Source: Candidatus Peribacteria bacterium | GTDB taxonomy: Bacteria; Patescibacteriota; Gracilibacteria; UBA1369; UBA12463 | Direction: 5' to 3' | Length of the DNA: 64,000 nt | Assembly: GCA_943354965.1 (NCBI GenBank) | Contig: CALRDN010000008.1 | Span: forward strand, 1-64,000 | In this document: in pieces, positions 1-64,000 of the stretch | Numbering within the stretch: position 1 is the first letter of the stretch | Layout: every line of letters starts with the position of its first letter | Position numbers and translations under genes: made by a program | The notes under the pieces: model-generated | What the model was told of the DNA's origin: nothing | Database searches by the model: none | Seen by the model: the letters and a program-made list of their open reading frames with translations, nothing else

Positions 1-85
1 CGCGTTCTCCGTCGCTGCTTTTTTGAATAACGGTTGGCACGAGCATATCCGTGATTCTTTGGAATCGGTGATCAAGTAACGTCAT
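1..85 (-). CDS. clpP: ClpP protease subunit, N-terminal fragment cut by the window edge
   Basis: Reading leftward from the ATG at 46-44 gives MLVPTVIQKSSDGER and then runs off the window. This matches the very conserved start of ClpP, the serine peptidase ring of the Clp protease (typically LVPTVIE.T..GER). An in-frame ATG at 85-83 would add 13 residues (MTLLDHRFQRITD); ClpP proteins often start near the internal Met, but I cannot decide between them. The catalytic Ser-His-Asp residues lie outside the window. Neither start has a Shine-Dalgarno sequence. The opposite strand is also open over this stretch but gives no recognisable protein. Confidence 0.65.
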   Translation of the reverse strand, partial: MTLLDHRFQRITDMLVPTVIQKSSDGER

Positions 86-151
86 ATAAAGAGTGGGGTT
101 AGAGGAGAGGTGAAAAATATTGTTTTTCTTCTCCTATTGTATCACCCTTCT

Positions 152-775
152 TTATTCCTGAAAAAGTATTCTTCCTAATCGAACCATTGTTGCTCCTTCT
201 TCTATGGCGATGAGATAGTCATCACTCATTCCCATGGATAATCTCGACATAGGATTTTTGAATTCGTTTTCTAATTTATCTCGCTGCATTCGAAGCCCCT
301 TATATATGTAGCGACTATTTCCGTTCTTGGATGGGATGACCATGAGTCCCTCGATTTCAAGATTTGGAAATTCTTTTCTATTTTTTAGTATCTCGCGTAC
401 CTCATCCATAGATAGTCCATGTTCTTTTTTCTCATCGGCGTTGATTTGGAGGAGGATCTTTTGCTTCTTCTTCATTTCAGCCGCGGCATCATTAATCTTC
501 TTCGCGAGTCCCAATGAGTCCACGCTATGTATGAGCTCTATAGGATAGGAGAGGAGGAGGTGAACCTTGTTCCTCTGAAGGTGTCCTATGAAGTGATGTC
601 TTACATTTGTAAGATCTTTCAAATCCGGATAGAGATCTCGGAGGTGCTGAACAGTGCTCCAGCCCAAATTTCGGACTCCATTTTCCAAAAGAATCTTTAT
701 TTTCTTTATGGAATGTCCCTTTACAGCGGCAACCAAGGTAACGTTTTTTGCTATATTTAAGCTTTGGATGTTCAT
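152..775 (-). CDS. yggS: YggS/PLPBP family pyridoxal-phosphate homeostasis protein
   Basis: The 207-residue product is a single-domain PLP-binding TIM barrel of the YggS/YBL036c family, which binds PLP and buffers vitamin B6 without known enzymatic activity. The sequence shows VAAVKG with the PLP-binding Lys at residue 19, then HFIGHLQRNK, the HSVDSL strand, a QIN-type strand, GLMVIP, and a C-terminal LSMGMSDD...A...GATMVRLG phosphate-binding segment. It is slightly shorter than the usual 220-235 residues, lost at the N-terminus. A possible -10 (TATACT, 792-787) lies 11 nt before the ATG; GGGGAAG is only a weak SD-like match. It runs toward clpP. Confidence 0.9.
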   Translation of the reverse strand: MNIQSLNIAKNVTLVAAVKGHSIKKIKILLENGVRNLGWSTVQHLRDLYPDLKDLTNVRHHFIGHLQRNKVHLLLSYPIELIHSVDSLGLAKKINDAAAEMKKKQKILLQINADEKKEHGLSMDEVREILKNRKEFPNLEIEGLMVIPSKNGNSRYIYKGLRMQRDKLENEFKNPMSRLSMGMSDDYLIAIEEGATMVRLGRILFQE

Positions 776-821
776 ATTTCTTCCCCAGTATACCCTATTT
801 CATCAACTTTGAAAAATGTCC

Positions 822-850
822 TTGACTCGGCAGACTTCTTTAAATACAAT
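822..850 (+). promoter_or_regulatory. 16S rRNA promoter (TTGACT-N17-TACAAT)
   Basis: A -35 hexamer TTGACT (822-827) and a -10 hexamer TACAAT (845-850) are separated by exactly 17 bp, about 165 bp before the mature 16S. A boxA-like TGCTCTT follows at about 854-860, as in antiterminated rRNA leaders. Confidence 0.75.
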
Positions 851-902
851 ACCCCTGCTCTTGAAGCTTATTTGGCTTTAAGGAGCGCACATTTTTTTCT
901 TC

Positions 903-944
903 GCGTCCTTTAACATTCAGAATGTAGTAGAGAAGCTAGGTAAC
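903..944 (+). other. 5' arm of the 16S precursor processing stem
   Basis: This segment is nearly perfectly complementary to 2557-2596 beyond the 3' end of 16S. The core TTAACATTC..AATGTAGTAGAGAA pairs with TTCTCTACTACATT..GAATGTTAA, extended by GCGTC/GACGC. Long leader-trailer stems of this sort are RNase III-type processing sites of pre-16S RNA. The 3' arm lies before tRNA-Ala, so the tRNA is outside the 16S loop. Confidence 0.85.
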
Positions 945-1017
945 AAAGTTTTTTTGTTTTTCACAAAAATATAAACTCTGAACTACTTTATTGAAGTTCC
1001 GAGTATAAACTAATGTT

Positions 1018-2477
<1,460 letters not shown>

Positions 2478-2556
2478 CAGAGATATAGCCTATGATTCCT
2501 TCGGGAATTATAGGTAAGGTCGACCCCTTATCGTCCTTCGGGATCATAAGCGGGTA

Positions 2557-2596
2557 GTTATCTAGAGTTCTCTACTACATTTTGAATGTTAAGACG
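2557..2596 (+). other. 3' arm of the 16S precursor processing stem
   Basis: Complementary to 903-944 over about 35 bp with few mismatches. It starts about 80 nt after the 16S 3' end. Two local hairpins lie between, around 2487-2517 and 2524-2550. Confidence 0.85.
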
Positions 2597-2657
2597 CCGA
2601 AAGGCAGGAGCCCTTAGCGTAAGGGCTTTTCTTTTACATCACGTTTCGTTTTGCCAT

Positions 2658-2734
2658 GGGGACATAGCTCAGCTGGCTAGAGCACCTGCTTTGCAAGCAG
2701 GGGGTCCGGGGTTCGAATCCCCGTGTCTCCACCA
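2658..2734 (+). tRNA. tRNA-Ala(TGC)
   Basis: Complete cloverleaf: acceptor GGGGACA/TGTCTCC, D arm GCTC...GAGC, anticodon stem CCTGC/GCAGG with loop TTTGCAA (anticodon TGC), T arm GGTTCGAATCC and encoded CCA. It lies downstream of 16S, as in many rRNA spacers, although the 23S gene has moved away. No separate promoter is evident, so it is probably co-transcribed with 16S. Confidence 0.97.
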
Positions 2735-2755
2735 AATTTTTGCGAAGCAAAAATT
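2735..2755 (+). other. Hairpin directly after tRNA-Ala CCA
   Basis: AATTTTTGC-GAA-GCAAAAATT forms a perfect 9-bp stem immediately after CCA, followed by a short T-rich stretch (CCCGTTTT). It may be a terminator or a 3'-processing hairpin. Similar perfect hairpins follow the tRNA genes ending at 6510 and 23481. Confidence 0.6.
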
Positions 2756-2889
2756 GATCCCATTCCCGTTTTCGGTTCGGGCTTTTTGTCGTATCTGATT
2801 TTTAAGTAGCACGAGAATCAGATGCTTCGTCCTAAGTCTATGTCCGTTTTGCTATCTTTTTGCTGTACATTTGGACACACTCTAAGGTC

Positions 2890-3663
2890 TTACTTCTTCA
2901 TTCCTTCGGCCTCCATAAACTTTTTTACATCCTGAATCGTTCCCATAAATTGTGATGGGAAGATGATGGTGGAGTTTTTCTCGACGGCGATTTCGGCCAT
3001 GGTTTGGAGGTTGCGGAGTTGGAGGGCGATTGGGTGTGCCATCATGATGTCGGCGGTGTCGGCGAGTTTTTGAGAGGAGAGGAATTCACCCTCGGCGGCG
3101 ATGATTTTGGCACGTTTTTCACGTTCGGCCTCGGCCTGTTTTGCCATAGCGCGCTGCATGGATTCCGGGAGTTCGATGTCTTTGATTTCTACGACGGAGA
3201 CGATGACGCCCCAGCTCTCCGTGTGAGCGTCCAGGACGGTAGTAATTTCTCCGTTGATGGTTTTGCGTTCGCTGAGGATCTCGTCGAGCTGGAAGCGGCC
3301 GACGATGTTGCGCATGGATGTCTGTGCAATCTGATTAATGGCATCCATTACCCGTTCGATGGCGACGATGCTCTTCACGGGGTCGACGATTTTGTAATAA
3401 GCAACGGCGGAGATATCCACTGATACGTTATCTTTTGTGATGATTTTTTGTTTAGGAATTGGCATGGTGATCGTTCGCATGTCGACTTTTCTGACTCGAT
3501 CGATCAGGGGAATCATCCAGTTCAAGCCTGGCTCTTTGACTCCTACGACTTTTCCGAAGCGGAAGATGACACCTTTTTCATATTGTGAAACCGTGAAAAA
3601 TCCACTGATGATGAGGGCTACTATGACGATTATATATGGATATTGGGAGATGAATTCGAGCAT
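2890..3663 (-). CDS. Slipin/stomatin-like SPFH-domain membrane protein
   Basis: The 257-residue product has an N-terminal membrane segment (about 8-26) followed by an SPFH domain: [25 protein letters not shown], the strand [13 protein letters not shown] and [18 protein letters not shown] charged helical region ([21 protein letters not shown]) is the classic stomatin oligomerisation helix. Slipins form membrane microdomain scaffolds, often beside an NfeD protease partner; none is seen here. The next gene on this strand is the P-type ATPase, 26 bp upstream, so the two are probably co-transcribed. A CATAAT hexamer lies 11 nt before the ATG but no Shine-Dalgarno sequence. Confidence 0.9.
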
Positions 3664-3689
3664 GTTTGTGGTGGATTATGATATATACT

Positions 3690-5555
3690 TTAAATTTTTC
3701 CGGTGTGTACGCGCAGCGCATTGAGAATGACGATAATATCTACTACTTCCTGAATTATCGCTCCATAGATTGGTGAGATGTATCCAAGTGCTGCGAGAAT
3801 CATGAAGAAAATGCTAAGCCCCATTCCGGTATAGATGCTTTGTTTGGCTACGGTGAGGGTGCGCCGAGCGATAGCGAAGGCGTCACTTACTCGTTCGATG
3901 TTATCTACCATAATGACGATATCTGCTACTTCGGAGGTTGCCGTAGAGCCGGTAGAACCCATAGCGATTCCTATGTCTGCTGCGGCTAATGCTGGTGCGT
4001 CATTGATGCCATCTCCCACCATGACGACCGGCGATGACTCTCTTCTGAGGCGTTCGATATGCCTAAGTTTATCGTCCGGAAGGCATTCGGCGATCACTTC
4101 ATGTACGCCGGCCTGTTCGCCAATATGATCCGCTACCGCTTTGCGATCACCAGTGAGCATAATTGTTCTCTGTACGCCATTTATATGCAGTGCTTCAAAA
4201 AGCATTTTTACCTCTGGACGTACGGTATCTGCGAGATAAATCGTTCCGAGGAATTCTTTTTCACTTGCAAGATAGAGTGCCATTTTTCCCTCGTTCTTGA
4301 GGTTTTTTTCGTGTTCTTTTACGTCGCTAGGAATAGCAATATTTTGAGCTTCAATGAGTCCAAGTTTTCCTAAGAAATAGGTCGTATGGTCGAGCCTGCC
4401 CTTTGCTCCGCTCCCGATAATTTCCTCAAATTCTGTCGGATAGGTTAGTGCTATGTTGTGTGCTTTTGCGTATTGAATTAATGACCGTGCAATGACGTGA
4501 ACCGATACTTGATCGAGTGATGCCGCAATCTGGATAATTTCTTCCGGTGTGCCTTTTGAGGCTTTGATCTCCGTGATGTTTGGTACACCGAATGTGAGTG
4601 TTCCCGTTTTGTCGAAGACGAACGTTTTGGTATTTCCGAGGGTTTCGAGCGCTCCGCCATTTTTGATGATAATACCTCTTTTTGCCGCTCTACTCATTCC
4701 CGAGACGATTGCGATTGGAGTGGCGAGAATCAACGGGCAAGGAGTTGCGACGACGAGCACGGCTAGGAGGCGCATGCTGTCATCTCCTAGAGTCCAGGCA
4801 ACTCCGGAGAGTAATAGTGTGATGATAGTAAACCATCCACTATATCTATCAGCGAGACGAACTAAAGGTGCCTTTGTTTTTTCAGCATTTTCTACGAGGC
4901 GAATAATTTGTTCGTATTGACTATCCTTGCTAACGTGAATTGCTTTAATCTCGAGTACATTACCTTTATTAATACTTCCACTCATTACATGACTGTTTGG
5001 TCCTTTTTCTACTGGCATTGATTCTCCGGTGAGAGCCGCTTCATCTACAGGTGAGTTTCCCTCTACGACTATTCCGTCTACCGCGACTACTTCCCCAGGT
5101 TTCACAACAATGATGTCACCAATAGCAACTTCGCTAACCGGTATGCTTTTTAAATTTCCATTTTCTTTTCTATGTGCTTCGCGCGGAGCATTGGATATAA
5201 GCGCTGTAAGTTCTTTTTTTGCTCGTGATAGAGCGAAATCTTCCAGGGCTCTTCCTCCCGAGAGCATAAGTACAATTACCATACCTGCGAGGTATTGATC
5301 CGTTACATAGGCAGTAACAATCGCCGTAAGCGCAATAATATCTGCTCCAAAGTTTCCTTTTCGTAATGCCCCTAAAATTTCTATGAATACAGGAATGGCC
5401 CCGACTATGAGAAGTACTCTGAAAATTTCCATAGCAATATATTCCAACCCCTGTGTGCGCAAAATAGCCCAGGCGATAATACTTATGAGAGAGGCAATCG
5501 CGATTCCATATTCAATGGAGAATGAGCGTAGGGATTTTTTTATCTTGTCTGTCAT
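3690..5555 (-). CDS. Heavy-metal-translocating P1B-type ATPase without N-terminal metal-binding domain
   Basis: At 621 residues it carries the full P-type core: actuator TGES (176-179), phosphorylation DKTGTLT (Asp315), and hinge GDGINDAPAL near 520. The P1B membrane motif reads TPCP (271-274) in ATPCPLILATP rather than CPC, and the P1B-specific HP dipeptide in the nucleotide domain is HV (SVHVIAR). No GxxCxxC ferredoxin-like metal domain or His-rich tail is present; the protein begins directly with membrane helices. TPC-type P1B pumps exist in several phyla but their metal specificity is not settled, so I give no substrate. It is followed by the slipin gene on the same strand. Confidence 0.9.
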   Translation of the reverse strand: MTDKIKKSLRSFSIEYGIAIASLISIIAWAILRTQGLEYIAMEIFRVLLIVGAIPVFIEILGALRKGNFGADIIALTAIVTAYVTDQYLAGMVIVLMLSGGRALEDFALSRAKKELTALISNAPREAHRKENGNLKSIPVSEVAIGDIIVVKPGEVVAVDGIVVEGNSPVDEAALTGESMPVEKGPNSHVMSGSINKGNVLEIKAIHVSKDSQYEQIIRLVENAEKTKAPLVRLADRYSGWFTIITLLLSGVAWTLGDDSMRLLAVLVVATPCPLILATPIAIVSGMSRAAKRGIIIKNGGALETLGNTKTFVFDKTGTLTFGVPNITEIKASKGTPEEIIQIAASLDQVSVHVIARSLIQYAKAHNIALTYPTEFEEIIGSGAKGRLDHTTYFLGKLGLIEAQNIAIPSDVKEHEKNLKNEGKMALYLASEKEFLGTIYLADTVRPEVKMLFEALHINGVQRTIMLTGDRKAVADHIGEQAGVHEVIAECLPDDKLRHIERLRRESSPVVMVGDGINDAPALAAADIGIAMGSTGSTATSEVADIVIMVDNIERVSDAFAIARRTLTVAKQSIYTGMGLSIFFMILAALGYISPIYGAIIQEVVDIIVILNALRVHTGKI

Positions 5556-5641
5556 GCTATTTGTCGTTATGAATGCTAAAATTATCCTCTTGTTTCTCCC
5601 ATCGTCAATCCATTTTTTGTTTTATTTTCCCCGTTTTTCGC

Positions 5642-5647
5642 TATAAT
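5642..5647 (+). promoter_or_regulatory. -10 box of rsmE, leaderless spacing
   Basis: TATAAT ends 6 nt before the ATG at 5654. Transcription normally begins about 7 nt after a -10 hexamer, which places the start at the A of the ATG. No good -35 at 17 bp is visible. This also argues for the ATG at 5654 over upstream alternatives. Confidence 0.6.
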
Positions 5648-5653
5648 CACCTT

Positions 5654-6379
5654 ATGAGCATTCATCGATTTTTTCTTACACCACAGGATATTGTTAATGA
5701 AGGTGCGTTTACTATTACTTCCGAGGAGTTAATGCATCAATGGAAAAAGGTTCTTCGTTTTGGAGTCGGAGAGGAGGTTATTCTTTTTAATGGTAGTGGT
5801 AACGAATTCAGAGGGGAGATTATAAGTATCTCTAATAAGGCCATTCACGGGAAAATTTCTTCTGTTGTGACGTGTGACACTGAACTTTCTACAAAAATTG
5901 TACTTGCCCAGAGTATCCTCAAGAATCCCGAAAAGTTTGAGTGGGTGCTGCAAAAGGGGACTGAATTGGGAGTGAGTGAGTTCTATCCTATTATTACCCA
6001 TCGCACGGAGCGACAGTTTTTGCCCAAGCACGAGCGCCTGCAGCGCATCCTCGTTGAGGCTACCGAACAGTGCGGACGATGTATCGTTCCTATTTTACAT
6101 GAGCCGATGAAATTTGAGGCGTTTTTGAAGCATATTGCCGCGGAGAAACCGATGCTTCTTATTCCTCATACTATAGGAGGGAAATCAATTGATACCTTGA
6201 AGATGGTACAAAAAAAGCCTGCCGTTCTCTGTATTGGTCCTGAAGGGGGGTTTGATGATAAGGAAGTTGAAGAAGTCAAAAAAGCTGGTGGCATATCCGT
6301 TACGCTTGGTAAGCGAATATTGCGCTCTGAGACGGCTTCGCTAGCAGCGGTAACTTTGTTGGCTGCGCAAATTGAATAG
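5654..6379 (+). CDS. rsmE: 16S rRNA (uracil-1498-N3)-methyltransferase RsmE
   Basis: The 241-residue product is a SPOUT-class methyltransferase that methylates U1498 in the 16S decoding centre. It has an N-terminal PUA-like barrel (MSIHRFF...; VILFNGSGNEFRGEI) and the C-terminal trefoil knot with QKGTELGVSEFYPIITHRTE, the EQCGR motif, LCIGPEGGFDDKEVE (SAM loop) and LGKRILRSETASLAAV. An upstream in-frame extension of 27 residues is possible but does not resemble the family. Upstream is the divergent P-type ATPase; downstream is a pair of tRNA-Ala genes. Confidence 0.93.
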   Translation: MSIHRFFLTPQDIVNEGAFTITSEELMHQWKKVLRFGVGEEVILFNGSGNEFRGEIISISNKAIHGKISSVVTCDTELSTKIVLAQSILKNPEKFEWVLQKGTELGVSEFYPIITHRTERQFLPKHERLQRILVEATEQCGRCIVPILHEPMKFEAFLKHIAAEKPMLLIPHTIGGKSIDTLKMVQKKPAVLCIGPEGGFDDKEVEEVKKAGGISVTLGKRILRSETASLAAVTLLAAQIE

Positions 6380-6433
6380 ATCTAGTTGCATTTTTCCTCT
6401 AAAACCTCTTTACTATTTGTGGTCAGATTTTGT

Positions 6434-6510
6434 GGGGACGTAGCTCAGTTGGCTAGAGCATCGTCATGGCATGACGGGGGTCGTGGGTTCAAGTCCCATC
6501 GTCTCCACCA
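6434..6510 (+). tRNA. tRNA-Ala(GGC)
   Basis: Acceptor GGGGACG/CGTCTCC, D arm GCTC...GAGC, anticodon arm TCGTC-ATGGCAT-GACGG (anticodon GGC, with the A32/U38 pair typical of this isoacceptor), T arm GTGGGTTCAAGTCCCAT and encoded CCA. Confidence 0.95.
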
Positions 6511-6526
6511 GACACGTTCACGTGTC
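6511..6526 (+). other. Hairpin directly after tRNA-Ala(GGC)
   Basis: GACACG-TTCA-CGTGTC starts at the base after CCA and is followed by CTGACCCCGTTT. It is comparable to the hairpins after tRNA-Leu (23484-23499) and tRNA-Ala (2735-2755). Probably a 3'-processing or weak termination signal. Confidence 0.55.
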
Positions 6527-6551
6527 CTGACCCCGTTTCTAAATACTACAT

Positions 6552-6627
6552 GGGGCTATAGCTCAGTTGGTAGAGCGTTCGGTTCGCAATCGAAAGGTCG
6601 AGAGTTCGAATCTCTTTAGCTCCACCA
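6552..6627 (+). tRNA. tRNA-Ala(CGC)
   Basis: Acceptor GGGGCTA/TAGCTCC, anticodon arm TTCGG-TTCGCAA-TCGAA (anticodon CGC), T arm GAGAGTTCGAATCTC and encoded CCA. It lies 41 nt after tRNA-Ala(GGC), and the next protein gene starts 5 nt after its CCA, so tRNA 3' processing would create the 5' end of that mRNA. Confidence 0.95.
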
Positions 6628-6632
6628 GATAT

Positions 6633-7691
6633 ATGAATCATAAAAAATCAGAACTATATTTTTTACTTATTCTTCTCTTTGGCATTTTCGCCTTAGCTTT
6701 TTTTATTTTCCAGCCTTTTCTCTATGCCCTTATCTTGGCTATAGTTTTTGCAACTGTTTTTCAACCAGTTTATAAAAGAGTGTTTGTTCTTACGCACAAT
6801 AGAAGCGCTTTAGCGGCACTTCTTGCTACTATGTCCGTCCTTGTTATTATTATTGCTCCTCTTCTTTTATTGGGTATGCAAATTTTTCAGGAGGCAACGC
6901 AACTCTATACTTCCCTCGTTGGTAATGGTAATGCAACGGATCTTTCTCGAAGTGTGAATGATGCCATTCAAAATCTCTTAAAACTTTCTCCTGTCCCTGT
7001 AGAATTTTCTATCGACGTCAGTCAGTATTTGAAACAAGGATTGAGCTGGTTACTTCAACATATTGGTCCGCTCTTCGCTAATGTTGCCAGGGTGATGATG
7101 AGTATTTTTATATTCCTTATCGCGCTGTATTACTTATTTAAAGATGGCAATAGGCTCAAGGAGACTATCGTTGCTTTTAGCCCATTGCAGGATATCCATG
7201 ATGAAACTATTTTTAATAAACTGGCACTGGCAATCAACTCAGTAATGAGGGGAAGTCTTACGGTGGCTCTTGTTCAGGGTGCATTAACGGCACTTGGATT
7301 TTTTATTTTTGGAGTTCCTAACGCGGTTCTGTGGGGTAGCGTAGCGGCAATTGCCGCGTTAATCCCGGGCATTGGCACGGCTCTTATTATTTTCCCTGCA
7401 ACTCTTTTTCTTTTTTTCAGCGGAGAAACTTTTTCTGCATTTGGACTTTTTTGCTGGGGTGTGTTGGCCGTTGGACTTGTTGATAACTTCCTGGGACCGA
7501 AGCTTGTCGAACAGGGGATGAAGCTTCATCCGTTTCTTATTCTTCTTTCTATTTTAGGTGGTGTTGGTTTTTTTGGGCCTATTGGGTTTCTTCTTGGACC
7601 ACTCGTTTTGAGTCTGCTTTTTACTCTCCTTGAAATTTATTCTCTTATTAGCGCGGATCATGAACATGACACACGCGTTGAGGCGAAATAA
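6633..7691 (+). CDS. AI-2E family transporter-like membrane protein
   Basis: The 352-residue protein has about eight membrane helices and the AI-2E/PerM (YdiK, YtvI) signature: two N-terminal helices, a soluble middle segment, RVMMSIFIFLIALYYLFKDG, and a C-terminal block with IPGIGTALIIFPATLF, a DNFLGPKLVEQGMKLHP loop and FFGPIGFLLGPLVLSL. The family includes a proposed autoinducer-2 exporter and Na+/H+ antiporters, so the substrate is unknown here. The start at 6633 follows tRNA-Ala(CGC) by 5 nt; an in-frame open stretch through the tRNA is ignored. Confidence 0.88.
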   Translation: MNHKKSELYFLLILLFGIFALAFFIFQPFLYALILAIVFATVFQPVYKRVFVLTHNRSALAALLATMSVLVIIIAPLLLLGMQIFQEATQLYTSLVGNGNATDLSRSVNDAIQNLLKLSPVPVEFSIDVSQYLKQGLSWLLQHIGPLFANVARVMMSIFIFLIALYYLFKDGNRLKETIVAFSPLQDIHDETIFNKLALAINSVMRGSLTVALVQGALTALGFFIFGVPNAVLWGSVAAIAALIPGIGTALIIFPATLFLFFSGETFSAFGLFCWGVLAVGLVDNFLGPKLVEQGMKLHPFLILLSILGGVGFFGPIGFLLGPLVLSLLFTLLEIYSLISADHEHDTRVEAK

Positions 7692-8153
7692 TTACTCTCT
7701 TAGTAGTCTCATCTCATTCAGATTGATGACGTTTTTTACCGTGTCGTAATATTCAACTTTGAATTGATCGCCGACGATTTCGATGACCTTAGCGTTATAT
7801 AAAGGTTCTCCTTTCCATTGGGCAATAATATTTGTTCCAACTTTCAAATCATCTTTTGATGGGACGATGTCTTTAATGATACTTTCGCTCGTAAGACACT
7901 GTTGAGCGCCTCTATCATAGGTAACGTTATATCCTCCGGCGCATGTTCCATCGATTTTTCCGCTATACCATATGTTTTTTTCTCTCTCGGCAAAAACTCT
8001 AGTTCCGCTTGGAAGTCCGATGAAGCGACTTGTTACTCCTATAATGATGACAAGTCCAAGAAAGCCCAATAGAGATCTTTTGGCCCATTTCCTGTAGTGC
8101 ATTGTGTTTTTCATGAGTGGAGGTGAGTTTGAGTGAATAAACTTCTGCGTCAT
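7692..8153 (-). CDS. Membrane-anchored protein with two Tudor-like repeats
   Basis: Up to 153 residues, with one N-terminal transmembrane helix (about 26-46). Two repeats of about 45 residues follow with the pattern G-x-x-V/I-x-A-x-W/Y-x-G/A-K/V-I...V-x-Y-D (GTRVFAEREKNIWYSGKID...YNVTYDRG, then GTNIIAQWKGEPLYNAKVI...FKVEYYDT). This is the strand pattern of Tudor/agenet or DUF4537-like small barrels. The Met at 8114 (MKNTMHYRK) may be the real start, since a TATTAT hexamer sits right against the upstream ATG. Function unknown; a bacterial extracytoplasmic Tudor-like pair is uncommon. It ends one base after the AI-2E gene, convergently. Confidence 0.6.
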   Translation of the reverse strand: MTQKFIHSNSPPLMKNTMHYRKWAKRSLLGFLGLVIIIGVTSRFIGLPSGTRVFAEREKNIWYSGKIDGTCAGGYNVTYDRGAQQCLTSESIIKDIVPSKDDLKVGTNIIAQWKGEPLYNAKVIEIVGDQFKVEYYDTVKNVINLNEMRLLRE

Positions 8154-8267
8154 TATAATAGGTAGCTACCCCCAAGTCTAATTCTCGTTTGACTTACGTG
8201 GGCTTTTTCTATAGCTTATTGCTTGCTTGGAAGCTGGCTGTTCGGTAATGTAGCCATCACAAGATAC

Positions 8268-8344
8268 GGGTGATTAGCTCAGGTGGTTAGAGCGCAGTCC
8301 TGATAAGACTGAGGTCCGTGGTTCAAGTCCACGATCACCCACCA
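8268..8344 (+). tRNA. tRNA-Ile(GAT)
   Basis: Acceptor GGGTGAT/ATCACCC, D arm GCTC...GAGC, anticodon arm CAGTC-CTGATAA-GACTG (anticodon GAT), T arm CGTGGTTCAAGTCCACG and encoded CCA. In many bacteria tRNA-Ile(GAT) lies in the 16S-23S spacer; here it stands alone between the two rRNA units. A weak promoter candidate (TTGCTT 8223-8228, N17, TAATGT 8246-8251) precedes it. Confidence 0.97.
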
Positions 8345-8351
8345 TGATAGT

Positions 8352-8594
8352 ATGAATAAACTCCTCTCTCTCTTTCTCGGTCTCCCCATCGCTATACTTC
8401 TCATCAAGTATCGTCGTAATGTGGGGGATTTTATTGGTCCTGTGGATTTTGCTGAGCGATACCTAGGGAGTGGGGGGACCTACTCACTTGTTATCATTAT
8501 AGCTTTCATGGTCTTCGTCCTATCCCTTATGTACGCCTTTGGGACCTTCCAGGAAATATTTGGTGGCATGGCGACGCCTTTCACCGGGGCTTAG
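8352..8594 (+). CDS. Small two-helix membrane protein, unknown function
   Basis: An 80-residue protein with two hydrophobic segments (about 3-18 and 45-65) joined by a basic/acidic loop (KYRRNVGDF...DFAERYLG) with a GSGG turn. I do not recognise a family. The ATG lies 7 nt after the CCA of tRNA-Ile, so the mRNA probably comes from processing of a tRNA-mRNA transcript. The hydrophobic organisation and tidy reading frame support a real gene. A dyad beginning at its stop codon (TAGAC.CTAGC/GCTAG.GTCTA, 8592-8628) may end the transcript. Confidence 0.6.
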   Translation: MNKLLSLFLGLPIAILLIKYRRNVGDFIGPVDFAERYLGSGGTYSLVIIIAFMVFVLSLMYAFGTFQEIFGGMATPFTGA

Positions 8595-8656
8595 ACGGTC
8601 GTTTTCTAGCTTTAGCTAGCCCAGTCTAGACTTATGAATCTTTTCTGAAAATTCTC

Positions 8657-8685
8657 TTGACGCCCTAGCTTCCCATCAGTAGTAT
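8657..8685 (+). promoter_or_regulatory. 23S-5S rRNA promoter (TTGACG-N17-TAGTAT)
   Basis: TTGACG (8657-8662) and TAGTAT (8680-8685) are 17 bp apart. TATACA, shifted by 3 bp, is an alternative -10. This promoter lies about 370 bp before mature 23S and shows that 23S-5S does not depend on the 16S promoter. The leader contains CTTTAAC repeats near 8703-8720 that may act as boxA. Confidence 0.65.
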
Positions 8686-8828
8686 ACACCAGCACGTGAC
8701 CTTAACTTTAACTTAACTTCACGCATTGAAATTTTCTCTCCTTTCCTTGGCTAATAGGCCAACGCACAATCTTTTGTTCATACACCCTTCCGTTTAGATT
8801 CGGACATATAGGGATTATGGATAAGAGA

Positions 8829-8853
8829 GTGTGCGGAGAAGCACACTTTTTTT
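8829..8853 (+). terminator. Intrinsic terminator-like hairpin in the 23S leader
   Basis: GTGTGC-GGAGAA-GCACAC is a perfect 6-bp stem followed at once by seven T residues. It lies between the 23S promoter and the 23S processing stem, where unmodified polymerase would stop. It may act as an attenuator overcome by rRNA antitermination, or end a leader RNA of about 160 nt. Confidence 0.6.
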
Positions 8854-9054
8854 GTCCCTTGAAAATTCGGATGATTAAAATGCAATCATGCAAATCAGTA
8901 AAATGTAATGCAATGAATGCAATTTCACAAATATATATACTATTAAACCTGGTATATATATGGATAAAACATACAATAGTATACACTCATGTGTATGCGG
9001 TGATCTTTCTTTAGGAGGTAGTTACCTTTGGTAATTGCTTGTTAGAGAGAAAAG
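8854..9054 (+). other. 5' arms of the 23S precursor processing stem
   Basis: Two segments pair with sequence beyond 23S. 8854-8926 (GTCCCTTGAAAATTCGG...) pairs with 12174-12242, and 9030-9054 (GGTAATTGCTTGTTAGAGAG...) pairs with 12053-12078. Together they form a long interrupted duplex around 23S, as expected for RNase III processing. 5S lies outside it. Confidence 0.8.
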
Positions 9055-9057
9055 ATT

Positions 9058-12047
<2,990 letters not shown>

Positions 12048-12052
12048 ATATT

Positions 12053-12242
12053 CTTTTCTCTTATTAACAAGCAATTATTAGAGGTAATGCAAATTACCAA
12101 TCATAGTTGTTTCGCACACATATGAGCGTTAGAATTTGAATTTCAGTTTTTAAACTGTCTTGTTTGTCTAAGTAAAATTGACATTCATTGACTTCTATTA
12201 CTGATCCATATACGTTTTAATCATCCGAATTTCGAGGGGACA
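12053..12242 (+). other. 3' arms of the 23S precursor processing stem
   Basis: 12053-12078 (CTTTTCTCTTATTAACAAGC...) and 12174-12242 (...TTTTAATCATCCGAATTTCG) are the partners of 9030-9054 and 8854-8926. The roughly 95 nt between the two arms show no gene. Confidence 0.8.
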
Positions 12243-12273
12243 CAAAATTGTTCCTTTTACAATAAGCGTCGCC

Positions 12274-12391
12274 GTCTTGGTAACTCTAGAGAGTGGGGTA
12301 CACCTGTTCCCATCCCGAACACAGCAGTTAAGCCGCTCTTCGCCGATGATACTCACGCACAGTCGTTGGGAAAGTAGGGCGTTACCAAGAC
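12274..12391 (+). rRNA. rrf: 5S ribosomal RNA
   Basis: Helix I is GTCTTGGTAAC/GTTACCAAGAC, enclosing the conserved CACCTGTTCCCATCCCGAACAC loop and GGGAAAGTAGGGC. The length of 118 nt is standard. It is transcribed with 23S, with only the 23S trailer between them. Confidence 0.95.
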
Positions 12392-12416
12392 AATGATTCT
12401 TATATAGAAGGATAGA

Positions 12417-12447
12417 ATGAGGGGACCGATGAGGTTCTCTTTTTTTA
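12417..12447 (+). terminator. rRNA (23S-5S) transcription terminator
   Basis: A hairpin pairing GAG..GGACC with GGTTCTC around a GATGA loop is followed by seven T residues, 26 bp after 5S. It overlaps the stop codon of the convergent TraC-like gene. Confidence 0.65.
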
Positions 12448-13185
12448 TGTCGTAGGATTTGCCTCGACTTGATACCCTGCGGTGTCTTTGAGCTTTTCGT
12501 TGCGTCCAATGACGGGGTTGTAGGTGGCGTAGAAGAGCTCGACGAGTTCTTGGGTGGTGAGTTGGTTTACTTTGAGACCGAGGTTTTCGAGGCCGGCTTG
12601 AATAGTATTCACGCGTTGAGAGAGGCCTTTTTTGAGGTTTTCGAACTCTTCACGTTGCTGTTTGACCTGTCCATACATGTCCTTGCCTCGGAAGAGGTCC
12701 ATGAATTTAATACTAAAGAGGGTGTCTAGGATTCCGCCGCTCTGAGCTCGTGGTGGATCGAAAGGGATAACGACGAGAAAGTCTTTCTCCATAATATCGG
12801 CGTATTCTACAAGTTTGCCGACGAAGTCGATGTACTCATTGGTTTGTTTCTGGAGGAGGGGATTTGTTTGTAATTTTTGTTTCTCCTGAAGACCTTCGAC
12901 GTACTTATCGATATCCATCTTCCTGGAACGAACGACGATCTGGATGGGAAACTCGAGTGAGTTCAAAAATGATTGATATCCGAACGTCAGAGCATTCTGT
13001 TCTTCTTCAGATTTGAGGTTAAAGTTAAGACTCGTTGTGCGAAGGATAGCGCGTATGCCTCCGTTTTTGAGGATTATGGTATCATCATGCATCTCGCTGA
13101 ATGGGAGGAATATTTGTGTTCCTACAGCTGGATTTTTCTTTCCCTTGCTGTCGATGACGGTGCTTTTTGGTGTTGTTTCTGCCAT
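12445..13185 (-). CDS. TraC-like N-terminal domain protein (type IV secretion-related)
   Basis: The 246-residue product resembles the N-terminal domain of conjugative VirB4/TraC ATPases as found in Patescibacteria beside PrgI: an IFLPFSEMHDDTIILKNGG opening, a strand pair LRTTSLNFNLKSEEEQNAL, QSFLNSLEFPIQIVVRSRKMD, then a long helical stretch and the closing ELFYATYNPVIGR. It has no Walker A motif, so it is either a stand-alone N-terminal half or works with a VirB4 ATPase encoded elsewhere. The PrgI-like gene lies 49 bp upstream in the same direction. No Shine-Dalgarno sequence precedes the ATG. Confidence 0.7.
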   Translation of the reverse strand: MAETTPKSTVIDSKGKKNPAVGTQIFLPFSEMHDDTIILKNGGIRAILRTTSLNFNLKSEEEQNALTFGYQSFLNSLEFPIQIVVRSRKMDIDKYVEGLQEKQKLQTNPLLQKQTNEYIDFVGKLVEYADIMEKDFLVVIPFDPPRAQSGGILDTLFSIKFMDLFRGKDMYGQVKQQREEFENLKKGLSQRVNTIQAGLENLGLKVNQLTTQELVELFYATYNPVIGRNEKLKDTAGYQVEANPTT

Positions 13186-13234
13186 AGAGATTTTGGTTAC
13201 TTGGGGATGGGACGGGATCTGACACCTACGGTGT

Positions 13235-13678
13235 TTATTGAATTTTTTTTGCGATGCCTTTGGAATCGAGGATACTTACGAGTGAGTCTAGTTTTTTGAT
13301 AGTGTCTTCTTGTTTTTCTTTTTTCTGTGCTTGGCTTTTTTCTGTTGGCGTTATTTTTGGTTGTTCGACGGTTTTTACCGGATCCCCTGATCCCTTGATC
13401 CATATTCGCTGTCGAGGGAGGAAGAGGTAGGCAGCTCCGCTAACGAGATATTGTGTGAATGATAGTTCATGTACCTTGATGAAGGCGAAGGCGATTGTAA
13501 TGGCGGCAAGCATGAGTGTTGGTATGAACCATATTTGCCATGTATATGTATTTGATAGGAACGTATATATACCATACGTAATTCCACCTCCGACGGCCGT
13601 AATGATGAGTTGTCTCATCGTGAGTGGTCCTACGATCGTGTCTTCACGCTGTACGTCTTGTGGGATTTTGAACTGCAT
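13235..13678 (-). CDS. PrgI family inner-membrane protein
   Basis: 147 residues. The N-terminal half has the PrgI layout: MQFKIPQDVQREDTIVGPLTMRQ, two adjacent transmembrane segments (about 27-45 and 51-70), then KVHELSFTQYLVSGAAYLFLPRQRIW. The C-terminal third is a low-complexity Lys/Glu/Gln tail with a possible coiled coil. PrgI proteins are VirB3-like membrane components of type IV secretion systems and are nearly always next to VirB4/TraC genes, as here. In Patescibacteria such sets are core genes possibly linked to DNA uptake or pili rather than to plasmids; that role is inference. Confidence 0.75.
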   Translation of the reverse strand: MQFKIPQDVQREDTIVGPLTMRQLIITAVGGGITYGIYTFLSNTYTWQIWFIPTLMLAAITIAFAFIKVHELSFTQYLVSGAAYLFLPRQRIWIKGSGDPVKTVEQPKITPTEKSQAQKKEKQEDTIKKLDSLVSILDSKGIAKKIQ

Positions 13679-13763
13679 ATTTTTTTTGCTTTTGTTTTAT
13701 GCTTCGTCCAAGTATACCACAAAGCTGTGATTTGCTCAAGGTATTTACTGTATGAAGTGTCTA

Positions 13764-14327
13764 CTATGCTGCCTTTGCTGTAGGGGCTTTCCCGGCTTTG
13801 GCTTTGCCTACTACGCTAATGGCTTGTTTGGCGAGCTGCGGAAGGTTCTTCCCATCATCGCTGATTTTGGCAATTTCTTCAGGTGGGATGCCCATTTTAA
13901 TGGCTTCCTGTTTGATTTGTTCCATGTTTTTGGCGAACATTCCGGCACTCATTTTGTTTGCCTGAAAGACATAATCGGCAGCATCTCCAACAACAGGGAC
14001 TACTCCAATAGCGAAATCGGCGACCTGTAGGGCGATTATTTTGAGGTAGCTCATGGCACCGAGATCTGCATGTTTAGCTTCTGCGAGGAGGTATAGTCCA
14101 GCGATAATAGAGGAGGCACCATCACCTTCTACTGGTATAAGTCCAACTATCACGTCGAGACCGAAGGTATCGAGTGCTGTAGCAACGACATCAACTCTTT
14201 CTGCTGAGCTTTTCGCTTTTTTTAATCTCTCTAATACTTCTAATTGTTCCGGTGTTCGTAACGTATCTTTATCTCTTTCAATTGAATTCTCCTCTCCTGA
14301 ATCTCCTTGAGTATCAAGTGGTGACAT
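13764..14327 (-). CDS. DUF4112 domain protein
   Basis: 187 residues. The region about 45-140 matches the DUF4112 pattern: a repeated G-(L/V)-(I/V)-P-V-x-G-D motif (GLIPVEGDGASSII and GVVPVVGDAADYVFQANKMS) on hydrophobic helical hairpins, with SAGMFAKN at the end. The N-terminus is acidic (GDSGEENSIERDKD) and the C-terminus Lys/Ala-rich. The family is membrane-associated and of unknown function. It stands between lepA and the PrgI-like gene, all leftward. Confidence 0.65.
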   Translation of the reverse strand: MSPLDTQGDSGEENSIERDKDTLRTPEQLEVLERLKKAKSSAERVDVVATALDTFGLDVIVGLIPVEGDGASSIIAGLYLLAEAKHADLGAMSYLKIIALQVADFAIGVVPVVGDAADYVFQANKMSAGMFAKNMEQIKQEAIKMGIPPEEIAKISDDGKNLPQLAKQAISVVGKAKAGKAPTAKAA

Positions 14328-14418
14328 GTGGTTTTGTTTTAATTATATGTTGTTATTATACTGCAAAAACACAAAAAAGTCAATTTATGCTGACGTGAAT
14401 CAGTAACAGCTGGATTTC

Positions 14419-16254
14419 TTAGTCCTTCTGAAGGATTGCCAAAAATGCCTCTTGTGGAACCTCGACGCGGCCCATCATCTTCATGCGTTTTTTGCCGGCT
14501 TTTTGTTTCTTGAGGAGCTTGTCCTTGCGGGTTCGATCACCTCCATAGAGTTTCGAGGTGACATCTTTGCGCATGGCGGAGATGGTTTCGCGGGCGATGA
14601 TCTTGCCTCCGATGGCTGCTTGAATAGCGATTTCGAACTGAGCTTTTGGAATGAGTTCCTTGAGCTTCTTCGTCATGGATTGACCCATGTGCTGCGCTTC
14701 TTTGCGATGGAGCATGATGGCAAGTGCATCGATTCTCTCGCCGGCGACCATGATGTCCATTTTTACTAAATCCTCTTCTCGGTAGTCGATGAATTCATAG
14801 TTCATGGAAGCATAACCGGCCGTAGCGCTTTTTAACTTGTCATAGAAGTCGATAACGATGGATGCTAGCGGCATTTCTGCAGTGACGATGACGCGCACGT
14901 CGTCGATGTACTGGATGTTTTTCTGAACACCACGCTTGTCTTGGACGAGCTGGAGGATATTGCCGAGATATTCTTTTGGAGTGACGAGCTCTACCTTCAT
15001 CCATGGTTCGAGAAGTCCATCGACCTGCGATGGATCAGGAAGGTCTGCGGGGTTTGAGATAATTTCCTCTTTGTTATTAGAATGTCGGACCTTGTAAGAA
15101 ACGCTTGGAGCCGTAACGACGAGATTTAAATCATATTCCCGTTCGAGACGTTCTTGTACGATGTCGAGATGGAGGAGACCGAGGAATCCACAACGGAATC
15201 CATTTCCAAGTGCTCCTGACTGTTCGGGTTCGTAGATAAGCGATGAGTCATTTAATTTTAATTTTTCTAGCGCCTCGCGGAGTAATGGAAAATCATCTCC
15301 ATCGACACAAAAAATACTGGCGAAAACAAATGGTTTTACGATCTTATATCCAGGTAGGGGAGTTGCCTGTTCCGGTAACATTTTTTTGGATCCTTTTGCC
15401 CATACGGTATCACCGACGCGCGCCTCACTTACTTCTTTTACTCCCGTAATAATGTATCCGATTTCTCCTGCGGATATTTTTTCTACTGGTCTGTATTTTG
15501 GTTTGAAATAGCCAACTTCAAGGATGTTAACTTCTAAATTATTATGGAGAAAATATACTTTGTCATCTCGCTTTGCCTCTCCGGACATGACGCGGACATA
15601 GGTAACAATACCTTTGTACGTATCGTAGAGTGAATCAAAAATGAGGGCCTTAAATTCACCGCCTTCTTCTGTTTCTGGAGGTGGTGGAATTCGTTCGATA
15701 ATAGCGTTGAGAAGTTGCTCTACATTTGTTCCATTTTTTGCGGAAATGGCGATCACTTCTTCGCCTGGAATTCCGATGGTATTTTCAATTTCTCTGATAA
15801 CTTTTTCGGGGTCGGATGCTGGGAGGTCAATTTTGTTGAGAACCGGAATCATCGTGAGACTGTGATCGATGGCGAGGTAACAGTTGCTCAATGTTTGTGC
15901 CTGGATGCCCTGGGTGGCGTCCACTACGAGAATAGCACCTTCGCAGGCGGCGATGCTTCGTGAGACCTCATAGGCGAAGTCCACGTGGCCCGGAGTATCG
16001 ATGAGATTGAGGATGAACCGCTGTCCCTGGTATTCAGCTTTATCGCCGGTATAGGTCCACTCCATGCGAACCGGCGCCAGCTTTATCGTGATGCCGCGCT
16101 CTTGTTCTAGCTCCATGGAGTCGAGCATCTGGCCGTGCTTCATATCCCTATGTTCAATCGTCTTCGTAAGCTCAAGGAAGCGATCGGCCAAAGTCGACTT
16201 TCCGTGATCTATATGCGCTATAATGCAGAAATTTCTGAGATATTTTGCTTCCAT
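14419..16254 (-). CDS. lepA: Elongation factor 4 (LepA)
   Basis: The 611-residue product is a translational GTPase that promotes back-translocation and 30S biogenesis. It shows P-loop AHIDHGKST (12-20), the switch region RGITIKLAP, DTPGHVDF, NKIDLP, then domains II and III and the LepA-specific C-terminal domain (YGGDRTRKDKLLKKQK AGKKRMK). GFLGLLHLDIVQERLEREY is diagnostic. I chose the Met at 16254 (MEAKYLRNF); an in-frame upstream Met would add 23 residues not seen in the family. A TACAAT hexamer 9 nt upstream agrees with this start. Confidence 0.97.
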   Translation of the reverse strand: MEAKYLRNFCIIAHIDHGKSTLADRFLELTKTIEHRDMKHGQMLDSMELEQERGITIKLAPVRMEWTYTGDKAEYQGQRFILNLIDTPGHVDFAYEVSRSIAACEGAILVVDATQGIQAQTLSNCYLAIDHSLTMIPVLNKIDLPASDPEKVIREIENTIGIPGEEVIAISAKNGTNVEQLLNAIIERIPPPPETEEGGEFKALIFDSLYDTYKGIVTYVRVMSGEAKRDDKVYFLHNNLEVNILEVGYFKPKYRPVEKISAGEIGYIITGVKEVSEARVGDTVWAKGSKKMLPEQATPLPGYKIVKPFVFASIFCVDGDDFPLLREALEKLKLNDSSLIYEPEQSGALGNGFRCGFLGLLHLDIVQERLEREYDLNLVVTAPSVSYKVRHSNNKEEIISNPADLPDPSQVDGLLEPWMKVELVTPKEYLGNILQLVQDKRGVQKNIQYIDDVRVIVTAEMPLASIVIDFYDKLKSATAGYASMNYEFIDYREEDLVKMDIMVAGERIDALAIMLHRKEAQHMGQSMTKKLKELIPKAQFEIAIQAAIGGKIIARETISAMRKDVTSKLYGGDRTRKDKLLKKQKAGKKRMKMMGRVEVPQEAFLAILQKD

Positions 16255-16263
16255 GCGGTAGGG

Positions 16264-16269
16264 ATTGTA
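16264..16269 (-). promoter_or_regulatory. -10 box of lepA
   Basis: TACAAT on the minus strand ends 9 nt before the lepA ATG, leaving a leader of only about 3 nt. No clear -35 is present. Confidence 0.45.
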
Positions 16270-16283
16270 CCAAGCATTCTGCT

Positions 16284-16312
16284 TTGCGAAAAGCCGAAAA
16301 TCATGATATAAT
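16284..16312 (+). promoter_or_regulatory. Promoter of the solute-binding protein/SpoIIE operon
   Basis: TTGCGA (16284-16289), 17 bp, TATAAT (16307-16312), then about 29 nt to the ATG at 16342. It is divergent from and closely packed with the lepA promoter. Confidence 0.55.
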
Positions 16313-16341
16313 GGCCAGAACATAAAAATAAATTATTCCCG

Positions 16342-17919
16342 ATGGAGCTTCCTCCTTTTCTGAAAAATTTCTTGATCGTAATAGTGTACGGCCTCGCGCT
16401 CGGTACGCTTGGAATGTATTTGTTTTTCCCAAATCAATTCGTGGTACTTAGGGATGGATTAAGGGGTTCCTTTCTCTCTGGTAATTTTGCAACAATGCAG
16501 GGCACTGACGAGAAGGCAAAAAAACTGGCAATCGGATTAGCGCAAGATCCAGGAAATATTGAGCCTACAAGTCTTAGCTCCGGTGTAAGAACTCTCGCGT
16601 TGCAGGTATATGATCCGTTGGTTCGCACTGATCGTTTTCTCTCTATCCAACCATCTATTGCTCGTTCATGGGGTAGAATTTCTCCTACCGTTTGGAGATT
16701 TCAACTACGCGAAGGTGTTCTTTTTCATAATAATCAGCAGCTGACCGTCGAGGACGTCGCAGCTAGTATACGTCGAGCCAGCACTTTTGAATCTTCTGAC
16801 CTCAAGGGTCTTTTGAGTGGCATCACCGTTGTTCTGATTCCAAAAGAAACTTCCACATTTGAGATTCATACCAAAGATCCTGATCCGTTGCTTCTCCAAA
16901 AGCTTTCCGGAGTATTAATTATTCCTCGTGAAAATGAAATGAAATTGGTTTTTGCTCCCGTTGGAACCGGACCATATCGTTTTGCGGGATCAAAAAGGGG
17001 TGAGTCTTATTCTTTCTCTGCCTTTGATGGATATTGGGGTAGTACTCCGGCTTATACCGACGTTGTTTTTTCTGTCTATCCAGACAAAAATAGTCGCGTT
17101 CTTGCTATTACGTCTGGAGATATTGATATTCTCACCAATGTTCCACCCGAAGAAGTCTCTTCGCTCAAGGCTGCAGGTTTACGTGTTGATGTCCTGCCAA
17201 GTTTAGAGGTGAACTTTCTTACGTTTAATACTCAAGGAATTTTTAAATCCACTGCTCTTCGAGAGGCCGTTACATCCGCCATAGATCGTTCGGTTTTTGA
17301 AAAATTTGCTGCAGGGTACGCGACGGCTGTTAGTCAGTTTGTCAGTAGTGGCGTGTTTGGTTATAACCCTGAAATTTCGTTGATCCCGTATGATATGCCA
17401 CATGCGCAATCTATCATCAAGCAGTTCTCTGAATTTGACTTGATTCCTATCAAACTTTCTTTTGTTCAAGGGCTCGAGACGGCAGGTGATTATATTTCCA
17501 CGCAACTTCGTGCTATTGGTTTCGACCCAAAGGTAACCTATGTTTCTTGGAATGATTTCCGTGCTGATTTGCCGAACAATGGCAGTGATATATACTTTTT
17601 TGGATGGAAGTCCGACCTAGGCAGCGCGAGTGATATTTTCTTGAATGCTATTCATTCACAGGATGAAACTTTTGGTTTTGGACAATATAATGCGGGTAGA
17701 TATTCTAATGCAAAGGCAGATAATCTAATTGAGAAAAGTGTCCAGACATTTGATGACGCCAAGCGCTTGAGTATGTATCAGGAGGCTATGAAAATGGTGA
17801 CGCTTGATGATCCCTATGGTGTTCCGCTTTTCGAGTCTCAGGTTCTTTATGCATCAACGAATCGTGTTCATTTCTACCCAAGAATCGACGGATATATTAT
17901 AGCCAATGATATTCGCTAA
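16342..17919 (+). CDS. Family 5 extracellular solute-binding protein (peptide-binding type), membrane-anchored
   Basis: 525 residues. An N-terminal hydrophobic segment (about 9-30) without a lipobox Cys is probably an uncleaved anchor. The rest matches SBP_bac_5 (DppA/OppA): GTDEKAKKLAIGLAQDPGNIEPTSL, VRTLALQVYDPLVRTD, SWGRISPTVWRFQLREGVLFHN, VGTGPYRFAG, and REAVTSAIDRSVF. The family delivers peptides or other solutes to ABC permeases, but no permease or ATPase gene is nearby. Two bases separate its stop from a HAMP-SpoIIE phosphatase gene, so it may act as an extracellular sensor for that protein; this is inference from gene order. Confidence 0.85.
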   Translation: MELPPFLKNFLIVIVYGLALGTLGMYLFFPNQFVVLRDGLRGSFLSGNFATMQGTDEKAKKLAIGLAQDPGNIEPTSLSSGVRTLALQVYDPLVRTDRFLSIQPSIARSWGRISPTVWRFQLREGVLFHNNQQLTVEDVAASIRRASTFESSDLKGLLSGITVVLIPKETSTFEIHTKDPDPLLLQKLSGVLIIPRENEMKLVFAPVGTGPYRFAGSKRGESYSFSAFDGYWGSTPAYTDVVFSVYPDKNSRVLAITSGDIDILTNVPPEEVSSLKAAGLRVDVLPSLEVNFLTFNTQGIFKSTALREAVTSAIDRSVFEKFAAGYATAVSQFVSSGVFGYNPEISLIPYDMPHAQSIIKQFSEFDLIPIKLSFVQGLETAGDYISTQLRAIGFDPKVTYVSWNDFRADLPNNGSDIYFFGWKSDLGSASDIFLNAIHSQDETFGFGQYNAGRYSNAKADNLIEKSVQTFDDAKRLSMYQEAMKMVTLDDPYGVPLFESQVLYASTNRVHFYPRIDGYIIANDIR

Positions 17920-17921
17920 TT

Positions 17922-19496
17922 ATGCTTTCTCTTCGACAAAAACTCATTATCGGTCTTACTCTTCTCGTCGTCCTGATTCTCGGTACGGCAGCCGTACTTT
18001 TTGTCCGGGAAAAACAGGACGGTCTCATTAGTGATTCCTATGCGTCTACCTCGAATTATGTTGAGTTTACGGCTGATATCATTGCGAAGGATTATGATTT
18101 ATATTGGCTCCAGAAGGGTTTTGTATTTTTCAATAGAGAGATTTCTTCTCTCTTGTCCAAATCGGATATCGTTAGGTCAATTAAAGTATATGCCTACAGT
18201 GGTGAGCTTTTGTATGACTCGAGTACCGAGATAGAGAAGCCGTATTCAGGAGCTAAACGAATGACGACCGATCCATTGCTTTTGTCTCAGATCCACTCAA
18301 AACTTACCTCGGTACAGGTTGAAAATGATGGATTATATTTCTTGAAAAAGGATTCGAGCGGTACGGTATCGTACGTCGATGCTACTGAAAAGCAGTCCCT
18401 CACGTTTAACCCTACGTTACGTTTGAAGAATTTTGCCGCATCTGCCAAGGATCAATATGCCATTGTGTATGAGTTAAACTATGATGCTTTTAACCAGAAA
18501 CTTGTAGACATTCGCAACCGTATGATTGCGCTTTCCGCTTTTGGAATACTCATTGGTATCCTATTTTCTATTTTCTTTTCTTCTCAAATCATTGGTTCAA
18601 TACGAAAATTAGTAGATGCGGCTGCGGTATTATCAAAAGGTGATTATAGTGGTCGTGTTACTATTACGACCGGTGATGAGTTGGAAGTTCTCGGAAATGC
18701 TTTCAATACTATGGCTGAGGAGATTGATAAAAACACTCGATTGGCTTTGTACAAGGAGCGAGTTACGAAAGAGCTTGAACTTGCTGCAAAAATTCAGACA
18801 GAAATTCTTCCGAAAAAATTACCAGCCCTACCGAGTTTGGACATCTCTGCCGGTATTATTCCTGCGGAAGAGGTTGGTGGTGATTGTTACGATTTCCTTG
18901 AGGTTTCTGAGCGCCGTATGATTTTTTATTTGGGTGATGCTACTGGTCATGGAGTACCGGCAGGTATTATGGTTTCCGTGGCGAATGCGCTGTTCTATTA
19001 CCTCTCGCACCGCAAGGAGTTGATGGAAATCATGATTGAGGCAAACAGCGTTATCAAGGCCAAGACCGCTAATAATATGTTCATGACACTCGCGTGCTTG
19101 GAGTGGAATGATGATAAAAAGGCATTGCGTTATGTGAACGCCGGACATGAGCCGTTGTTGATTTATCACGCTAAAGATAGAAAGGCTGAAGAGGTTCGCG
19201 GTGGAGGTATGGCGCTTGGAATGCTTCCTGATAATTCTAAAATTTTGAAAGAAATTACTCTGACGTTTGAGGTAGGAGATACGTTAGTTATGTATAGTGA
19301 TGGACTTCCTGAATGTTGGAAGAATCAGAAGGAAAGTTTTGGCATGGAACGTTTGACCGCCTTGGTTGCTCAGTATGGAAATCTTCCATCTTCGCTTGCT
19401 ATTCGTAACGCCATTTTGAGTGAAATCAAGCAATATGCTGGTGATTACAAGCAAATGGATGATATGACGATTATTGTTGTTAAACGTAAAATGTAA
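17922..19496 (+). CDS. Membrane-bound HAMP-SpoIIE (RsbU-like) serine phosphatase
   Basis: 524 residues. A transmembrane helix (about 7-29), an extracytoplasmic sensor domain of about 165 residues, a second helix (about 197-220), a HAMP domain (RKLVDAAAVLSKGDYSGRVTI...DELEVLGNAFNTMAEEI), then a PP2C-type SpoIIE domain with EVGGDCYDF, GDATGHGVPAG, AGHEP, GMALGM and YSDGLPE, which supply the metal-binding Asp residues. Such proteins dephosphorylate anti-sigma-factor antagonists in partner-switching pathways. No RsbV/RsbW pair is nearby. The sensor domain has no family I can name. It is operonic with the preceding solute-binding protein. Confidence 0.9.
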   Translation: MLSLRQKLIIGLTLLVVLILGTAAVLFVREKQDGLISDSYASTSNYVEFTADIIAKDYDLYWLQKGFVFFNREISSLLSKSDIVRSIKVYAYSGELLYDSSTEIEKPYSGAKRMTTDPLLLSQIHSKLTSVQVENDGLYFLKKDSSGTVSYVDATEKQSLTFNPTLRLKNFAASAKDQYAIVYELNYDAFNQKLVDIRNRMIALSAFGILIGILFSIFFSSQIIGSIRKLVDAAAVLSKGDYSGRVTITTGDELEVLGNAFNTMAEEIDKNTRLALYKERVTKELELAAKIQTEILPKKLPALPSLDISAGIIPAEEVGGDCYDFLEVSERRMIFYLGDATGHGVPAGIMVSVANALFYYLSHRKELMEIMIEANSVIKAKTANNMFMTLACLEWNDDKKALRYVNAGHEPLLIYHAKDRKAEEVRGGGMALGMLPDNSKILKEITLTFEVGDTLVMYSDGLPECWKNQKESFGMERLTALVAQYGNLPSSLAIRNAILSEIKQYAGDYKQMDDMTIIVVKRKM

Positions 19497-19554
19497 TTTT
19501 TTCTTATGTCAGCTGATCATCAAATGTAATTTTTTCTTATGTCAGCTGATCATC
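19489..19554 (+). repeat. Perfect 33-bp tandem duplication across a stop/start junction
   Basis: 19489-19521 and 19522-19554 are identical 33-bp units. Each contains the TAA stop context of the phosphatase gene and the ATG plus first codons (MSADH) of the next gene. The first copy therefore creates a 7-codon mini-frame, MSADHQM followed by stop, ahead of the real start at 19539. It looks like a recent slippage or duplication event. Confidence 0.9.
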
Positions 19555-20087
19555 ATTTTTCTGAAAAAGATCCAGCGGTCCTGGAGGCAGTAGAGAAGCA
19601 ATATCTCTATGGTCGTACAAAAGATGTACTTCAGAATATTGAAAAGGATGTTCTTGGAATCCTTAAGGACGTTATGCGGTGTCATCGACTCGAAATGGAT
19701 TATCTGGATTCGGTATCTACTCTTGAGCTTATTTCCGTAGCCTTAGTGCGTTTGCGCGAGAGGCATTTTTCTGAAAGTGAAATGAAATTGCTTGTTGTTT
19801 TTAAGCGACGAATACGTTTCGCTATAGATCAATTTTTAGACGTATTTCATTTTTCTGATTCTGAATACGGAAGGACGGCCTCAAGATTGATGTCTGCCCT
19901 ATATTCGCTTAATACGCAGGTGTTGAGTGCTCGTGATTTTTTGACTGAGAGTGATGGAATGGGCGCGAAGGTTATTGAGGGTGCACTTAATACTATCGAT
20001 ATTATCGAAAGTATTGCCGCAGCTGTTCGGTCGAAACTAACGCCGAAAAAAGACAAGGAAGGCGCGTCCCACACTAAGCAGGTATAG
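19539..20087 (+). CDS. Helical protein of unknown function, third gene of the SpoIIE operon
   Basis: 182 residues, predicted largely alpha-helical, soluble, rich in Leu/Glu/Arg, with a basic tail (KLTPKKDKEG). No motif I recognise. It follows the SpoIIE phosphatase by 42 bp on the same strand; the start is duplicated by the 33-bp repeat, and the second ATG opens the long frame. Its stop codon lies one base from that of the convergent glyA. Operon position suggests a partner or target of the phosphatase, which is inference only. Confidence 0.7.
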   Translation: MSADHHFSEKDPAVLEAVEKQYLYGRTKDVLQNIEKDVLGILKDVMRCHRLEMDYLDSVSTLELISVALVRLRERHFSESEMKLLVVFKRRIRFAIDQFLDVFHFSDSEYGRTASRLMSALYSLNTQVLSARDFLTESDGMGAKVIEGALNTIDIIESIAAAVRSKLTPKKDKEGASHTKQV

Positions 20088-20088
20088 T

Positions 20089-21342
20089 TTAGTTAATTCC
20101 AGGAACGGGGAATTTGGCACACATGTCTTTTACCTCCATTCTGAGAGATTCTAATTTTGCCGTATCCTGCCAGTTTATTACGGCATCATTGATTACTCGG
20201 GCAAGCCACTTCATTTCAGGCTCTTTCATGCCACGGGTGGTGATGGCTGGGGTTCCGAGACGGATTCCTGATGGATCCATTGGGGATCTCTTGTCGAATG
20301 GAACGGTGTTTTTGTTGACGGTGATTCCAGCGAGGTCGAGGGCTTCTTGAGCCTGCTTGCCGGTGACATTTTTATTGGTCATGTCGATCAGCATGAGATG
20401 ATTGTCGGTACCGCCGGTCATGATATCAAATCCAAACGTCATAAGTTCGCCAGCTAGTGACTGGGCATTGAGAATCGTTTGCTTGGAATATTCTTTGAAT
20501 GCAGGATCGAGCGCTTCCTTGAAGGCGATTGCCTTGGCGGCGATCATGTTCTCGTGTGGGCCACCCTGGAGGCCAGGGAAGACGGCGCGGTCGATAGCCT
20601 TGGCATATTTTTCTTTACACATAATCATGGCACCACGTGGACCTCGAAGTGTTTTGTGGGTAGTTGTCGTGACAACATCGCAGTAGGGGACTGGATTCTC
20701 CAGAACACCTCCGGCGATAAGCCCGGCAATATGCGCAATATCCGCCATTAAAATGGCTCCAACCTCATCGGCGATTTCTCGGAACTTCTTCCATTCGAGT
20801 GAACGTGAGTAGGCTGAGAATCCTGCTATAATGAGTTTTGGTTTGTGCTCGACGGCGAGTGCTCGGACCTTGTCCATGTCGATCTTCTTTGTCACCTCAT
20901 CCACCTCATAGGCGACGACCTTGTATGATTTTCCCGAAAAGCTGATCGGTAAGCCATGAGTGATGTGTCCTCCATGGTCGAGCTTGAGTCCCATGATGGT
21001 ATCTCCGAAGTTCAATAGAGCGAAGTATACTGCCGTGTTTGCTGGTGATCCGGAGTATGGCTGGACGTTGATATGCTCCGCTCCGAATAATTGCTTTGCT
21101 CTCTCTATGGCTAGATTCTCTACTACGTCGACAAACTCCTGTCCACCGTAATAACGCTTACCTGGATATCCTTCCGAGTACTTATTGGTAAAAATTGATC
21201 CCATCGCCTCCAATACCGGCTCGGATACATAGTTTTCTGAGGGGATTAGCTCTAGTCCTTCTGACTGTCTCCTCTCTTCATTATGAAGAGCATCGTACAC
21301 TTCCGTATCAAATAATTTCATCTGAGGATGCTGTGTAGACAT
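20089..21342 (-). CDS. glyA: Serine hydroxymethyltransferase
   Basis: The 417-residue cytosolic PLP enzyme interconverts serine and glycine with transfer of a one-carbon unit to tetrahydrofolate. The catalytic lysine is Lys230 in VVTTTTHKTLRGPRG; also seen are SENYVS, GYPGKRYYGG, LDHGGHLTHG-type LDHGGHITHG, DIAHIAGL and RLGTPAITTRGM. Length is standard. It is 12 bp downstream of the 5-formyltetrahydrofolate cyclo-ligase gene, forming a small folate one-carbon operon. The leader before the ATG is pyrimidine-rich (CTTCTCCCT) with no Shine-Dalgarno sequence. Confidence 0.98.
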   Translation of the reverse strand: MSTQHPQMKLFDTEVYDALHNEERRQSEGLELIPSENYVSEPVLEAMGSIFTNKYSEGYPGKRYYGGQEFVDVVENLAIERAKQLFGAEHINVQPYSGSPANTAVYFALLNFGDTIMGLKLDHGGHITHGLPISFSGKSYKVVAYEVDEVTKKIDMDKVRALAVEHKPKLIIAGFSAYSRSLEWKKFREIADEVGAILMADIAHIAGLIAGGVLENPVPYCDVVTTTTHKTLRGPRGAMIMCKEKYAKAIDRAVFPGLQGGPHENMIAAKAIAFKEALDPAFKEYSKQTILNAQSLAGELMTFGFDIMTGGTDNHLMLIDMTNKNVTGKQAQEALDLAGITVNKNTVPFDKRSPMDPSGIRLGTPAITTRGMKEPEMKWLARVINDAVINWQDTAKLESLRMEVKDMCAKFPVPGIN

Positions 21343-21354
21343 AGGGAGAAGTGA

Positions 21355-21933
21355 TTAAGAAGTATGGTACGTTTTCTTTTCGGTAATGATGGTGTCGACC
21401 GGAGCATCATGCTCGTGCCGTGGTACAGCATGCAGGATTTGAAAGTCGTATGCAAGAGCTATCACTGGACAGTGAAGTTTCTTGAGCAATCGGTCATAAT
21501 ATCCATGTCCGAAGCCGATTCTATTACCTTTTTTGTCAAAAGCTACTCCGGGAACAATGGCGAGATCGATTTCCTTTGGATTTATTTTTTCGCAGGATGG
21601 TAAGGGTTCTGGAATGCGAAGGGCGTTTGGTTTGGTGTCGACTTGAGAGGCTACGGCATAGAGTTTCATCTCCTTGGATTTGAGCGTTTTTGGTAATACG
21701 AGCGTTTTGGTGCTACCCCATTCATCAATGATGAGCCAGGTGTTTACTTCTTTTTCGTGGGGGATTGGAGCATACAGAAGAATTTTTTTAGCTCGTCGAA
21801 AAACTTCCATTTTTGTAAGTTTGCTACATATCAATCGATCTTTTTCATTCTTTGATTTGGCACGATGAAACTTCCTCCTAAGTCTCACGGCTAACCTGAT
21901 TACTTTTTTTATCATGCGATGTAATTTAATCAT
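21355..21933 (-). CDS. 5-formyltetrahydrofolate cyclo-ligase
   Basis: The 192-residue product converts 5-formyl-THF to 5,10-methenyl-THF with ATP, removing an inhibitor of GlyA made as a GlyA by-product. The family signature is at the C-terminus: IVPGVAFDKKGNRIGFGHGYYDRLL. YAPIPHEKEVNTWLI forms the substrate region. The Met at residue 8 (MIKKVIRL) could be the true start. It is cotranscribed with glyA, a sensible functional pairing. Confidence 0.92.
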   Translation of the reverse strand: MIKLHRMIKKVIRLAVRLRRKFHRAKSKNEKDRLICSKLTKMEVFRRAKKILLYAPIPHEKEVNTWLIIDEWGSTKTLVLPKTLKSKEMKLYAVASQVDTKPNALRIPEPLPSCEKINPKEIDLAIVPGVAFDKKGNRIGFGHGYYDRLLKKLHCPVIALAYDFQILHAVPRHEHDAPVDTIITEKKTYHTS

Positions 21934-22026
21934 ATTTTTTTATTTTTGTCAGCTTGAAAAATGTAACCGATGCGATAGTATCTCTGTACGTATGTGTACC
22001 TATTTTTACTTCATAATTTTCTATGT

Positions 22027-23274
22027 ATGCAGCTTGATAGCGCCTCAAAAAAACTTCTTTCTTACGTTCTTGTCGTCGGATTGCTTTCCGGATTTGTTGG
22101 TGGAATGTTTGGGCGTAGTTTTGTCGCCAAAAGCGAAGCTCAGCCATTAAAAAATATAACAGAGGATAAAAAATACATAGAGGAGTCGGATTATACTAGT
22201 GCTATTCAGAAGGTAAGCCCGGCAGTGGTTTCTATCATTGAGTCAAAGAGTCTTCAGACATACTATCAGCAACCCATGATGTTTTTTCAGGGAGATCCAT
22301 TCTTCAATCAATTTTTTAATCAGCAGATGCCTCAGCGACAGGTGCCACAAAAGCAAGGGACTACCAAGAAGCAAAAGGTTGGAGGCGGAAGTGGATTTAT
22401 CGTAACAAGTGATGGTTTGGTTGTTACGAATAGGCATGTGGTTCAGGATCCTGATGCGGATTATACTGTAGTCCTGAGTGATGGTAGGGAGTATAAAGCG
22501 CAGGTATTGAGTAAGGATACATTGAATGACCTCGCGGTAATAAAAATTCTCCCGAAGGATGATTCCAATAGTGCCAAAATTAATTCTTTGCCGGTGGTTG
22601 AGTTTGGTGATTCAGATGGCTTGAAGGTTGGACAGAGGGTTTTGGCTATTGGTAATGCTCTTGGTGAATATCAGAATACGGTAACCGCAGGAATTATTAG
22701 TGCCAAGGGCCGACAGATTACGGCTAATGATGGAAGTGGCGTGCCGGAAACACTAACAGGTTTGTTGCAGACCGACGCAGCGATCAACCCGGGAAATAGC
22801 GGTGGGCCCCTTGTGAATATGCAGGGGCAGGTGATTGGTGTGAATGTGGCGATTGCTGCTAGTGCAACTGGCATTGGATTTGCGATTCCTTTTAACGATG
22901 TACATCCAGTCATTACGAGTGTTCAGAAAACGGGCAAGATTGTTCGTCCATACGCAGGAGTTCGGTATCAGATACTTACCGAGGAGCGCGCAAAGGAGCT
23001 TGAGTTGGCGGGGGTGACATATGGCGCACTTCTTACGGGAAATGATGAAACCGGAGAGTTTGCGGTCGTACCTGGTGGGCCTGGAGACAAGGCGGGACTG
23101 AAGAAGGGGGATGTCATCCTCGAGATTGATGGAAAAAAGTTGGATCAAAATTATCAGCTTCAGCAGGCTATTCGAAATAAGAAGCCAGGGGATAGTGTTC
23201 CTATGAAAGTTTGGATAAGCGGAAAGACGGTAGAAAAGACGCTTACGCTCGGGGAGGCCCCAAGTTCCAAATAA
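22027..23274 (+). CDS. HtrA/DegP-like serine protease with PDZ domain
   Basis: 415 residues from the ATG at 22027 (MQLDSASKK; an upstream Met adds 11 residues). One N-terminal transmembrane helix (about 10-30), a Gln/Pro-rich linker, a trypsin-like domain with catalytic His137 (TNRHVV), Asp168 (LNDLAVIK) and Ser258 (NPGNSGGP), then one PDZ domain (about 320-410: GVRYQILTEERA, VPGGPGDKAGLKKGDVILEIDGKKL). It is a membrane-tethered periplasmic or surface protease for misfolded proteins. Single-PDZ layout resembles DegS/HhoA. Followed by a likely terminator and tRNA genes. Confidence 0.93.
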   Translation: MQLDSASKKLLSYVLVVGLLSGFVGGMFGRSFVAKSEAQPLKNITEDKKYIEESDYTSAIQKVSPAVVSIIESKSLQTYYQQPMMFFQGDPFFNQFFNQQMPQRQVPQKQGTTKKQKVGGGSGFIVTSDGLVVTNRHVVQDPDADYTVVLSDGREYKAQVLSKDTLNDLAVIKILPKDDSNSAKINSLPVVEFGDSDGLKVGQRVLAIGNALGEYQNTVTAGIISAKGRQITANDGSGVPETLTGLLQTDAAINPGNSGGPLVNMQGQVIGVNVAIAASATGIGFAIPFNDVHPVITSVQKTGKIVRPYAGVRYQILTEERAKELELAGVTYGALLTGNDETGEFAVVPGGPGDKAGLKKGDVILEIDGKKLDQNYQLQQAIRNKKPGDSVPMKVWISGKTVEKTLTLGEAPSSK

Positions 23275-23348
23275 TCGTATTTATCAGCTTCGATCAGCTT
23301 TTAGAAAAATCCCTTTGAAATCTGTGAGAAGTGTATTACTCTATGCAG

Positions 23349-23393
23349 GCGGCTTGACCTAGATTGTTATTTTCAAGGTCTCAGGCTGCTTTT
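23349..23393 (+). terminator. Probable terminator between htrA and tRNA-Leu
   Basis: GCGGC and GACCT pair with AGGTC and GCTGC around a loop of 15 nt, with a 2/4-nt internal loop, followed by TTTT. It ends 2 bp before tRNA-Leu, so it could alternatively be a tRNA leader hairpin. Confidence 0.4.
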
Positions 23394-23395
23394 GT

Positions 23396-23481
23396 GCCGA
23401 GGTGGCGAAATGGCAGACGCACTACCTTGAGGTGGTAGCGGGAGCAATCCTGTAAGGGTTCAAGTCCCTTCCTCGGCACCA
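23396..23481 (+). tRNA. tRNA-Leu(GAG)
   Basis: Class II tRNA: acceptor GCCGAGG/CCTCGGC, anticodon arm CTACC-TTGAGGT-GGTAG (anticodon GAG), long variable arm CGGGAGCAATCCTG, T arm AGGGTTCAAGTCCCT and encoded CCA. Confidence 0.95.
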
Positions 23482-23483
23482 TA

Positions 23484-23499
23484 GACACGCTTGCGTGTC
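23484..23499 (+). other. Hairpin just after tRNA-Leu
   Basis: GACACGC-TT-GCGTGTC, 2 nt after CCA, followed by AGATTCCGTTCCC. Shares the GACACG stem with the hairpin after tRNA-Ala(GGC) at 6511-6526. Confidence 0.55.
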
Positions 23500-23526
23500 A
23501 GATTCCGTTCCCAATTTTGACAGCAC

Positions 23527-23602
23527 GGACGATTAGCTCAGTTGGTAGAGCATCTCGTTTACACCGAGAGGGTCAGTGGTTCGAGTCCACTATCGTCCAC
23601 CA
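23527..23602 (+). tRNA. tRNA-Val(TAC)
   Basis: Acceptor GGACGAT/ATCGTCC, anticodon arm TCTCG-TTTACAC-CGAGA (anticodon TAC), T arm CAGTGGTTCGAGTCCACT and encoded CCA. Its 5' flank (ACAGCAC) and first 26 nt are shared with tRNA-Val(CAC) at 24290, indicating duplication of one ancestor. Confidence 0.95.
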
Positions 23603-23606
23603 GAAT

Positions 23607-24227
23607 TTATATCCTGATATTTACCCTTCCTTGATAGATTCCTCTGTCCAGGATTTCTTCTAGTACTAGGGGAGCCATGGCTTTTCGTAATTGAGGGTGA
23701 CTGCCGGTGATTTTCATGAGGCGCTTGACCTCGGTGGAGCTGTTGTCAGAGATTCGCGGGAAGATGGTTGTTTCGATCTTACCTTTATGGATTTCTCCTT
23801 CTTTGTCGGAGCCGGCGACGCGGAGGAGCCGGCGTTGGAATTCTTCTGTGAGGTCGTAAATATAGGGATCTTCTTTTTCTGCTCCCCAGGTACAGACCCT
23901 TATTTTTTCCGCTAATTCTGGCTCGAAGTGATCAAAATTCATAAGGAGCCATCTTCTCCTGTCTTCAAGTGAGGCTTCGGGATTTTTTAGCTCATTCCGC
24001 GAGTGGACGAGATATAAAATTTCGTCATGGAGTTTTCTCCTTAGGGCCTCCTCATGTGTACGTACTCCGATTCTTACATGTCCGATATGAGATGGATCAC
24101 CGGTTAATGTGACTATGGGAACAATTTTGTCCGTTGCCTGTAAATATCCAGTCAAATCGACAATGGTTCGGTCAGTGTAATTCATAGATGCGGATTTTAG
24201 GTCGTAATATTGGCTTTGTAAAGGCAA
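23607..24227 (-). CDS. Nucleotidyltransferase-like protein (HxGH superfamily)
   Basis: 206 residues. PIVTLTGDPSHIGHVRIG resembles the G-x-F-D-P-x-H-x-G-H motif of NadD/CoaD-type adenylyl/cytidylyltransferases, and RISDNSSTEVKRLM near the C-terminus resembles the second motif (ISSTxIR). The middle (HDEILYLVHSRNELKN, LLMNFDHFEPELAEKIRVC) would be the Rossmann-type strands. Substrate is not recognisable; nicotinate-mononucleotide adenylyltransferase is the nearest guess. A shorter start (Met at 24185) is possible. It lies between two tRNA-Val genes on the opposite strand and ends 5 bp from the first. Confidence 0.55.
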   Translation of the reverse strand: MPLQSQYYDLKSASMNYTDRTIVDLTGYLQATDKIVPIVTLTGDPSHIGHVRIGVRTHEEALRRKLHDEILYLVHSRNELKNPEASLEDRRRWLLMNFDHFEPELAEKIRVCTWGAEKEDPYIYDLTEEFQRRLLRVAGSDKEGEIHKGKIETTIFPRISDNSSTEVKRLMKITGSHPQLRKAMAPLVLEEILDRGIYQGRVNIRI

Positions 24228-24289
24228 AATTTACAGATTTTTTGATGGGCTTTGTGATCGTGGTATTATCTATATGCCTTGAACAGCAC

Positions 24290-24366
24290 GGACGATTAGC
24301 TCAGTTGGTTAGAGCGTACGATTCACATTCGTAAGGTCACTGGTTCGAGCCCAGTATCGTCCACCA
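24290..24366 (+). tRNA. tRNA-Val(CAC)
   Basis: Acceptor GGACGAT/ATCGTCC, anticodon arm TACGA-TTCACAT-TCGTA (anticodon CAC), T arm CTGGTTCGAGCCCAG and encoded CCA. Same 5' flank as tRNA-Val(TAC). Confidence 0.95.
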
Positions 24367-24423
24367 AATTTGTTTTCATTTTTATGTAACTTTTTGCTAT
24401 ACTTTCTGTATATCTTATTGATT

Positions 24424-25164
24424 ATGAATTCTAAAAAACTTCTTCATATTTCGTTTGTGGATGATTCCTTGCTTAAGGCTGAAACAAGGGAAAATTCTGC
24501 ATTTGATGATTCTTTGGTGGCTCAGGCCGTTGGAGGTTATTTTGATAATCTTTTTATCGAGTCGTTTCGAGTATATGATCTTGAGCTGGTTATATTCCCT
24601 GATGTGCATAATTATGCAGGAATAATTATCGGTGGATCTGGGCATTTCGTTCGAGAGACCGAACAGTTATTGTGGATGCATGGCATGGAGTCATTTATAA
24701 GAGAGGCTATCGAAGCGGACATTCCACTTCTGGGTATTTGTTTTGGACACCAACTTATTACTCATGTTTTAGGAGGTGTAGTTGGAGCTTTTGCCGATGA
24801 GCGTCGTGATTTTGGCTTAGTACAAATGCAAAGATTAGAAGATGCTCATGATCATATTCTCTTCCGAGACGTGCCGGAAGTTTTTGACGCGCTGGCTTCA
24901 CATGGTGATTATGTCCATGAACTTCCTGTTGGTGCTCGTATTCTTGCTCGTAGCCAGGGTTGCTCTATCGAGGCGGTGGAGTTTGGACACATGGCATATG
25001 GAGTTCAGTTCCATCCCGAATATACTCCTAAAATTATGTTGGATTTAGGGAGACAAAGGATCGTGGATGAAGCCTCTAGAGATCGATTTGCTGCGGGATT
25101 ATCCAGTGCTCCACATGCAACTCAGGTGCTGAGGAATTTTGTAAAACACGCTGTAGGAGATTAA
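24424..25164 (+). CDS. Class I glutamine amidotransferase-like protein
   Basis: 246 residues. A GATase1 domain with nucleophile Cys106 in LLGICFGHQ and the His197/Glu199 pair in GVQFHPEY, so the triad is complete. GGSGHFVRE and GHMAYGVQFHPE are typical of the stand-alone GMP-synthase-glutaminase-like family (YfeJ/YLR126C type), in which the acceptor is usually unknown. Start at 24424 (MNSKKLLHIS) chosen over an upstream frame. Its stop is 4 bp from the convergent purA stop, so a purine link is only positional. Confidence 0.85.
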   Translation: MNSKKLLHISFVDDSLLKAETRENSAFDDSLVAQAVGGYFDNLFIESFRVYDLELVIFPDVHNYAGIIIGGSGHFVRETEQLLWMHGMESFIREAIEADIPLLGICFGHQLITHVLGGVVGAFADERRDFGLVQMQRLEDAHDHILFRDVPEVFDALASHGDYVHELPVGARILARSQGCSIEAVEFGHMAYGVQFHPEYTPKIMLDLGRQRIVDEASRDRFAAGLSSAPHATQVLRNFVKHAVGD

Positions 25165-25168
25165 AGTC

Positions 25169-26488
<1,320 letters not shown>

Positions 26489-26550
26489 CTATAAAAGAAT
26501 GCCCCTTAAATAACAACTTTTCGGTATACTATTAGTTCGATTTGCTATTT

Positions 26551-26591
26551 TTGAAATACCACTTTAGTATTTTGCTGCTTTATTATTTCAA
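26551..26591 (+). other. Alternative hairpins in the purC leader
   Basis: AAATAC (26554-26559) can pair with GTATTT (26567-26572), while TTGAAATA (26551-26558) can pair with TATTTCAA (26584-26591). The two stems share bases and exclude each other. The second ends 11 nt before the purC ATG. This may be a small switch or chance in AT-rich sequence. Confidence 0.3.
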
Positions 26592-26602
26592 TATATTTTA
26601 TT

Positions 26603-27562
26603 ATGATCCCAACCGACCAGATTCAGGCTCAGCTTCCTTTTTGTCTTGAGGAGACCGATTTTCCTACTTTGGGCGAGAAGTATATTGGGAAAGTAAGAGA
26701 TAACTATACGAGTGGTGATAAGCGATTTTTGATTTCAAGTGATCGTTTGAGTGCTTTTGATCGTGTTATCTGTACGATTCCTTTCAAAGGTCAGGTTTTG
26801 ACACAGATGGCGAGGTTTTGGTTTGAGCAGACGAAAGATATTATCGGTAATCATGTGATCTCCTATCCGGATCCTCAAGTGTGTGTTGGAATTCAGTGTA
26901 CGCCGCTTCCTATCGAGATGGTTGTTCGTGGATACATTACCGGTGTTACTTCTACGAGTGCTTGGTTTAATTATGAAAAAGGCGTGAGAAATTTCTGTGG
27001 AAATATTCTGCCTGAGGGATTGAAGAAAAATCAGAAATTCGACAAGCCTATTCTGACACCTTCTACAAAGGCAGAGCATGGCGATCATGATGAGTCTGTC
27101 TCGAAAGAGGAGATTCTCAAGCGAACTTCTCTGACTCCAGAGCAGTATGACTTTATTGCTGATGCTTCATTCAAATTATACAATCATGGCGTTGAGATTG
27201 CGGCCAAGCAGGGGATTATCCTTGTGGATACGAAATATGAATTTGGACTTACTCCTACCGGAGAGATCGTACTGATTGACGAAATTCACACTCCGGATTC
27301 TTCACGTTTCTGGTTCGCTGATGAGTACGAAAAGCGATTTGCTGCAGGTGAAGAGCAGAAGAAGATTGATAAGGAATATTTGAGGGAGTGGCTCGCCGAG
27401 CGTGGATTTACGGGTGATGGTGAGATCCCCGTCATTCCTGATGACATCAAAGTCGAAACAGCACGTAGATATATTGAGGCGTATGAACTTGTCACCGGAC
27501 AGAAGTTCGAGGCTGAGGTAGGGGATGTGACGGAACGGATTAAGAAGAATTTGGGATTATAG
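26603..27562 (+). CDS. purC: Phosphoribosylaminoimidazole-succinocarboxamide (SAICAR) synthase
   Basis: 319 residues, ATP-dependent ligation of aspartate to CAIR. Motifs: YIGKVRDNY, SSDRLSAFDRVI, VVRGYITGVTSTSAWFNYEKG, STKAEHGDHDES, LVDTKYEFGL and DEIHTPDSSRFW. Length fits the longer, yeast Ade1-like form rather than the 240-residue bacterial form. A TATACT hexamer lies near 26524 about 75 bp upstream; the ATG has no Shine-Dalgarno sequence. Confidence 0.97.
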   Translation: MIPTDQIQAQLPFCLEETDFPTLGEKYIGKVRDNYTSGDKRFLISSDRLSAFDRVICTIPFKGQVLTQMARFWFEQTKDIIGNHVISYPDPQVCVGIQCTPLPIEMVVRGYITGVTSTSAWFNYEKGVRNFCGNILPEGLKKNQKFDKPILTPSTKAEHGDHDESVSKEEILKRTSLTPEQYDFIADASFKLYNHGVEIAAKQGIILVDTKYEFGLTPTGEIVLIDEIHTPDSSRFWFADEYEKRFAAGEEQKKIDKEYLREWLAERGFTGDGEIPVIPDDIKVETARRYIEAYELVTGQKFEAEVGDVTERIKKNLGL

Positions 27563-27784
27563 TTTCCCCATAATTTCTCTTTTTAGGCTACCCAAATGTG
27601 CCGTCGAAAATGAGGGCAGTATTTCTTGTGCAAGTATTTTTGAATAGGATAGCATCATATATTTCTGTTGTCGCTTTTTACGACATCATCTTTTTTCCTC
27701 ATCTGTTACTCTTGATTTTGTATCTAGTATTGAAGTAAGTCTAATAGTGCTTTTATATTTTTATTTCCAACCCCCACTTTTCTT

Positions 27785-28990
27785 ATGATTAATACCGGTG
27801 ATACCGCTTTCGTACTTATTTCTTCCGCGCTTGTCGCAATTATGACGCCTGGACTTGCTTTTTTCTATGGTGGATTGGTGCGCCGAAAAAATGTACTCAC
27901 GATCATGATGCAGAGTTTTATTTCTATGGGTCTGGTTACGGTTTTGTGGGCGGTTTTTACTTTTTCTTTGGCCTTTGGAGCTGATCAGATGGGACTTATC
28001 GGAGGGCTTAATTATGTGATGTTGCATGGAGTTGGAATGGAGCCTGTTGCAGGATATGGCGCCACTATCCCGTTTTTTGCCTTTTTCGTTTTTCAGATGA
28101 TGTTTGCCATTATCACGCCAGCACTCATTACGGGGGCTTTTACGGAACGAATGAATTTCAAGAGTTATCTGGTTTTCCTTACGCTATGGAGTATTTTTAT
28201 TTATGCGCCTCTCGCGCATGCCGTGTGGGGCGGGGGAATTATTTCGAAATTAGGGGCGATTGATTTTGCGGGTGGAACAGTGGTTCATATTAGCGCGGGT
28301 ATGGCGGCACTCGCCTCGGTATTTGTTCTCGGCAAGCGTAAAAATACCAGCCATCTCCCTCATAATATTCCCTACGTAGCCCTGGGTACCGGTCTTCTTT
28401 GGTTTGGTTGGTATGGATTCAATGCAGGTAGTGCACTGGCCGCAAATGGGCAGGCTGCCGCCGCGTTTGCCAATACTGACATTGCGGCTTCGTCAGGAAT
28501 GATAACATGGCTTTTTCTCTCATGGATTGTGGATAAACGGCCAAGCATGGTCGGCGCTCTCACCGGCGTGCTTGCGGGACTGGTAGCTATTACCCCTGCG
28601 GCAGGATATGTGGAGTTGTGGGCCGCGCTTCTCATCGGCATTATCGCAGCAATCGTGTGTTTCTATGCTGTGAAATTTCGCATGCGTATGGGATGGGATG
28701 ACGCTTTGGATGTTTGGGGATGCCATGGTGTGGGTGGAATAGTCGGGTCGATTCTTACCGGCGTGTTTGCTGCTAAGAGTATTGGTGGATTTTCAGGGCT
28801 TATCGAAGGGAATAGTGCTCAGTTTGTTTCGAATCTATACGGAACGATTATTTCAGCAGCCTTTGCTTTTGTAGGTACGTATGTTCTTCTCCGGGCAATT
28901 AAGCTCTTTATGAAGATTGACCCGGTCGTGAAAGAAGAGCAAGAGAGCCTCGATCGAGCTTTGCACGGGGAGGAGGCATATGATTTTTAA
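27785..28990 (+). CDS. amt: Ammonium transporter (Amt family)
   Basis: 401 residues with about eleven membrane helices and Amt signatures: FFYGGLVRRKNVL, FFAFFVFQMMFAIITPALITGAF (Phe gate), HISAGMAALAS (first pore His), GWYGFNAGSA and the D-x-W-G-C-H-G-V-G-G motif carrying the second pore His. It conducts ammonium across the membrane. No GlnB/GlnK gene is adjacent, unlike most Amt loci. It starts in a C/T-rich leader (CCCACTTTTCTT) and ends at a likely terminator at 29029. The 220 bp before it hold no gene I can see. Confidence 0.96.
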   Translation: MINTGDTAFVLISSALVAIMTPGLAFFYGGLVRRKNVLTIMMQSFISMGLVTVLWAVFTFSLAFGADQMGLIGGLNYVMLHGVGMEPVAGYGATIPFFAFFVFQMMFAIITPALITGAFTERMNFKSYLVFLTLWSIFIYAPLAHAVWGGGIISKLGAIDFAGGTVVHISAGMAALASVFVLGKRKNTSHLPHNIPYVALGTGLLWFGWYGFNAGSALAANGQAAAAFANTDIAASSGMITWLFLSWIVDKRPSMVGALTGVLAGLVAITPAAGYVELWAALLIGIIAAIVCFYAVKFRMRMGWDDALDVWGCHGVGGIVGSILTGVFAAKSIGGFSGLIEGNSAQFVSNLYGTIISAAFAFVGTYVLLRAIKLFMKIDPVVKEEQESLDRALHGEEAYDF

Positions 28991-29028
28991 GTTATTATCA
29001 AAACAAGATCTTGCACTCTTCACAACTT

Positions 29029-29053
29029 TAGGTTATATTTTATAACCTATTTT
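29029..29053 (+). terminator. Probable terminator after amt
   Basis: TAGGTTAT-ATTTT-ATAACCTA is a perfect 8-bp stem followed by four T residues, 38 bp after the amt stop. Confidence 0.5.
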
Positions 29054-29067
29054 GTGATTCAATTCCT

Positions 29068-29115
29068 ATGAGTACTGATAAACCCAACTTCGGACAGTTC
29101 CGATGATCCGGTTGG
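29068..29115 (+). other. Twelve-codon mini-frame overlapping a stem-loop in the purE leader
   Basis: ATG at 29068 opens MSTDKPNFGQFR and stops at 29106. It overlaps a stem in which CCAAC-TT-CGGA (29084-29094) pairs with TCCG-GTTGG (29107-29115); an inner CGGA-CAGT-TCCG hairpin competes. Possibly a leader peptide/attenuator for purE-purB, but translation is unproven. Confidence 0.3.
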
Positions 29116-29198
29116 CTGTTAGTTTCTTGATAGGTTTGCGAGCTTGTGGCATGCTAGTGGTGATTACGAATCGTTTCATTCCCTAACATCTCAACTCC

Positions 29199-29645
29199 AT
29201 GATAGTTCCCATTCTTCTCGGCTCAGCATCTGACAAGGATTTTGCTCAAAAGATTGTCGATGAACTGAATGTTTTTGAAATTCCTTCTGAGGTAATTGTT
29301 GCCTCCGCACACAAGGTGCCGGAAAAAGTCATAGAAATAATTGAAAAGTATAACAAAGAAAATGAGGTCGTATACGTCACTCTCGCCGGTATGAGTAATG
29401 GATTGTCGGGTGTTACCGCAGGGTCATCGTACCATCCGGTGATTGCCTGCCCTCCTCATAAAGACTTGGCTGAATATCAAGTTGATATTCATTCATCGCT
29501 CAGAATGCCGAAAGATACCCCTGTTTTGACGGTACTTTCTCCGGGAAATGTTGCCCTTTGCATTGCGCGTATGTTTGCTATGAATCACCCAGAACTTCGC
29601 GAAAAAATAGTAGCTCGAGTGAAGAGCGTGAAAGCTTCATTTTAA
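29199..29645 (+). CDS. purE: 5-(carboxyamino)imidazole ribonucleotide mutase-type PurE
   Basis: 148 residues. LLGSASDKDFAQKIVDELN and VIVASAHKVPEKV match the PurE active-site loops (GSxSD, SAHRxP with Lys for Arg), followed by AGMSNGLSGVTAG and PVIACPP. It makes CAIR for PurC. The Lys substitution and MSNGLSG variation leave open whether it is a class I mutase or class II AIR carboxylase; no PurK is present in the window. It heads a unit with purB, 24 bp downstream. Confidence 0.88.
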   Translation: MIVPILLGSASDKDFAQKIVDELNVFEIPSEVIVASAHKVPEKVIEIIEKYNKENEVVYVTLAGMSNGLSGVTAGSSYHPVIACPPHKDLAEYQVDIHSSLRMPKDTPVLTVLSPGNVALCIARMFAMNHPELREKIVARVKSVKASF

Positions 29646-29669
29646 TTTTATTTTTTGAATTCATTTACT

Positions 29670-31025
29670 ATGTCTCAACTTACTGCCCTTTCTCCTCTCG
29701 ACGGCCGTTATGGCGACAAAGTTTCCGAGCTGAGTGATTATTTTTCAGAACTGGCACTGCAGGAATATCGAGTGAAGGTGGAGGTGGAGTGGTTGATTTT
29801 TATTTGCAATCAGCTGAAGTTGGCCGGTTCAAAGAAGTTGAGCGCGACACAGATTAAGACGTTGAGAAGTTTTTATGGAAATTTTTCCGAGAAGGATGGT
29901 CAGGCAATCAAGGATATAGAGAGAACGACGAACCATGATGTAAAGGCGGTGGAATATTTCCTTAGAGGGAAATTAGAAAAGAATGGTATCAAGGGTTATG
30001 AAAGTTTTATTCATTTTGCCTGCACCAGTGAAGATATCAATAATCTCTCGTATGCGATGATGATTCAGGACGCGGTCAAAGGGCCTATGACGACGATTTA
30101 CAGTGAGCTTGTTGGTTCACTGGAGGCATTTGCTCATGAGTACAAAACGGTGCCAATGCTTGGACATACACACGGACAGCCGGCTACACCGACGACGGTG
30201 GGTAAGGAGGTTTTGAATGTGATTGCCCGACTGGAACGACAGGCGGATATTCTTGATGACTCGATCGTGTTCCTTGGGAAAATTAATGGTGCGGTTGGAA
30301 ACTATAACGCGCATGTCGTAGCGTATCCTGAAATTGATTGGATCAAGGCGGCGCAGAAATTCATCTCCGGACTTGGCCTGACTCCAAATATGTACACGAC
30401 TCAGATTGAGCCACATGATTGGAATGCAGAGCTTTTTGACCTCATACGACGAATAAATGTCATCCTCACGGACTTCTCTCGAGATATGTGGATGTATATC
30501 GGTATGGGATATTTCAAGCAGGGACTTAAGAAGGGAGAGGTTGGCTCATCGACGATGCCCCACAAGGTTAACCCGATCGACTTCGAGAATGCCGAGGGAA
30601 ATTTTGGCTTGGCTAATGCGCTTTTTGGACACTTCTCCGAGAAGTTGCCTATCTCCCGCATGCAACGTGATCTTACGGATTCGACCGTGATGAGGAATGT
30701 TGGCGTCGCTTTTGGATATACTCTTCTTGGATTTATGAGTTTACTGAAGGGAATGGGAAAGGTAGAGGTGAATACAGAATTATTAGCTGCTGATTTGAAT
30801 CATCATTGGGAAATCCTTGGTGAGCCGGTTCAGACAGTTTTGAGGAAGTGTGGCGTAAAGAATGCATATGAGTTATTGAAAGATATGACTCGAGGAAAAG
30901 ATTTTACTCAGGCCGATTACGTGAAATTTGTCGGAGGCTTGCCAATACCACCGAAAGAAAAGTTGAAATTGGAAAAGTTGACTCCGGCGACGTATGTTGG
31001 TCTGGCGGTAAAGCTGGTTGATTAA
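29670..31025 (+). CDS. purB: Adenylosuccinate lyase
   Basis: 451 residues. It splits SAICAR to AICAR and adenylosuccinate to AMP, so it serves both with PurC and PurA. Motifs: LSPLDGRYGDK, TTNHDVKAVEYFL, HFACTSEDINN, MLGHTHGQPATPTT and the superfamily signature GSSTMPHKVNPIDFENAEGN. E. coli-like long form. I chose the ATG at 29670 over an in-frame TTG five codons earlier. Confidence 0.98.
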   Translation: MSQLTALSPLDGRYGDKVSELSDYFSELALQEYRVKVEVEWLIFICNQLKLAGSKKLSATQIKTLRSFYGNFSEKDGQAIKDIERTTNHDVKAVEYFLRGKLEKNGIKGYESFIHFACTSEDINNLSYAMMIQDAVKGPMTTIYSELVGSLEAFAHEYKTVPMLGHTHGQPATPTTVGKEVLNVIARLERQADILDDSIVFLGKINGAVGNYNAHVVAYPEIDWIKAAQKFISGLGLTPNMYTTQIEPHDWNAELFDLIRRINVILTDFSRDMWMYIGMGYFKQGLKKGEVGSSTMPHKVNPIDFENAEGNFGLANALFGHFSEKLPISRMQRDLTDSTVMRNVGVAFGYTLLGFMSLLKGMGKVEVNTELLAADLNHHWEILGEPVQTVLRKCGVKNAYELLKDMTRGKDFTQADYVKFVGGLPIPPKEKLKLEKLTPATYVGLAVKLVD

Positions 31026-31120
31026 TCCAGAGAGAATACATACCAAGAAGAGGTGATTCTACCACCTGATTTTCGCTTTGCAATGCGACTAGGTTGACCT
31101 GACTGTGTGTTTTTCTTAGT

Positions 31121-32782
31121 ATGCAGGCCATGAGAACACATATGACGAATATATTGTCACATAAAGAGCCACAACAAAATGAGGCTGTATTGGCTCGAAT
31201 GGAAGCTGATATGCAGCGTGCCGCTACTATGGCTGTTATTGTACCGGTGATTGAAAATGTCCGAGCAAAGGCTTCGTATTACGGTTCTGATAACCGTGAG
31301 GTTGGCGCAACGACTGGTCTTCGGGATATGCTTCGAGCTAAAAAAGAACTTTCTGTTACTGAAGGTTTATTGTTGAGATTAGAGGAAATGAGGGATCGGC
31401 AGGGGCTTAATAGCCCCGTGGTCACTGATGTACAGAGGCCTCACGAGAACGAACTTCTGAAGACAGCACGCAATATTCGTGATCAGTTGGAGCGTTGGTT
31501 AAGCCGTGAGGGCTACGGAGAAGCGGATTTACTTACACAACCTCAACGAGATTTATTGGAATCGATTCTTGAGAAAGAGATGGTAGTGTTGGCATTTGAT
31601 AGTCATCTGAATCCTGGCAAGCCGTGGGAAATGGGAGAGAAAGATGTATGGAAAACGCTCGATGAGCTTTTTGCACAACTGGATCCTGTTAGTATTGATT
31701 TTTTACTTCGTGTATTTGAACAAAGATCAGAAAGTCATTATAAAAATGCTCACTCTGCAGTCCATGAGGTTGATCGATTTGGACATGATACGGTTTCGAT
31801 GATGACTTCCACTCATTCGCCGCGGTTTTATTCGGGTGATACTGAAAGATTACCTGGTGATTTCTTGCCTTTATTCGAGGTTGCCCAGTGTTTTGAGAAT
31901 GTCATTAGCTCACGTTCTACTTCTTTGAGTGATAGTTTATCGATGAACGAAGAGGCTTTTATGACGCATGTTTCCCGTGTTCGCGGCGTGCGAGCCGCAA
32001 GAGTTGATGGATCGGCTGGTTTTAAAGACCTTAAGCGAAAAGCCAGAGGACTTATGCGTCAGGTTAATGAATTCAGTCCGAAAATGGATGCGTTGAAAGA
32101 TACGTTGCCTCCTCCAGGTAAATTTTCTTTTAGCCCCGCTATGAGAAACTGGGACAAGGAATATGAAACTTTAGTCGGAAGTGCCGAAGAACCGTTGAGA
32201 TTTGTACTTGATCATAACAAAAAAACACCCGAAGAAAGCTGGAAGGATTATTTTAGTAGAATGAATACAAGATTATTTCTTACCAAGAGTATGACAGAGC
32301 AGCTATTTAATGGAGTTGATGCCATGAAAAAACTTGATGAAAGAAATTTGAAACTCAATTATTTTGACGAAATGGCTCTCAGTCGGGGCAATGAATTGAT
32401 GCTTAAACGTTTGATGAAAGCTCAAACAAAAAAACAATTCGATGGATATGTCGCTTATTGGCTTACGTTAGATGCATATGGTAGCGAGAGGGGGGACAAG
32501 GAAGTTAAGCCGGATATAAATGCGGTAGACAAGATTTCTCGAATGGGAAGAAATGCCTTACCTCTCATATATCAATGTTTACAGAACGAAGATCTAAATG
32601 TGAGTGAAATTGGCGGAGGACTTGGTTGGTATCAGATTGTTCAGAAAATTTTCAAGGCTTCTGCTGGTAGATCTCGAGTGCCTGCATTGCCCGAAAAGGC
32701 AAGCAATCAAGATGTTAAAGCATTGTTGCTGGATTATTTGCAGAGAGATTACGCCCCAAAGGAGAAGGCGAAGAAGGAGTAG
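31121..32782 (+). CDS. Large soluble protein of unknown function
   Basis: 553 residues, mostly helical, no signal peptide or membrane helix, charged throughout, with a Lys-rich C-terminus (YAPKEKAKKE). I recognise no catalytic motif. Segments such as LLLRLEEMRDRQG, KTARNIRDQLERWLSREGYGE and FKDLKRKARGLMRQVNEFSPKMD suggest helical bundles. The reading frame is intact with normal codon use, and a second unrelated gene, dcd, follows 72 bp later. Probably lineage-specific. Confidence 0.7.
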   Translation: MQAMRTHMTNILSHKEPQQNEAVLARMEADMQRAATMAVIVPVIENVRAKASYYGSDNREVGATTGLRDMLRAKKELSVTEGLLLRLEEMRDRQGLNSPVVTDVQRPHENELLKTARNIRDQLERWLSREGYGEADLLTQPQRDLLESILEKEMVVLAFDSHLNPGKPWEMGEKDVWKTLDELFAQLDPVSIDFLLRVFEQRSESHYKNAHSAVHEVDRFGHDTVSMMTSTHSPRFYSGDTERLPGDFLPLFEVAQCFENVISSRSTSLSDSLSMNEEAFMTHVSRVRGVRAARVDGSAGFKDLKRKARGLMRQVNEFSPKMDALKDTLPPPGKFSFSPAMRNWDKEYETLVGSAEEPLRFVLDHNKKTPEESWKDYFSRMNTRLFLTKSMTEQLFNGVDAMKKLDERNLKLNYFDEMALSRGNELMLKRLMKAQTKKQFDGYVAYWLTLDAYGSERGDKEVKPDINAVDKISRMGRNALPLIYQCLQNEDLNVSEIGGGLGWYQIVQKIFKASAGRSRVPALPEKASNQDVKALLLDYLQRDYAPKEKAKKE

Positions 32783-32854
32783 CGTTTCGTAACTTTTGAC
32801 TTGCGGATTATTAGCATCTCCGCAAGAATGCAGGTGAACTTTTAACTTTTTCTC

Positions 32855-33466
32855 ATGATTCTCTCCGACCGCGATATTCATGCACGTATTCAGAAGGGTG
32901 ATATTCAGGTTACTTGTCCTGAAAATGATTTTCTTAAAAATGTACACGCCTCTTCGATGGATATGCGACTTGGAAGATTTTTCAAAATTTATAATCACAA
33001 TACATTTGCGATTCTCGATCCGATGAAGCCGGAGTGTTTTGATGATGCTACGAGATTAGTAGAGTTATCCGAGGATGGCAGGACGCCATTTATCGTTCAG
33101 CCGGGAGAGTTTGTTCTTGGTGTTACATTAGAGAAAATTAAGATTGCTGATGATCTTGTCGCTCGCGTAGAGGGACGAAGTTCGCTGGGTAGATTGGGAA
33201 TTATTATTCACTCAACGGCTGGATTTGTAGATGCCGGTTTCGAGGGAACGATTACGCTCGAGATTACCAATATCAATCGAATGCCTGTTGCGCTCTATCC
33301 TGGTATGCGTGTCTGTCAGCTCGCTTTTGAACTGATGAGTTCACCTGCTGATGTCCCATATCACAAAAAAGCTCACTCTAAGTATCAGGGCCAGGTAATG
33401 CCTGAAGAGAGCCGTATCCATTCGGATCCGGAGTTTGTGAGATTGAGGCAGACGCAGGCGTTGTAG
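32855..33466 (+). CDS. dcd: dCTP deaminase
   Basis: 203 residues, trimeric dUTPase-fold enzyme that makes dUTP from dCTP for thymidylate synthesis. VARVEGRSSLGRLGIIIHSTAGFVDAGFEGTITLEITN contains the substrate-binding Ser-Ser-Leu-Gly and the catalytic Glu (GFEGTITLE). MILSDRDIHARIQKGDI is the family N-terminus. It may be bifunctional (dCTP to dUMP) as in some bacteria; not decidable by eye. Confidence 0.93.
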   Translation: MILSDRDIHARIQKGDIQVTCPENDFLKNVHASSMDMRLGRFFKIYNHNTFAILDPMKPECFDDATRLVELSEDGRTPFIVQPGEFVLGVTLEKIKIADDLVARVEGRSSLGRLGIIIHSTAGFVDAGFEGTITLEITNINRMPVALYPGMRVCQLAFELMSSPADVPYHKKAHSKYQGQVMPEESRIHSDPEFVRLRQTQAL

Positions 33467-33469
33467 TTT

Positions 33470-33901
33470 TTAGTAGTCGTATTCGCCAATGTCGGTCGGT
33501 ACACGGAGACGTGTTCCAGTGAGTTGCTCGTAGGCGTTGCGAGTGAGCTCTATGGTCATCATGACACCATCGGCTCGTCTGACCGTTGTTGATGCGGCGA
33601 GAAACTTATCATTAGCGAGATGCCAAATAAATACTCCGCCTGCCATTACGCCCGAAACTCTGTCATGCGTGGATCTTTGAACTTCCCAAGGTCTTTGCGC
33701 ATTGTGGTGCCCAATTCCTATGTCTGAGCGATGATATGGTGCGTATGGAGTCTTTTCGGTAATGCTATCATCTACTGTATCGATCTTTCCACCATCTATT
33801 GCGCGGAGTTTTGGAGTTACGGGTAGCTGAATTATTTGTGCTCCTTTTCCTGCGCCTTCGCAGCCATTATCGGGTCGAACAATTGAGAGTTTTGCAGGCA
33901 T
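33470..33901 (-). CDS. Small soluble protein of unknown function
   Basis: 143 residues, no membrane segment. The N-terminal half is disordered-looking; the C-terminal half (GVMAGGVFIWHLANDKFLAASTTVRRADGVMMTIELTRNAYEQLTG...) looks like a small alpha/beta domain. No family recognised. It ends 3 bp from the convergent dcd stop. Confidence 0.55.
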   Translation of the reverse strand: MPAKLSIVRPDNGCEGAGKGAQIIQLPVTPKLRAIDGGKIDTVDDSITEKTPYAPYHRSDIGIGHHNAQRPWEVQRSTHDRVSGVMAGGVFIWHLANDKFLAASTTVRRADGVMMTIELTRNAYEQLTGTRLRVPTDIGEYDY

Positions 33902-33980
33902 TTTTTCTATGGTTACGATTTAGCTCATGTATTTTACCTATTTTTCTGTACCTGTCAAGTATCTGCAGTAGCGTTTCTTG

Positions 33981-34009
33981 TTGAGATACAGCTTTAATGG
34001 ACGTATAAT
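33981..34009 (+). promoter_or_regulatory. ileS promoter (TTGAGA-N17-TATAAT)
   Basis: TTGAGA (33981-33986) and TATAAT (34004-34009) are exactly 17 bp apart. The leader to the ATG at 34047 is about 30 nt, too short for a T-box riboswitch. Confidence 0.75.
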
Positions 34010-34046
34010 CAACGGGCTATTTTAGAAATTTGTCTCATACTTTTCC

Positions 34047-37000
34047 ATGTTTGAATCTGTTAATCCGAAGCAATCCTTTCCTGATTTAGAGCACGAGATG
34101 CTTAGTTTTTGGAAGGAGAATAATACGTTTGAGAAGTCAGTATTGGCCCGAAAGGGGAGGAAGAAGTATGTGTTTTTTGATGGTCCTCCTTTTGCCAATG
34201 GTCTGCCGCACTATGGTCATATTTTGGCGAGTTCGCTGAAAGATGCGGTGACGAGGTATTGGACGATGAAGGGTTATTATGTGCCTCGAGAAAACGGTTG
34301 GGACTGCCATGGTCTTCCTGTCGAGTATGAAATTGAGAAAGAGCTAAAACTCACCGGTCGCAAACAGATCGTGGAGATGGGAGTAGAAAAGTTTAATGAT
34401 GCCTGCAGAGAAAGTGTGTTTCGATATACGAAGGAGTGGGAGAAGTTGATTGTACGGTTGGGTCGTTGGGTTGATTTTGAAAATGGTTATGCCACGTTGG
34501 ATAACTCCTATATGGAATCGATCTGGTGGGTTTTCAAGAAAATTTGGGATCGAAAGATGGTGTACAAGAGCTACAAGCCGATGCATATCTGTCCTCGTTG
34601 CGAGACTCCGTTGTCGAACTTTGAGGTGACGCAGGGCTACAAGGACGTGACAGATTTGTCTGTAACGGCGACCTTTCCTATCAAAGAAGGAGCTTATGAA
34701 GGATGTGAAGTTTTGGCTTGGACTACCACTCCATGGACACTTCCTGGAAATATGTTTCTCGCGGTGAATCCGGATATTGAATATGTCGTCGTGAGAAGTG
34801 CTATAAGCGGCGAGGATAAGAAATATATTCTTGCGAAGTCTCGTTTGGGCCATGTATTCAAGGAATATCCGTATGAAATTGAAGAAGAAGTAGATTTGGA
34901 AAAGCTTCTCGGATGTCATTATGAGCCTTTGTTCCCTTATTTTAAGCATACAAAGGAAGACATCTATCGCGTGGTTGCAGCTGATTTTGTTACAACGGAG
35001 GATGGTGCCGGAGTTGTGCATATCGCGCCTGCCTATGGTGAGGATGATATGAATGTTGGTGTCAGGGAGAAGGTAACATTGATTCAGCATGTGAAGATGG
35101 ATGGCATGTTTATTCCAGAGGTCACCGATTTTGCAGGGAAATTTGCAAAGGGTCAGGATGTGAATGTGAAGGATTTTTTGACTAAGAATGGAAGAATATT
35201 TTCTTTTGAGAATATCAGGCATAGCTATCCGCACTGTTGGAGATGTGATACGCCACTTTTGAATTTTGTTACCGACTCATGGTTCATCCGTGTGACGGAT
35301 ATCAAGGAGCAGATGATGCGGAATAATCAAAAAATCCACTGGCAGCCTGAGCATATTCAGGAGGGCCGATTTGGTAAGTGGCTAGAAGGTGCACGAGATT
35401 GGGCTATTTCACGAAATCGATTCTGGGGCTGTCCTATACCAATCTGGGAGTGTTCGTGTGGAGAGACTGTTTGTATTGCCTCTATTGATGATTTGAAAAA
35501 AGTTTCCGGCGGAGTGGCACCAATGCGTGGTGATCAGCTCGATTTGCATAAGCCGTACATTGATGAGATTCATTTTCCATGTGCGAAGTGTGGTAAGCAG
35601 ATGAGTCGAATTCCCGATGTATTGGACTGCTGGTTCGAGAGTGGGGCGATGCCATATGCGCAGCTGCATTACCCTTTTGAAAAGAAAAAAGAATTTGAGG
35701 ATAATTTCCCGGCGGATTTTATCGCAGAGGGACTGGATCAGACACGTGGATGGTTCTATACGCTCCATGTTATTTCTACTATTTTGTGGAACAAGCCAGC
35801 GTTCAAGAATGTCATCGTGAATGGAATTTTGTTAGCCGCAGATGGAGAAAAATTATCCAAGCGCAAGAAAAATTATCCGGATCCAAACATGATGTTCGAT
35901 ACGCGCGGGGTTGATTCGATGCGCATGTTCTTATATACCTCACCTGCTACATTAGGCGATGATGTTCGATTCTCTGAAAGGCATGTAGATGAGATTGTGA
36001 AGTCATTTACGTTGACGGTGTGGAATGTGTATTCGTTCTTTATGACCTATGCATCTATTGATAAATGGGTACCGGAGTTTACAGGAAAGAAAATGGAGAA
36101 GTTCCGTCCAGAACATACATTGGATCAGTGGATTTTGTCTGAGTTGAATACCCTCGTGAAGTCGACAACCGATGCGATGGATAATTATAATTTCATGGAG
36201 GCGACTCGTCCGATGATTACGTTTGCTGATGATCTCTCTAACTGGTACGTTCGTCGAAGTCGTAGACGTTTCTGGAAGTCAGAGTCAGATGAGGACAAGC
36301 AGAGCGCCTACCAGACTCTGCATATCGTTCTCTATAGATTGTCTCAGTTGATGGCTCCATATATGCCATTCTTGTCTGAGTATATGTATCAAGGGCTTAC
36401 GAAAGGGATTGCAGGCGAGAGTGAGTCGGTGCACCTCACGAACTGGCCGGAGGCTGTGAAGAAGCTTATGAAGCCACTCTTGAATACTGAGATGCATATC
36501 GTTCGTCAGATCGTAAACTTGGGACATAGCGCTCGTGCAAATGCATCGATCAAGGTTCGTCAGCCGCTCGCGTGTGTGAGTATTGCTACGCCGGATGAGG
36601 TGAGTGTGGACGTCATAGAGAAGTACCGAGATATTATTCTCGAGGAGTTAAACGTGAAACAGATTGAATATATCCGAGAATTGGGGGAGCGAGTGAAAGT
36701 GAAATATACACCTCGTTCCAAACTTCTTGGTCCTAAATTTGGCAAGGATGTTCAGGATATTATTCGCATGGTGAAGGAGGGAAAGATTCAATCTATCTCC
36801 GGTGGTAGATATCAGGTGGGGGATTTCGTATTGAACGCTGAGGATGTTGAGGTGGGCTATGAGGCGCAGGACGGAGCGGGTGTTGCGAGTGAAAATGGAT
36901 ATACGTTACTACTTGATACTCATATTTCCGAAGAGTTAGTTCAGGAGGGAATTGCTCGTGAGATGGTTCGATTTATCCAGGATATGCGTAAAGAAGCTGC

Positions 37001-37202
37001 TTACGATGTCAGCGATAGGATTTCGCTGGTCATAGAGTCCGAGCATCCCGAAATTACTACTGCCGTTACGGCATTTGCGGATTATATTCGTAAAGAGACA
37101 CTTGCCGAGGAGTTGCAGCAGGGCGGAGTTTTTGAGTCTGATCTCAAGAAAATCATGGAGCTAGATATGTATAAGATCACGGTTGCAGTACGGAAGAATT
37201 AA
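34047..37202 (+). CDS. ileS: Isoleucyl-tRNA synthetase (eukaryote-like, IleS2 type)
   Basis: 1,051-residue class I synthetase that charges tRNA-Ile, including the tRNA-Ile(GAT) of this window. HIGH appears as HYGH (55-58) in PPFANGLPHYGHI, the editing CP1 domain has WTTTPWTLPGN and DGAGVVHIAPAYGEDD, and the KMSKS loop is KLSKR (about 600-604) in GEKLSKRKKNYPDP. The length, KLSKRKKNYPDP and C-terminal anticodon region fit the eukaryote-like IleS2 group, which in other bacteria tolerates mupirocin; that trait is inference here. A CxxC pair (CPRCETPLSNFE) and two others (CSCGETVC, CAKCGKQM) suggest zinc sites. Confidence 0.97.
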   Translation: MFESVNPKQSFPDLEHEMLSFWKENNTFEKSVLARKGRKKYVFFDGPPFANGLPHYGHILASSLKDAVTRYWTMKGYYVPRENGWDCHGLPVEYEIEKELKLTGRKQIVEMGVEKFNDACRESVFRYTKEWEKLIVRLGRWVDFENGYATLDNSYMESIWWVFKKIWDRKMVYKSYKPMHICPRCETPLSNFEVTQGYKDVTDLSVTATFPIKEGAYEGCEVLAWTTTPWTLPGNMFLAVNPDIEYVVVRSAISGEDKKYILAKSRLGHVFKEYPYEIEEEVDLEKLLGCHYEPLFPYFKHTKEDIYRVVAADFVTTEDGAGVVHIAPAYGEDDMNVGVREKVTLIQHVKMDGMFIPEVTDFAGKFAKGQDVNVKDFLTKNGRIFSFENIRHSYPHCWRCDTPLLNFVTDSWFIRVTDIKEQMMRNNQKIHWQPEHIQEGRFGKWLEGARDWAISRNRFWGCPIPIWECSCGETVCIASIDDLKKVSGGVAPMRGDQLDLHKPYIDEIHFPCAKCGKQMSRIPDVLDCWFESGAMPYAQLHYPFEKKKEFEDNFPADFIAEGLDQTRGWFYTLHVISTILWNKPAFKNVIVNGILLAADGEKLSKRKKNYPDPNMMFDTRGVDSMRMFLYTSPATLGDDVRFSERHVDEIVKSFTLTVWNVYSFFMTYASIDKWVPEFTGKKMEKFRPEHTLDQWILSELNTLVKSTTDAMDNYNFMEATRPMITFADDLSNWYVRRSRRRFWKSESDEDKQSAYQTLHIVLYRLSQLMAPYMPFLSEYMYQGLTKGIAGESESVHLTNWPEAVKKLMKPLLNTEMHIVRQIVNLGHSARANASIKVRQPLACVSIATPDEVSVDVIEKYRDIILEELNVKQIEYIRELGERVKVKYTPRSKLLGPKFGKDVQDIIRMVKEGKIQSISGGRYQVGDFVLNAEDVEVGYEAQDGAGVASENGYTLLLDTHISEELVQEGIAREMVRFIQDMRKEAAYDVSDRISLVIESEHPEITTAVTAFADYIRKETLAEELQQGGVFESDLKKIMELDMYKITVAVRKN

Positions 37203-37218
37203 TTTTTTATCCCTCATT

Positions 37219-37590
37219 ATGTTTCGATCCCTCCTCATTCGTTTGGTTCTCAACGCTGGTACACTCTACCTCATTACCTATCTGTTGCCCGCTGATGTTG
37301 TCTATACCGGAGGGGTGAAGTTTTTTGCGGTGGCCGGCCTCTTCATGACCATCATTAACCTTGTGATCAAGCCGATTCTGAAGATTCTTGCGCTGCCTTT
37401 TGTGATTTTGACGGCCGGCCTCTTCATGATCTTTATTAATGCTTTTCTGCTTTGGTTCCTCAAATACGCTCTTGACATCGTCAAGTTCCAGGATGTTTCA
37501 CTTGTTATTCATACCAAAGGAGGCTATCTTGTTGCGGGTCTTCTTTTTGGATTATTGAACTGGATTTTGAACGTTATTTTCCGAAAGTAA
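37219..37590 (+). CDS. YvlD/phage holin family 4 superfamily membrane protein
   Basis: 123 residues with four hydrophobic segments. It matches the YvlD-like family: MFRSLLIRLVLNAGTLYLITYLLP, GGVKFFAVAGLFMTIINLVIKPILKILALPFVILTAGLFMIFINAFLLW and a C-terminal GLLFGLLNWILNVIF. The family is annotated from phage holins but is chromosomal in most bacteria and of unknown function. Starts 16 bp after ileS and precedes secG in the same direction. Confidence 0.85.
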   Translation: MFRSLLIRLVLNAGTLYLITYLLPADVVYTGGVKFFAVAGLFMTIINLVIKPILKILALPFVILTAGLFMIFINAFLLWFLKYALDIVKFQDVSLVIHTKGGYLVAGLLFGLLNWILNVIFRK

Positions 37591-37632
37591 GTCACCCAAA
37601 AGCTATACTATTTTCTACTCATCTTTTCTTCT

Positions 37633-37851
37633 ATGTATACATTTCTCAGCATCTTCCAAGTTATCGTTTCCGTACTTCTTATTCTTCTTATCCTTACGCA
37701 GGAACGTGGAACAGGTTTAAGTATGACTTTCGGTGGTATCGGTCATGTGTATCATAGTAAGCGTGGCGCTGAGAAGGTTATCGCTATTGCAACGGTAGTG
37801 CTCGCCATCCTCTTTGTTGGCTGCTCCATCGCCTTCCTTTTCGTAAAATAA
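37633..37851 (+). CDS. secG: Preprotein translocase subunit SecG
   Basis: 72 residues with two membrane helices separated by the conserved cytosolic loop (LILTQERGTGLSMTFGG...). The N-terminal helix IFQVIVSVLLILLILTQ and the GLS motif are standard. It is an accessory subunit of the SecYEG channel. A TATACT hexamer lies 23 bp before the ATG. Confidence 0.92.
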   Translation: MYTFLSIFQVIVSVLLILLILTQERGTGLSMTFGGIGHVYHSKRGAEKVIAIATVVLAILFVGCSIAFLFVK

Positions 37852-37888
37852 TTCGTTTCAACGGTTTTATATCCTCACCTTACAAGCC

Positions 37889-39538
37889 TTGATCAGGGAT
37901 TTTTTTCGCACCATTCGTTCCTATTCTCTTACGGAAAGGGTTGTCAGTATCTGCCTCTCCCTCTTGCTTGTTTTTAGCATATGGGGTGGTTTTTTTGGTT
38001 CTAGTACCGTCACCTCGAAGGACACGTACGTTGAGGGAACGGTTGGTAAAATTATGGTATTGAATCCTCTTTATAGTGATTACAGCGATTTGGATCGTGA
38101 TGTTACGAGTCTGCTATTTTCCGGGCTTATGAAATATGACAGTGAAAAGGGAAAAATGACCGAGGATCTTGCCAAAGTCACTATTAGTAAGGATGAGATG
38201 GTTTATACGTTTACTATTCGTGATAATGCTTTTTTCCATAATGGAGACCTTGTCACGGCTGATGATGTGTATTACACGTATCATGATGTCATCCAGTCTC
38301 CTGATTTTTCGAATGCACTTTTGACGGCGAATTTTCTCGGAGTTGGAGTTACAAAGAAGGATGCGAAAACTATTGAGTTCAGACTTACACAACCGAACTC
38401 ATTTTTCCTCACAAATCTGAGTGTCGGTATTCTTCCGGCGAAGGTATACAAAGATATTTCCGTCATGGATTTACTCGTGAGTGATGTTAACAAGAACCCT
38501 GTGGGTAGTGGTCCTTATGAAATTGATTCGCCATATACTCTCAATGCTAGGGGTGACGGAAAAATAACCTTGAAGCGCTTCCAGAAGTACTACGGTGGTC
38601 TTCCGAAAATTTCCACTATCGTATATAGAACCTTTTCTACTGTTGATAGGATGATCGATGCAAGGGACGATCTTGATGCTATGCCGAAGCTCGGCGCGGA
38701 GCATTTAGCAGATATTCAGGGTGGCAAATTCACACCCGTGCAGTATCTTCTTCCACAATACAAGGCTGCCTTTTTTAATATGGATAGTCTTATCGTAGGA
38801 GTGAAGGCTATACGCCTCGCGATGCTCAAATCAGTTGATAAGAATCAGCTAATGGCTGCTATCCCTGGTAAGACACCTGTTGATACGCCATTTATGGAGC
38901 TCAAGCAGGGGGATTGGGTATATAAGAGTGATATCGATGAGGCAAAGGGTGCTCTCTATGATGCTGGTTATCGTTATGCTGATGGTGAAAAAAATGGCTT
39001 TAGGAAGACAAAGAAAGGCAATCCGATGATCATCCGATTGGCGTATTTCGAGAAAGGAGAAAAGGCGAAGGGGGACAGTGAGGATGCGCTTATTGCCGAG
39101 TTTCTCAAGAAATCATGGGAGGCGATAGGTATTCAGGTTGAGTTGTATCCGGTTTCTCCAGATAATCGTACGGATTTCCTCCAAAAGCGTGATTATGATG
39201 TTTTGTTGGCCGGTGAGAGTATGGGTTATGATCTTGATACCTATTTCTTCTGGCACTCTTCCCAGGCTACGGGCGACGGCTCCAATCTCTCTAACTACAA
39301 GAATTTTAGCGTGGATTCCCTTATAGAGAATGTTCGACGATACCTCGACGATGAGCGCAAGGAAACTCGTCTCAATCAGCTCGCAAAGCTGGTCAAAGAT
39401 GATATCCCGGCTCTTTTCCTCTTCCGTCCACTCTATATTTATGCCACTGATGGCAAGTTCAAGGGTGTTAACCTGACAAGAGCATCCTTCTCTTCGGATA
39501 GGTTTTATAATATCCAAAGTTGGATGAGCGAGAAATAG
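37889..39538 (+). CDS. Family 5 extracellular solute-binding protein, TTG start
   Basis: 549 residues. An N-terminal anchor helix (about 17-35) and a full SBP_bac_5 domain: VGKIMVLNPLYSDYSDLDRDVTSLLFSGLMKYD, NAFFHNGDLVTADDVYYTYHD, VGSGPYEIDS, LDAMPKLGAEHL and IRLAMLKSVDKNQL. There is no ATG before the anchor; TTG at 37889 is the only start that keeps it. No ABC permease is nearby. It is the second such orphan in the window (compare 16342-17919); the two are homologous but clearly diverged. Confidence 0.85.
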   Translation: MIRDFFRTIRSYSLTERVVSICLSLLLVFSIWGGFFGSSTVTSKDTYVEGTVGKIMVLNPLYSDYSDLDRDVTSLLFSGLMKYDSEKGKMTEDLAKVTISKDEMVYTFTIRDNAFFHNGDLVTADDVYYTYHDVIQSPDFSNALLTANFLGVGVTKKDAKTIEFRLTQPNSFFLTNLSVGILPAKVYKDISVMDLLVSDVNKNPVGSGPYEIDSPYTLNARGDGKITLKRFQKYYGGLPKISTIVYRTFSTVDRMIDARDDLDAMPKLGAEHLADIQGGKFTPVQYLLPQYKAAFFNMDSLIVGVKAIRLAMLKSVDKNQLMAAIPGKTPVDTPFMELKQGDWVYKSDIDEAKGALYDAGYRYADGEKNGFRKTKKGNPMIIRLAYFEKGEKAKGDSEDALIAEFLKKSWEAIGIQVELYPVSPDNRTDFLQKRDYDVLLAGESMGYDLDTYFFWHSSQATGDGSNLSNYKNFSVDSLIENVRRYLDDERKETRLNQLAKLVKDDIPALFLFRPLYIYATDGKFKGVNLTRASFSSDRFYNIQSWMSEK

Positions 39539-39552
39539 CCTCTAATTTCCGC

Positions 39553-39581
39553 TTTACAAGCTGAGCCTTATTGGATAGAAT
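39553..39581 (+). promoter_or_regulatory. rplI promoter (TTTACA-N17-TAGAAT)
   Basis: TTTACA (39553-39558) and TAGAAT (39576-39581), 17 bp apart. The leader contains a GCCCC-ATA-GGGGC hairpin at 39602-39614, 24 nt before the ATG. Confidence 0.6.
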
Positions 39582-39638
39582 CCAGCGCGCATATTCAATA
39601 CGCCCCATAGGGGCTTGTAATAAAATAACCATTGTCTT

Positions 39639-40091
39639 ATGAAAGTAGTATTACTCAAAGCAGTTTCAAAGCTAGGACGTCGTGGCGAGATCAAGACGGT
39701 CGCTGATGGTTTTTTCCGAAATTTCCTTTATCCACGTACATTAGCTGTTGTTGCTACTCCGGGTCGTGTGGCTCAGGCTGAGGACCGTAAGGTTCGTGCA
39801 ACTGCAAACATGGAGCAGGTTCGAAAGAATGCTGCCGAGATCGCCAAGAAGCTTTCTGAAGCTACAGTAACTGTTTCCGGTAAGGCTACTCCAAAGGGTA
39901 AGCTTTATGCATCTATTACTATGGCAGATGTTCTCAAGGCTGTTGAAGAGCAACTTAAGATTAAACTTTCAGAGGGTTCTCTCCTTTCTCATGATAATAT
40001 CAAGACCATTGGTAGAACTATGGTTCCTGTACAGCTTTCTGAGGAGGTTAAGTCACACATTGCCGTTGAGGTAGCCGCTTCAAAAAAGTAA
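39639..40091 (+). CDS. rplI: 50S ribosomal protein L9
   Basis: 150 residues. The N-terminal rRNA-binding domain is textbook (MKVVLLKAVSKLGRRGEIKTVADGFFRNFLYPRTLA), followed by the long connecting helix (QVRKNAAEIAKKLSE) and the C-terminal domain (GKLYASITMADVLKAVEEQLKIKL). L9 is absent from some CPR lineages, so its presence is a useful placement character. The ruvX gene starts at the next base after its stop. Confidence 0.97.
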   Translation: MKVVLLKAVSKLGRRGEIKTVADGFFRNFLYPRTLAVVATPGRVAQAEDRKVRATANMEQVRKNAAEIAKKLSEATVTVSGKATPKGKLYASITMADVLKAVEEQLKIKLSEGSLLSHDNIKTIGRTMVPVQLSEEVKSHIAVEVAASKK

Positions 40092-40511
40092 ATGGTAGAT
40101 TCTGGAAAGATTCTTGCTCTCGATTACGGTTTACGCCGAATAGGTTTGGCAATTACTGATATGAATCGGACTATGGTTTTTCCTCGTCCACTTTTGGAAC
40201 ACAAAGGTGAGGTATTTGTGTTTGAGCAACTCAAGAAAATGATTGCCGAGGAGGGGATTACTGCCATAGTTTTGGGATACCCCTATGATGATAGACATAT
40301 AGAAACTAGTCAGACCGAAAAGGTGAAAGCTTTTGGCACGCGGCTGGAGGCCGCAGTTTCCGTTCCCGTTTTCTTCGAAGACGAGAAGTATACCACTGCT
40401 CAAGCAGAAGCCCTTTTGGATTCGTATGGTTATGATTATAAGGAGAAGAAAACTCAACGCGACAGCATAGCTGCGATGCTTATTTTGCAGTCTTATCTAG
40501 ACAGGGTATAA
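40092..40511 (+). CDS. ruvX: Putative pre-16S rRNA nuclease/Holliday junction resolvase YqgF (RuvX)
   Basis: 139 residues, RNase H-like fold. Motifs: ILALDYGLRRIGLAITD (first catalytic Asp11), IVLGYPYDD, and FFEDEKYTTAQAEALL with the second acid (EDE), then KKTQRDSIAAMLILQSYL with the final Asp. The family processes the 5' end of 16S rRNA in E. coli. Its start codon abuts the rplI stop, indicating translational coupling. Confidence 0.92.
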   Translation: MVDSGKILALDYGLRRIGLAITDMNRTMVFPRPLLEHKGEVFVFEQLKKMIAEEGITAIVLGYPYDDRHIETSQTEKVKAFGTRLEAAVSVPVFFEDEKYTTAQAEALLDSYGYDYKEKKTQRDSIAAMLILQSYLDRV

Positions 40512-40512
40512 T
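40485..40512 (+). promoter_or_regulatory. Promoter for the VirD4-like gene
   Basis: TTGCAG (40485-40490), 16 bp, TATAAT (40507-40512), inside the end of ruvX. Only 9 nt separate the -10 from the ATG, giving a leader of about 2-3 nt. Confidence 0.6.
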
Positions 40513-40521
40513 GCACTCCGT

Positions 40522-43122
40522 ATGTCATCTTTTCTCTATATTATTTTCGGTGGAATTGTCGGAGTATATGCGATATTTGTCGCTATAGTTCTGTTTTTTC
40601 ACTGGTTTATGCGCTTCCAGCAGTACCGCGTGCGACGTCGCGTGCGTTTTGTCGTGTTATCGGTTCGTGTACCAAAAGATAGTGAGTTGGGACCGATTGC
40701 TGCAGAGCAGATTATTAGTACGTTTCATGGTATTAATGCTGATATCGGATTCTGGGATAGAGTCAGGGGTATTTCTGCTGATCAGGTAAGTCTAGAGATC
40801 GCAAATGTAAATGGTAGTATTACCTTTTATGTAACGTGCCCTAAGAAGTTGAAAACGCTCGTAGAGGGTCAGGTATACGCACAGTATCCGGATGTGGAAA
40901 TTGAGCAGGTGCAGGATTATGCCGATGAGAGGATGGCGCGCTCGTCTCGAGGTGGTGTGAACACCGAGTTATTCAAAAATGCGGTCGGAGTTGAACTGCA
41001 GCTTACCGGTCCGGATTTTGATCCTATTAAGCGATACCCACAGTTCGAGGATCGAGTTAATAAAGTGTATATTGATCCGATGGCTGGTATTACTGCTGCA
41101 TTAGCTAAATTAAATGATCCCTCGGAGCAGGTGTGGCTGCAGGTTATTTTAAAACCGCTTGATGACTCTTGGAGACTTTGGTATACGCGTACTGCTTGGA
41201 TGATGTTCCAGGGTGTTTTTGCTGATATTGAGAGCATTCAGGATGTATACGCTAATATTATCTGCACCAGAAAGATTTATTTGCGAATAATCTTTTTCCC
41301 ATTTTATGCCTATTTTTATTTAAGAATTCTATTCGCAGGGTCCGGGAAGAATATTTTTGCGCTTAATGAAGCTGCCGGTGAGGTTTTGGATGAGGGTACC
41401 TCGAAAATGCACGAGAAAGAAACGGCTGAAGGCGGAAGAATGGATAAGATTGCCAAGCTTCTCTACGAGGTAAATGTACGCGCTGTATATCTTCCAAAAG
41501 ACAAAAAAGACGATGCAACTTTTTCGAAACTCCAGGAAATTGTTGGATCATTTAAGCAGTTCAATTTGCCATATTTGAATGGTTTTGAGGATAGAGATTA
41601 TATTATGAATAGTTCCATTGTTGAGAGATATCGTATGCGCTGGATGGAGGATCCGATAATGATGAATAGCGAAGAGCTTGCAACGATTTGGCATCTCCCG
41701 AATCAACTTGTCCAGACACCACTGATTTCGTGGGTTCGCTCGAAAAAGATGGAGCCGCCTTCTGACCTGCCAAAGCCTTCTAATACCGAGATTGGTGATT
41801 TAACGATGCTTGGGAAAACCGACTTCCGTGGTATGCATCATGAGTTTGGAATTCACACGCTCGACAGAAGAAGACACGTCTATATCATCGGAAAGACGGG
41901 AATGGGTAAGTCTACGTTGTTGGAAAATATGATTTATTCTGATGTTATGTCTGGTAAGGGCGTTGGCTTAATTGATCCGCACGGCGATACGGCTGACCGC
42001 GTTTTGGACTTTATTCCGGCGCATCGTACGAATGATGTGATTGTTATAGATCCTTCTGATAGAGACTTCCCAGTAGCATTCAATATGTTGGACAATATTG
42101 ATCCCGCTCTTAACTCTATTGTTTGTTCTGGGTTGGTAGGAATCTTCAAGAAGTTATATGCCGAGAGCTGGGGTCCACGTTTGGAACATATTTTGAGAAA
42201 TACTATTTTGGCATTGTTAGAGTATCCGAGTGCGACCATGCTTGGTATCACTCGTATGCTGCAGGATGAGGACTTCCGCCAGAAGGTAATTAGAAAGGTT
42301 GAAGATCCTATTGTAAAGGGTTTCTGGCTGAATGAGTTTGAAAAGTATGGTGAAAAACAGCGTATGGAAGCCATTTCCCCGGTATTGAACAAGGTTGGTC
42401 AGTTTCTCTCGAGCTCGATTATGCGTAATATCGTGGGTCAGCCAAAGAGTGAGATAGATCTCAGATACGCCATGGATCACCACCGTATCGTTATTGTGAA
42501 CTTGTCGAAGGGAAAGATTGGTGAGGATAACTCCGCGCTCCTCGGCTCAATGATTATTACCAAGTTTCAGTTGGATGCTATGAGTCGTGCGAATATTCCC
42601 GAGAAGGAGCGTAATGACTTTTATCTCTACGTGGATGAGTTCCAAAACTTTGCCACGGACTCGTTTGCTACGATCTTGTCTGAGGCCCGTAAGTACCGTC
42701 TGAATCTCACTATGGCTAACCAGTACATCGCCCAGATGCCCGACGAGGTGCGTGATGCGGTGTTTGGTAATGTTGGTAGTACCGTATCGTTCCAGGTTGG
42801 ATTTGATGATGCTGAGGTTATTTCTTCACAATTTAGTGAGGAGGTGATGCCGCCTGATCTTGTGTCGTTGAGCAAATATACCGCGTATTCAAAGCTCTTG
42901 ATTGACGGTATGCCTTCGAAGACATTTTCACTTAATACCATTCCGCCAATTGAAATAGACCCCGAGAAGGGTCGCCGTGAGAAGATTATTCGCATCTCAC
43001 GAGAGCGCTTCAGCCAGCCTCGTGCTGTAGTGGAGGACAAGATCAAGCGTTGGTCTGCCAATACGAATGTGAATATGAACAAGGACGATGGTCCTCGTGC
43101 TGATACTATTTTGGAACCGTAA
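40522..43122 (+). CDS. VirD4/TraG-like type IV secretion DNA-binding ATPase
   Basis: 866 residues. One N-terminal membrane segment (about 5-27), a region of about 400 residues typical of the patescibacterial form, then a RecA-like ATPase: Walker A GKTGMGKST (457-465), IDPHGDTADRV, Walker B FYLYVDEFQNF (about 701-711), SEARKYRLNLTMANQYIAQMP sensor helix. Related to conjugative coupling proteins and to HerA/DUF87 ATPases. It is nearly universal in CPR genomes; its role there, perhaps in DNA uptake or attachment, is not established. No relaxase or plasmid signal lies nearby. Confidence 0.88.
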   Translation: MSSFLYIIFGGIVGVYAIFVAIVLFFHWFMRFQQYRVRRRVRFVVLSVRVPKDSELGPIAAEQIISTFHGINADIGFWDRVRGISADQVSLEIANVNGSITFYVTCPKKLKTLVEGQVYAQYPDVEIEQVQDYADERMARSSRGGVNTELFKNAVGVELQLTGPDFDPIKRYPQFEDRVNKVYIDPMAGITAALAKLNDPSEQVWLQVILKPLDDSWRLWYTRTAWMMFQGVFADIESIQDVYANIICTRKIYLRIIFFPFYAYFYLRILFAGSGKNIFALNEAAGEVLDEGTSKMHEKETAEGGRMDKIAKLLYEVNVRAVYLPKDKKDDATFSKLQEIVGSFKQFNLPYLNGFEDRDYIMNSSIVERYRMRWMEDPIMMNSEELATIWHLPNQLVQTPLISWVRSKKMEPPSDLPKPSNTEIGDLTMLGKTDFRGMHHEFGIHTLDRRRHVYIIGKTGMGKSTLLENMIYSDVMSGKGVGLIDPHGDTADRVLDFIPAHRTNDVIVIDPSDRDFPVAFNMLDNIDPALNSIVCSGLVGIFKKLYAESWGPRLEHILRNTILALLEYPSATMLGITRMLQDEDFRQKVIRKVEDPIVKGFWLNEFEKYGEKQRMEAISPVLNKVGQFLSSSIMRNIVGQPKSEIDLRYAMDHHRIVIVNLSKGKIGEDNSALLGSMIITKFQLDAMSRANIPEKERNDFYLYVDEFQNFATDSFATILSEARKYRLNLTMANQYIAQMPDEVRDAVFGNVGSTVSFQVGFDDAEVISSQFSEEVMPPDLVSLSKYTAYSKLLIDGMPSKTFSLNTIPPIEIDPEKGRREKIIRISRERFSQPRAVVEDKIKRWSANTNVNMNKDDGPRADTILEP

Positions 43123-43141
43123 TATTTTTTTATTATTTTTT

Positions 43142-43516
43142 ATGCGCGCTGTTTCTACTGACAAAGCCCCAAAAGCTATTGGTCCCTATTCCCAAGCAGT
43201 TCGTTCTCGTGGTTTACTTTTCTGTTCAGGTCAGCTCCCTATGAAACTTGATGGCACGATGGTTGAGGGTACTTTTGAAGAGAAGGTGGTACAGATTTTA
43301 GAAAATTTAAAAGCTGTGGTAGAAGAAGCTGGATCATCATTTGGTAATGTCCTGAAGGTGACCGTGTTCATGGTCGATCTGAATCAGTTCGCTGAGTTTA
43401 ATGAGATCTATAGTCGTTATTTTGTTGAACATAAGCCAGCTAGATCAACGGTTCAGGTTGTGGCATTACCAAAAGGCTCACCTCTCGAGATTGAGTGTAT
43501 CGCGAAGGTGGTATAA
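43142..43516 (+). CDS. ridA: RidA family reactive intermediate/imine deaminase
   Basis: 124 residues. It hydrolyses reactive enamines/imines such as 2-aminoacrylate made by PLP enzymes. AVSTDKAPKAIGPYSQAVRSRGLLFCSGQLP, NLKAVVEEAGSSFGNVLKVTVF and the terminal ARSTVQVVALPKGSPLEIECIA, with the substrate-binding Arg and Glu, are characteristic. Start at 43142 (MRAVSTD), preceded by AT-rich sequence and no Shine-Dalgarno. Confidence 0.93.
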   Translation: MRAVSTDKAPKAIGPYSQAVRSRGLLFCSGQLPMKLDGTMVEGTFEEKVVQILENLKAVVEEAGSSFGNVLKVTVFMVDLNQFAEFNEIYSRYFVEHKPARSTVQVVALPKGSPLEIECIAKVV

Positions 43517-43546
43517 ACGAGATGAATTTTTTTTATACGTCTTTAT

Positions 43547-43990
43547 TCATGATATAGACCTCCACTTTCTTTTTTCTATTAGATGTGATGTTTTTTTTAT
43601 GATTTTATAGCCATTTTTTTCATAAAACTTTTTTGCGCTTACGGTCGACATGATTTTTATTTTTTTGCAGCCAAGTTTTTTCATCGATTGTTCTGCATTT
43701 TTTAACAATTTTCCTCCAATACCTTTTCCTTGAAAATCTTTATGGATGTATAGACCGCCAATTTCGCAATTAAAGTCATGGTCACAAAAACCGATTATTT
43801 GATTTTTATCCACAGCGACCCATCTTTTAACTTCTTTTGCATTGTTACGGTAACGACTTGCTTTTGTTCTTCCGGCCCAAACGGAGATTATATCTTTTGG
43901 ATAATCTTTTGCATTAACATGCCTAATTGTGGCTCGCTGAAGCCTTGCCATTGAGGCATAATCCTTATCTTTTGCTAATCTTATTTTCAT
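43547..43990 (-). CDS. GNAT family N-acetyltransferase
   Basis: 147 residues. KIRLAKDKDYASMARLQRATI is the GNAT start, and IGGLYIHKDFQGKGIGGKLLKNAEQ carries the acetyl-CoA-binding Q-x-x-G-x-G motif, then AKKFYEKNGYKIIKKT. The substrate is unknown. It is the last gene of a leftward run after pgk, with its own -10 hexamer. Confidence 0.88.
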   Translation of the reverse strand: MKIRLAKDKDYASMARLQRATIRHVNAKDYPKDIISVWAGRTKASRYRNNAKEVKRWVAVDKNQIIGFCDHDFNCEIGGLYIHKDFQGKGIGGKLLKNAEQSMKKLGCKKIKIMSTVSAKKFYEKNGYKIIKKTSHLIEKRKWRSIS

Positions 43991-43996
43991 AAAGAT

Positions 43997-44002
43997 TTTA
44001 TA
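43997..44002 (-). promoter_or_regulatory. -10 box of the GNAT gene, leaderless spacing
   Basis: TATAAA on the minus strand ends 6 nt before the ATG (ATCTTT between), predicting transcription from the A of ATG. Confidence 0.4.
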
Positions 44003-44014
44003 AAGATTGAGATT

Positions 44015-45199
44015 TTATCTATATAACGCCTCAATCCCTGGTAACTTCTTTCCGCTGAGAAACTCTAATGATGCGCCGCCGCCGGTTGAGACGTGGGAGA
44101 ATTTGTTGTCAGGGAAGCCAAGTGTTTTGAGTATTTCCGATGTGTCACCACCGCCAATGACCGTGAAGGAGTCGGGAAGTTCAGAGACGGCTTGGGCTGT
44201 TTCACGAGTGCCGTTTTGGAATGGTGTAAACTCGGTAAGTCCTAATGGTCCGTTCCAGAGAATAGTTTGGGAATCGGCGATGATGGATTTGAATGCGTCA
44301 GTTGTATCTGGACCGATGTCTAGAATTTTTGCCGTAGGAGAGACTGCATTAACGGATACCGTTTGGGTTTCTGCGGTGTTAGAGATTTCCGTAGCGGTAA
44401 TCACATCCGTAGGTAGAACGATTTGATCTAGAGTTATGGCCTTTGCGAGAAGCGAACGGGCGAGATCGAGTTTGTCTTGCTCATAGAGTGACTGTCCGAC
44501 CTGCTTGCCCTGTGCGGCGAGGAAGGTATTTGCTAGGCCACCACCGATGAGGATGTGCTGAGCCTTTGGGATGAATTGTTCTATGAGGGCGATCTTGTCC
44601 TTGATCTTGGCGCCGCCGATAATGACCGTGAATGGCTGATTTGGATTGGTAATGAGTGGTTCGAGGGCGATAACCTCTTTTTCGACGAGGAGGCCTGCGT
44701 AGGCCGGAAGAATCGTAGCAATGCCATAGCTAGAGGCGTGCGCACGGTGACTGACTCCAAAACCATCGTTGACGAATACTTCCCCAAGTTTTGCTAATTG
44801 TTTGGTGAATTCTGCATCATTGGTCTCTTCGCCTGGATAGAAACGTGTATTTTCGAGCATAATAATTTCACCATTTTGCATGGCGTTTGAGGCTTTCTCT
44901 ACCTCCTCTCCCGTGCACTCATTGAGTTTTTTTACCGGCTTGCCGAGGAGCTGCGAGAGGTGAGTGGCAACGTTATTGAGTCGTAAATTTTCTACAACTT
45001 TTCCGTCCGGACGTCCGAGATGGCTCATAATTATTAAACGAGCTCCCTTTTCTAAAAGGTAGTTAATAGTAGGAAGTGCCTTCGTCATGCGGGAGTCATC
45101 CTGAATATTTCCAGCGTCGTCTGTTGGGACGTTGAAATCTACGCGAAGGAGAACGCGCTTACCTTTTGGATCGAAATCTCGAATGGTTTTGAGTGTCAT
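44015..45199 (-). CDS. pgk: Phosphoglycerate kinase
   Basis: 394 residues, glycolytic ATP-forming step from 1,3-bisphosphoglycerate. RVDFNVPTDD, SHLGRPDGK (substrate-binding), ENTRFYPGEE, VNDGFGVSHRAHAS, GGAKIKDKIALI, NGPLGLTEF and GGGDTSEIL are all present. The ATG at 45199 (MTLKTIRDF) fits the family; the frame is open 18 codons further, into ribH. The ribH stop is 28 bp upstream, so the genes are probably co-transcribed. Confidence 0.98.
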   Translation of the reverse strand: MTLKTIRDFDPKGKRVLLRVDFNVPTDDAGNIQDDSRMTKALPTINYLLEKGARLIIMSHLGRPDGKVVENLRLNNVATHLSQLLGKPVKKLNECTGEEVEKASNAMQNGEIIMLENTRFYPGEETNDAEFTKQLAKLGEVFVNDGFGVSHRAHASSYGIATILPAYAGLLVEKEVIALEPLITNPNQPFTVIIGGAKIKDKIALIEQFIPKAQHILIGGGLANTFLAAQGKQVGQSLYEQDKLDLARSLLAKAITLDQIVLPTDVITATEISNTAETQTVSVNAVSPTAKILDIGPDTTDAFKSIIADSQTILWNGPLGLTEFTPFQNGTRETAQAVSELPDSFTVIGGGDTSEILKTLGFPDNKFSHVSTGGGASLEFLSGKKLPGIEALYR

Positions 45200-45227
45200 A
45201 TTGGGGTAGTTAAGGACCGTAGGTATT

Positions 45228-45692
45228 CTACGCACGAAATGTTGCCATTTCAACCGCAGCTTGGGCGAACTCTTTTCCCTTGTTCATCTTTGTTTTTTCA
45301 ACTCTTTCTATGGCCTGTTTTTCGTTTTCTACTGCCAAAACTCCGAATATGATAGGAGTGTCTTCATCTAATGTTACTTCCATTAATCCCTGATATGCCG
45401 TCTCTACGACAAGATCAAAATGTTTCGTCCCTCCGCGGATAACAACTCCCAATGCAATAATGGCATGAAATTTTTTCGAAAGGGCAATTTTTAGGGCTGC
45501 AAATGGAAGCTCAAGTGTACCCGGGACTCGATAAATTTGTATTTTTTTTATCCCTAATTCCTTGAGTTCGTTTTGGGTATTGAGAAGGAGCGTTTGGCCA
45601 AGTTCGTCGTTGAAGCGCGGGAGAATAATGGCTATTTTTAGGCTTTTGTTCTTATTTATTTTCTTGTTCTGAATGGATGTATTTAGTTTCAT
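45228..45692 (-). CDS. ribH: 6,7-dimethyl-8-ribityllumazine synthase
   Basis: 154 residues. It condenses 5-amino-6-ribitylaminouracil with dihydroxybutanone phosphate. Motifs: ILPRFND, YRVPGTLELPFAA, ALGVVIRGGTKHFDLV with the catalytic His, FGVLAVENEKQAIER and KGKEFAQAAVEMA. The N-terminal Asn/Lys-rich extension is short. Leftward gene order is ribE, two membrane-protein genes, ribH, pgk. Confidence 0.95.
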   Translation of the reverse strand: MKLNTSIQNKKINKNKSLKIAIILPRFNDELGQTLLLNTQNELKELGIKKIQIYRVPGTLELPFAALKIALSKKFHAIIALGVVIRGGTKHFDLVVETAYQGLMEVTLDEDTPIIFGVLAVENEKQAIERVEKTKMNKGKEFAQAAVEMATFRA

Positions 45693-45695
45693 AAT

Positions 45696-46082
45696 TTAAT
45701 TTTTGGAATATGTTCTATTAAATAAATAAAGACAGACAGCAACGATATTGGATATAAATAATGAAGGAATAGCGGATAGTGCTATTGCTATTAGGGATAT
45801 CTTAAACAGATTTGTGGTTGATATTATTATTACTGATAGTCCAACGAGAAGTCCCGCGATAGAAATATTTTTATATTTTTTTATTTTTGCAAGATGTATA
45901 ACAATGCTACCAATTAGTGATCCAATAATAATCCCAATAGCAGCTCCGTAGAGCTCTCCAGTTTGATCGTGAGAATCGATTTTTATTCCTTGACCGACTA
46001 TATATCCAATTACACTGCATGAAGCTCCACTGAGAGTGCCTATTATGAGCTGTGTTGTGATTTTCCAATGATATTCTTTCAT
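45696..46082 (-). CDS. Four-helix membrane protein, paralogue A, in the rib gene set
   Basis: 128 residues with four predicted membrane helices. MKEYHWKITTQLIIGTLSGASCSVIGYIVGQ, YGAAIGIIIGSLIGSIVI and a C-terminal pair of helices. It is clearly paralogous to the next gene upstream (46089-46505): shared features are HWK at the N-terminus, Q-x-I-x-G-T-L-S-G, YGA-x-x-G-I-I-I-G-S-x-I-G and K-x-Y-K-N-x-S-I. No family recognised. Three bases separate it from ribH, so it is probably translated in the rib operon. Confidence 0.75.
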   Translation of the reverse strand: MKEYHWKITTQLIIGTLSGASCSVIGYIVGQGIKIDSHDQTGELYGAAIGIIIGSLIGSIVIHLAKIKKYKNISIAGLLVGLSVIIISTTNLFKISLIAIALSAIPSLFISNIVAVCLYLFNRTYSKN

Positions 46083-46088
46083 GATTAT

Positions 46089-46505
46089 TTATGAATGTTT
46101 TTTATTATAGAAATGTATACATAGCGTAAGGATGAGTGATGTAACCAGTGAGATGGCCATGAACATAGTCATTACCGCGGTGGTTATGTGAAGTATGGAA
46201 AATTGAGCATTTTCCGTCATGGGTATAAAATAACGGCTTGCAATGGCAGTAATCACAATCATCATCGCTATAAATAATTCCGTGATAGACATATTTTTGT
46301 AGCTCTCAATTTTTAATTTCATGAAAAATAATGTACCTATTGCCGATCCAATGATTATCCCGTTTATCGCACCATATACTCCGCCAATTTCGTAGTTTGA
46401 ACTTGTCATTATTCCTGTAAAAAAACCAATTACACCACCTGTCATTCCGCTTAATGTTCCTGTTATGCATTGTGCAATGAGTTTCCAGTGAGTTTCTTTT
46501 AACAT
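46089..46505 (-). CDS. Four-helix membrane protein, paralogue B, in the rib gene set
   Basis: 138 residues, same layout as paralogue A, with HWKLIAQCITGTLSGMTGGVIGF, VYGAINGIIIGSAIGTLFF and SYKNMSITELF. A His/Lys tail (HFYNKKHS) ends it. Lies 19 bp after ribE and 6 bp before paralogue A. A part in flavin or precursor uptake is a positional guess; nothing in the sequence shows a ligand. Confidence 0.75.
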   Translation of the reverse strand: MLKETHWKLIAQCITGTLSGMTGGVIGFFTGIMTSSNYEIGGVYGAINGIIIGSAIGTLFFMKLKIESYKNMSITELFIAMMIVITAIASRYFIPMTENAQFSILHITTAVMTMFMAISLVTSLILTLCIHFYNKKHS

Positions 46506-46524
46506 GATTATTTTTTAAAAAATA

Positions 46525-47151
46525 TTAAATTAAATTCCTTTCCTTCAAGAAATGATATTTTGCCTCACCTTCTTTTTCATAGGTCATACGTTCAAGGTAG
46601 CGGGCGATGAGGTCGATTTCGATATTTACCTCGTCTCCAACTTTTACGTTTTTCATATTAGTTGATTCGATGGTGTGGGGGATGAGTGAGACTTGGAATG
46701 TGGTGTCCTCGAGTTTGGAAATCGTTAGGCTGATGCCGTTGATAGTGACTGAGCCCTTGAAGGCGAGATACCGGGCGAGGTCGGGCGGGAAGGTGATAGT
46801 GATTTCGTGTTTGTCATTTATAGATGAGATTGTACCTGTTCCGTCTACGTGACCCTGGACGAGATGGCCGTCTATTCCTTTGGAGAGAGTGAGAGAAGTC
46901 TCGAGGTTTACCTCAGTATTTGTCAGATATTTTTTGGCGGTTGTTCGTTCGATGGTTTCCGGAATGGCGTCAAATATGAGCGTATCGCCATTTTTTGCAC
47001 GTACCGTCAAGCATGTTCCGTCTATGGCGACCGAATCTCCAATATTCACTTTTGAAGCTGTTTTTGGAGATAGAATAGAAAACGTAACTATGTCGCCTTC
47101 TTTCGTTATGGTCTTGATTTGGCCTAGTTCTTCAATGATTCCGGTAAACAT
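46525..47151 (-). CDS. ribE: Riboflavin synthase alpha subunit
   Basis: 208 residues with the internal duplication of the family: two barrels, each with a G-I-I-E/G-x-V-x-I-x-G-x-x-L-T pattern (MFTGIIEELGQI...GDSVAIDGTCLTV and GHVDGTGTI...GSVTINGISLTI). It dismutates two lumazines to riboflavin. The -10 box ends exactly 6 nt before the ATG. No ribD, ribA or ribB is in this window, so the earlier steps must be elsewhere or the precursors imported. Confidence 0.95.
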   Translation of the reverse strand: MFTGIIEELGQIKTITKEGDIVTFSILSPKTASKVNIGDSVAIDGTCLTVRAKNGDTLIFDAIPETIERTTAKKYLTNTEVNLETSLTLSKGIDGHLVQGHVDGTGTISSINDKHEITITFPPDLARYLAFKGSVTINGISLTISKLEDTTFQVSLIPHTIESTNMKNVKVGDEVNIEIDLIARYLERMTYEKEGEAKYHFLKERNLI

Positions 47152-47157
47152 GGCTCT

Positions 47158-47163
47158 ATTGTA
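47158..47163 (-). promoter_or_regulatory. -10 box of ribE, leaderless spacing
   Basis: TACAAT on the minus strand ends 6 nt before the ATG (AGAGCC between). A -35-like TTAATT lies about 17 bp further upstream. No FMN riboswitch fits between promoter and start. Confidence 0.55.
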
Positions 47164-47244
47164 ATGTTTTATTCAAGAATAATTAAGAGAAAGTTTAGAA
47201 CGGGGTGCTAGCCTTCTAGGTACTTATTTCTTAATCCTTCTTTT

Positions 47245-47652
47245 ATGAAAGGTTATAACAAGGTTATGCTCATTGGTCGACTGGCCGCCGACCCAGAGCT
47301 CCGTCAGACTACTACCGGCCGATCTGTAGCTGATTTCCCCCTAGCGGTTCATCGTGAGTCCACGAAGGAGCCCAACAATGCTGATTTCCACCAGATTGTG
47401 GCATGGAGCAAGATGGCTGATTTCTGTGCCCGTACGCTGAAGAAGGGGATGGCGGTTTTTATTACCGGGAAGCTGGTTCGTCACTCCTATGAGGGAAAAA
47501 ATGGTAAGCAGTTCACAACGGAAATCGTATTGCAGGACCTCAATATCTTAACCTGGAAGGGAAGAGAGTCGGTCGTGGAGGATCCTGCTGATGAAGATGT
47601 TGAAGAGGTAGAGGTGTCAGGTGACGAGTTATCTGCTACGATACTTGCGTGA
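47245..47652 (+). CDS. ssb: Single-stranded DNA-binding protein
   Basis: 135 residues. OB fold: MKGYNKVMLIGRLAADPELRQTTTGRSVADFPLAVHR, IVAWSKMADFCARTLKKGMAVFITGKLVRHSYEGKNG. The acidic tail (EDPADEDVEEVEVSGDE) ends in SATILA, lacking the DDDIPF tip that recruits partner proteins in most bacteria. The next gene starts with GTG overlapping its stop by 4 nt (GTGA). Confidence 0.95.
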   Translation: MKGYNKVMLIGRLAADPELRQTTTGRSVADFPLAVHRESTKEPNNADFHQIVAWSKMADFCARTLKKGMAVFITGKLVRHSYEGKNGKQFTTEIVLQDLNILTWKGRESVVEDPADEDVEEVEVSGDELSATILA

Positions 47653-48596
47653 TAAGTATTGTTATACCTACCTACAATCGGGCGGATATCCTGAAAGAGT
47701 GCTTGGAACATCTGATGTCTCAAGAGATATCCAGTGGTTCCGGAGAGCTCCGTGATCAGTTCGAAATCATCGTTGTAAATGACGGTGGTACGGACGAGAC
47801 CGCACATGTTGTGCATAATTTCGTGACACGAGGTCAGGTATCCGTCCGATACCTTGAAAAGAAGAATGAGGGACAGGGGATTGCACGTAACTATGGAGTG
47901 CGAGAAGCGAGAGGCGATGTAATTGTTTTTATTGGAGATGATATTTTGGTGGAATCGGATTTTGTGGCGAAGCATCTCGCGTTCCATGCCGCACATCCAG
48001 AGATCTCGGCGGGACTTCTTGGTTTCATCGAGTGGGATCCACGCATGCCGAAATCGCCGCTTTATACCTTCATGACGAATGGTTCGATTATTCTAGGGAG
48101 GTACGGCGGCCATCAGTTTGCTTTTGAAAAACTGGAAGGAAAGACGGAGGCGAGTTCTGATTTTTTTTACACTTCTAATATTTCCTTGAAGAAAGAGCTT
48201 TTGTTGAAATTTCCATTTGATGAATCGTTTTTGAAATATGGTTGGGAAGATATAGAGCTCGGATATCGACTCACGAAAGAGGTTCAATTTCGACTCTTTT
48301 ATGATAAATCTCTCGTTGGATACCATTTTCACCCTCTCGATGAAAATGGCTTGAATAAGCGCATGTTTGCCATTGGGAAGGCGGCGGTTTTGTTTCATCG
48401 GAAGTATCCGGAACTGGGGAAGGTTCCCGGAGCATTAAAGAAATTTATTTTTTGGTGCATCTCTCTTCCACTTTTTATCTGGATATGTGATGCCGGTAGA
48501 AAGGTATTTGGTGGCGCTTGGCATAATTGGTATTATTACCTTCTTTCGAAACGTTTTTTCTTGATGGGTTTGCAAGATGGCCTGAAGTCCCTATAA
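47649..48596 (+). CDS. Family 2 glycosyltransferase, GTG start
   Basis: 315 residues. GT-A fold: ISIVIPTYNRADILKECLEHL, VNDGGTDETAHVV, NEGQGIARNYGVREARGDVIVFIGDDI (metal-binding Asp pair) and YGWEDIELGYRLTKE (W-x-D base). C-terminal helix near the membrane. Transfers a sugar to an unknown surface acceptor. GTG start overlaps the ssb stop, so expression is coupled. Confidence 0.88.
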   Translation: MISIVIPTYNRADILKECLEHLMSQEISSGSGELRDQFEIIVVNDGGTDETAHVVHNFVTRGQVSVRYLEKKNEGQGIARNYGVREARGDVIVFIGDDILVESDFVAKHLAFHAAHPEISAGLLGFIEWDPRMPKSPLYTFMTNGSIILGRYGGHQFAFEKLEGKTEASSDFFYTSNISLKKELLLKFPFDESFLKYGWEDIELGYRLTKEVQFRLFYDKSLVGYHFHPLDENGLNKRMFAIGKAAVLFHRKYPELGKVPGALKKFIFWCISLPLFIWICDAGRKVFGGAWHNWYYYLLSKRFFLMGLQDGLKSL

Positions 48597-48597
48597 T
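48570..48597 (+). promoter_or_regulatory. Promoter of the lipoprotein gene at 48631
   Basis: TTGCAA (48570-48575), 16 bp, TATAAT (48592-48597), overlapping the stop of the glycosyltransferase gene. Confidence 0.55.
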
Positions 48598-48630
48598 ACG
48601 AGAGACGTTGGTATTAATGAACCTCACTTC

Positions 48631-50073
48631 ATGAAAAAAACCGTATCGCTATTTCTTTTGCTTTCTTTATTTTCCGGACTTACTTCCGGTTGTTCTTTTT
48701 TCTTGAAGGATTCTTCCGGAAAAGGAAAGGCTGCGAAAATTTCACTTACCTATTATCGTTTTGGCGATGATGCTGAGGTTATCAAGCCATTACTTGATAG
48801 TTATCAAGCGGCTCATCCGGGGATGTCTATCCAGTTGATTACGAAATTTCCAAGTTACCAGATATATGAAGATACACTCATAAATGAAATTGCCGAGGGT
48901 AATGGACCTGATTTGTTTTCTGTTCCTAACACGTGGATTTACAAACATCAGAAGAAAATCGAGCCGATGCCTGAAACTATGGGCACGGTGGATCAATATC
49001 GACAGAATTTCGTAGCGGTTGCCGACAGGGATTTAGTTCGTCCGGACTCGAGGTTTCCGACTTCTCTTCGAATTTTCGGAGTACCTCTTTTTGTTGATAC
49101 CTTAGCGGTTTATTACAACAAGCTTCAGTATGAGGATCGCATTCCAAATCGTGGTCGTCCTGCGGCTCTTTGGAGCGACTTCGTTGCGGATAGTATAGCT
49201 CTCACTAAATCCGGTACTGATTCCGGTTTTGAGGTTTCCGGTACCGCCCTGGGAAGAACAGATAATATTTCACGTGGTCTGGATGCTTTTTATAATCTTG
49301 TACTTCAGTATGGAGGAAGTTTTTATAATCAGCAGGGGACGAATGCCGCCTTGAAAACATTGACCGTGAAACAAAACGATCAGCAAATTTATCCTTTTGC
49401 TCAGGCGCTCAATTTCTTTGCAAGTTTTGCTCGAAGTGATTCTCCGAATTATGCTTGGAATATTTCCTCTGCTTCTACGAAGAGTCCGCAGGAGATTCTT
49501 GCTTTTTCTCGAGGTCAGGTCTCGTCTATTTTTGGCTATAGCGACACGTATCAACAGATAGTTTCCTTGGCAGGTAGCTCTACGAGGCAGGGCGTCAAGG
49601 CTATCGGAGCTAAGGATATCGCCATTGCTGCGCTCCCTCAACTTCAGGATCCAAGTATTTCTACGAGTAAGCGTGATGCTCTCGCAAGTTATATGTTTGA
49701 GACGGTGTCGAGAAATTCTAAGTATCAGAAGGAGTCTTGGGATCTGCTTCTCTTCTTGGGTAACAAGAAAAATCAGGAATTTTATAATGCCAAAACGCAC
49801 AAGCCAACCAGTCGTCGTGACCTCCTCGATGCACAATCAAAGGATCCTATTTATGGCGTTTTTGCTCAGCAAGTAGGGTTTGCGAGTAGTCTCCCTCTGT
49901 ATGATGCCGTTCGTGTGAATGATATTGTTTCTCGCATGATTCAGTCGGTTGCTGACAATACCTCTACTCCAAAAGAGGCTATTGATGCGGCTGATGCACA
50001 GATGAGTATTCTCCTTCCGAAAGGTGGTTTTGTCGGACCGGGTCCCCATTTGCAGCCACAGGCGAAGAAGTAG
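48631..50073 (+). CDS. Family 1 extracellular solute-binding lipoprotein
   Basis: 480 residues. Signal peptide with lipobox TSGC (Cys21). SBP_bac_1-like body: ISLTYYRFGDDAEVIKPLLDSYQAAHPGMSIQLI, NEIAEGNGPDLFSVPNTWIY, GVPLFVDTLAVYYNKLQY, LLLFLGNKKNQEFYN. Family members bind sugars or other small solutes for ABC importers; no permease follows. The next gene is an O-antigen ligase-like protein, 17 bp on. Confidence 0.85.
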   Translation: MKKTVSLFLLLSLFSGLTSGCSFFLKDSSGKGKAAKISLTYYRFGDDAEVIKPLLDSYQAAHPGMSIQLITKFPSYQIYEDTLINEIAEGNGPDLFSVPNTWIYKHQKKIEPMPETMGTVDQYRQNFVAVADRDLVRPDSRFPTSLRIFGVPLFVDTLAVYYNKLQYEDRIPNRGRPAALWSDFVADSIALTKSGTDSGFEVSGTALGRTDNISRGLDAFYNLVLQYGGSFYNQQGTNAALKTLTVKQNDQQIYPFAQALNFFASFARSDSPNYAWNISSASTKSPQEILAFSRGQVSSIFGYSDTYQQIVSLAGSSTRQGVKAIGAKDIAIAALPQLQDPSISTSKRDALASYMFETVSRNSKYQKESWDLLLFLGNKKNQEFYNAKTHKPTSRRDLLDAQSKDPIYGVFAQQVGFASSLPLYDAVRVNDIVSRMIQSVADNTSTPKEAIDAADAQMSILLPKGGFVGPGPHLQPQAKK

Positions 50074-50090
50074 TGTGATATCATCTACCC

Positions 50091-51401
50091 ATGAGTTGGA
50101 GCTTTTCTCAATTAGTGCGCAGACTTGTAACCATGTCGTTTGTAGGTTTTTTTGTAACTCTTTTTATTCCTCTCAAGTTAAGGCTGATTGAACCGGCAGT
50201 TTTTTTGAGTGGAGATTTTAATCCCTATACCACTTCTTATCTGTATCTCAGTGATATATTTTTTTTCATTGGTCTATTTCTTGTTGGGGTTTCTTATTTA
50301 TTTCTTTCACGTGAACCCGATAAATCGTATGTGAATCAGCAGATAGGGGATTGGCCTTTTGTTATTTTTTTCTGTTTTTTAGGTTTCGCATCTGTAATTT
50401 CCTATTTTGCATCTTCTTCAACGCCAGAGAGTCTTCTCTATTCATGGCGCTGGGTGGAGATGCTTGTTCTCTATCTTCTTGTATCGAGAAAAATAATATC
50501 TCTCGAGGTGATTGCTAGGATTTTTGTCTGGGCGATGATATTGCAGACTGCACTGGCGGGCCTCCAGTACCTCAAGGGGACGAGTCTAGGATTATCTATT
50601 ATCGGAGAGTCATCTCTGTATATTGGTGAGCCTGGAGTGGCTACGGTGAAGATGTTTGGGAAATCGTTTTTGCGTGGATATGGTACTTTTTTGCACCCAA
50701 ATATTTTTGCGGCTTATGCGTTTTTTGGAATTTTTCTTTCTTCCTTGTATCGCAAAACACGACCGTTCTTTTTTTCTTTTGCCATAGTATTTCTAGCGCT
50801 TGGTGTTGTTATTTCTTTTTCCAGGATGGCTCTTGTCGCCCTCATTATATTTCTTCTTATTTCTTTCTATAAAAAACGGGTTCGCTCCAAGGGCGTCGTG
50901 ATATCGCTTTTCGTGGTTGTAGCTGTCGTAGGTATTGGATTTTTTTCGGGCCTGTCTCGCATTATTATCGAGCGTTTCCACTTTACCGATATGGCGTCAC
51001 TTCAATTTCGGTATGCTAATTTCGTGGATGGAGCGAGGCTTCTTTTTTATAATCCTTTTGGCACCGGGCTTGGAGGTTCTACGATAGCCATGCAGACAGT
51101 ATCAGTATCAAAATATGCACCTTGGCAGTATCAGCCGGCTCATAATCTCTTTTTGGTTGCCGGTAATGAGCTTGGATTTTTTGGATTAATGATTTTTGGT
51201 ATTGGGACTTTTTTTCTGTTTCGTTTTCTTTTTCTACATCGCAAGGAATATCCGTTGCATATAGCAGTTGGGATTTCTTTCTTTTGTCTTTCACTTTCTG
51301 ATCACTACTTTTTCACACTCTATCATGGGCAGATTCTTCTAGCGCTTTTTCTCAGTTTCCTAGCTCTGGTTGGGCGAGAATCTTCTCCCAGTTCCCATTG
51401 A
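50091..51401 (+). CDS. O-antigen ligase/polymerase-like membrane protein
   Basis: 436 residues with about eleven membrane helices and a Wzy_C/WaaL-like periplasmic loop (RYANFVDGARLLFYNPFGTGLGGS...PAHNLFLVAGNELGFFGL), whose H-N-x-x-L motif is diagnostic. Joins or polymerises surface glycans. Its last 50 bp overlap the end of convergent fmt. TATCAT ends 6 nt before the ATG (leaderless spacing) but has no -35. Confidence 0.83.
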   Translation: MSWSFSQLVRRLVTMSFVGFFVTLFIPLKLRLIEPAVFLSGDFNPYTTSYLYLSDIFFFIGLFLVGVSYLFLSREPDKSYVNQQIGDWPFVIFFCFLGFASVISYFASSSTPESLLYSWRWVEMLVLYLLVSRKIISLEVIARIFVWAMILQTALAGLQYLKGTSLGLSIIGESSLYIGEPGVATVKMFGKSFLRGYGTFLHPNIFAAYAFFGIFLSSLYRKTRPFFFSFAIVFLALGVVISFSRMALVALIIFLLISFYKKRVRSKGVVISLFVVVAVVGIGFFSGLSRIIIERFHFTDMASLQFRYANFVDGARLLFYNPFGTGLGGSTIAMQTVSVSKYAPWQYQPAHNLFLVAGNELGFFGLMIFGIGTFFLFRFLFLHRKEYPLHIAVGISFFCLSLSDHYFFTLYHGQILLALFLSFLALVGRESSPSSH

Positions 51402-52305
51402 GGAATGTTTTGATGTCGCATGCATTTTTCCCTTCCAGCTGAAGTTCTAACGGTATAATTGCGCCTTGTTTTGTACCTATTTGCAATTCGTCTCCCGTTA
51501 CTCGCATCATTCCGGGCTTGAGTGTTGAGTTGGATTCTCCTCTATTTACTGAAAGGATTTTGAGTCTCTTTCCTCCCCATGTCGTGAAACAAGATGGCCA
51601 TGGAGTATAGGCTCGAATTTTGTTACGAATTTCTTTTGCGCTTTGCTCGTTCCATTTGATACATCCATCATTCTTTTCAATTTTTCCGCAGGTAGTTGCT
51701 TTGCTGCTGTCTTGTCTGATGGGTGTAAGTGTTCCTTCCAGATAGTCATTTATAACGAGCGGAGCCATGGCGCCTCCTAGTACGGCGAGTTTTTTGTATA
51801 GGGTTTCAAAAGTATCATCTTCTTGTATTTCATATTTTTTCAAAACAAGCATGTCGCCCTCGTCCATTTTTTCATTCATCTTCATGAAAGTAATTCCGGT
51901 TTCATTGTCGCCATTGAGAAGGGCATGTTGAATAGGGGAGGCTCCTCTATATTTTGGTAACAGTGAGCCGTGAATATTGATCGATCCGTATTTTGGGAGA
52001 TCAAGTATGTTCTTAGGAAGGATCTGTCCGTAGGAAATTACCACAAATAGATCCGGTTGAAGTTCTTTAAGTAACTTGAAAAATTCCTCGTTTTTCCTGA
52101 TCTTTTCAGGTTGCAGTACGGGTAAATTTATGGTCTGAGCGTATAGTTTTACGGGTGTCGGCTCGAGTTTTTGATGACGTCCAACTGGCATATCTGGCTG
52201 AGAAACGACCGCTTTTACTGATAGTTCAGGGCTTTTTGACAATGCATCTAACGCCGGTATGGCGAATTCTGATGTCCCGAAAAATACGACTTGATATTTT
52301 TTCAT
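51352..52305 (-). CDS. fmt: Methionyl-tRNA formyltransferase
   Basis: 317 residues. Formylates initiator Met-tRNA. VFFGTSEFAIPALDAL, SYGQILP, INIHGSLLPKYRGASPIQHALLNGDNETGIT with the catalytic Asn and His, and MDEGDML with the Asp. The C-terminal tRNA-binding domain is present (RAYTPWPSCFT...). Start at 52305 with a TATAGA hexamer exactly 6 nt upstream; the 25-bp gap to nrnA holds both divergent -10s. Confidence 0.96.
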   Translation of the reverse strand: MKKYQVVFFGTSEFAIPALDALSKSPELSVKAVVSQPDMPVGRHQKLEPTPVKLYAQTINLPVLQPEKIRKNEEFFKLLKELQPDLFVVISYGQILPKNILDLPKYGSINIHGSLLPKYRGASPIQHALLNGDNETGITFMKMNEKMDEGDMLVLKKYEIQEDDTFETLYKKLAVLGGAMAPLVINDYLEGTLTPIRQDSSKATTCGKIEKNDGCIKWNEQSAKEIRNKIRAYTPWPSCFTTWGGKRLKILSVNRGESNSTLKPGMMRVTGDELQIGTKQGAIIPLELQLEGKNACDIKTFLNGNWEKILAQPELGN

Positions 52306-52311
52306 AAAATT

Positions 52312-52319
52312 TCTATAGT
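52312..52319. promoter_or_regulatory. Overlapping divergent -10 boxes of fmt and nrnA
   Basis: Within the 25-bp gap, TATAGA on the minus strand (52317-52312) ends 6 nt before fmt and TATAGT on the plus strand (52314-52319) ends 11 nt before the next gene. They overlap, so the two promoters probably compete. Confidence 0.4.
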
Positions 52320-52330
52320 TCCATCTTCAT

Positions 52331-53350
52331 ATGCAAGATATCACAACTACATTCCGCGAAGCAAAAAAACTGATTGAACGATCGGATAAAGTTTTGATGA
52401 TTTCTCATCGACGACCGGATGGAGATACATTGGGAGCGAGTATTGCTATTCACCTATTATTGCAGAGTATGGGTAAGCAGACGACGTTGGCCTGTATCGA
52501 CGTGCCATCTGACCGTTATGCTTTTCTTCCGGATATACGTAGTTTTGTTCGTGAGTTTGATTTCCGTCAGTATGACCTCATTATCGTTTCGGATGCGGGT
52601 GCAAATTATATGACACAGTTTCATACGATATATCCTGATATTTTCTCGGGAGAGGTTCCAGTTCTTAATATTGATCACCACGCCTCGAATGATAATTTTG
52701 GAACGCTTAATATGGTAGATCCTGTTGCTCCTTCGGCGACGGTTCTCATGTATCGATGGTTTAAATTTATGAATGTCGCCCTCACTCCTTCTATAGCGAC
52801 GGCGCTTCTGACGGGTATTTATAATGATACTGGAAGTTTGATGCACTCGAATACTACCGAAGAGGTCTATCAGCAGGCGGCTGATCTGGTTGCACACGGG
52901 GCCCGAGTAAGTACTATCGCTCGATCAATGTTTCGTACTAACTCTTTGAGTTCCCTTAAGTTATGGGGAAGAACATTAGAAAATATGACGGTATCACCCG
53001 AGGGTGTCTGTATGTCTGTTCTGACAATGCGTGATTTTGAGGAGAGTGGTGCTCACCCGGATGAGTCTGGTGGAGTGATTGATTTGCTTAACGCGGTGCC
53101 GGATACGCAGTATTGCCTCCTTCTTGCTGAAGATGGGAAGGGGAATATCAAAGGATCATTCCGAACAAGACGCGATGATGTGGATCTCACTATTCTAGCC
53201 GGAAATTTCAATGGGGGCGGTCACAAAAAAGCAGCCGGGTTTAGTATTCCCGGAACTATTCACAAAGAAACGATGTGGAAAATTATTACTGACAAAGTTC
53301 TTCCTGCCGGATCTCAGTTTCCGATACAAGGTTTGACCCTCCAGCAGTAG
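52331..53350 (+). CDS. DHH/DHHA1 phosphoesterase, NrnA-like
   Basis: 339 residues. DHH motifs: ISHRRPDGDTLGA, IVSDAGA, NIDHHASNDNFG, then DHHA1 C-terminal GGGHKKAAGFSI. Closest to NrnA (nanoRNase and pAp phosphatase), which finishes RNA degradation in organisms lacking Orn. Next in the same direction is a membrane protein gene with a strong promoter. Confidence 0.9.
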   Translation: MQDITTTFREAKKLIERSDKVLMISHRRPDGDTLGASIAIHLLLQSMGKQTTLACIDVPSDRYAFLPDIRSFVREFDFRQYDLIIVSDAGANYMTQFHTIYPDIFSGEVPVLNIDHHASNDNFGTLNMVDPVAPSATVLMYRWFKFMNVALTPSIATALLTGIYNDTGSLMHSNTTEEVYQQAADLVAHGARVSTIARSMFRTNSLSSLKLWGRTLENMTVSPEGVCMSVLTMRDFEESGAHPDESGGVIDLLNAVPDTQYCLLLAEDGKGNIKGSFRTRRDDVDLTILAGNFNGGGHKKAAGFSIPGTIHKETMWKIITDKVLPAGSQFPIQGLTLQQ

Positions 53351-53361
53351 TTTGTTACAAT
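53333..53361 (+). promoter_or_regulatory. Consensus promoter with leaderless spacing (TTGACC-N17-TACAAT)
   Basis: TTGACC (53333-53338), 17 bp, TACAAT (53356-53361), then CTGTCC and ATG at 53368. Transcription should start at the A of ATG. The best single example of a leaderless promoter in the window. Confidence 0.75.
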
Positions 53362-53367
53362 CTGTCC

Positions 53368-54372
53368 ATGTTCAGGAAGATTCTCACTATCGTTATTTTT
53401 TCCGTGTTTGTCCTTTGCAGTTTGCCTTTTTTCTTGGGCCTTGCGATTTCACATACGTTCTTTTCTCGTTCTTTTTACACGGGAACTTTTTTGAATACGG
53501 CTTATGCTCCTACCATAAACATGGCTTCTAAGAGTATTGCGGATATTGACCCTGCTTTTCAGAAGCATTTTTCTCAGGATGAGATTAGTCAGCTTTTGCA
53601 GACTCATTTTACGAAGGATCTTCTTAGAAACACTGTCGATAAGACTTCTTCAGCGTTCAGTCAGGACATTGCTGCCGTCTCTCCTGATTCTTCCAAGAAC
53701 GATAAACTTACATTTACTATTGATTTCACTCCGTATCAGGAACCGCTAATGTTATTTATTTCTGATATGGTTCAGCAAACCCTGGATCGTCTACCTCCTT
53801 GCGCGGCCGGGGCTAAACCGGAGGTGGTAGGAGTTTTTCCAAGTTGCTCGTTAGCTTCTTGGCAGACAGATGATTTCAAGAAAAAGTTCAGCGATGAGTT
53901 CAAGAAGGATTATCAGCAGAAAATTTTTGCCAATCCGGTTGGTCCCGGGGAGACCGCTTTTGTCAGGAATCTTGTGCTCGACGTACCTCGCAGTGATGTC
54001 GCCTTTGCTCTTCATCAGTTTGAAATGATGAATGTCTATACCGTACTTTTCGTTCTCGCCTTTATTTCTCTCATGCTTCTTCTTTGGATTCGCAATTTTT
54101 ATACCGGCCTTACGCTTTCGAGTCTAATGTTGGTGACCGCTTCTGTTCTTGGCCTTCTTCTCGCTTTGATACTTTCTAGAGTTGTTTCATTATTTCCTCC
54201 CGAAGCTATTACTAATCCTACGGTCTCTCAGGCTACTTTCGATCTGGCTCGTGATCTACTAAGTGTGATTTTGATGTCCTTCGCAAAGGTCTATGCTGTT
54301 ATTTTGGGTATCGGGATGCTCTGTAGCGGAGCAATGTATTATTACGCCAATCGTTACCTCAAAAAATCATGA
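53368..54372 (+). CDS. Membrane protein of unknown function
   Basis: 334 residues. An N-terminal helix (about 4-26), an extracytoplasmic domain of about 180 residues, then three helices (about 215-235, 242-268, 298-325). The outer domain contains two Cys residues close together (PPCAAGAKPEVVGVFPSC) that could form a disulphide. No family recognised. A consensus leaderless promoter precedes it and the next gene overlaps its stop by 4 nt (ATGA). Confidence 0.7.
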   Translation: MFRKILTIVIFSVFVLCSLPFFLGLAISHTFFSRSFYTGTFLNTAYAPTINMASKSIADIDPAFQKHFSQDEISQLLQTHFTKDLLRNTVDKTSSAFSQDIAAVSPDSSKNDKLTFTIDFTPYQEPLMLFISDMVQQTLDRLPPCAAGAKPEVVGVFPSCSLASWQTDDFKKKFSDEFKKDYQQKIFANPVGPGETAFVRNLVLDVPRSDVAFALHQFEMMNVYTVLFVLAFISLMLLLWIRNFYTGLTLSSLMLVTASVLGLLLALILSRVVSLFPPEAITNPTVSQATFDLARDLLSVILMSFAKVYAVILGIGMLCSGAMYYYANRYLKKS

Positions 54373-54743
54373 CCCACCATCGCTATCTTTCTATTATAGG
54401 TCTTGCTGCAGCCATGAGTTGGTTGGGTTGGTTTGTGGTAATTTTTAAATTAGCTCCCTTTGAGTCAACGGGGATGGCATTAGGGTTTTTCTTTCTTACG
54501 CTTTTCTTGGCTCTTGCCTGCAGTTTTGCCATCTTTGGTTTCTACGTGCGATTATGGCTCAACCGCAATGAAGTGTACTATCATCATATTAATATTTCGC
54601 TTCGGCAGGGTGTTCTTTTGAGCGTCTTGGCGGAGGCCGCCCTTGCTCTTCAGCTCGCGGGAGTTCTCACGTGGTGGACGGGCATACTTTTGATCACCTC
54701 CGTCGTCTTGGTGGAGTTGTATTTTGCCTTAAGTTTCCGTTAG
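54369..54743 (+). CDS. Small polytopic membrane protein of unknown function
   Basis: 124 residues with four hydrophobic segments (about 7-27, 36-62, 80-100, 102-122). Contains NRNEVYYHHINISLRQG as its only polar loop; such layouts occur in CPR genomes with no known role. Translationally coupled to the previous gene through the ATGA overlap. Confidence 0.65.
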   Translation: MTHHRYLSIIGLAAAMSWLGWFVVIFKLAPFESTGMALGFFFLTLFLALACSFAIFGFYVRLWLNRNEVYYHHINISLRQGVLLSVLAEAALALQLAGVLTWWTGILLITSVVLVELYFALSFR

Positions 54744-54762
54744 TAGGTGTGTCTCATGGATT

Positions 54763-55527
54763 TTATAATCCGTATGATGGGCGCGCGAGTGTTCCTATTT
54801 TGTTGAGTGGAAATAGTACGAGCCATGCTCTTCCCTCTATTCGATCGAGTCCGATGTATGCGTCGGCATCCGTGCGGCATCCACTAATCATAGAACTTCT
54901 GAAGCAGCTTCTTGCGTCCGTTGAAACTTGTCTATTGTCTCCAAATACGAGATATCGTCCCTCGGGCACTACGAATTTCGTTTTTCCGGGAATAAGGGGC
55001 AGTGTATTTCCCTGGTTGGCTGCGCTCAAATATGGCTCATCGAGTTTTATGCCATCAGGATGAGTACTGTTGGTGACATATACTTTACCGTTTTTTAGAT
55101 CAATGGTTTCACCAGGGAGTCCGATGACACGTTTGATGAAAAACTCTTGTCCATCCATATGGAGTAGTGTTTTGAATAGCGATTCTAATTTTCCAAAGGT
55201 ATCCGTTCCGGGCGGTCTGAACACGACGATATCTCCTCTTTCCGGTGAGTTTACGATATATCCCAATCTGCTAATGATGAGGTATTCTCCGTATCCTGTT
55301 CTGCAAACTCCGTCCGTATAGTTCAAGGTGTTGCACATCGATGTTCCATGTACCTGAAATGGTGCGACGAGATAGCTTCGTATGAAAACTACCATCGCGA
55401 TAATTACGACGGCGTCGAGAATAATTTCTCCTAAAAATTTTACTATTTTCTTGATCTGCTTCCTCTTTGTATGGTGCCTTGGGTTGAGATTGATTGTATT
55501 ATTTTCATGTTCCATGATGCCTATCAT
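54763..55527 (-). CDS. lepB: Signal peptidase I
   Basis: 254 residues. One N-terminal helix (about 34-53). Nucleophile Ser63 in GTSM and general base Lys132 in FFIKRVIGLPGE form the Ser-Lys dyad; GDIVVFRPP and GDNRQVSTDARS are further boxes. Cleaves Sec signal peptides. The Met at 55515 (MEHENN) may be the real start: TATGAT ends 7 nt before it. Contains two Cys-bearing inserts (NYTDGVCRTGYGEY; RSCFRSSMISGCRTD). Confidence 0.95.
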   Translation of the reverse strand: MIGIMEHENNTINLNPRHHTKRKQIKKIVKFLGEIILDAVVIIAMVVFIRSYLVAPFQVHGTSMCNTLNYTDGVCRTGYGEYLIISRLGYIVNSPERGDIVVFRPPGTDTFGKLESLFKTLLHMDGQEFFIKRVIGLPGETIDLKNGKVYVTNSTHPDGIKLDEPYLSAANQGNTLPLIPGKTKFVVPEGRYLVFGDNRQVSTDARSCFRSSMISGCRTDADAYIGLDRIEGRAWLVLFPLNKIGTLARPSYGL

Positions 55528-55567
55528 ATATATTTATTGCTTTATTTACAAGCGACGGTAACTCCCG

Positions 55568-55573
55568 TACAAT
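55568..55573 (+). promoter_or_regulatory. -10 box of the PH-like gene
   Basis: TACAAT ends 8 nt before the ATG at 55582, so the leader is 1-2 nt at most. Confidence 0.45.
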
Positions 55574-55581
55574 TGCCATGT

Positions 55582-56226
55582 ATGAAATTAGCTTATTATT
55601 TTTTCGGAGAGTATCTCGAGAAGGGAGAGAAAGTCCATGCGGTTATACATCGCCATATCGCCGTGATGTCTTCTGTATTACTTAAGATTTTTATTATAGG
55701 TTTTATTTTTCCTGTTGGAGTTATGTATTTTTTTCCGATGCTTTTTTGGCTGACAATCGCCTGGATGATTCTGGCTGTTATGCGCATATTTTATGATCTG
55801 TATGATTGGTATTATTACGTGTGGCTTATTACCGATAGGGGAATTCTTGATATTCGTTCACCGGGTCTTTTTGAGGTATCTACCGCGAGAGTTGAGTACC
55901 ATATGGTAGAAGGAGTTAGTTATACTATTGCCGGTTTTTGGCGTACGGTTCTCGGTTTTGGTGATGTTACTATTCAGAAAGTTGGTTCGGGGTCAGTGAT
56001 GACTATGGACGGAGCAGACAATCCTAAGCGTATTGAACGACTCGTTTTGAAATATCAGGAGGAGTATATGGAGCATCATAATTATAGTAGTCACGATACT
56101 CTTAAATCGCTTCTTTCTAATATGCTTTATGAACATATTAAGAAAGTTGGTCCGGAGGATCCGCTCGTCGCAGGGCTTACGCAGACGATGAAGACCGCAA
56201 AAATTCAACCGAAGAAGAAAAAATAA
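55582..56226 (+). CDS. Membrane protein with bacterial PH-like domain
   Basis: 214 residues. Two adjacent membrane helices (about 33-70) followed by a bPH2-like domain: DWYYYVWLITDRGILDIRSPGLFEVSTARVEYHMVEGVSYTIAGFWRTVLGFGDVTIQKVG. The W-x-L-T-D-R-x-I-x-D pattern is characteristic of the YdbS/bPH2 family. The C-terminus is basic. Role unknown. The next gene starts at the base after its stop (TAAATG). Confidence 0.75.
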   Translation: MKLAYYFFGEYLEKGEKVHAVIHRHIAVMSSVLLKIFIIGFIFPVGVMYFFPMLFWLTIAWMILAVMRIFYDLYDWYYYVWLITDRGILDIRSPGLFEVSTARVEYHMVEGVSYTIAGFWRTVLGFGDVTIQKVGSGSVMTMDGADNPKRIERLVLKYQEEYMEHHNYSSHDTLKSLLSNMLYEHIKKVGPEDPLVAGLTQTMKTAKIQPKKKK

Positions 56227-56658
56227 ATGACATCTATGAATTTTTTGAATGTGAGTATGGTTGTGTTTTTCCTCCTCCTTTTTGGATTTGGAATCTATGT
56301 CGCCTTTTTCCGGAAGCGTGTTGTTTTCTCTCTCCAGGACGTAGAAATGATTAGAATGCGTTTTGCTGATTTAGATAAAAAACTTCATTGGGATCCTCGA
56401 TTTGTGGTTACAGAGGGGGATAAACTTTTGAACTTTCTTTTTATGAAACTTGGATATAGAGGGTCGCTTGGTGACTCTTTGAAGAAAGCGGGAAAGCAGT
56501 TTTCTAACGAGCAAGACTTGTGGAGAGCTCACAAGTTACGCAATTCGTTGGCCCACGAGTTGGGTGCTAATGTGGATATCAAGGCGGCAAGAGTTGCTCT
56601 CAAGGCTTATCGATCTGCATTTGAACAGTGTGGTATATCATTTCCTTCCAATGAATAA
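56227..56658 (+). CDS. Membrane-anchored small helical protein with HEPN-like RxxxxH motif
   Basis: 143 residues. One N-terminal helix (about 9-28), then a soluble helical domain ending in AHKLRNSLAHELGANVD. The R-N-S-L-A-H string fits the R-x4-H motif of HEPN domains and the RNxxAHE motif of DUF4145-like proteins. Catalytic function is unproven and the domain could be structural. Coupled in front of coaE, whose start overlaps its end by 8 nt. Confidence 0.65.
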   Translation: MTSMNFLNVSMVVFFLLLFGFGIYVAFFRKRVVFSLQDVEMIRMRFADLDKKLHWDPRFVVTEGDKLLNFLFMKLGYRGSLGDSLKKAGKQFSNEQDLWRAHKLRNSLAHELGANVDIKAARVALKAYRSAFEQCGISFPSNE

Positions 56659-57244
56659 GCCATTTATTATTGGTATCTTTGGTCCGATTGGTTCTGGGAA
56701 GTCTACTGTAGTGGAGCTTTTTTGTGAGAGGGGATATGTTTCGTGGGATGCGGACGAGGCGGTGAATAGACTTTATATGTCGGGTGGAGCGGGCGCTAAG
56801 AAAATTGGAGAATTTTTTGGATATCAGTTTTTATTGAAGGATGGTTCTGTTTCGAAAAAGAAGTTGGGTCGTCTCGTACTGTCCCATCCTGCTAAGATGC
56901 GAATATTGGAGCATATTATCCATCCTTTGGTCGTAAATGATGCTCAGCATTGGATTGATGAGCAGAAAAAAGCCGGAAATTTTCACTTAATCCTCGAGTC
57001 AGCTGCTTTTGAACCTGCAGATCTCGGTCGTTTTCCCGATGCGTTTCTGAGAGTTACCGCCTCGGAGTCACTTTGTAGAGAAAGAGTGCTTTTGAGAGGA
57101 AAAGATGATGCTTATTTCAATGCTATGCTTCATAATTTCCGTGATTACAAAACGGGACATGAGATTGTCAATAACGGTAGCCTGGAGGATTTGAAAAAGG
57201 TGTTTGAAAATGTTCTCCCTGCCATTACAATGAGTTCGATCTAA
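56651..57244 (+). CDS. coaE: Dephospho-CoA kinase
   Basis: 197 residues. P-loop GPIGSGKST (10-18), WDADEAVNRLY (substrate base), IIHPLVV and the LILESAAFE strand. It adds the 3'-phosphate in the last step of CoA synthesis. Start at 56651 chosen by family N-terminus; overlaps the preceding gene by 8 nt. Confidence 0.92.
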   Translation: MNKPFIIGIFGPIGSGKSTVVELFCERGYVSWDADEAVNRLYMSGGAGAKKIGEFFGYQFLLKDGSVSKKKLGRLVLSHPAKMRILEHIIHPLVVNDAQHWIDEQKKAGNFHLILESAAFEPADLGRFPDAFLRVTASESLCRERVLLRGKDDAYFNAMLHNFRDYKTGHEIVNNGSLEDLKKVFENVLPAITMSSI

Positions 57245-57254
57245 TTTCTCCTTT

Positions 57255-58703
57255 ATGCCAACAGAAAAAATGGAACTTGAAACAATTATTGGTTTGGAAA
57301 TTCATGCGCAAATTGCCACGAATTCAAAGATGTTTTGCTCGTGTTCTGCGAATGCCTACAATGCTGAGCCTAATGAGAATACCTGTCCTGTATGTATGGG
57401 TTTTCCCGGACAACTTCCGGTGATTAATGCTGAGGCGGTCCGCAAAGGTGCCATTGCCGCTATGGCCCTTCAGTGCACTATTCCTGAATATTCCAAGTTT
57501 GATCGTAAGAACTATTTCTACCCGGACTCTCCAAAAGGATACCAGATTTCTCAGTTTGATAAGCCACTTTCCGAGCATGGGAAGATTACTATTCGCGTGA
57601 ATGGTGAGGACAAAGTTATTGGCATTACGAGACTTCATTTAGAGGATGATGCTGGAAAATTGACACACGTAGATAGGGGAACGCTTTGTGATTTTAATCG
57701 TGCGGGCGTTGCGCTGATGGAGATCGTAAGCGATCCAGATATGCGGAGCGCTGCGGAGGCTGCTGCCTATGCCAAAGAAATTCAAGTTATTGTTCGATAT
57801 GTAGGCGCGAGTGATGCCGATATGGAAAAGGGTATGATGCGTTTCGACGCGAGTGTTTCTTTGCGACCAAAAGGTGATACGAAATTATACTCACGTGCGG
57901 AAATTAAAAATTTGAATTCCTTTAAAACACTAGAAGCCGCTATTGAGTATGAGGTTGGCCGACAGAGGAAGTTGTGGGAGGAGGGGAAGCCACAGGATAA
58001 AGACATTACTGTCGGATGGAAGGAGGAGAAGCAGGCTACATACTTCATGCGTGAGAAGGAAGGTGCCGATGACTATCGATATTTCCCGGAACCTGACTTG
58101 CCGCCTTTGGGCCTGAGTGAGGCGATTTTGAATGAACTTCGTAGTTCGTTGCCGGAGTTGCCAGCCGTCCGAAGAGGTCGGTATATACGTGATTTTGCGC
58201 TTTCTGAAGCCGATGTTGAGCTACTTACCGAGGACAAGGATCTGGCTGCATACTTTGAAAATACCTTGAAGGTCGCTACTCATGATCCGAAGAAGGTGGC
58301 GAGTTTTATTACGACTGTTATTCTTCGCTTCTTAAAAGAAGACGCCAAGGATATTGATGAGTGTCCTGTGTCTCCTGAACATCTGGGTGAACTTCTCAAT
58401 GCTGTTGAGTCTGGGAAAATTTCCAACAACATGGCAAAAGGAGAGATTTTTGAGGAGATGTATCTGAAAGGAAAAAGCCCGCTTGAAATTATTAAGGAGA
58501 AGGGACTGGAGCAAGTTAGCGATACGGGCGAAATTGAAAAAATTGCCAATGAAGTTCTCGCTGCGCATAGTGATCAGGTTGCCGAGTATAAATCAGGAAA
58601 GATAAAAGTTTTTGGCTTTTTGGTGGGTCAAGTAATGGCTCGCATGAAGGGTCGTGCAAATCCTGGAGTAGTAAATGATGTGGTTAAGAAACTCTTGGGG
58701 TAG
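57255..58703 (+). CDS. gatB: Aspartyl/glutamyl-tRNA amidotransferase subunit B
   Basis: 482 residues. The GatCAB kinase-like subunit that amidates Glu-tRNA-Gln/Asp-tRNA-Asn. TIIGLEIHAQIATNSKMFC, NTCPVCMGFPGQLPVIN, KNYFYPDSPKGYQISQ, HLEDDAGKL and DYRYFPEPDLPPL are diagnostic; the C-terminal YqeY-like domain ends the protein. GatA and GatC are not adjacent. Indicates indirect Gln-tRNA or Asn-tRNA charging. Confidence 0.97.
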   Translation: MPTEKMELETIIGLEIHAQIATNSKMFCSCSANAYNAEPNENTCPVCMGFPGQLPVINAEAVRKGAIAAMALQCTIPEYSKFDRKNYFYPDSPKGYQISQFDKPLSEHGKITIRVNGEDKVIGITRLHLEDDAGKLTHVDRGTLCDFNRAGVALMEIVSDPDMRSAAEAAAYAKEIQVIVRYVGASDADMEKGMMRFDASVSLRPKGDTKLYSRAEIKNLNSFKTLEAAIEYEVGRQRKLWEEGKPQDKDITVGWKEEKQATYFMREKEGADDYRYFPEPDLPPLGLSEAILNELRSSLPELPAVRRGRYIRDFALSEADVELLTEDKDLAAYFENTLKVATHDPKKVASFITTVILRFLKEDAKDIDECPVSPEHLGELLNAVESGKISNNMAKGEIFEEMYLKGKSPLEIIKEKGLEQVSDTGEIEKIANEVLAAHSDQVAEYKSGKIKVFGFLVGQVMARMKGRANPGVVNDVVKKLLG

Positions 58704-58728
58704 TACCGGTTGATATTTGAATGAAAAT

Positions 58729-58757
58729 TTGGTGAGACGTCAAAGTTATGGTAGAAT
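58729..58757 (+). promoter_or_regulatory. Promoter of the small gene at 58788 (TTGGTG-N17-TAGAAT)
   Basis: TTGGTG (58729-58734), 17 bp, TAGAAT (58752-58757), about 30 nt before the ATG. Confidence 0.5.
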
Positions 58758-58787
58758 CTTTGGTACCGAGATCATAACCTCACACTC

Positions 58788-59063
58788 ATGGTCACCTCAA
58801 CTCTAGATATTTTATATTTGTCGCTCGCCGTAGGCTTTATCGTCTTGGTAATTTTCTTGTCGATTACGTTATTGTATACGATTTTTATCTTGAGAGATGT
58901 TTCGAGTGTGACGCAGGATGTGAAAGAGGTAACGGAAAAAGTAAATCAGGTTATCGTAAGTCCTTTGAATGCGTTTCATTTTCTCGTCGAGCAATTGAAG
59001 CCGTATTTGGAAAATGCTTTCCATGCGATTCAGCAAAGGAGAGCGAAAAAAGGGAAGAAGTAG
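58788..59063 (+). CDS. Small membrane protein with a DUF948-like layout
   Basis: 91 residues. A single N-terminal helix (about 9-36) followed by RDVSSVTQDVKEVTEKVNQVIVSPLNAF, an amphipathic helix, and a basic tail (QQRRAKKGKK). DUF948/YtxG-like general-stress proteins share this arrangement; weak identification. It has a recognisable promoter and stands alone. Confidence 0.6.
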   Translation: MVTSTLDILYLSLAVGFIVLVIFLSITLLYTIFILRDVSSVTQDVKEVTEKVNQVIVSPLNAFHFLVEQLKPYLENAFHAIQQRRAKKGKK

Positions 59064-59099
59064 ATATGATTTATAATCTTTTTTCTCGAGTACAAATTA

Positions 59100-59876
59100 T
59101 TATTTCTGGAGTATTTGTATTGGAAATACTACTACCGCATTCCAGATACGTTTCCAGCGTTTTGGCTCTTTTATGAGTCTGTAGAGCCATTCTAGGCCGA
59201 GGTTTTGGAGGAAGAGAGGAGCGCGCTTGATGGTGCCGGAGATGTAATTGAATGTACCGCCTACACCGATGGCTACTTTTATAGTTGGCATTTTGTGAAG
59301 GTTGCGGGAGATCCATTTTTCTTGAGCGGGAGCTCCATAGGCGACAAAAAGAATATCAGGATTAGTTTCATTGATGAGATCTTTTATTTTTTCTTCTTCA
59401 TAAGGCGATGTGGAGCCGCTGTATGTTCCGACGATAGTAATGTCCGGGAATTGTTTCTCTAGTTGGAGTTTTGTTCGTTCGGCGACTCCTGGTTGTGCAC
59501 CTAAGAGAAATATTTTTGTACCATTTTTGGCTGCGTGTTCTGCTATATCGAGCATGAGATCGGAGCCTTTTATGAGTTCCGGTAGAGGAGTCATTGGTTT
59601 TTTGAAGAGTAGTTTGAGGAGCTTGAGGGTGGAAATAATTTTGGAGTCGTTTTGTGTATTGGCGGCCCAGAGTAGTCCTGTTCCGTCGGCGGTATTGATA
59701 GAAGATTTGTTCAGAATGTTCATAAAATCCTTGTCGTTCTGCGCGGCAAGAACCATTTCCGGGTTTACCGTGATGATGTGTGATTGTTTTTCTGTAGTGC
59801 TAAAAATGAGATCTAATACTTGTGATTTTGTGAGTACATCCACTGGTACGCCCATGATGGTTATCCTTTTTTGCAT
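59100..59876 (-). CDS. WecG/TagA/CpsF family glycosyltransferase
   Basis: 258 residues. GT26 fold: MGVPVDVLTKSQVLDL, TVNPEMVLAAQ, TADGTGLLWA (catalytic Asp), FLLGAQPGVAERTKLQLE, NPDILFVAYGAPAQEKWI and GVGGTFNYISG near the C-terminus. It adds ManNAc-type or other sugars to a lipid-linked intermediate. Its start overlaps the end of the methyltransferase gene by 16 nt on the same strand. Confidence 0.92.
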   Translation of the reverse strand: MQKRITIMGVPVDVLTKSQVLDLIFSTTEKQSHIITVNPEMVLAAQNDKDFMNILNKSSINTADGTGLLWAANTQNDSKIISTLKLLKLLFKKPMTPLPELIKGSDLMLDIAEHAAKNGTKIFLLGAQPGVAERTKLQLEKQFPDITIVGTYSGSTSPYEEEKIKDLINETNPDILFVAYGAPAQEKWISRNLHKMPTIKVAIGVGGTFNYISGTIKRAPLFLQNLGLEWLYRLIKEPKRWKRIWNAVVVFPIQILQK

Positions 59877-60526
59877 ATGACGATAATATTATGGTGCGAA
59901 GTAAATATTTTTTCTATAGTAAGTTTTTTGGCTACTAGTCTGCGTAATTCGTTTTTAGTGAATGCGTGATAGTAACGTTCGAGTTTATTATTCCATCCAA
60001 TGAATAGGTCATTCCAGTCATGTGGGCCGCCGAGGATTTTGGAGAGGATTGCTTTTAGTATTGATGAGATATACTTTTTTTGCCAGAGATTCCAGACGGA
60101 GATGATGATTGTTCCGTTAGGTTTTGTAATGCGGATAAGTTCATTTATGGCTTTTTCTCGTAGTTCTCTTGAAGGGATGTGAGGAAGAGTTGCTATGCAA
60201 AAGGTTACGTTGACTGAGTTGGGTGGTAGGGGAATATCGAGGAGTGATCCTTCGGTAAATGTTTTGGATGGATGAAGTTTCTTGGCTTCTGATAGGAGAT
60301 TTTTACTGATGTCGATTCCTGTATAGGTCATATCCTTAGGAAGACTTTCAATTAAACGGCCGTTGCCACAGCCTATGTCGGCTATTGTGGCTTGAGGAGG
60401 AATTGCGCTTTTGAAGGTCTCGAACTCTGGCCAGGGTGCTTTGCGGGTTTGGGAAAACTCAGAAGCGATTGTGTCGTAATCCAGCTTTACTTTTTCTAAA
60501 ATTTGTCGGGCAATTTCTGATTTCAT
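59861..60526 (-). CDS. Trm9/ALKBH8-like SAM-dependent methyltransferase (candidate tRNA wobble-uridine carboxymethyl methylase)
   Basis: 221 residues. The N-terminus YDTIASEFSQTRKAPWP (17-33) closely matches the Trm9 signature YNEIAPHFSQTRYKPWP, then SAM motif I ADIGCGNGR (49-57), TGIDIS, CIATLPHIPSRELREKAINEL, IIISVWN, and YYHAFTKNEL near the C-terminus, all at Trm9-like positions. Yeast Trm9 and the human ALKBH8 methyltransferase domain esterify cm5U34 to mcm5U34 in tRNA. The gene is divergent from elp3, which makes cm5U, with 20 bp between starts. No Trm112-like activator is seen. Enzyme activity is inferred. Confidence 0.75.
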   Translation of the reverse strand: MKSEIARQILEKVKLDYDTIASEFSQTRKAPWPEFETFKSAIPPQATIADIGCGNGRLIESLPKDMTYTGIDISKNLLSEAKKLHPSKTFTEGSLLDIPLPPNSVNVTFCIATLPHIPSRELREKAINELIRITKPNGTIIISVWNLWQKKYISSILKAILSKILGGPHDWNDLFIGWNNKLERYYHAFTKNELRRLVAKKLTIEKIFTSHHNIIVICKKG

Positions 60527-60530
60527 ATGG

Positions 60531-60536
60531 TAGAAT
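60531..60536 (+). promoter_or_regulatory. -10 box of elp3 in the 20-bp divergent gap
   Basis: TAGAAT ends 10 nt before the elp3 ATG. Its -35 region would lie inside the methyltransferase gene; none is clear. The methyltransferase promoter must in turn lie in or upstream of elp3 codon 1, so regulation is shared. Confidence 0.4.
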
Positions 60537-60546
60537 GGGCTTCGCC

Positions 60547-62148
60547 ATGCATCAAATACCCATAAATCATACCCTGAAGGAGTTGGTCAGACAAGCGCTG
60601 AAATCGCCAGTGAAGGACCAAACAACTTTGCAACAATTAAAGAATCTTTATTCGTCGAAGCATAAAGTTTCTACTCCGACGAACATGGAGCTGATTGAGG
60701 CGTACCGACATATGATCACAGACAAAGAGATTGTCGAGGACAGGGAGTTCATGAAATTCTTGAGAAAGAGGGGAGTTCGATCGATGTCGGGAATTGTTTC
60801 TATTACGGTTATCACGAAAGCCTTCCCTTGCCCTGGAAAGTGCATTTTCTGCCCTACGGAGCCTGGAATGCCAAAGAGTTATCTTTCGAATGAGCCCGCG
60901 ATTATGAGGGCCATCCTGAACGATTTTGGAGCATATAGACAAACGGTGAATCGTATCGATAGTTTGAAACGAACCGGTCATGAAACGGACAAGGTGGAAA
61001 TTATTGTTTCCGGTGGAACATTTTCTTTTTATCCGCATGCCTATCAAACGGCTTTTACGAGACAGATTTTTAATGCTTTGAATTTTCCATTGAAGCCCGC
61101 ACGGAGTTTGCTGAAGGCACAACAGCTTAATGAAAAAGCAGAAAATAGATGTGTCGGTTTGTCTTTTGAGACGCGACCGGATCACATAACGGAGTTAGAA
61201 GTGAAACGCCTCGCTACGCTCGGCGCCACTAAAATCGAGATCGGTATTCAGTGTCTGGACGACGAGATTTACGCCCTCAACCAACGGGGCCATACGATCG
61301 CCGATGTGGCCAGATGCATGCAGCTCCTGAAGGATGGTTGTTTCAAAGTTAACGCCCACATGATGCCAAATCTCTATGGTTCCACGCCTGAGCGTGACTT
61401 CGAAATGACGAAGGAGTTGTTTGATAATCCCGCCTTCCGACCTGACTGGATGAAGATCTATCCAACGATGGTTGTTCCATGGTCCGTATTAGAAAAAATG
61501 CACAAACGTGGCGAGTTTAAGGCGTACTCTGATGAGGTGCTCATCGACCTGATGTGTAAAATCAAACCGCTTATTCCTGAATACGTCCGCGTAACGAGAC
61601 TTTACCGCGATATTCCCGCACCAACGATCGTTGACGGTTCCAAGATTTCTAACTTGCGCCAGGTGGTTCAGGAGGAGATGAAGCGACGAGGACTCCCGTC
61701 ATGTCGATGTATCCGATGTCGCGAGGTGAGAGATACTGTGGTTGACCCGAAGGACCTGCGCATGCGCGTGACCGAGTACGACGCCTCGAACGGAAAAGAA
61801 TTCTTCATTCAGTGGGAAGATCCGGTATCTGATAAAATTTGCGCGTTTATCAGACTTAGATTTCCATCGCAGTATTTCACTGGCAAGAAACATTTCATCA
61901 AAGAGCTTCAAGATTGCGCACTGATTCGCGAACTCCACGTCTATGGCATGCAGATCCCGCTCAACGATAGGGAAGAGGGCTCGCAGCAGCACTTTGGCCT
62001 GGGCAAGACGCTTCTTCTCAAGGCCGAGGAGATTTCCCGAGCCGCCGGATTCAATAAAATGGCTATTATCAGCGGTGTTGGAGTGCGTGAATACTACCGC
62101 AAAACAGGTTACCAGCTGGATGGGACGTATATGGTGAAGGGGATTTAG
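60547..62148 (+). CDS. elp3: Elp3-type tRNA uridine(34) 5-carboxymethylaminomethyl/5-carboxymethyl synthase (radical SAM-GNAT)
   Basis: 533 residues. Radical SAM domain with CX3CX2C (Cys95, Cys99, Cys102) in FPCPGKCIFCPTEPGMP, GGTFSFYP, GLSFETRPDHI, EIGIQCLDDEIYALNQRGHT, NAHMMPNLYGSTPE. A zinc-like cluster SCRCIRCREV follows, then a GNAT domain (about 461-533: RELHVYGMQIPL, QHFGLGKTLLLKAEEI, ISGVGVREYYRKTGY). Elp3 uses acetyl-CoA and SAM to make cm5U34; in eukaryotes it acts inside Elongator, while bacterial and archaeal Elp3 act alone. It is uncommon in bacteria outside a few lineages. Divergent from the Trm9-like gene. Confidence 0.95.
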   Translation: MHQIPINHTLKELVRQALKSPVKDQTTLQQLKNLYSSKHKVSTPTNMELIEAYRHMITDKEIVEDREFMKFLRKRGVRSMSGIVSITVITKAFPCPGKCIFCPTEPGMPKSYLSNEPAIMRAILNDFGAYRQTVNRIDSLKRTGHETDKVEIIVSGGTFSFYPHAYQTAFTRQIFNALNFPLKPARSLLKAQQLNEKAENRCVGLSFETRPDHITELEVKRLATLGATKIEIGIQCLDDEIYALNQRGHTIADVARCMQLLKDGCFKVNAHMMPNLYGSTPERDFEMTKELFDNPAFRPDWMKIYPTMVVPWSVLEKMHKRGEFKAYSDEVLIDLMCKIKPLIPEYVRVTRLYRDIPAPTIVDGSKISNLRQVVQEEMKRRGLPSCRCIRCREVRDTVVDPKDLRMRVTEYDASNGKEFFIQWEDPVSDKICAFIRLRFPSQYFTGKKHFIKELQDCALIRELHVYGMQIPLNDREEGSQQHFGLGKTLLLKAEEISRAAGFNKMAIISGVGVREYYRKTGYQLDGTYMVKGI

Positions 62149-62217
62149 CTTTGATCGATTGACTTAATTGTATATATACAGTATAATTTCAGTGTTATTT
62201 TCCTTTCTTTTACCCCC

Positions 62218-62472
62218 ATGACTTCTCCCGATTTTTCTGTAGATGATATTATTGATTCACTCGATAATTTAGTTGCGCAGGATCTTTCCGTAAATCATGA
62301 TCAAGTTATCAGTGATCTTAGATTAATAGATCTTACAGCCGATCAGTTAAAACGTATTCTAGAAATATGCCATAGGGGATTTCAGATGGCTTTGACCGAG
62401 AAAACTCGCCCTGATTCATACCAGGCAATTATTGGTTATGTTCGTGATCGTTTATCTCAGTGTGCTTCCTAA
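62218..62472 (+). CDS. Small protein of unknown function before a kinase-like gene
   Basis: 84 residues, acidic and helical (DDIIDSLDNLVAQDLSVNHDQV...RLIDLTADQLKRILEICHRGFQMALTEK). No family recognised. The following kinase-like gene starts 3 bp later, suggesting an operon. Could be a partner of the kinase. Confidence 0.6.
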   Translation: MTSPDFSVDDIIDSLDNLVAQDLSVNHDQVISDLRLIDLTADQLKRILEICHRGFQMALTEKTRPDSYQAIIGYVRDRLSQCAS

Positions 62473-62475
62473 TGT

Positions 62476-63507
62476 ATGTTACGCATCCAAACACCTCAAC
62501 TTCTTTTGGAAGATAGCCTCCTGGGCGTCGCGGTGTCGAATGAAGATATTCGTACAGTTCTTGAGGTTGAGAATGTTGTTCCTCGTGTTAGGGAGAGTGT
62601 TTTTTATGCGGCAGATTCAATTCCTAATGAATATGTCCGGATTGTTAATCCTATGCGCAGAAGGGTCGCCGATATTCTTAAGGAAATGGGTTTTTTAGTT
62701 TATACTCAAGAGCAAAAAAGTACGACTCATTCCGGAACTTGGAAACCTCTTACTGATCTTGGACTTTCTGCTAAACATACAAAAGGGTTTATGCCTAAAC
62801 GCTTTGATGTTCCCGAGCATCCTAATTTGGTGCCAGAAAGAATTTTTCCTCTTTATGATATTCATGGGCGAAATCTTCCAGAGACGCTTACGGTAGCTCC
62901 TTCTCATCACGGCATCCTAACTCTCGCTGAAGTTGCAAATAGTCTTTCTGTGCGACATAGATTGAAGGTATTGCTTGATGCGCTTCGTGGCAGTAATGCA
63001 GCCCTTTTCCCTCAATCTATTCATCATTCTGATGTTAAGCCTGCGAATGTATTCGTTACCGAGACGACTAATGGAGTGTCGGGAAAACTTTTTGACTTTG
63101 AAGGTGCTGGTATTCATGGGGTTAAGTCGGATCTTTATAGCCCCTCTGCATACTTCGGCAAGCACACTACCCGTTTACATGTCGGACATGATGTATTTTC
63201 CTATGGCATCTCAATTCTTGAAATTCTGAGTAATGATGATGCTGTTATAAGCTTTTATAATTCATGGCAGAAAAGAAGGGGAGTTGTTGATCGTTTTGCT
63301 CCCCCCGCTACCTCTTCTTCGCAAATGCTTGAGTTGTACTCTCGCGGTTTTTCTCACTTACTTCATGATTTTTGCCAAAGAAACGCGATTCCTAAGGCGG
63401 TTGAAGTTATAATTCTTAAGATGGTTAATCCTCGGTTTGGTGATATTATTGATGTTTCTTCTATTATTCGTAGAATTGAGTCTGCTTATCAACTTAAGAA
63501 GTTGTAG
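62476..63507 (+). CDS. Protein kinase-like protein with degenerate N-lobe
   Basis: 343 residues. The C-lobe carries a clear kinase catalytic core: SIHHSDVKPANVFVTE (HxDxKPxN) and KLFDFEGAG in place of DFG, then DVFSYGISILEIL like the APE/helix F-region. The first 140 residues lack a recognisable glycine-rich loop or VAIK Lys, so ATP binding is uncertain and the protein may be atypical or a pseudokinase. It is cytosolic, without membrane helix. Not Hanks-type by length; eukaryote-like kinases in CPR are few. Confidence 0.65.
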   Translation: MLRIQTPQLLLEDSLLGVAVSNEDIRTVLEVENVVPRVRESVFYAADSIPNEYVRIVNPMRRRVADILKEMGFLVYTQEQKSTTHSGTWKPLTDLGLSAKHTKGFMPKRFDVPEHPNLVPERIFPLYDIHGRNLPETLTVAPSHHGILTLAEVANSLSVRHRLKVLLDALRGSNAALFPQSIHHSDVKPANVFVTETTNGVSGKLFDFEGAGIHGVKSDLYSPSAYFGKHTTRLHVGHDVFSYGISILEILSNDDAVISFYNSWQKRRGVVDRFAPPATSSSQMLELYSRGFSHLLHDFCQRNAIPKAVEVIILKMVNPRFGDIIDVSSIIRRIESAYQLKKL

Positions 63508-63594
63508 TCTTGGTTTGAAGGGGGATTTAGGATTCTATATTGATTATTTTATAGTTTTCCTTATATTACTACCTTACATTTATAAAAATTCTTT

Positions 63595-64000
63595 ATGGGC
63601 ATGGTTGCGTCTGGTTCGAGAATGGGCGATATGGAGAAAGCCTTAGCTGTCTGTATCGATATGGGTCTTGTGGAGGATAATGGAAGGGAGGAGGCGGGTG
63701 ACTTACCTGCTCTTTTACGAGATTTTAACGATATTAGTAGATCAGTACGTGGAGCAATTCAAATCCGAGTGCTTCGTAAGGTTATTGGGGACTCTTCATC
63801 GTTTGGAGCCGTGGGACAGGTAGTTGATACGACTGCATATGATATGCGCCAACGATTTAGCCAGTGGCATTTTGAAGAAGGAGTTTCACCAGCTCTGCTT
63901 ATACTTGAGTCTGCGAGGTATGCCGTGGACGGTGCTCCTAATCATGAAGTTTTGCCTCCTGAGGAGCTGAGTGGTCCCATACTTGGTCTTATTCAAAAGC
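63595..64000 (+). CDS. Unknown protein, 3' end beyond the window
   Basis: From ATG at 63595 the frame (MGMVASGSRMGDMEKALAV...) is open to the window edge, at least 135 residues. It is charged and predicted helical, with no recognised motif. It follows the kinase-like gene by 87 bp on the same strand, so it may belong to the same cluster. An ATG two codons later is an alternative start. Confidence 0.55.
   Translation, partial: MGMVASGSRMGDMEKALAVCIDMGLVEDNGREEAGDLPALLRDFNDISRSVRGAIQIRVLRKVIGDSSSFGAVGQVVDTTAYDMRQRFSQWHFEEGVSPALLILESARYAVDGAPNHEVLPPEELSGPILGLIQK

Follow-up and report, generated by a model that had tools for sequence, protein, structure and literature searches.

Promoters of the sigma70 type whose −10 hexamer ends 6 nt (6–10 nt) before the ATG form a real class in this Candidatus Peribacteria bacterium and should give leaderless mRNAs, as a first, sequence-only reading of the DNA had proposed. 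We regard it as very probable that these are ordinary promoters of the housekeeping sigma factor at which transcription would start with the A of the ATG, and that the order to which the genome belongs initiates translation without Shine–Dalgarno (SD) pairing. Only a minority of genes is concerned, and for these the leaderless interpretation probably holds. It was an overstatement to call such promoters widespread: they account for about 15% of the ATG genes, a figure that depends on the promoter model and on the accuracy of the start codons, and for 27% of the modelled promoters. The mechanism as such is known but apparently undescribed so far in this lineage of Patescibacteria, and it is found here within an SD-independent order. 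In the following, N6 stands for 6 nt between the −10 hexamer and the ATG, and the window is the whole stretch of 64,000 nucleotides that was analysed.

The promoter at position 53333

The promoter that had been singled out as the cleanest case, TTGACC-N17-TACAAT-N6-ATG, is correct to the letter. The sequence TTGACCCTCCAGCAGTAGTTTGTTACAATCTGTCCATG occupies positions 53333–53370, and a sequence search returned this one exact copy. Its parts, as read from the sequence, are:

53333..53338, + strand: −35 hexamer TTGACC, in the 3′-terminal part of the DHH/DHHA1 gene that lies upstream
53356..53361, + strand: −10 hexamer TACAAT, 17 bp past the −35 hexamer and 6 nt ahead of the ATG
53368..54372, + strand: predicted leaderless gene of 334 aa with a hydrophobic N terminus (MFRKILTIVIF...)

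No Pfam match was found for the 334-aa protein. From the −35 through the −10 hexamer all 29 bases are identical in the congener G001. The arrangement TA...T-N6-ATG is retained by the orthologs in G001, G003, G002, G006 (another genus), and G020, the last belonging to another family and sharing 26% identity. The orthologs in G005 and G007 show N8 with an imperfect hexamer, that in G008 has a leadered promoter, and the ortholog comparison with G014 yielded no clear TA...T-N6-ATG case. The coding-potential gene caller picked an internal start for this gene; the ATG at 53368 was assigned from the orthologs, several of which carry the conserved N-terminal residues M[FLI]RK and start at the equivalent ATG.

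Distance between promoter and start codon

Of the 1.16 Mb genome, 709 kb (about 61%) including the window were analysed, giving 545 genes starting with ATG, and 13 relatives were sampled with 60–200 kb each. Genes were called by hexamer coding potential and no upstream signal was used, so that the motif had no influence on the choice of the start codon; in return, some of the starts are wrong. The hexamer TANNNT was present at N6 in 60 of the 545 genes, as compared with a mean of 22 at N12–35 and 11 at N60–140. This positional enrichment goes beyond what the AT content predicts: among the first 363 genes TANNNT occurred at N6 in 40, whereas 20.7 were expected from the column composition (z=4.2), distant positions averaging 8. 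In addition, the N6 hexamers had a mean −35 match of 2.48/6 exactly 17 bp upstream over a baseline of ~1.6, a coupling that AT-richness by chance would not yield.

A promoter model consisting of two blocks with free position was then fitted by expectation-maximisation. De novo it learned TTG(A/C)(C/A)(A/T)-17-TATAAT, i.e. TTGACA/TATAAT, with a spacer of 17 bp in 74%. The modelled distances between the −10 hexamer and the ATG in the 545 genes are bimodal: 80 fall to N5–10 (36.4 of them to N6), 11 to N11–20, 141 to N21–40, and 62 to N41–90, and between the N5–10 and the N21–90 groups the range N12–19 is almost empty. Most modelled promoters thus lie at N21–90, which corresponds to leaders at least roughly 14 nt long. 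For N5–10 the controls gave 0.3–1.4 (block-shuffled sequences), 3.1 (antisense strand), and 0 (internal Met codons). Applied to 1,124 genes of the 13 relatives, the model returned the same two peaks with almost nothing at N12–18; for G030, about half of whose sampled bases read N, the leaderless estimate is based on 44 genes. Promoters were almost absent where the gap to a co-directional neighbour was <10 and were commonest behind an opposite-strand neighbour.

As controls, 110 genes of E. coli gave no N6 excess and had SD motifs in 57%, and 85 genes of Deinococcus radiodurans MP1 gave a peak at N5–7. Such a peak is known for the genus Deinococcus, and the parallel drawn earlier with Deinococcus was thereby reproduced with the same spacing.

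Other promoters in the window

Further sites of both promoter classes are present in the window. The grades refer to the posterior of the model.

40485..40512, + strand: promoter TTGCAG-N16-TATAAT of a VirD4/HerA-like gene, N9, ATG at 40522; very high posterior
16264..16292, − strand: promoter TTTTCG-N17-TACAAT of lepA, N9, ATG at 16254; high posterior
24194..24222, − strand: promoter TTTACA-N17-TAAAAT, N8, ATG of the gene at 24185; posterior just short of that of the VirD4/HerA-like gene
5642..5647, + strand: −10 hexamer TATAAT of rsmE, N6, ATG at 5654, weak −35; leaderless assignment somewhat favoured
47158..47163, − strand: −10 hexamer TACAAT of ribE, N6, ATG at 47151, weak −35; leaderless assignment doubtful, slightly below even
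52291..52319, + strand: promoter TTGATA-N17-TATAGT of the DHH gene, N11, ATG at 52331, conserved in G001; posterior a shade above that of the VirD4/HerA-like gene
13764..14327, − strand: TTGACT-N17-TATAAT, N27 from the ATG, representing the more numerous leadered class, without SD; maximal posterior

The VirD4/HerA-like gene (Pfam DUF87/TraG-D_C) is nearly identical in G001 from the promoter through the ATG. lepA contains the LepA_C domain and rsmE matches Pfam Methyltrans_RNA, while ribE carries lumazine-binding domains; the −10 hexamers of lepA and ribE are conserved in G001. The gene starting at 24185 had no Pfam match. For the N11 promoter of the DHH gene a leader of about 4–5 nt is predicted.

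The N6 spacing had also been claimed for rsmE, ribE, a GNAT gene, fmt, and an O-antigen ligase-like gene. Together with the site at 53333 the hexamer lies 6 bases from the ATG in 6/6, but the quality of these sites is uneven. rsmE and ribE have good −10 hexamers accompanied by weak −35 elements. TATAAA of the GNAT gene and TATAGA of fmt do not fit TANNNT, and the fmt site scores next to nothing. The TATCAT of the O-antigen ligase-like gene is not kept in G001, and the start codon of this gene is uncertain. These last three sites, half of the six, are weak. By contrast with these, lepA and the VirD4-like gene, named among the cases with 7–11 nt, both turned out to be N9 with high scores.

Two further observations concern start regions in the window. 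fmt and the DHH gene are divergent with start codons 25 bp apart (52306–52330), so that the −35 element of each promoter must fall in or at the coding sequence of the other gene; the interval is nearly identical in G001. Furthermore, a tandem duplication of ~30 bp at about 19509–19560 covers the gene start at 19539. It results in two copies of ATGTCAGCTGATCAT with the same T-rich stretch ahead of each, whereas G001 has a single copy.

Sequence context of the start codons

RNA polymerase would bind TTGACA-17-TATAAT and start about 7 nt past the −10 hexamer. With this start an N6 mRNA would begin with 5′-AUG, and N7–10 would give 0 to about 4 extra nucleotides. A ribosome carrying fMet-tRNA and IF2 would then have to engage the 5′-terminal AUG directly, as in known leaderless mRNAs. 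The sequence itself shows the anatomy of the promoters, their bimodal spacing and conservation, the restriction to AUG, and the depletion of SD; where exactly the mRNAs begin and how the ribosome engages them we infer, the transcription start being taken from the usual distance between −10 and +1. The remaining genes with a promoter would have short leaders (≥ about 14 nt), likewise without SD; G is rare in the final ~21 nt of these leaders, and the base at −1 is mostly U.

Three independent features are in keeping with leaderless mRNAs. The first is the base composition ahead of the ATG, which differs between the two classes. G is scarce throughout −21..−1 of the leadered genes. At −6..−2 it amounts to 25% in the N6–7 genes vs 7% in the leadered genes (p=7e-12), and the missing G depletion in the leaderless genes is expected if this stretch is absent from the mRNA. 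The base before a transcription start is usually a pyrimidine, and a pyrimidine is present at −1 in 85% of the leaderless genes. The N6 excess over the mean of N12–19 is 4.3x for ATG, 0.84x for GTG, and 0.73x for TTG, i.e. there is a peak for ATG only.

The second codon is preferentially AAA or AAT in leaderless and GCA in leadered genes. In this genome (G000) A at +5 is found in 65% of the leaderless vs 34% of the leadered genes, and a GCN second codon in 29/160 leadered vs 3/66 leaderless genes. An A-rich stretch downstream of leaderless starts was considered and rejected: apart from the second codon, the two classes do not differ over +4..+30 (p=0.75). U at −1 is present in 54% of all ATG genes of G000 and in 66% of the leadered ones, and G accounts for 2–15%, mostly <10%, over −22..−1 of its ATG genes. 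Such a strong start context without SD (U at −1, low G) is common to most of the sampled relatives.

The window and G001 are syntenic, with an identity of about 80%. In the leaderless set, which for this comparison comprises five promoters only, the −10 and the −35 hexamers each agree with G001 in 30/30 bases, compared with 80% in those upstream regions for which no promoter was called. The start codons of this set are identical in 15/15 bases and positions +4..+15 in 90%.

Distribution in the order and the phylum

The pattern TTG-N20-TANNNT-N6-ATG was counted in 89 genomes of the order and gave 2,042 matches; with its elements placed at N15 the count was 937, and with the pattern reversed it was 882. 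The families f1, f4, f14, f13, and f15 are rich in the pattern; in this census a significant N6 excess was absent in the families f3, f6, f7, f9, and f16. In a sample of the phylum outside the order 2,038 matches were counted vs 815 for the reversed pattern, and 38 of the 111 genomes were individually significant at 0.01. The reversed-pattern control is the weaker one outside the order because it is not spacing-matched.

Could most transcripts start farther upstream?

The leaderless promoters could be auxiliary, with most transcripts of these genes starting farther upstream and being leadered. Nineteen of the 66 leaderless sites lie 0–50 bp behind a co-directional gene, which makes read-through transcripts likely, and weak second promoters are possible. 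However, 31 of the 66 sites are situated behind an opposite-strand gene, and the 6 nt ahead of the ATG bear no trace of the selection against G seen in leadered genes. We therefore judge this explanation improbable, although it is the one that survives best.

The 16S rRNA tail and SD motifs

The 16S rRNA ends with GGATGGAATACCTCTTTT at 2459–2476, lacking CCUCC. Two features are relevant here:

2469..2473, + strand: altered anti-SD core CCTCT (canonical CCTCC), the same in G001 and G002 of the same genus
2479..2482, + strand: 16S trailer AGAG, complementary to CTCT at 2470–2473; predicted hairpin fold, with matching changes in relatives

The rRNA genes are unlinked (1018–12390), the 16S gene at 1018–2476 and the 23S gene at 9060–12046 being separated by about 6.6 kb that hold tRNAs and several protein genes.

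SD genes are depleted in this genome (5% vs 11% in the control). GGAG/GAGG occurs in 1.3% at −20..−4 vs 5.5–7.7% farther upstream. A replacement SD fitting the CCUCU tail (AGAGG, AAGAG) was rejected as well, as these motifs are depleted, not enriched. In 12 of 14 sampled genomes, including most with CCTCC, SD motifs at −18..−5 are depleted relative to positions farther upstream; of the exceptions one showed no difference and one a reversed value (27-gene sample). The whole lineage thus appears to start protein synthesis without the usual ribosome-binding sequence. Loss of the ribosomal protein bS21 was considered as a possible explanation: this genome has a weak S21-like match below the cutoff, and the presence of bS21 in the order is patchy. 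Almost every genome sampled from the order has an S1-like protein, scoring below the family cut-off.

The 16S tails of the order read CCTCC (majority), CCTCT, TCTCC, TCTCT, or TTCCC across five families, and several apparently independent anti-SD variants (families f1, f4, f14, f15, f16) stand beside many SD-scarce CCTCC genomes. In 30 of the 30 tails compared the anti-SD core folds with the trailer behind it (CTCC/GGAG, CTCT/AGAG, TTCCC/GGGAA), and most altered cores have matching trailer changes. It looks as though the constraint on the 16S 3′ region came from a hairpin of the pre-rRNA and not from SD pairing, and such a core–trailer hairpin may exist in other bacteria too.

The altered anti-SD, CCUCU, could have driven the shift to leaderless genes. 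G000 and G001 combine CCUCU with many leaderless genes, the combination of an altered core (TCTCT, TCTCC) with many leaderless genes recurs in genomes of f15 and f4, and on 14 genomes the state of the anti-SD looked promising as a predictor of the leaderless load. In the 89-genome census this was gone: the load is no different between 15 altered and 40 canonical genomes (p=0.29), nor within families (p=0.67; paired contrasts of pattern counts only). Moreover, the canonical genomes G025, G031, and G072 are among the richest, whereas the f16 genomes with TTCCC have almost none, and relatives with canonical CCUCC are depleted in SD motifs too. We consider a driving role of the anti-SD marginally less probable still than an auxiliary role of the promoters. 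Both traits fit better as consequences of an order-wide SD independence, given the equal load and the SD depletion in canonical genomes. The link drawn earlier between the leaderless pattern and the altered anti-SD is not supported; the two agree only weakly, in that each is compatible with initiation independent of SD.

Start codons and chance

The promoters could be real but the true starts be situated farther downstream, the ATG beside the −10 hexamer being part of an ordinary leader. Start calls are computational, and for the gene at 53368 the caller itself preferred an internal start. Against this, distant orthologs conserve the residues that immediately follow this ATG, the start codons and the following bases of the leaderless set are conserved in G001 as given above, and a mere leader would not need an excess specific to ATG; this explanation is accordingly very unlikely.

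A chance origin of the N6 hexamers from A+T-rich DNA ahead of start codons is hardly conceivable and already refuted at the population level, although upstream regions are A/T-rich and G-poor and the GNAT, fmt, and O-antigen ligase examples look random (a chance origin is possible for single weak N6 sites), since the excess is position-specific over column composition, coupled to a −35 element at 17 bp, near zero in shuffles, confined to ATG, fully conserved in the −10/−35 columns, and found over N15 in the 89 genomes.

Relation to known systems

Ordinary promoters with leaderless transcripts hence remain our preferred reading, which may be compared with described systems. TANNNT boxes about 12 bp upstream of leaderless genes were reported in 207 of 953 genomes, the groups named excluding candidate phyla, and such TA-led genes amount to about 20% in Actinobacteria and about 40% in Deinococcus-Thermus (Zheng et al. 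2011; PMC3160421). As there, TANNNT about 12 bp before the start is read here as a −10 box of a minority class; unlike there, a clear −35 element is present at 17 bp, hardly any SD genes exist, and an empty zone divides the leaderless from the leadered promoters (PMC3160421). In Deinococcus-Thermus −10 regions adjoin ORFs, and the −10 hexamer beside the ATG drives leaderless mRNA; that evidence is experimental, whereas the present class is known from sequence in an unrelated lineage lacking SD (PMC12340547).

Ca. Peribacter riflensis has been described as SD-scarce, with 7% SD and no CCUCC (PMC10783764). It resembles the present genome as a member of the Peregrinibacteria with few SD genes and a non-CCUCC 16S tail, and in both respects the present genome fits class iv of that study (SD-scarce organisms lacking CCUCC); here, however, order members with CCUCC are SD-scarce too and the leaderless load is independent of the tail. 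No promoter description for Peregrinibacteria was found in that paper (PMC10783764). For leaderless promoters in Patescibacteria no description was found in the open literature, subscription papers and preprints being mostly outside the coverage. Mycobacterium tuberculosis is reported likewise to have a large leaderless minority alongside leadered genes (PMC3898074).

Meaning for the order

Leadered genes of mycobacteria use SD; the leadered genes here do without. From the empty zone between the promoter classes two distinct initiation modes are predicted. We tentatively propose, as a model less likely to be right than wrong, that the order uses two modes without SD–anti-SD pairing. One would rely on an AUG at the very 5′ end, the other on a leader that is poor in G, about 14 nt long or longer, and has U as its last base; distances in between would be forbidden. 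The anti-SD core would be kept mainly as a processing hairpin with the 16S trailer and could drift if the trailer changes too. In our preferred reading, as distinct from this model, erosion of the anti-SD is a separate, repeated consequence of order-wide initiation without SD pairing.

Discussions of leaderless initiation usually concern lineages such as Actinobacteria and Deinococcus, in which SD is used as well. The leaderless class described here belongs to a lineage with essentially no SD, with several apparently independent anti-SD changes, and with many relatives whose anti-SD is intact and apparently unused. Loss of the anti-SD, loss of SD, and leaderless mRNAs, as a rule treated as one question, are therefore separable, and loss of the anti-SD does not predict leaderless mRNAs. 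In practical terms, gene callers relying on SD may misplace starts in these genomes, in which the N6 promoter can serve as a guide to the start codon.

Follow-up and report, generated by a model that had tools for sequence, protein, structure and literature searches.

A divergent gene pair in the genome of an ultra-small, uncultured bacterium encodes the radical-SAM enzyme Elp3 and a methyltransferase whose nearest solved relative is Trm9. To judge from sequence and genomic context, the two proteins very likely constitute a Trm112-free route to mcm5U34 (mcm5s2U34 where MnmA acts) that would replace MnmE/MnmG. Elp3 alone, without other Elongator subunits, would use SAM and acetyl-CoA to carboxymethylate U34 at C5, giving cm5U, after which the Trm9-like enzyme, without Trm112, would methylate the carboxylate with SAM as the donor to yield mcm5U. 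MnmA would add the 2-thio group on Glu (and Lys/Gln) tRNAs, leading to mcm5s2U, and the two-enzyme route would thereby stand in for MnmE/MnmG, which are missing in these bacteria. Both reactions, the tRNA substrates and the independence from partner proteins are what we infer from homology. The identity of the two proteins, their conserved residues and the linkage of their genes support the original prediction, which had proposed the pair as a candidate bacterial mcm5U34 pathway.

Features of the divergent gene pair

The window, i.e., the whole 64,000-nucleotide stretch of DNA analysed, makes up most of contig C8 in a genome of 1.16 Mb (23 contigs, rated 100% complete). Both open reading frames are real and lie where the original prediction had placed them, on opposite strands and separated by a short gap (Table 1). 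That prediction had also read the shared gap as a sign of co-regulation; the divergent neighbourhood proved to be conserved, but a promoter scan of the 20 bp returned no promoter-like sites above shuffle expectation, and the gap is a weak argument for co-regulation.

Table 1. Coordinates of the gene pair, its conserved elements and the neighbouring gene in the window
Feature	Position	Strand	Description
Trm9-like SAM methyltransferase	60526..59861	-	221 aa, ATG start; predicted cm5U34 to mcm5U34 methyl-esterification
elp3, radical SAM + GNAT enzyme, predicted to carboxymethylate tRNA uridine-34	60547..62148	+	533 aa, ATG start
Gap separating both divergent start codons	60527..60546	.	20 bp (sequence)
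N-terminal signature YDTIASEFSQTRKAPWP of methyltransferase	60428..60478	-	residues 17-33; R28 is the counterpart of yeast Trm9 R29
H116 of methyltransferase	60179..60181	-	alignment counterpart of yeast Trm9 H115/H116
R184-Y185-Y186 of methyltransferase	59969..59977	-	alignment counterpart of yeast Trm9 R241-Y242-Y243
N213 of methyltransferase	59888..59890	-	alignment counterpart of yeast Trm9 N271
GT26 (WecG/TagA/CpsF) glycosyltransferase, neighbour	59100..59876	-	PF03808, 188 bits; start overlaps methyltransferase end by 16 bp

The predicted identity of Elp3 was borne out by an NCBIfam model search, in which the protein scored 547.5 bits with TIGR01211 (cut-off, 350) and covered profile positions 2-521 of 522. 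Its PDB matches were all Elp3, with E values down to 1.7e-120. The radical-SAM cysteines C95, C99 and C102 (CPGKCIFC) show the CX3CX2C spacing and are kept in 55 of 56 aligned sequences, the remaining one having a gap at this site. The acetyl-CoA site and trigger residues of MinElp3 are K150, K266, Q461 and Y517 (PMC6367351). Residues K149, K267, H464 and Y516 of the window protein correspond to MinElp3 K150, K266, H463 and Y517 at the acetyl-CoA site, and E462 occupies the position of MinElp3 Q461, as a glutamate also does in the Dehalococcoides mccartyi enzyme (DmcElp3). Overall, the catalytic residues tested were kept in 54 to 56 of the 56 aligned sequences, the window protein among them. 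DmcElp3 is likewise a bacterial stand-alone Elp3 with CX3CX2C spacing; unlike it, the window Elp3 retains the N-terminal extension in full and is paired with a methyltransferase. The activity of DmcElp3 is very weak, which has been attributed in part to its short N-terminus (PMC7663514).

Generic class I methyltransferase models fit the divergently encoded protein, as they do any such enzyme (METHYLTRANSFERASE). Its best PDB match by phmmer was Yarrowia Trm9 (5cm2_Z; E = 1.8e-12, next 7.8e-7), and a profile built from 30 members also placed Trm9 first (E = 7.7e-27, next 2.2e-20). Foldseek searches with the AlphaFold model (pLDDT 96.7) ranked Trm9 first of 350,542 chains (E = 6.3e-16), at the low identity of 23% in that alignment. 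The Trm9/ALKBH8-type N-terminal signature, SAM motif I (DIGCGNG, residues 50-56) and the YYH...EL segment near the C-terminus (ERYYHAFTKNEL, residues 183-194), all named in the original prediction, were found.

In yeast Trm9, residues R29, H115/116, R241, Y243 and N271 reportedly bind the cm5U substrate and set its orientation, and mutation of R29, H115, R241, Y243 or N271 strongly cuts activity or tRNA binding (PMC5372719). These five positions align with R28, P115-H116, R184, Y186 and N213 of the window protein, with P115 standing at the position of H115 and H116 retained. The alignment used what we take to be the yeast Trm9 sequence, in which the five named positions bear the expected letters. 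Among 80 relatives, the R28 column holds R in all 80, the H116 column H in 78, the R184 column R in 79, the Y186 column Y in 67, and the N213 column N in 75 and D in 5. The same alignment was made, as a negative control, with 16 further methyltransferase loci from the phylum that match the family profile weakly; the five-residue set was absent from all of them, and so was the N-terminal signature with R28. With the bacterial family profile, yeast Trm9 itself scored 120.7 bits, above every one of the 16 control loci (42-111 bits). The methyltransferase is thus Trm9-like by sequence, profile, fold and residue counterparts, in line with its original assignment. We file it as Trm9-like rather than as a Trm112-dependent Trm9 because Trm112 was searched for and not found.

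Distribution of the pair and of other wobble-uridine genes

The system is not particular to one genome and is widespread in the phylum. At class level, the methyltransferase lies within 3.5 kb of elp3 in 80 of the 127 genomes in which it was located (G052, tabulated twice, being counted once), and the two genes are divergent in all 80. Immediately upstream and on the other strand, elp3 was found in 58 of 80 named loci, including those of Portnoy-, Nealson-, Campbell-, Buchanan- and Komeilibacteria. One named relative, with 90% identity, belongs to 'Candidatus Peribacteria' and those that follow are mostly Peregrinibacteria, which places the host among the CPR (Patescibacteria). An even sample of 287 Patescibacteria (CPR) genomes contained both genes in 77 cases, Elp3 only in 29, the methyltransferase only in one and neither in 180 (Fisher p = 3.7e-44, a statistic that ignores kinship). 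Seventy of the 77 pairs were adjacent, and each of these was divergent. Recurring at such frequencies in class and phylum, the divergent arrangement is not chance, and the co-occurrence with elp3 extends across the phylum.

Family f19 provides a cleaner co-occurrence test than the kinship-blind p value: both genes are missing in 11 of its 12 genomes, and the remaining one (G388) carries both, side by side. The single protein of the phylum survey encoded without Elp3 (G209) was rejected as a family member, as it lacks the R29 counterpart (KPWHRYSN versus TRWHRYYN) and is therefore probably another methyltransferase. This leaves no bona fide member without Elp3 among the 287 genomes. From the 29 genomes with Elp3 and no methyltransferase it follows that cm5U or another derivative may be the end product in some of these bacteria.

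Gene absences were assessed by profile searches. In the 148 class genomes searched, the source genome included, neither MnmE nor MnmG reached its cut-off, so that both are absent from genome and class alike. MnmE profile matches in the class cover the G domain only. Candidates for a hidden copy in the source genome were dismissed, the MnmE match being Der, with two GTPase domains, and the single weak MnmG match being a CBS/CorC-like membrane protein. Conversely, both Elp3 and the methyltransferase are missing from the six genomes of the phylum survey that bear MnmG. The original prediction had seen no Trm112 homologue either, and PF03966 indeed had no match in the source genome and one weak match in 99 relatives, while control archaea and bacteria were positive. 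MnmA is encoded in the source genome and scored over cut-off in 39 of 40 genomes. Also found in the source genome were tRNA-Arg(UCU), tRNA-Gly(UCC) and tRNA-Glu(UUC), which are mcm5U targets in yeast. The 37 tRNA matches included neither tRNA-Lys(UUU) nor tRNA-Gln(UUG), the genes for which may be interrupted by introns or fall in assembly gaps.

Alternative roles of the methyltransferase

Several observations count against the two-enzyme route, i.e., the absence of Trm112, which eukaryotic Trm9 requires (PMC5372719), the low identity to Trm9, P115 in the window protein (although H116 is retained), the 29 genomes with Elp3 and no methyltransferase, the lack of tRNA-Lys(UUU) and tRNA-Gln(UUG) among the 37 tRNA matches, and the adjacency or fusion of the methyltransferase to a GT26 glycosyltransferase. 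This third gene, absent from the original prediction, usually accompanies the methyltransferase in the class. In most class loci it lies downstream on the same strand within ~130 bp, often overlapping; of all 131 informative loci, 88 have GT26 after the methyltransferase. Six genomes from three families even encode a methyltransferase-GT26 fusion, with open frames of 488-575 aa common to both matches. The methyltransferase might accordingly work with GT26 (WecG/TagA) in modifying a glycan or glycolipid, its adjacency to elp3 being incidental. We nevertheless regard such a role as quite unlikely, because loss of the methyltransferase tracks Elp3 and not GT26: all seven f19 genomes tested have retained GT26, with Elp3 and the methyltransferase both missing. 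Furthermore, elp3 adjoins the methyltransferase with no GT26 in L130, L141, L155, L164, L165 and other lineages, GT26 resides on another contig in families f22 and f28, and the fused proteins retain the Trm9 residues, except Y243 in two of them. GT26 itself occurs in nearly every genome of the class (134 of 148). Its persistence in f19 and the pairing with elp3 where GT26 is lacking indicate that the methyltransferase follows Elp3, and the link to GT26 looks like local gene order; GT26 is probably outside the pathway.

Some bacterial class I methyltransferases do esterify a carboxylate on U34, as exemplified by CmoM on cmo5U. With this precedent, the enzyme could modify wobble uridine and yet make another product, either a cm5U-derived ester or amide precursor or, as CmoM does, an ester of cmo5U. 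That cm5U derivatives branch is indicated by yeast trm9 mutants, which accumulate ncm5U (PMC3110198). A CmoM model is not among the NCBIfam matches listed for the methyltransferase, however, and the protein strictly co-occurs with and adjoins Elp3, the predicted maker of cm5U, so that a different wobble product appears unlikely. An unrelated housekeeping enzyme (UbiE/MenG-like or other) that is merely a conserved neighbour of elp3 is more improbable still, and we consider it very hard to sustain. Its basis would be weak matches to UbiE models and to generic Pfam models of methyltransferases. Nonetheless, placement in an unrelated family such as UbiE failed, and a quinone methyltransferase was rejected, as the window protein came nowhere near the cut-off of any curated model: the best score for a specific family (UbiE, UbiG, BioC and others) was 48.7 bits against a cut-off of 155, and UbiE/MenG gave 42.8 bits against 158. 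The 30 members of methyltransferase set A1 match UbiE/MenG only with E values of 1e-21 or weaker. Conservation of Trm9-specific residues outside the SAM core, the joint absence with Elp3 in f19 and the lack of bona fide members without Elp3 in the phylum survey all argue against it as well.

Relation to known wobble-uridine pathways

MnmE/MnmG has been described as the route in most bacteria. Elp3 has been placed in a single anaerobic clade (Dehalococcoides), and a 2026 paper mentions it in 'numerous bacteria' but gives no further detail (PMC7663514, PMC13315578). Methyltransferases that depend on Trm112 have been reported to lack detectable homologues in bacteria (PMC5372719), a point that the phylum-wide pair of Elp3 and a Trm9-like protein overturns. 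The literature searched, with most subscription papers outside its reach, yielded archaeal predictions and no description of a bacterial Elp3/Trm9 pair; the novelty is therefore provisional. On balance, it is probable that about one quarter of the sampled Patescibacteria, and nearly all of the class, have replaced MnmE/MnmG with a Trm112-free, two-protein Elp3-to-mcm5U route of eukaryote/archaea type, which would be the first bacterial mcm5U pathway and the smallest known. From the pair, a particular nucleoside is to be expected in CPR tRNA, one within reach of mass spectrometry. Two proteins without further partners would also make it possible to study a reaction for which eukaryotes depend on Trm112 and the Elongator complex. 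The pair also bears on the origin of the eukaryotic mcm5U pathway.

The proposed route resembles the yeast and animal pathways (Elongator with Trm9-Trm112 or ALKBH8-TRMT112) in its two catalytic proteins, their predicted order and the Trm9 active-site residues, and MnmA-type 2-thiolation could complete mcm5s2U. It differs from them in its bacterial host, the absence of Trm112, the side-by-side genes and a single-subunit Elp3, for which other Elongator subunits are not expected, as well as in having MnmA, not Ncs6/Urm1, for thiolation. With the bacterial MnmE/MnmG pathway (plus MnmC or MnmL/MnmM) leading to cmnm5U/mnm5U, it shares C5 of U34 as the site and presumably the decoding role, whereas the enzymes and the chemistry are different and MnmE and MnmG are missing from the source genome. 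An Elp3/Trm9 pathway has been predicted in the archaea Haloferax volcanii and Sulfolobus solfataricus (PMC2584109, PMC5372719). There, too, a lone Elp3 goes with a Trm9 homologue, but the archaea have Trm112 and a Tuc1/NcsA-type thiolation. Clustering of the two genes is reported for one archaeon, S. solfataricus; in the bacterial phylum examined here, the pair is fixed in divergent orientation.

U34 C5 modification across Patescibacteria

A survey of 287 Patescibacteria genomes revealed that Elp3 and MnmG are both absent in ∼60% of those sampled, MnmG being present in only six. Because so many genomes have neither protein, both known routes to modification of U34 at C5 seem to be missing from much of the phylum. 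Another 29 of the 287 genomes encode Elp3 in the absence of both the Trm9-like methyltransferase and MnmG, e.g., G164, G182, and G214 (family f50) and G159, G212, and G237 (family f45); here, the end product may be cm5U or another derivative. In the genome that contains the window, which is rated complete, tRNA-Tyr, tRNA-Lys(UUU), and tRNA-Gln(UUG) were unrecognized among 37 tRNA matches genome-wide, possibly as a result of interrupted tRNA genes.

Fused and inserted domains

Methyltransferase-GT26 fusions occur in six genomes of three families, always with the methyltransferase preceding GT26. The Trm9 residues are kept in these proteins, except for Y243 (yeast numbering) in two of them. GT26 is a glycan-type enzyme, yet it is fused to a putative tRNA methyltransferase. 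Some Elp3 proteins of Patescibacteria carry an extra whole domain within the radical SAM domain, inserted at approximately the same point. The insert is a HAD-type hydrolase (PF13419) in genome G135 and a DUF559 domain (PF04480) in G093, with the reading frame open throughout in both; the insertions in G308 had no Pfam match.

Features adjoining or joined to the methyltransferase and Elp3 (L, locus)
Feature	Location	Coordinates	Strand	Remark
WecG/TagA-type GT26 glycosyltransferase	window	59100-59876	-	overlaps methyltransferase gene end
343-aa protein	window	62476-63507	+	downstream of elp3; weak protein-kinase-like match
Methyltransferase-GT26 fusion	L082	29-1540	-	
Methyltransferase-GT26 fusion	L216, L217, L218, L219, L220			
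Elp3 with inserted domain	L214	173-2704	-	
Elp3 with inserted domain	L215	141-2366	+	
Elp3 with inserted domain	L221			

Downstream gene and relatives under other taxon labels

The match of the 343-aa protein to PF00069 (E = 5e-5) fell below the cut-off. Relatives of the methyltransferase also appear in records labeled Nitrospirota, Omnitrophota, and Ignavibacteriales (L149, L150, and L160), which could reflect either transfer or misbinned contigs; elp3 adjoins the relative in L149 and L160.
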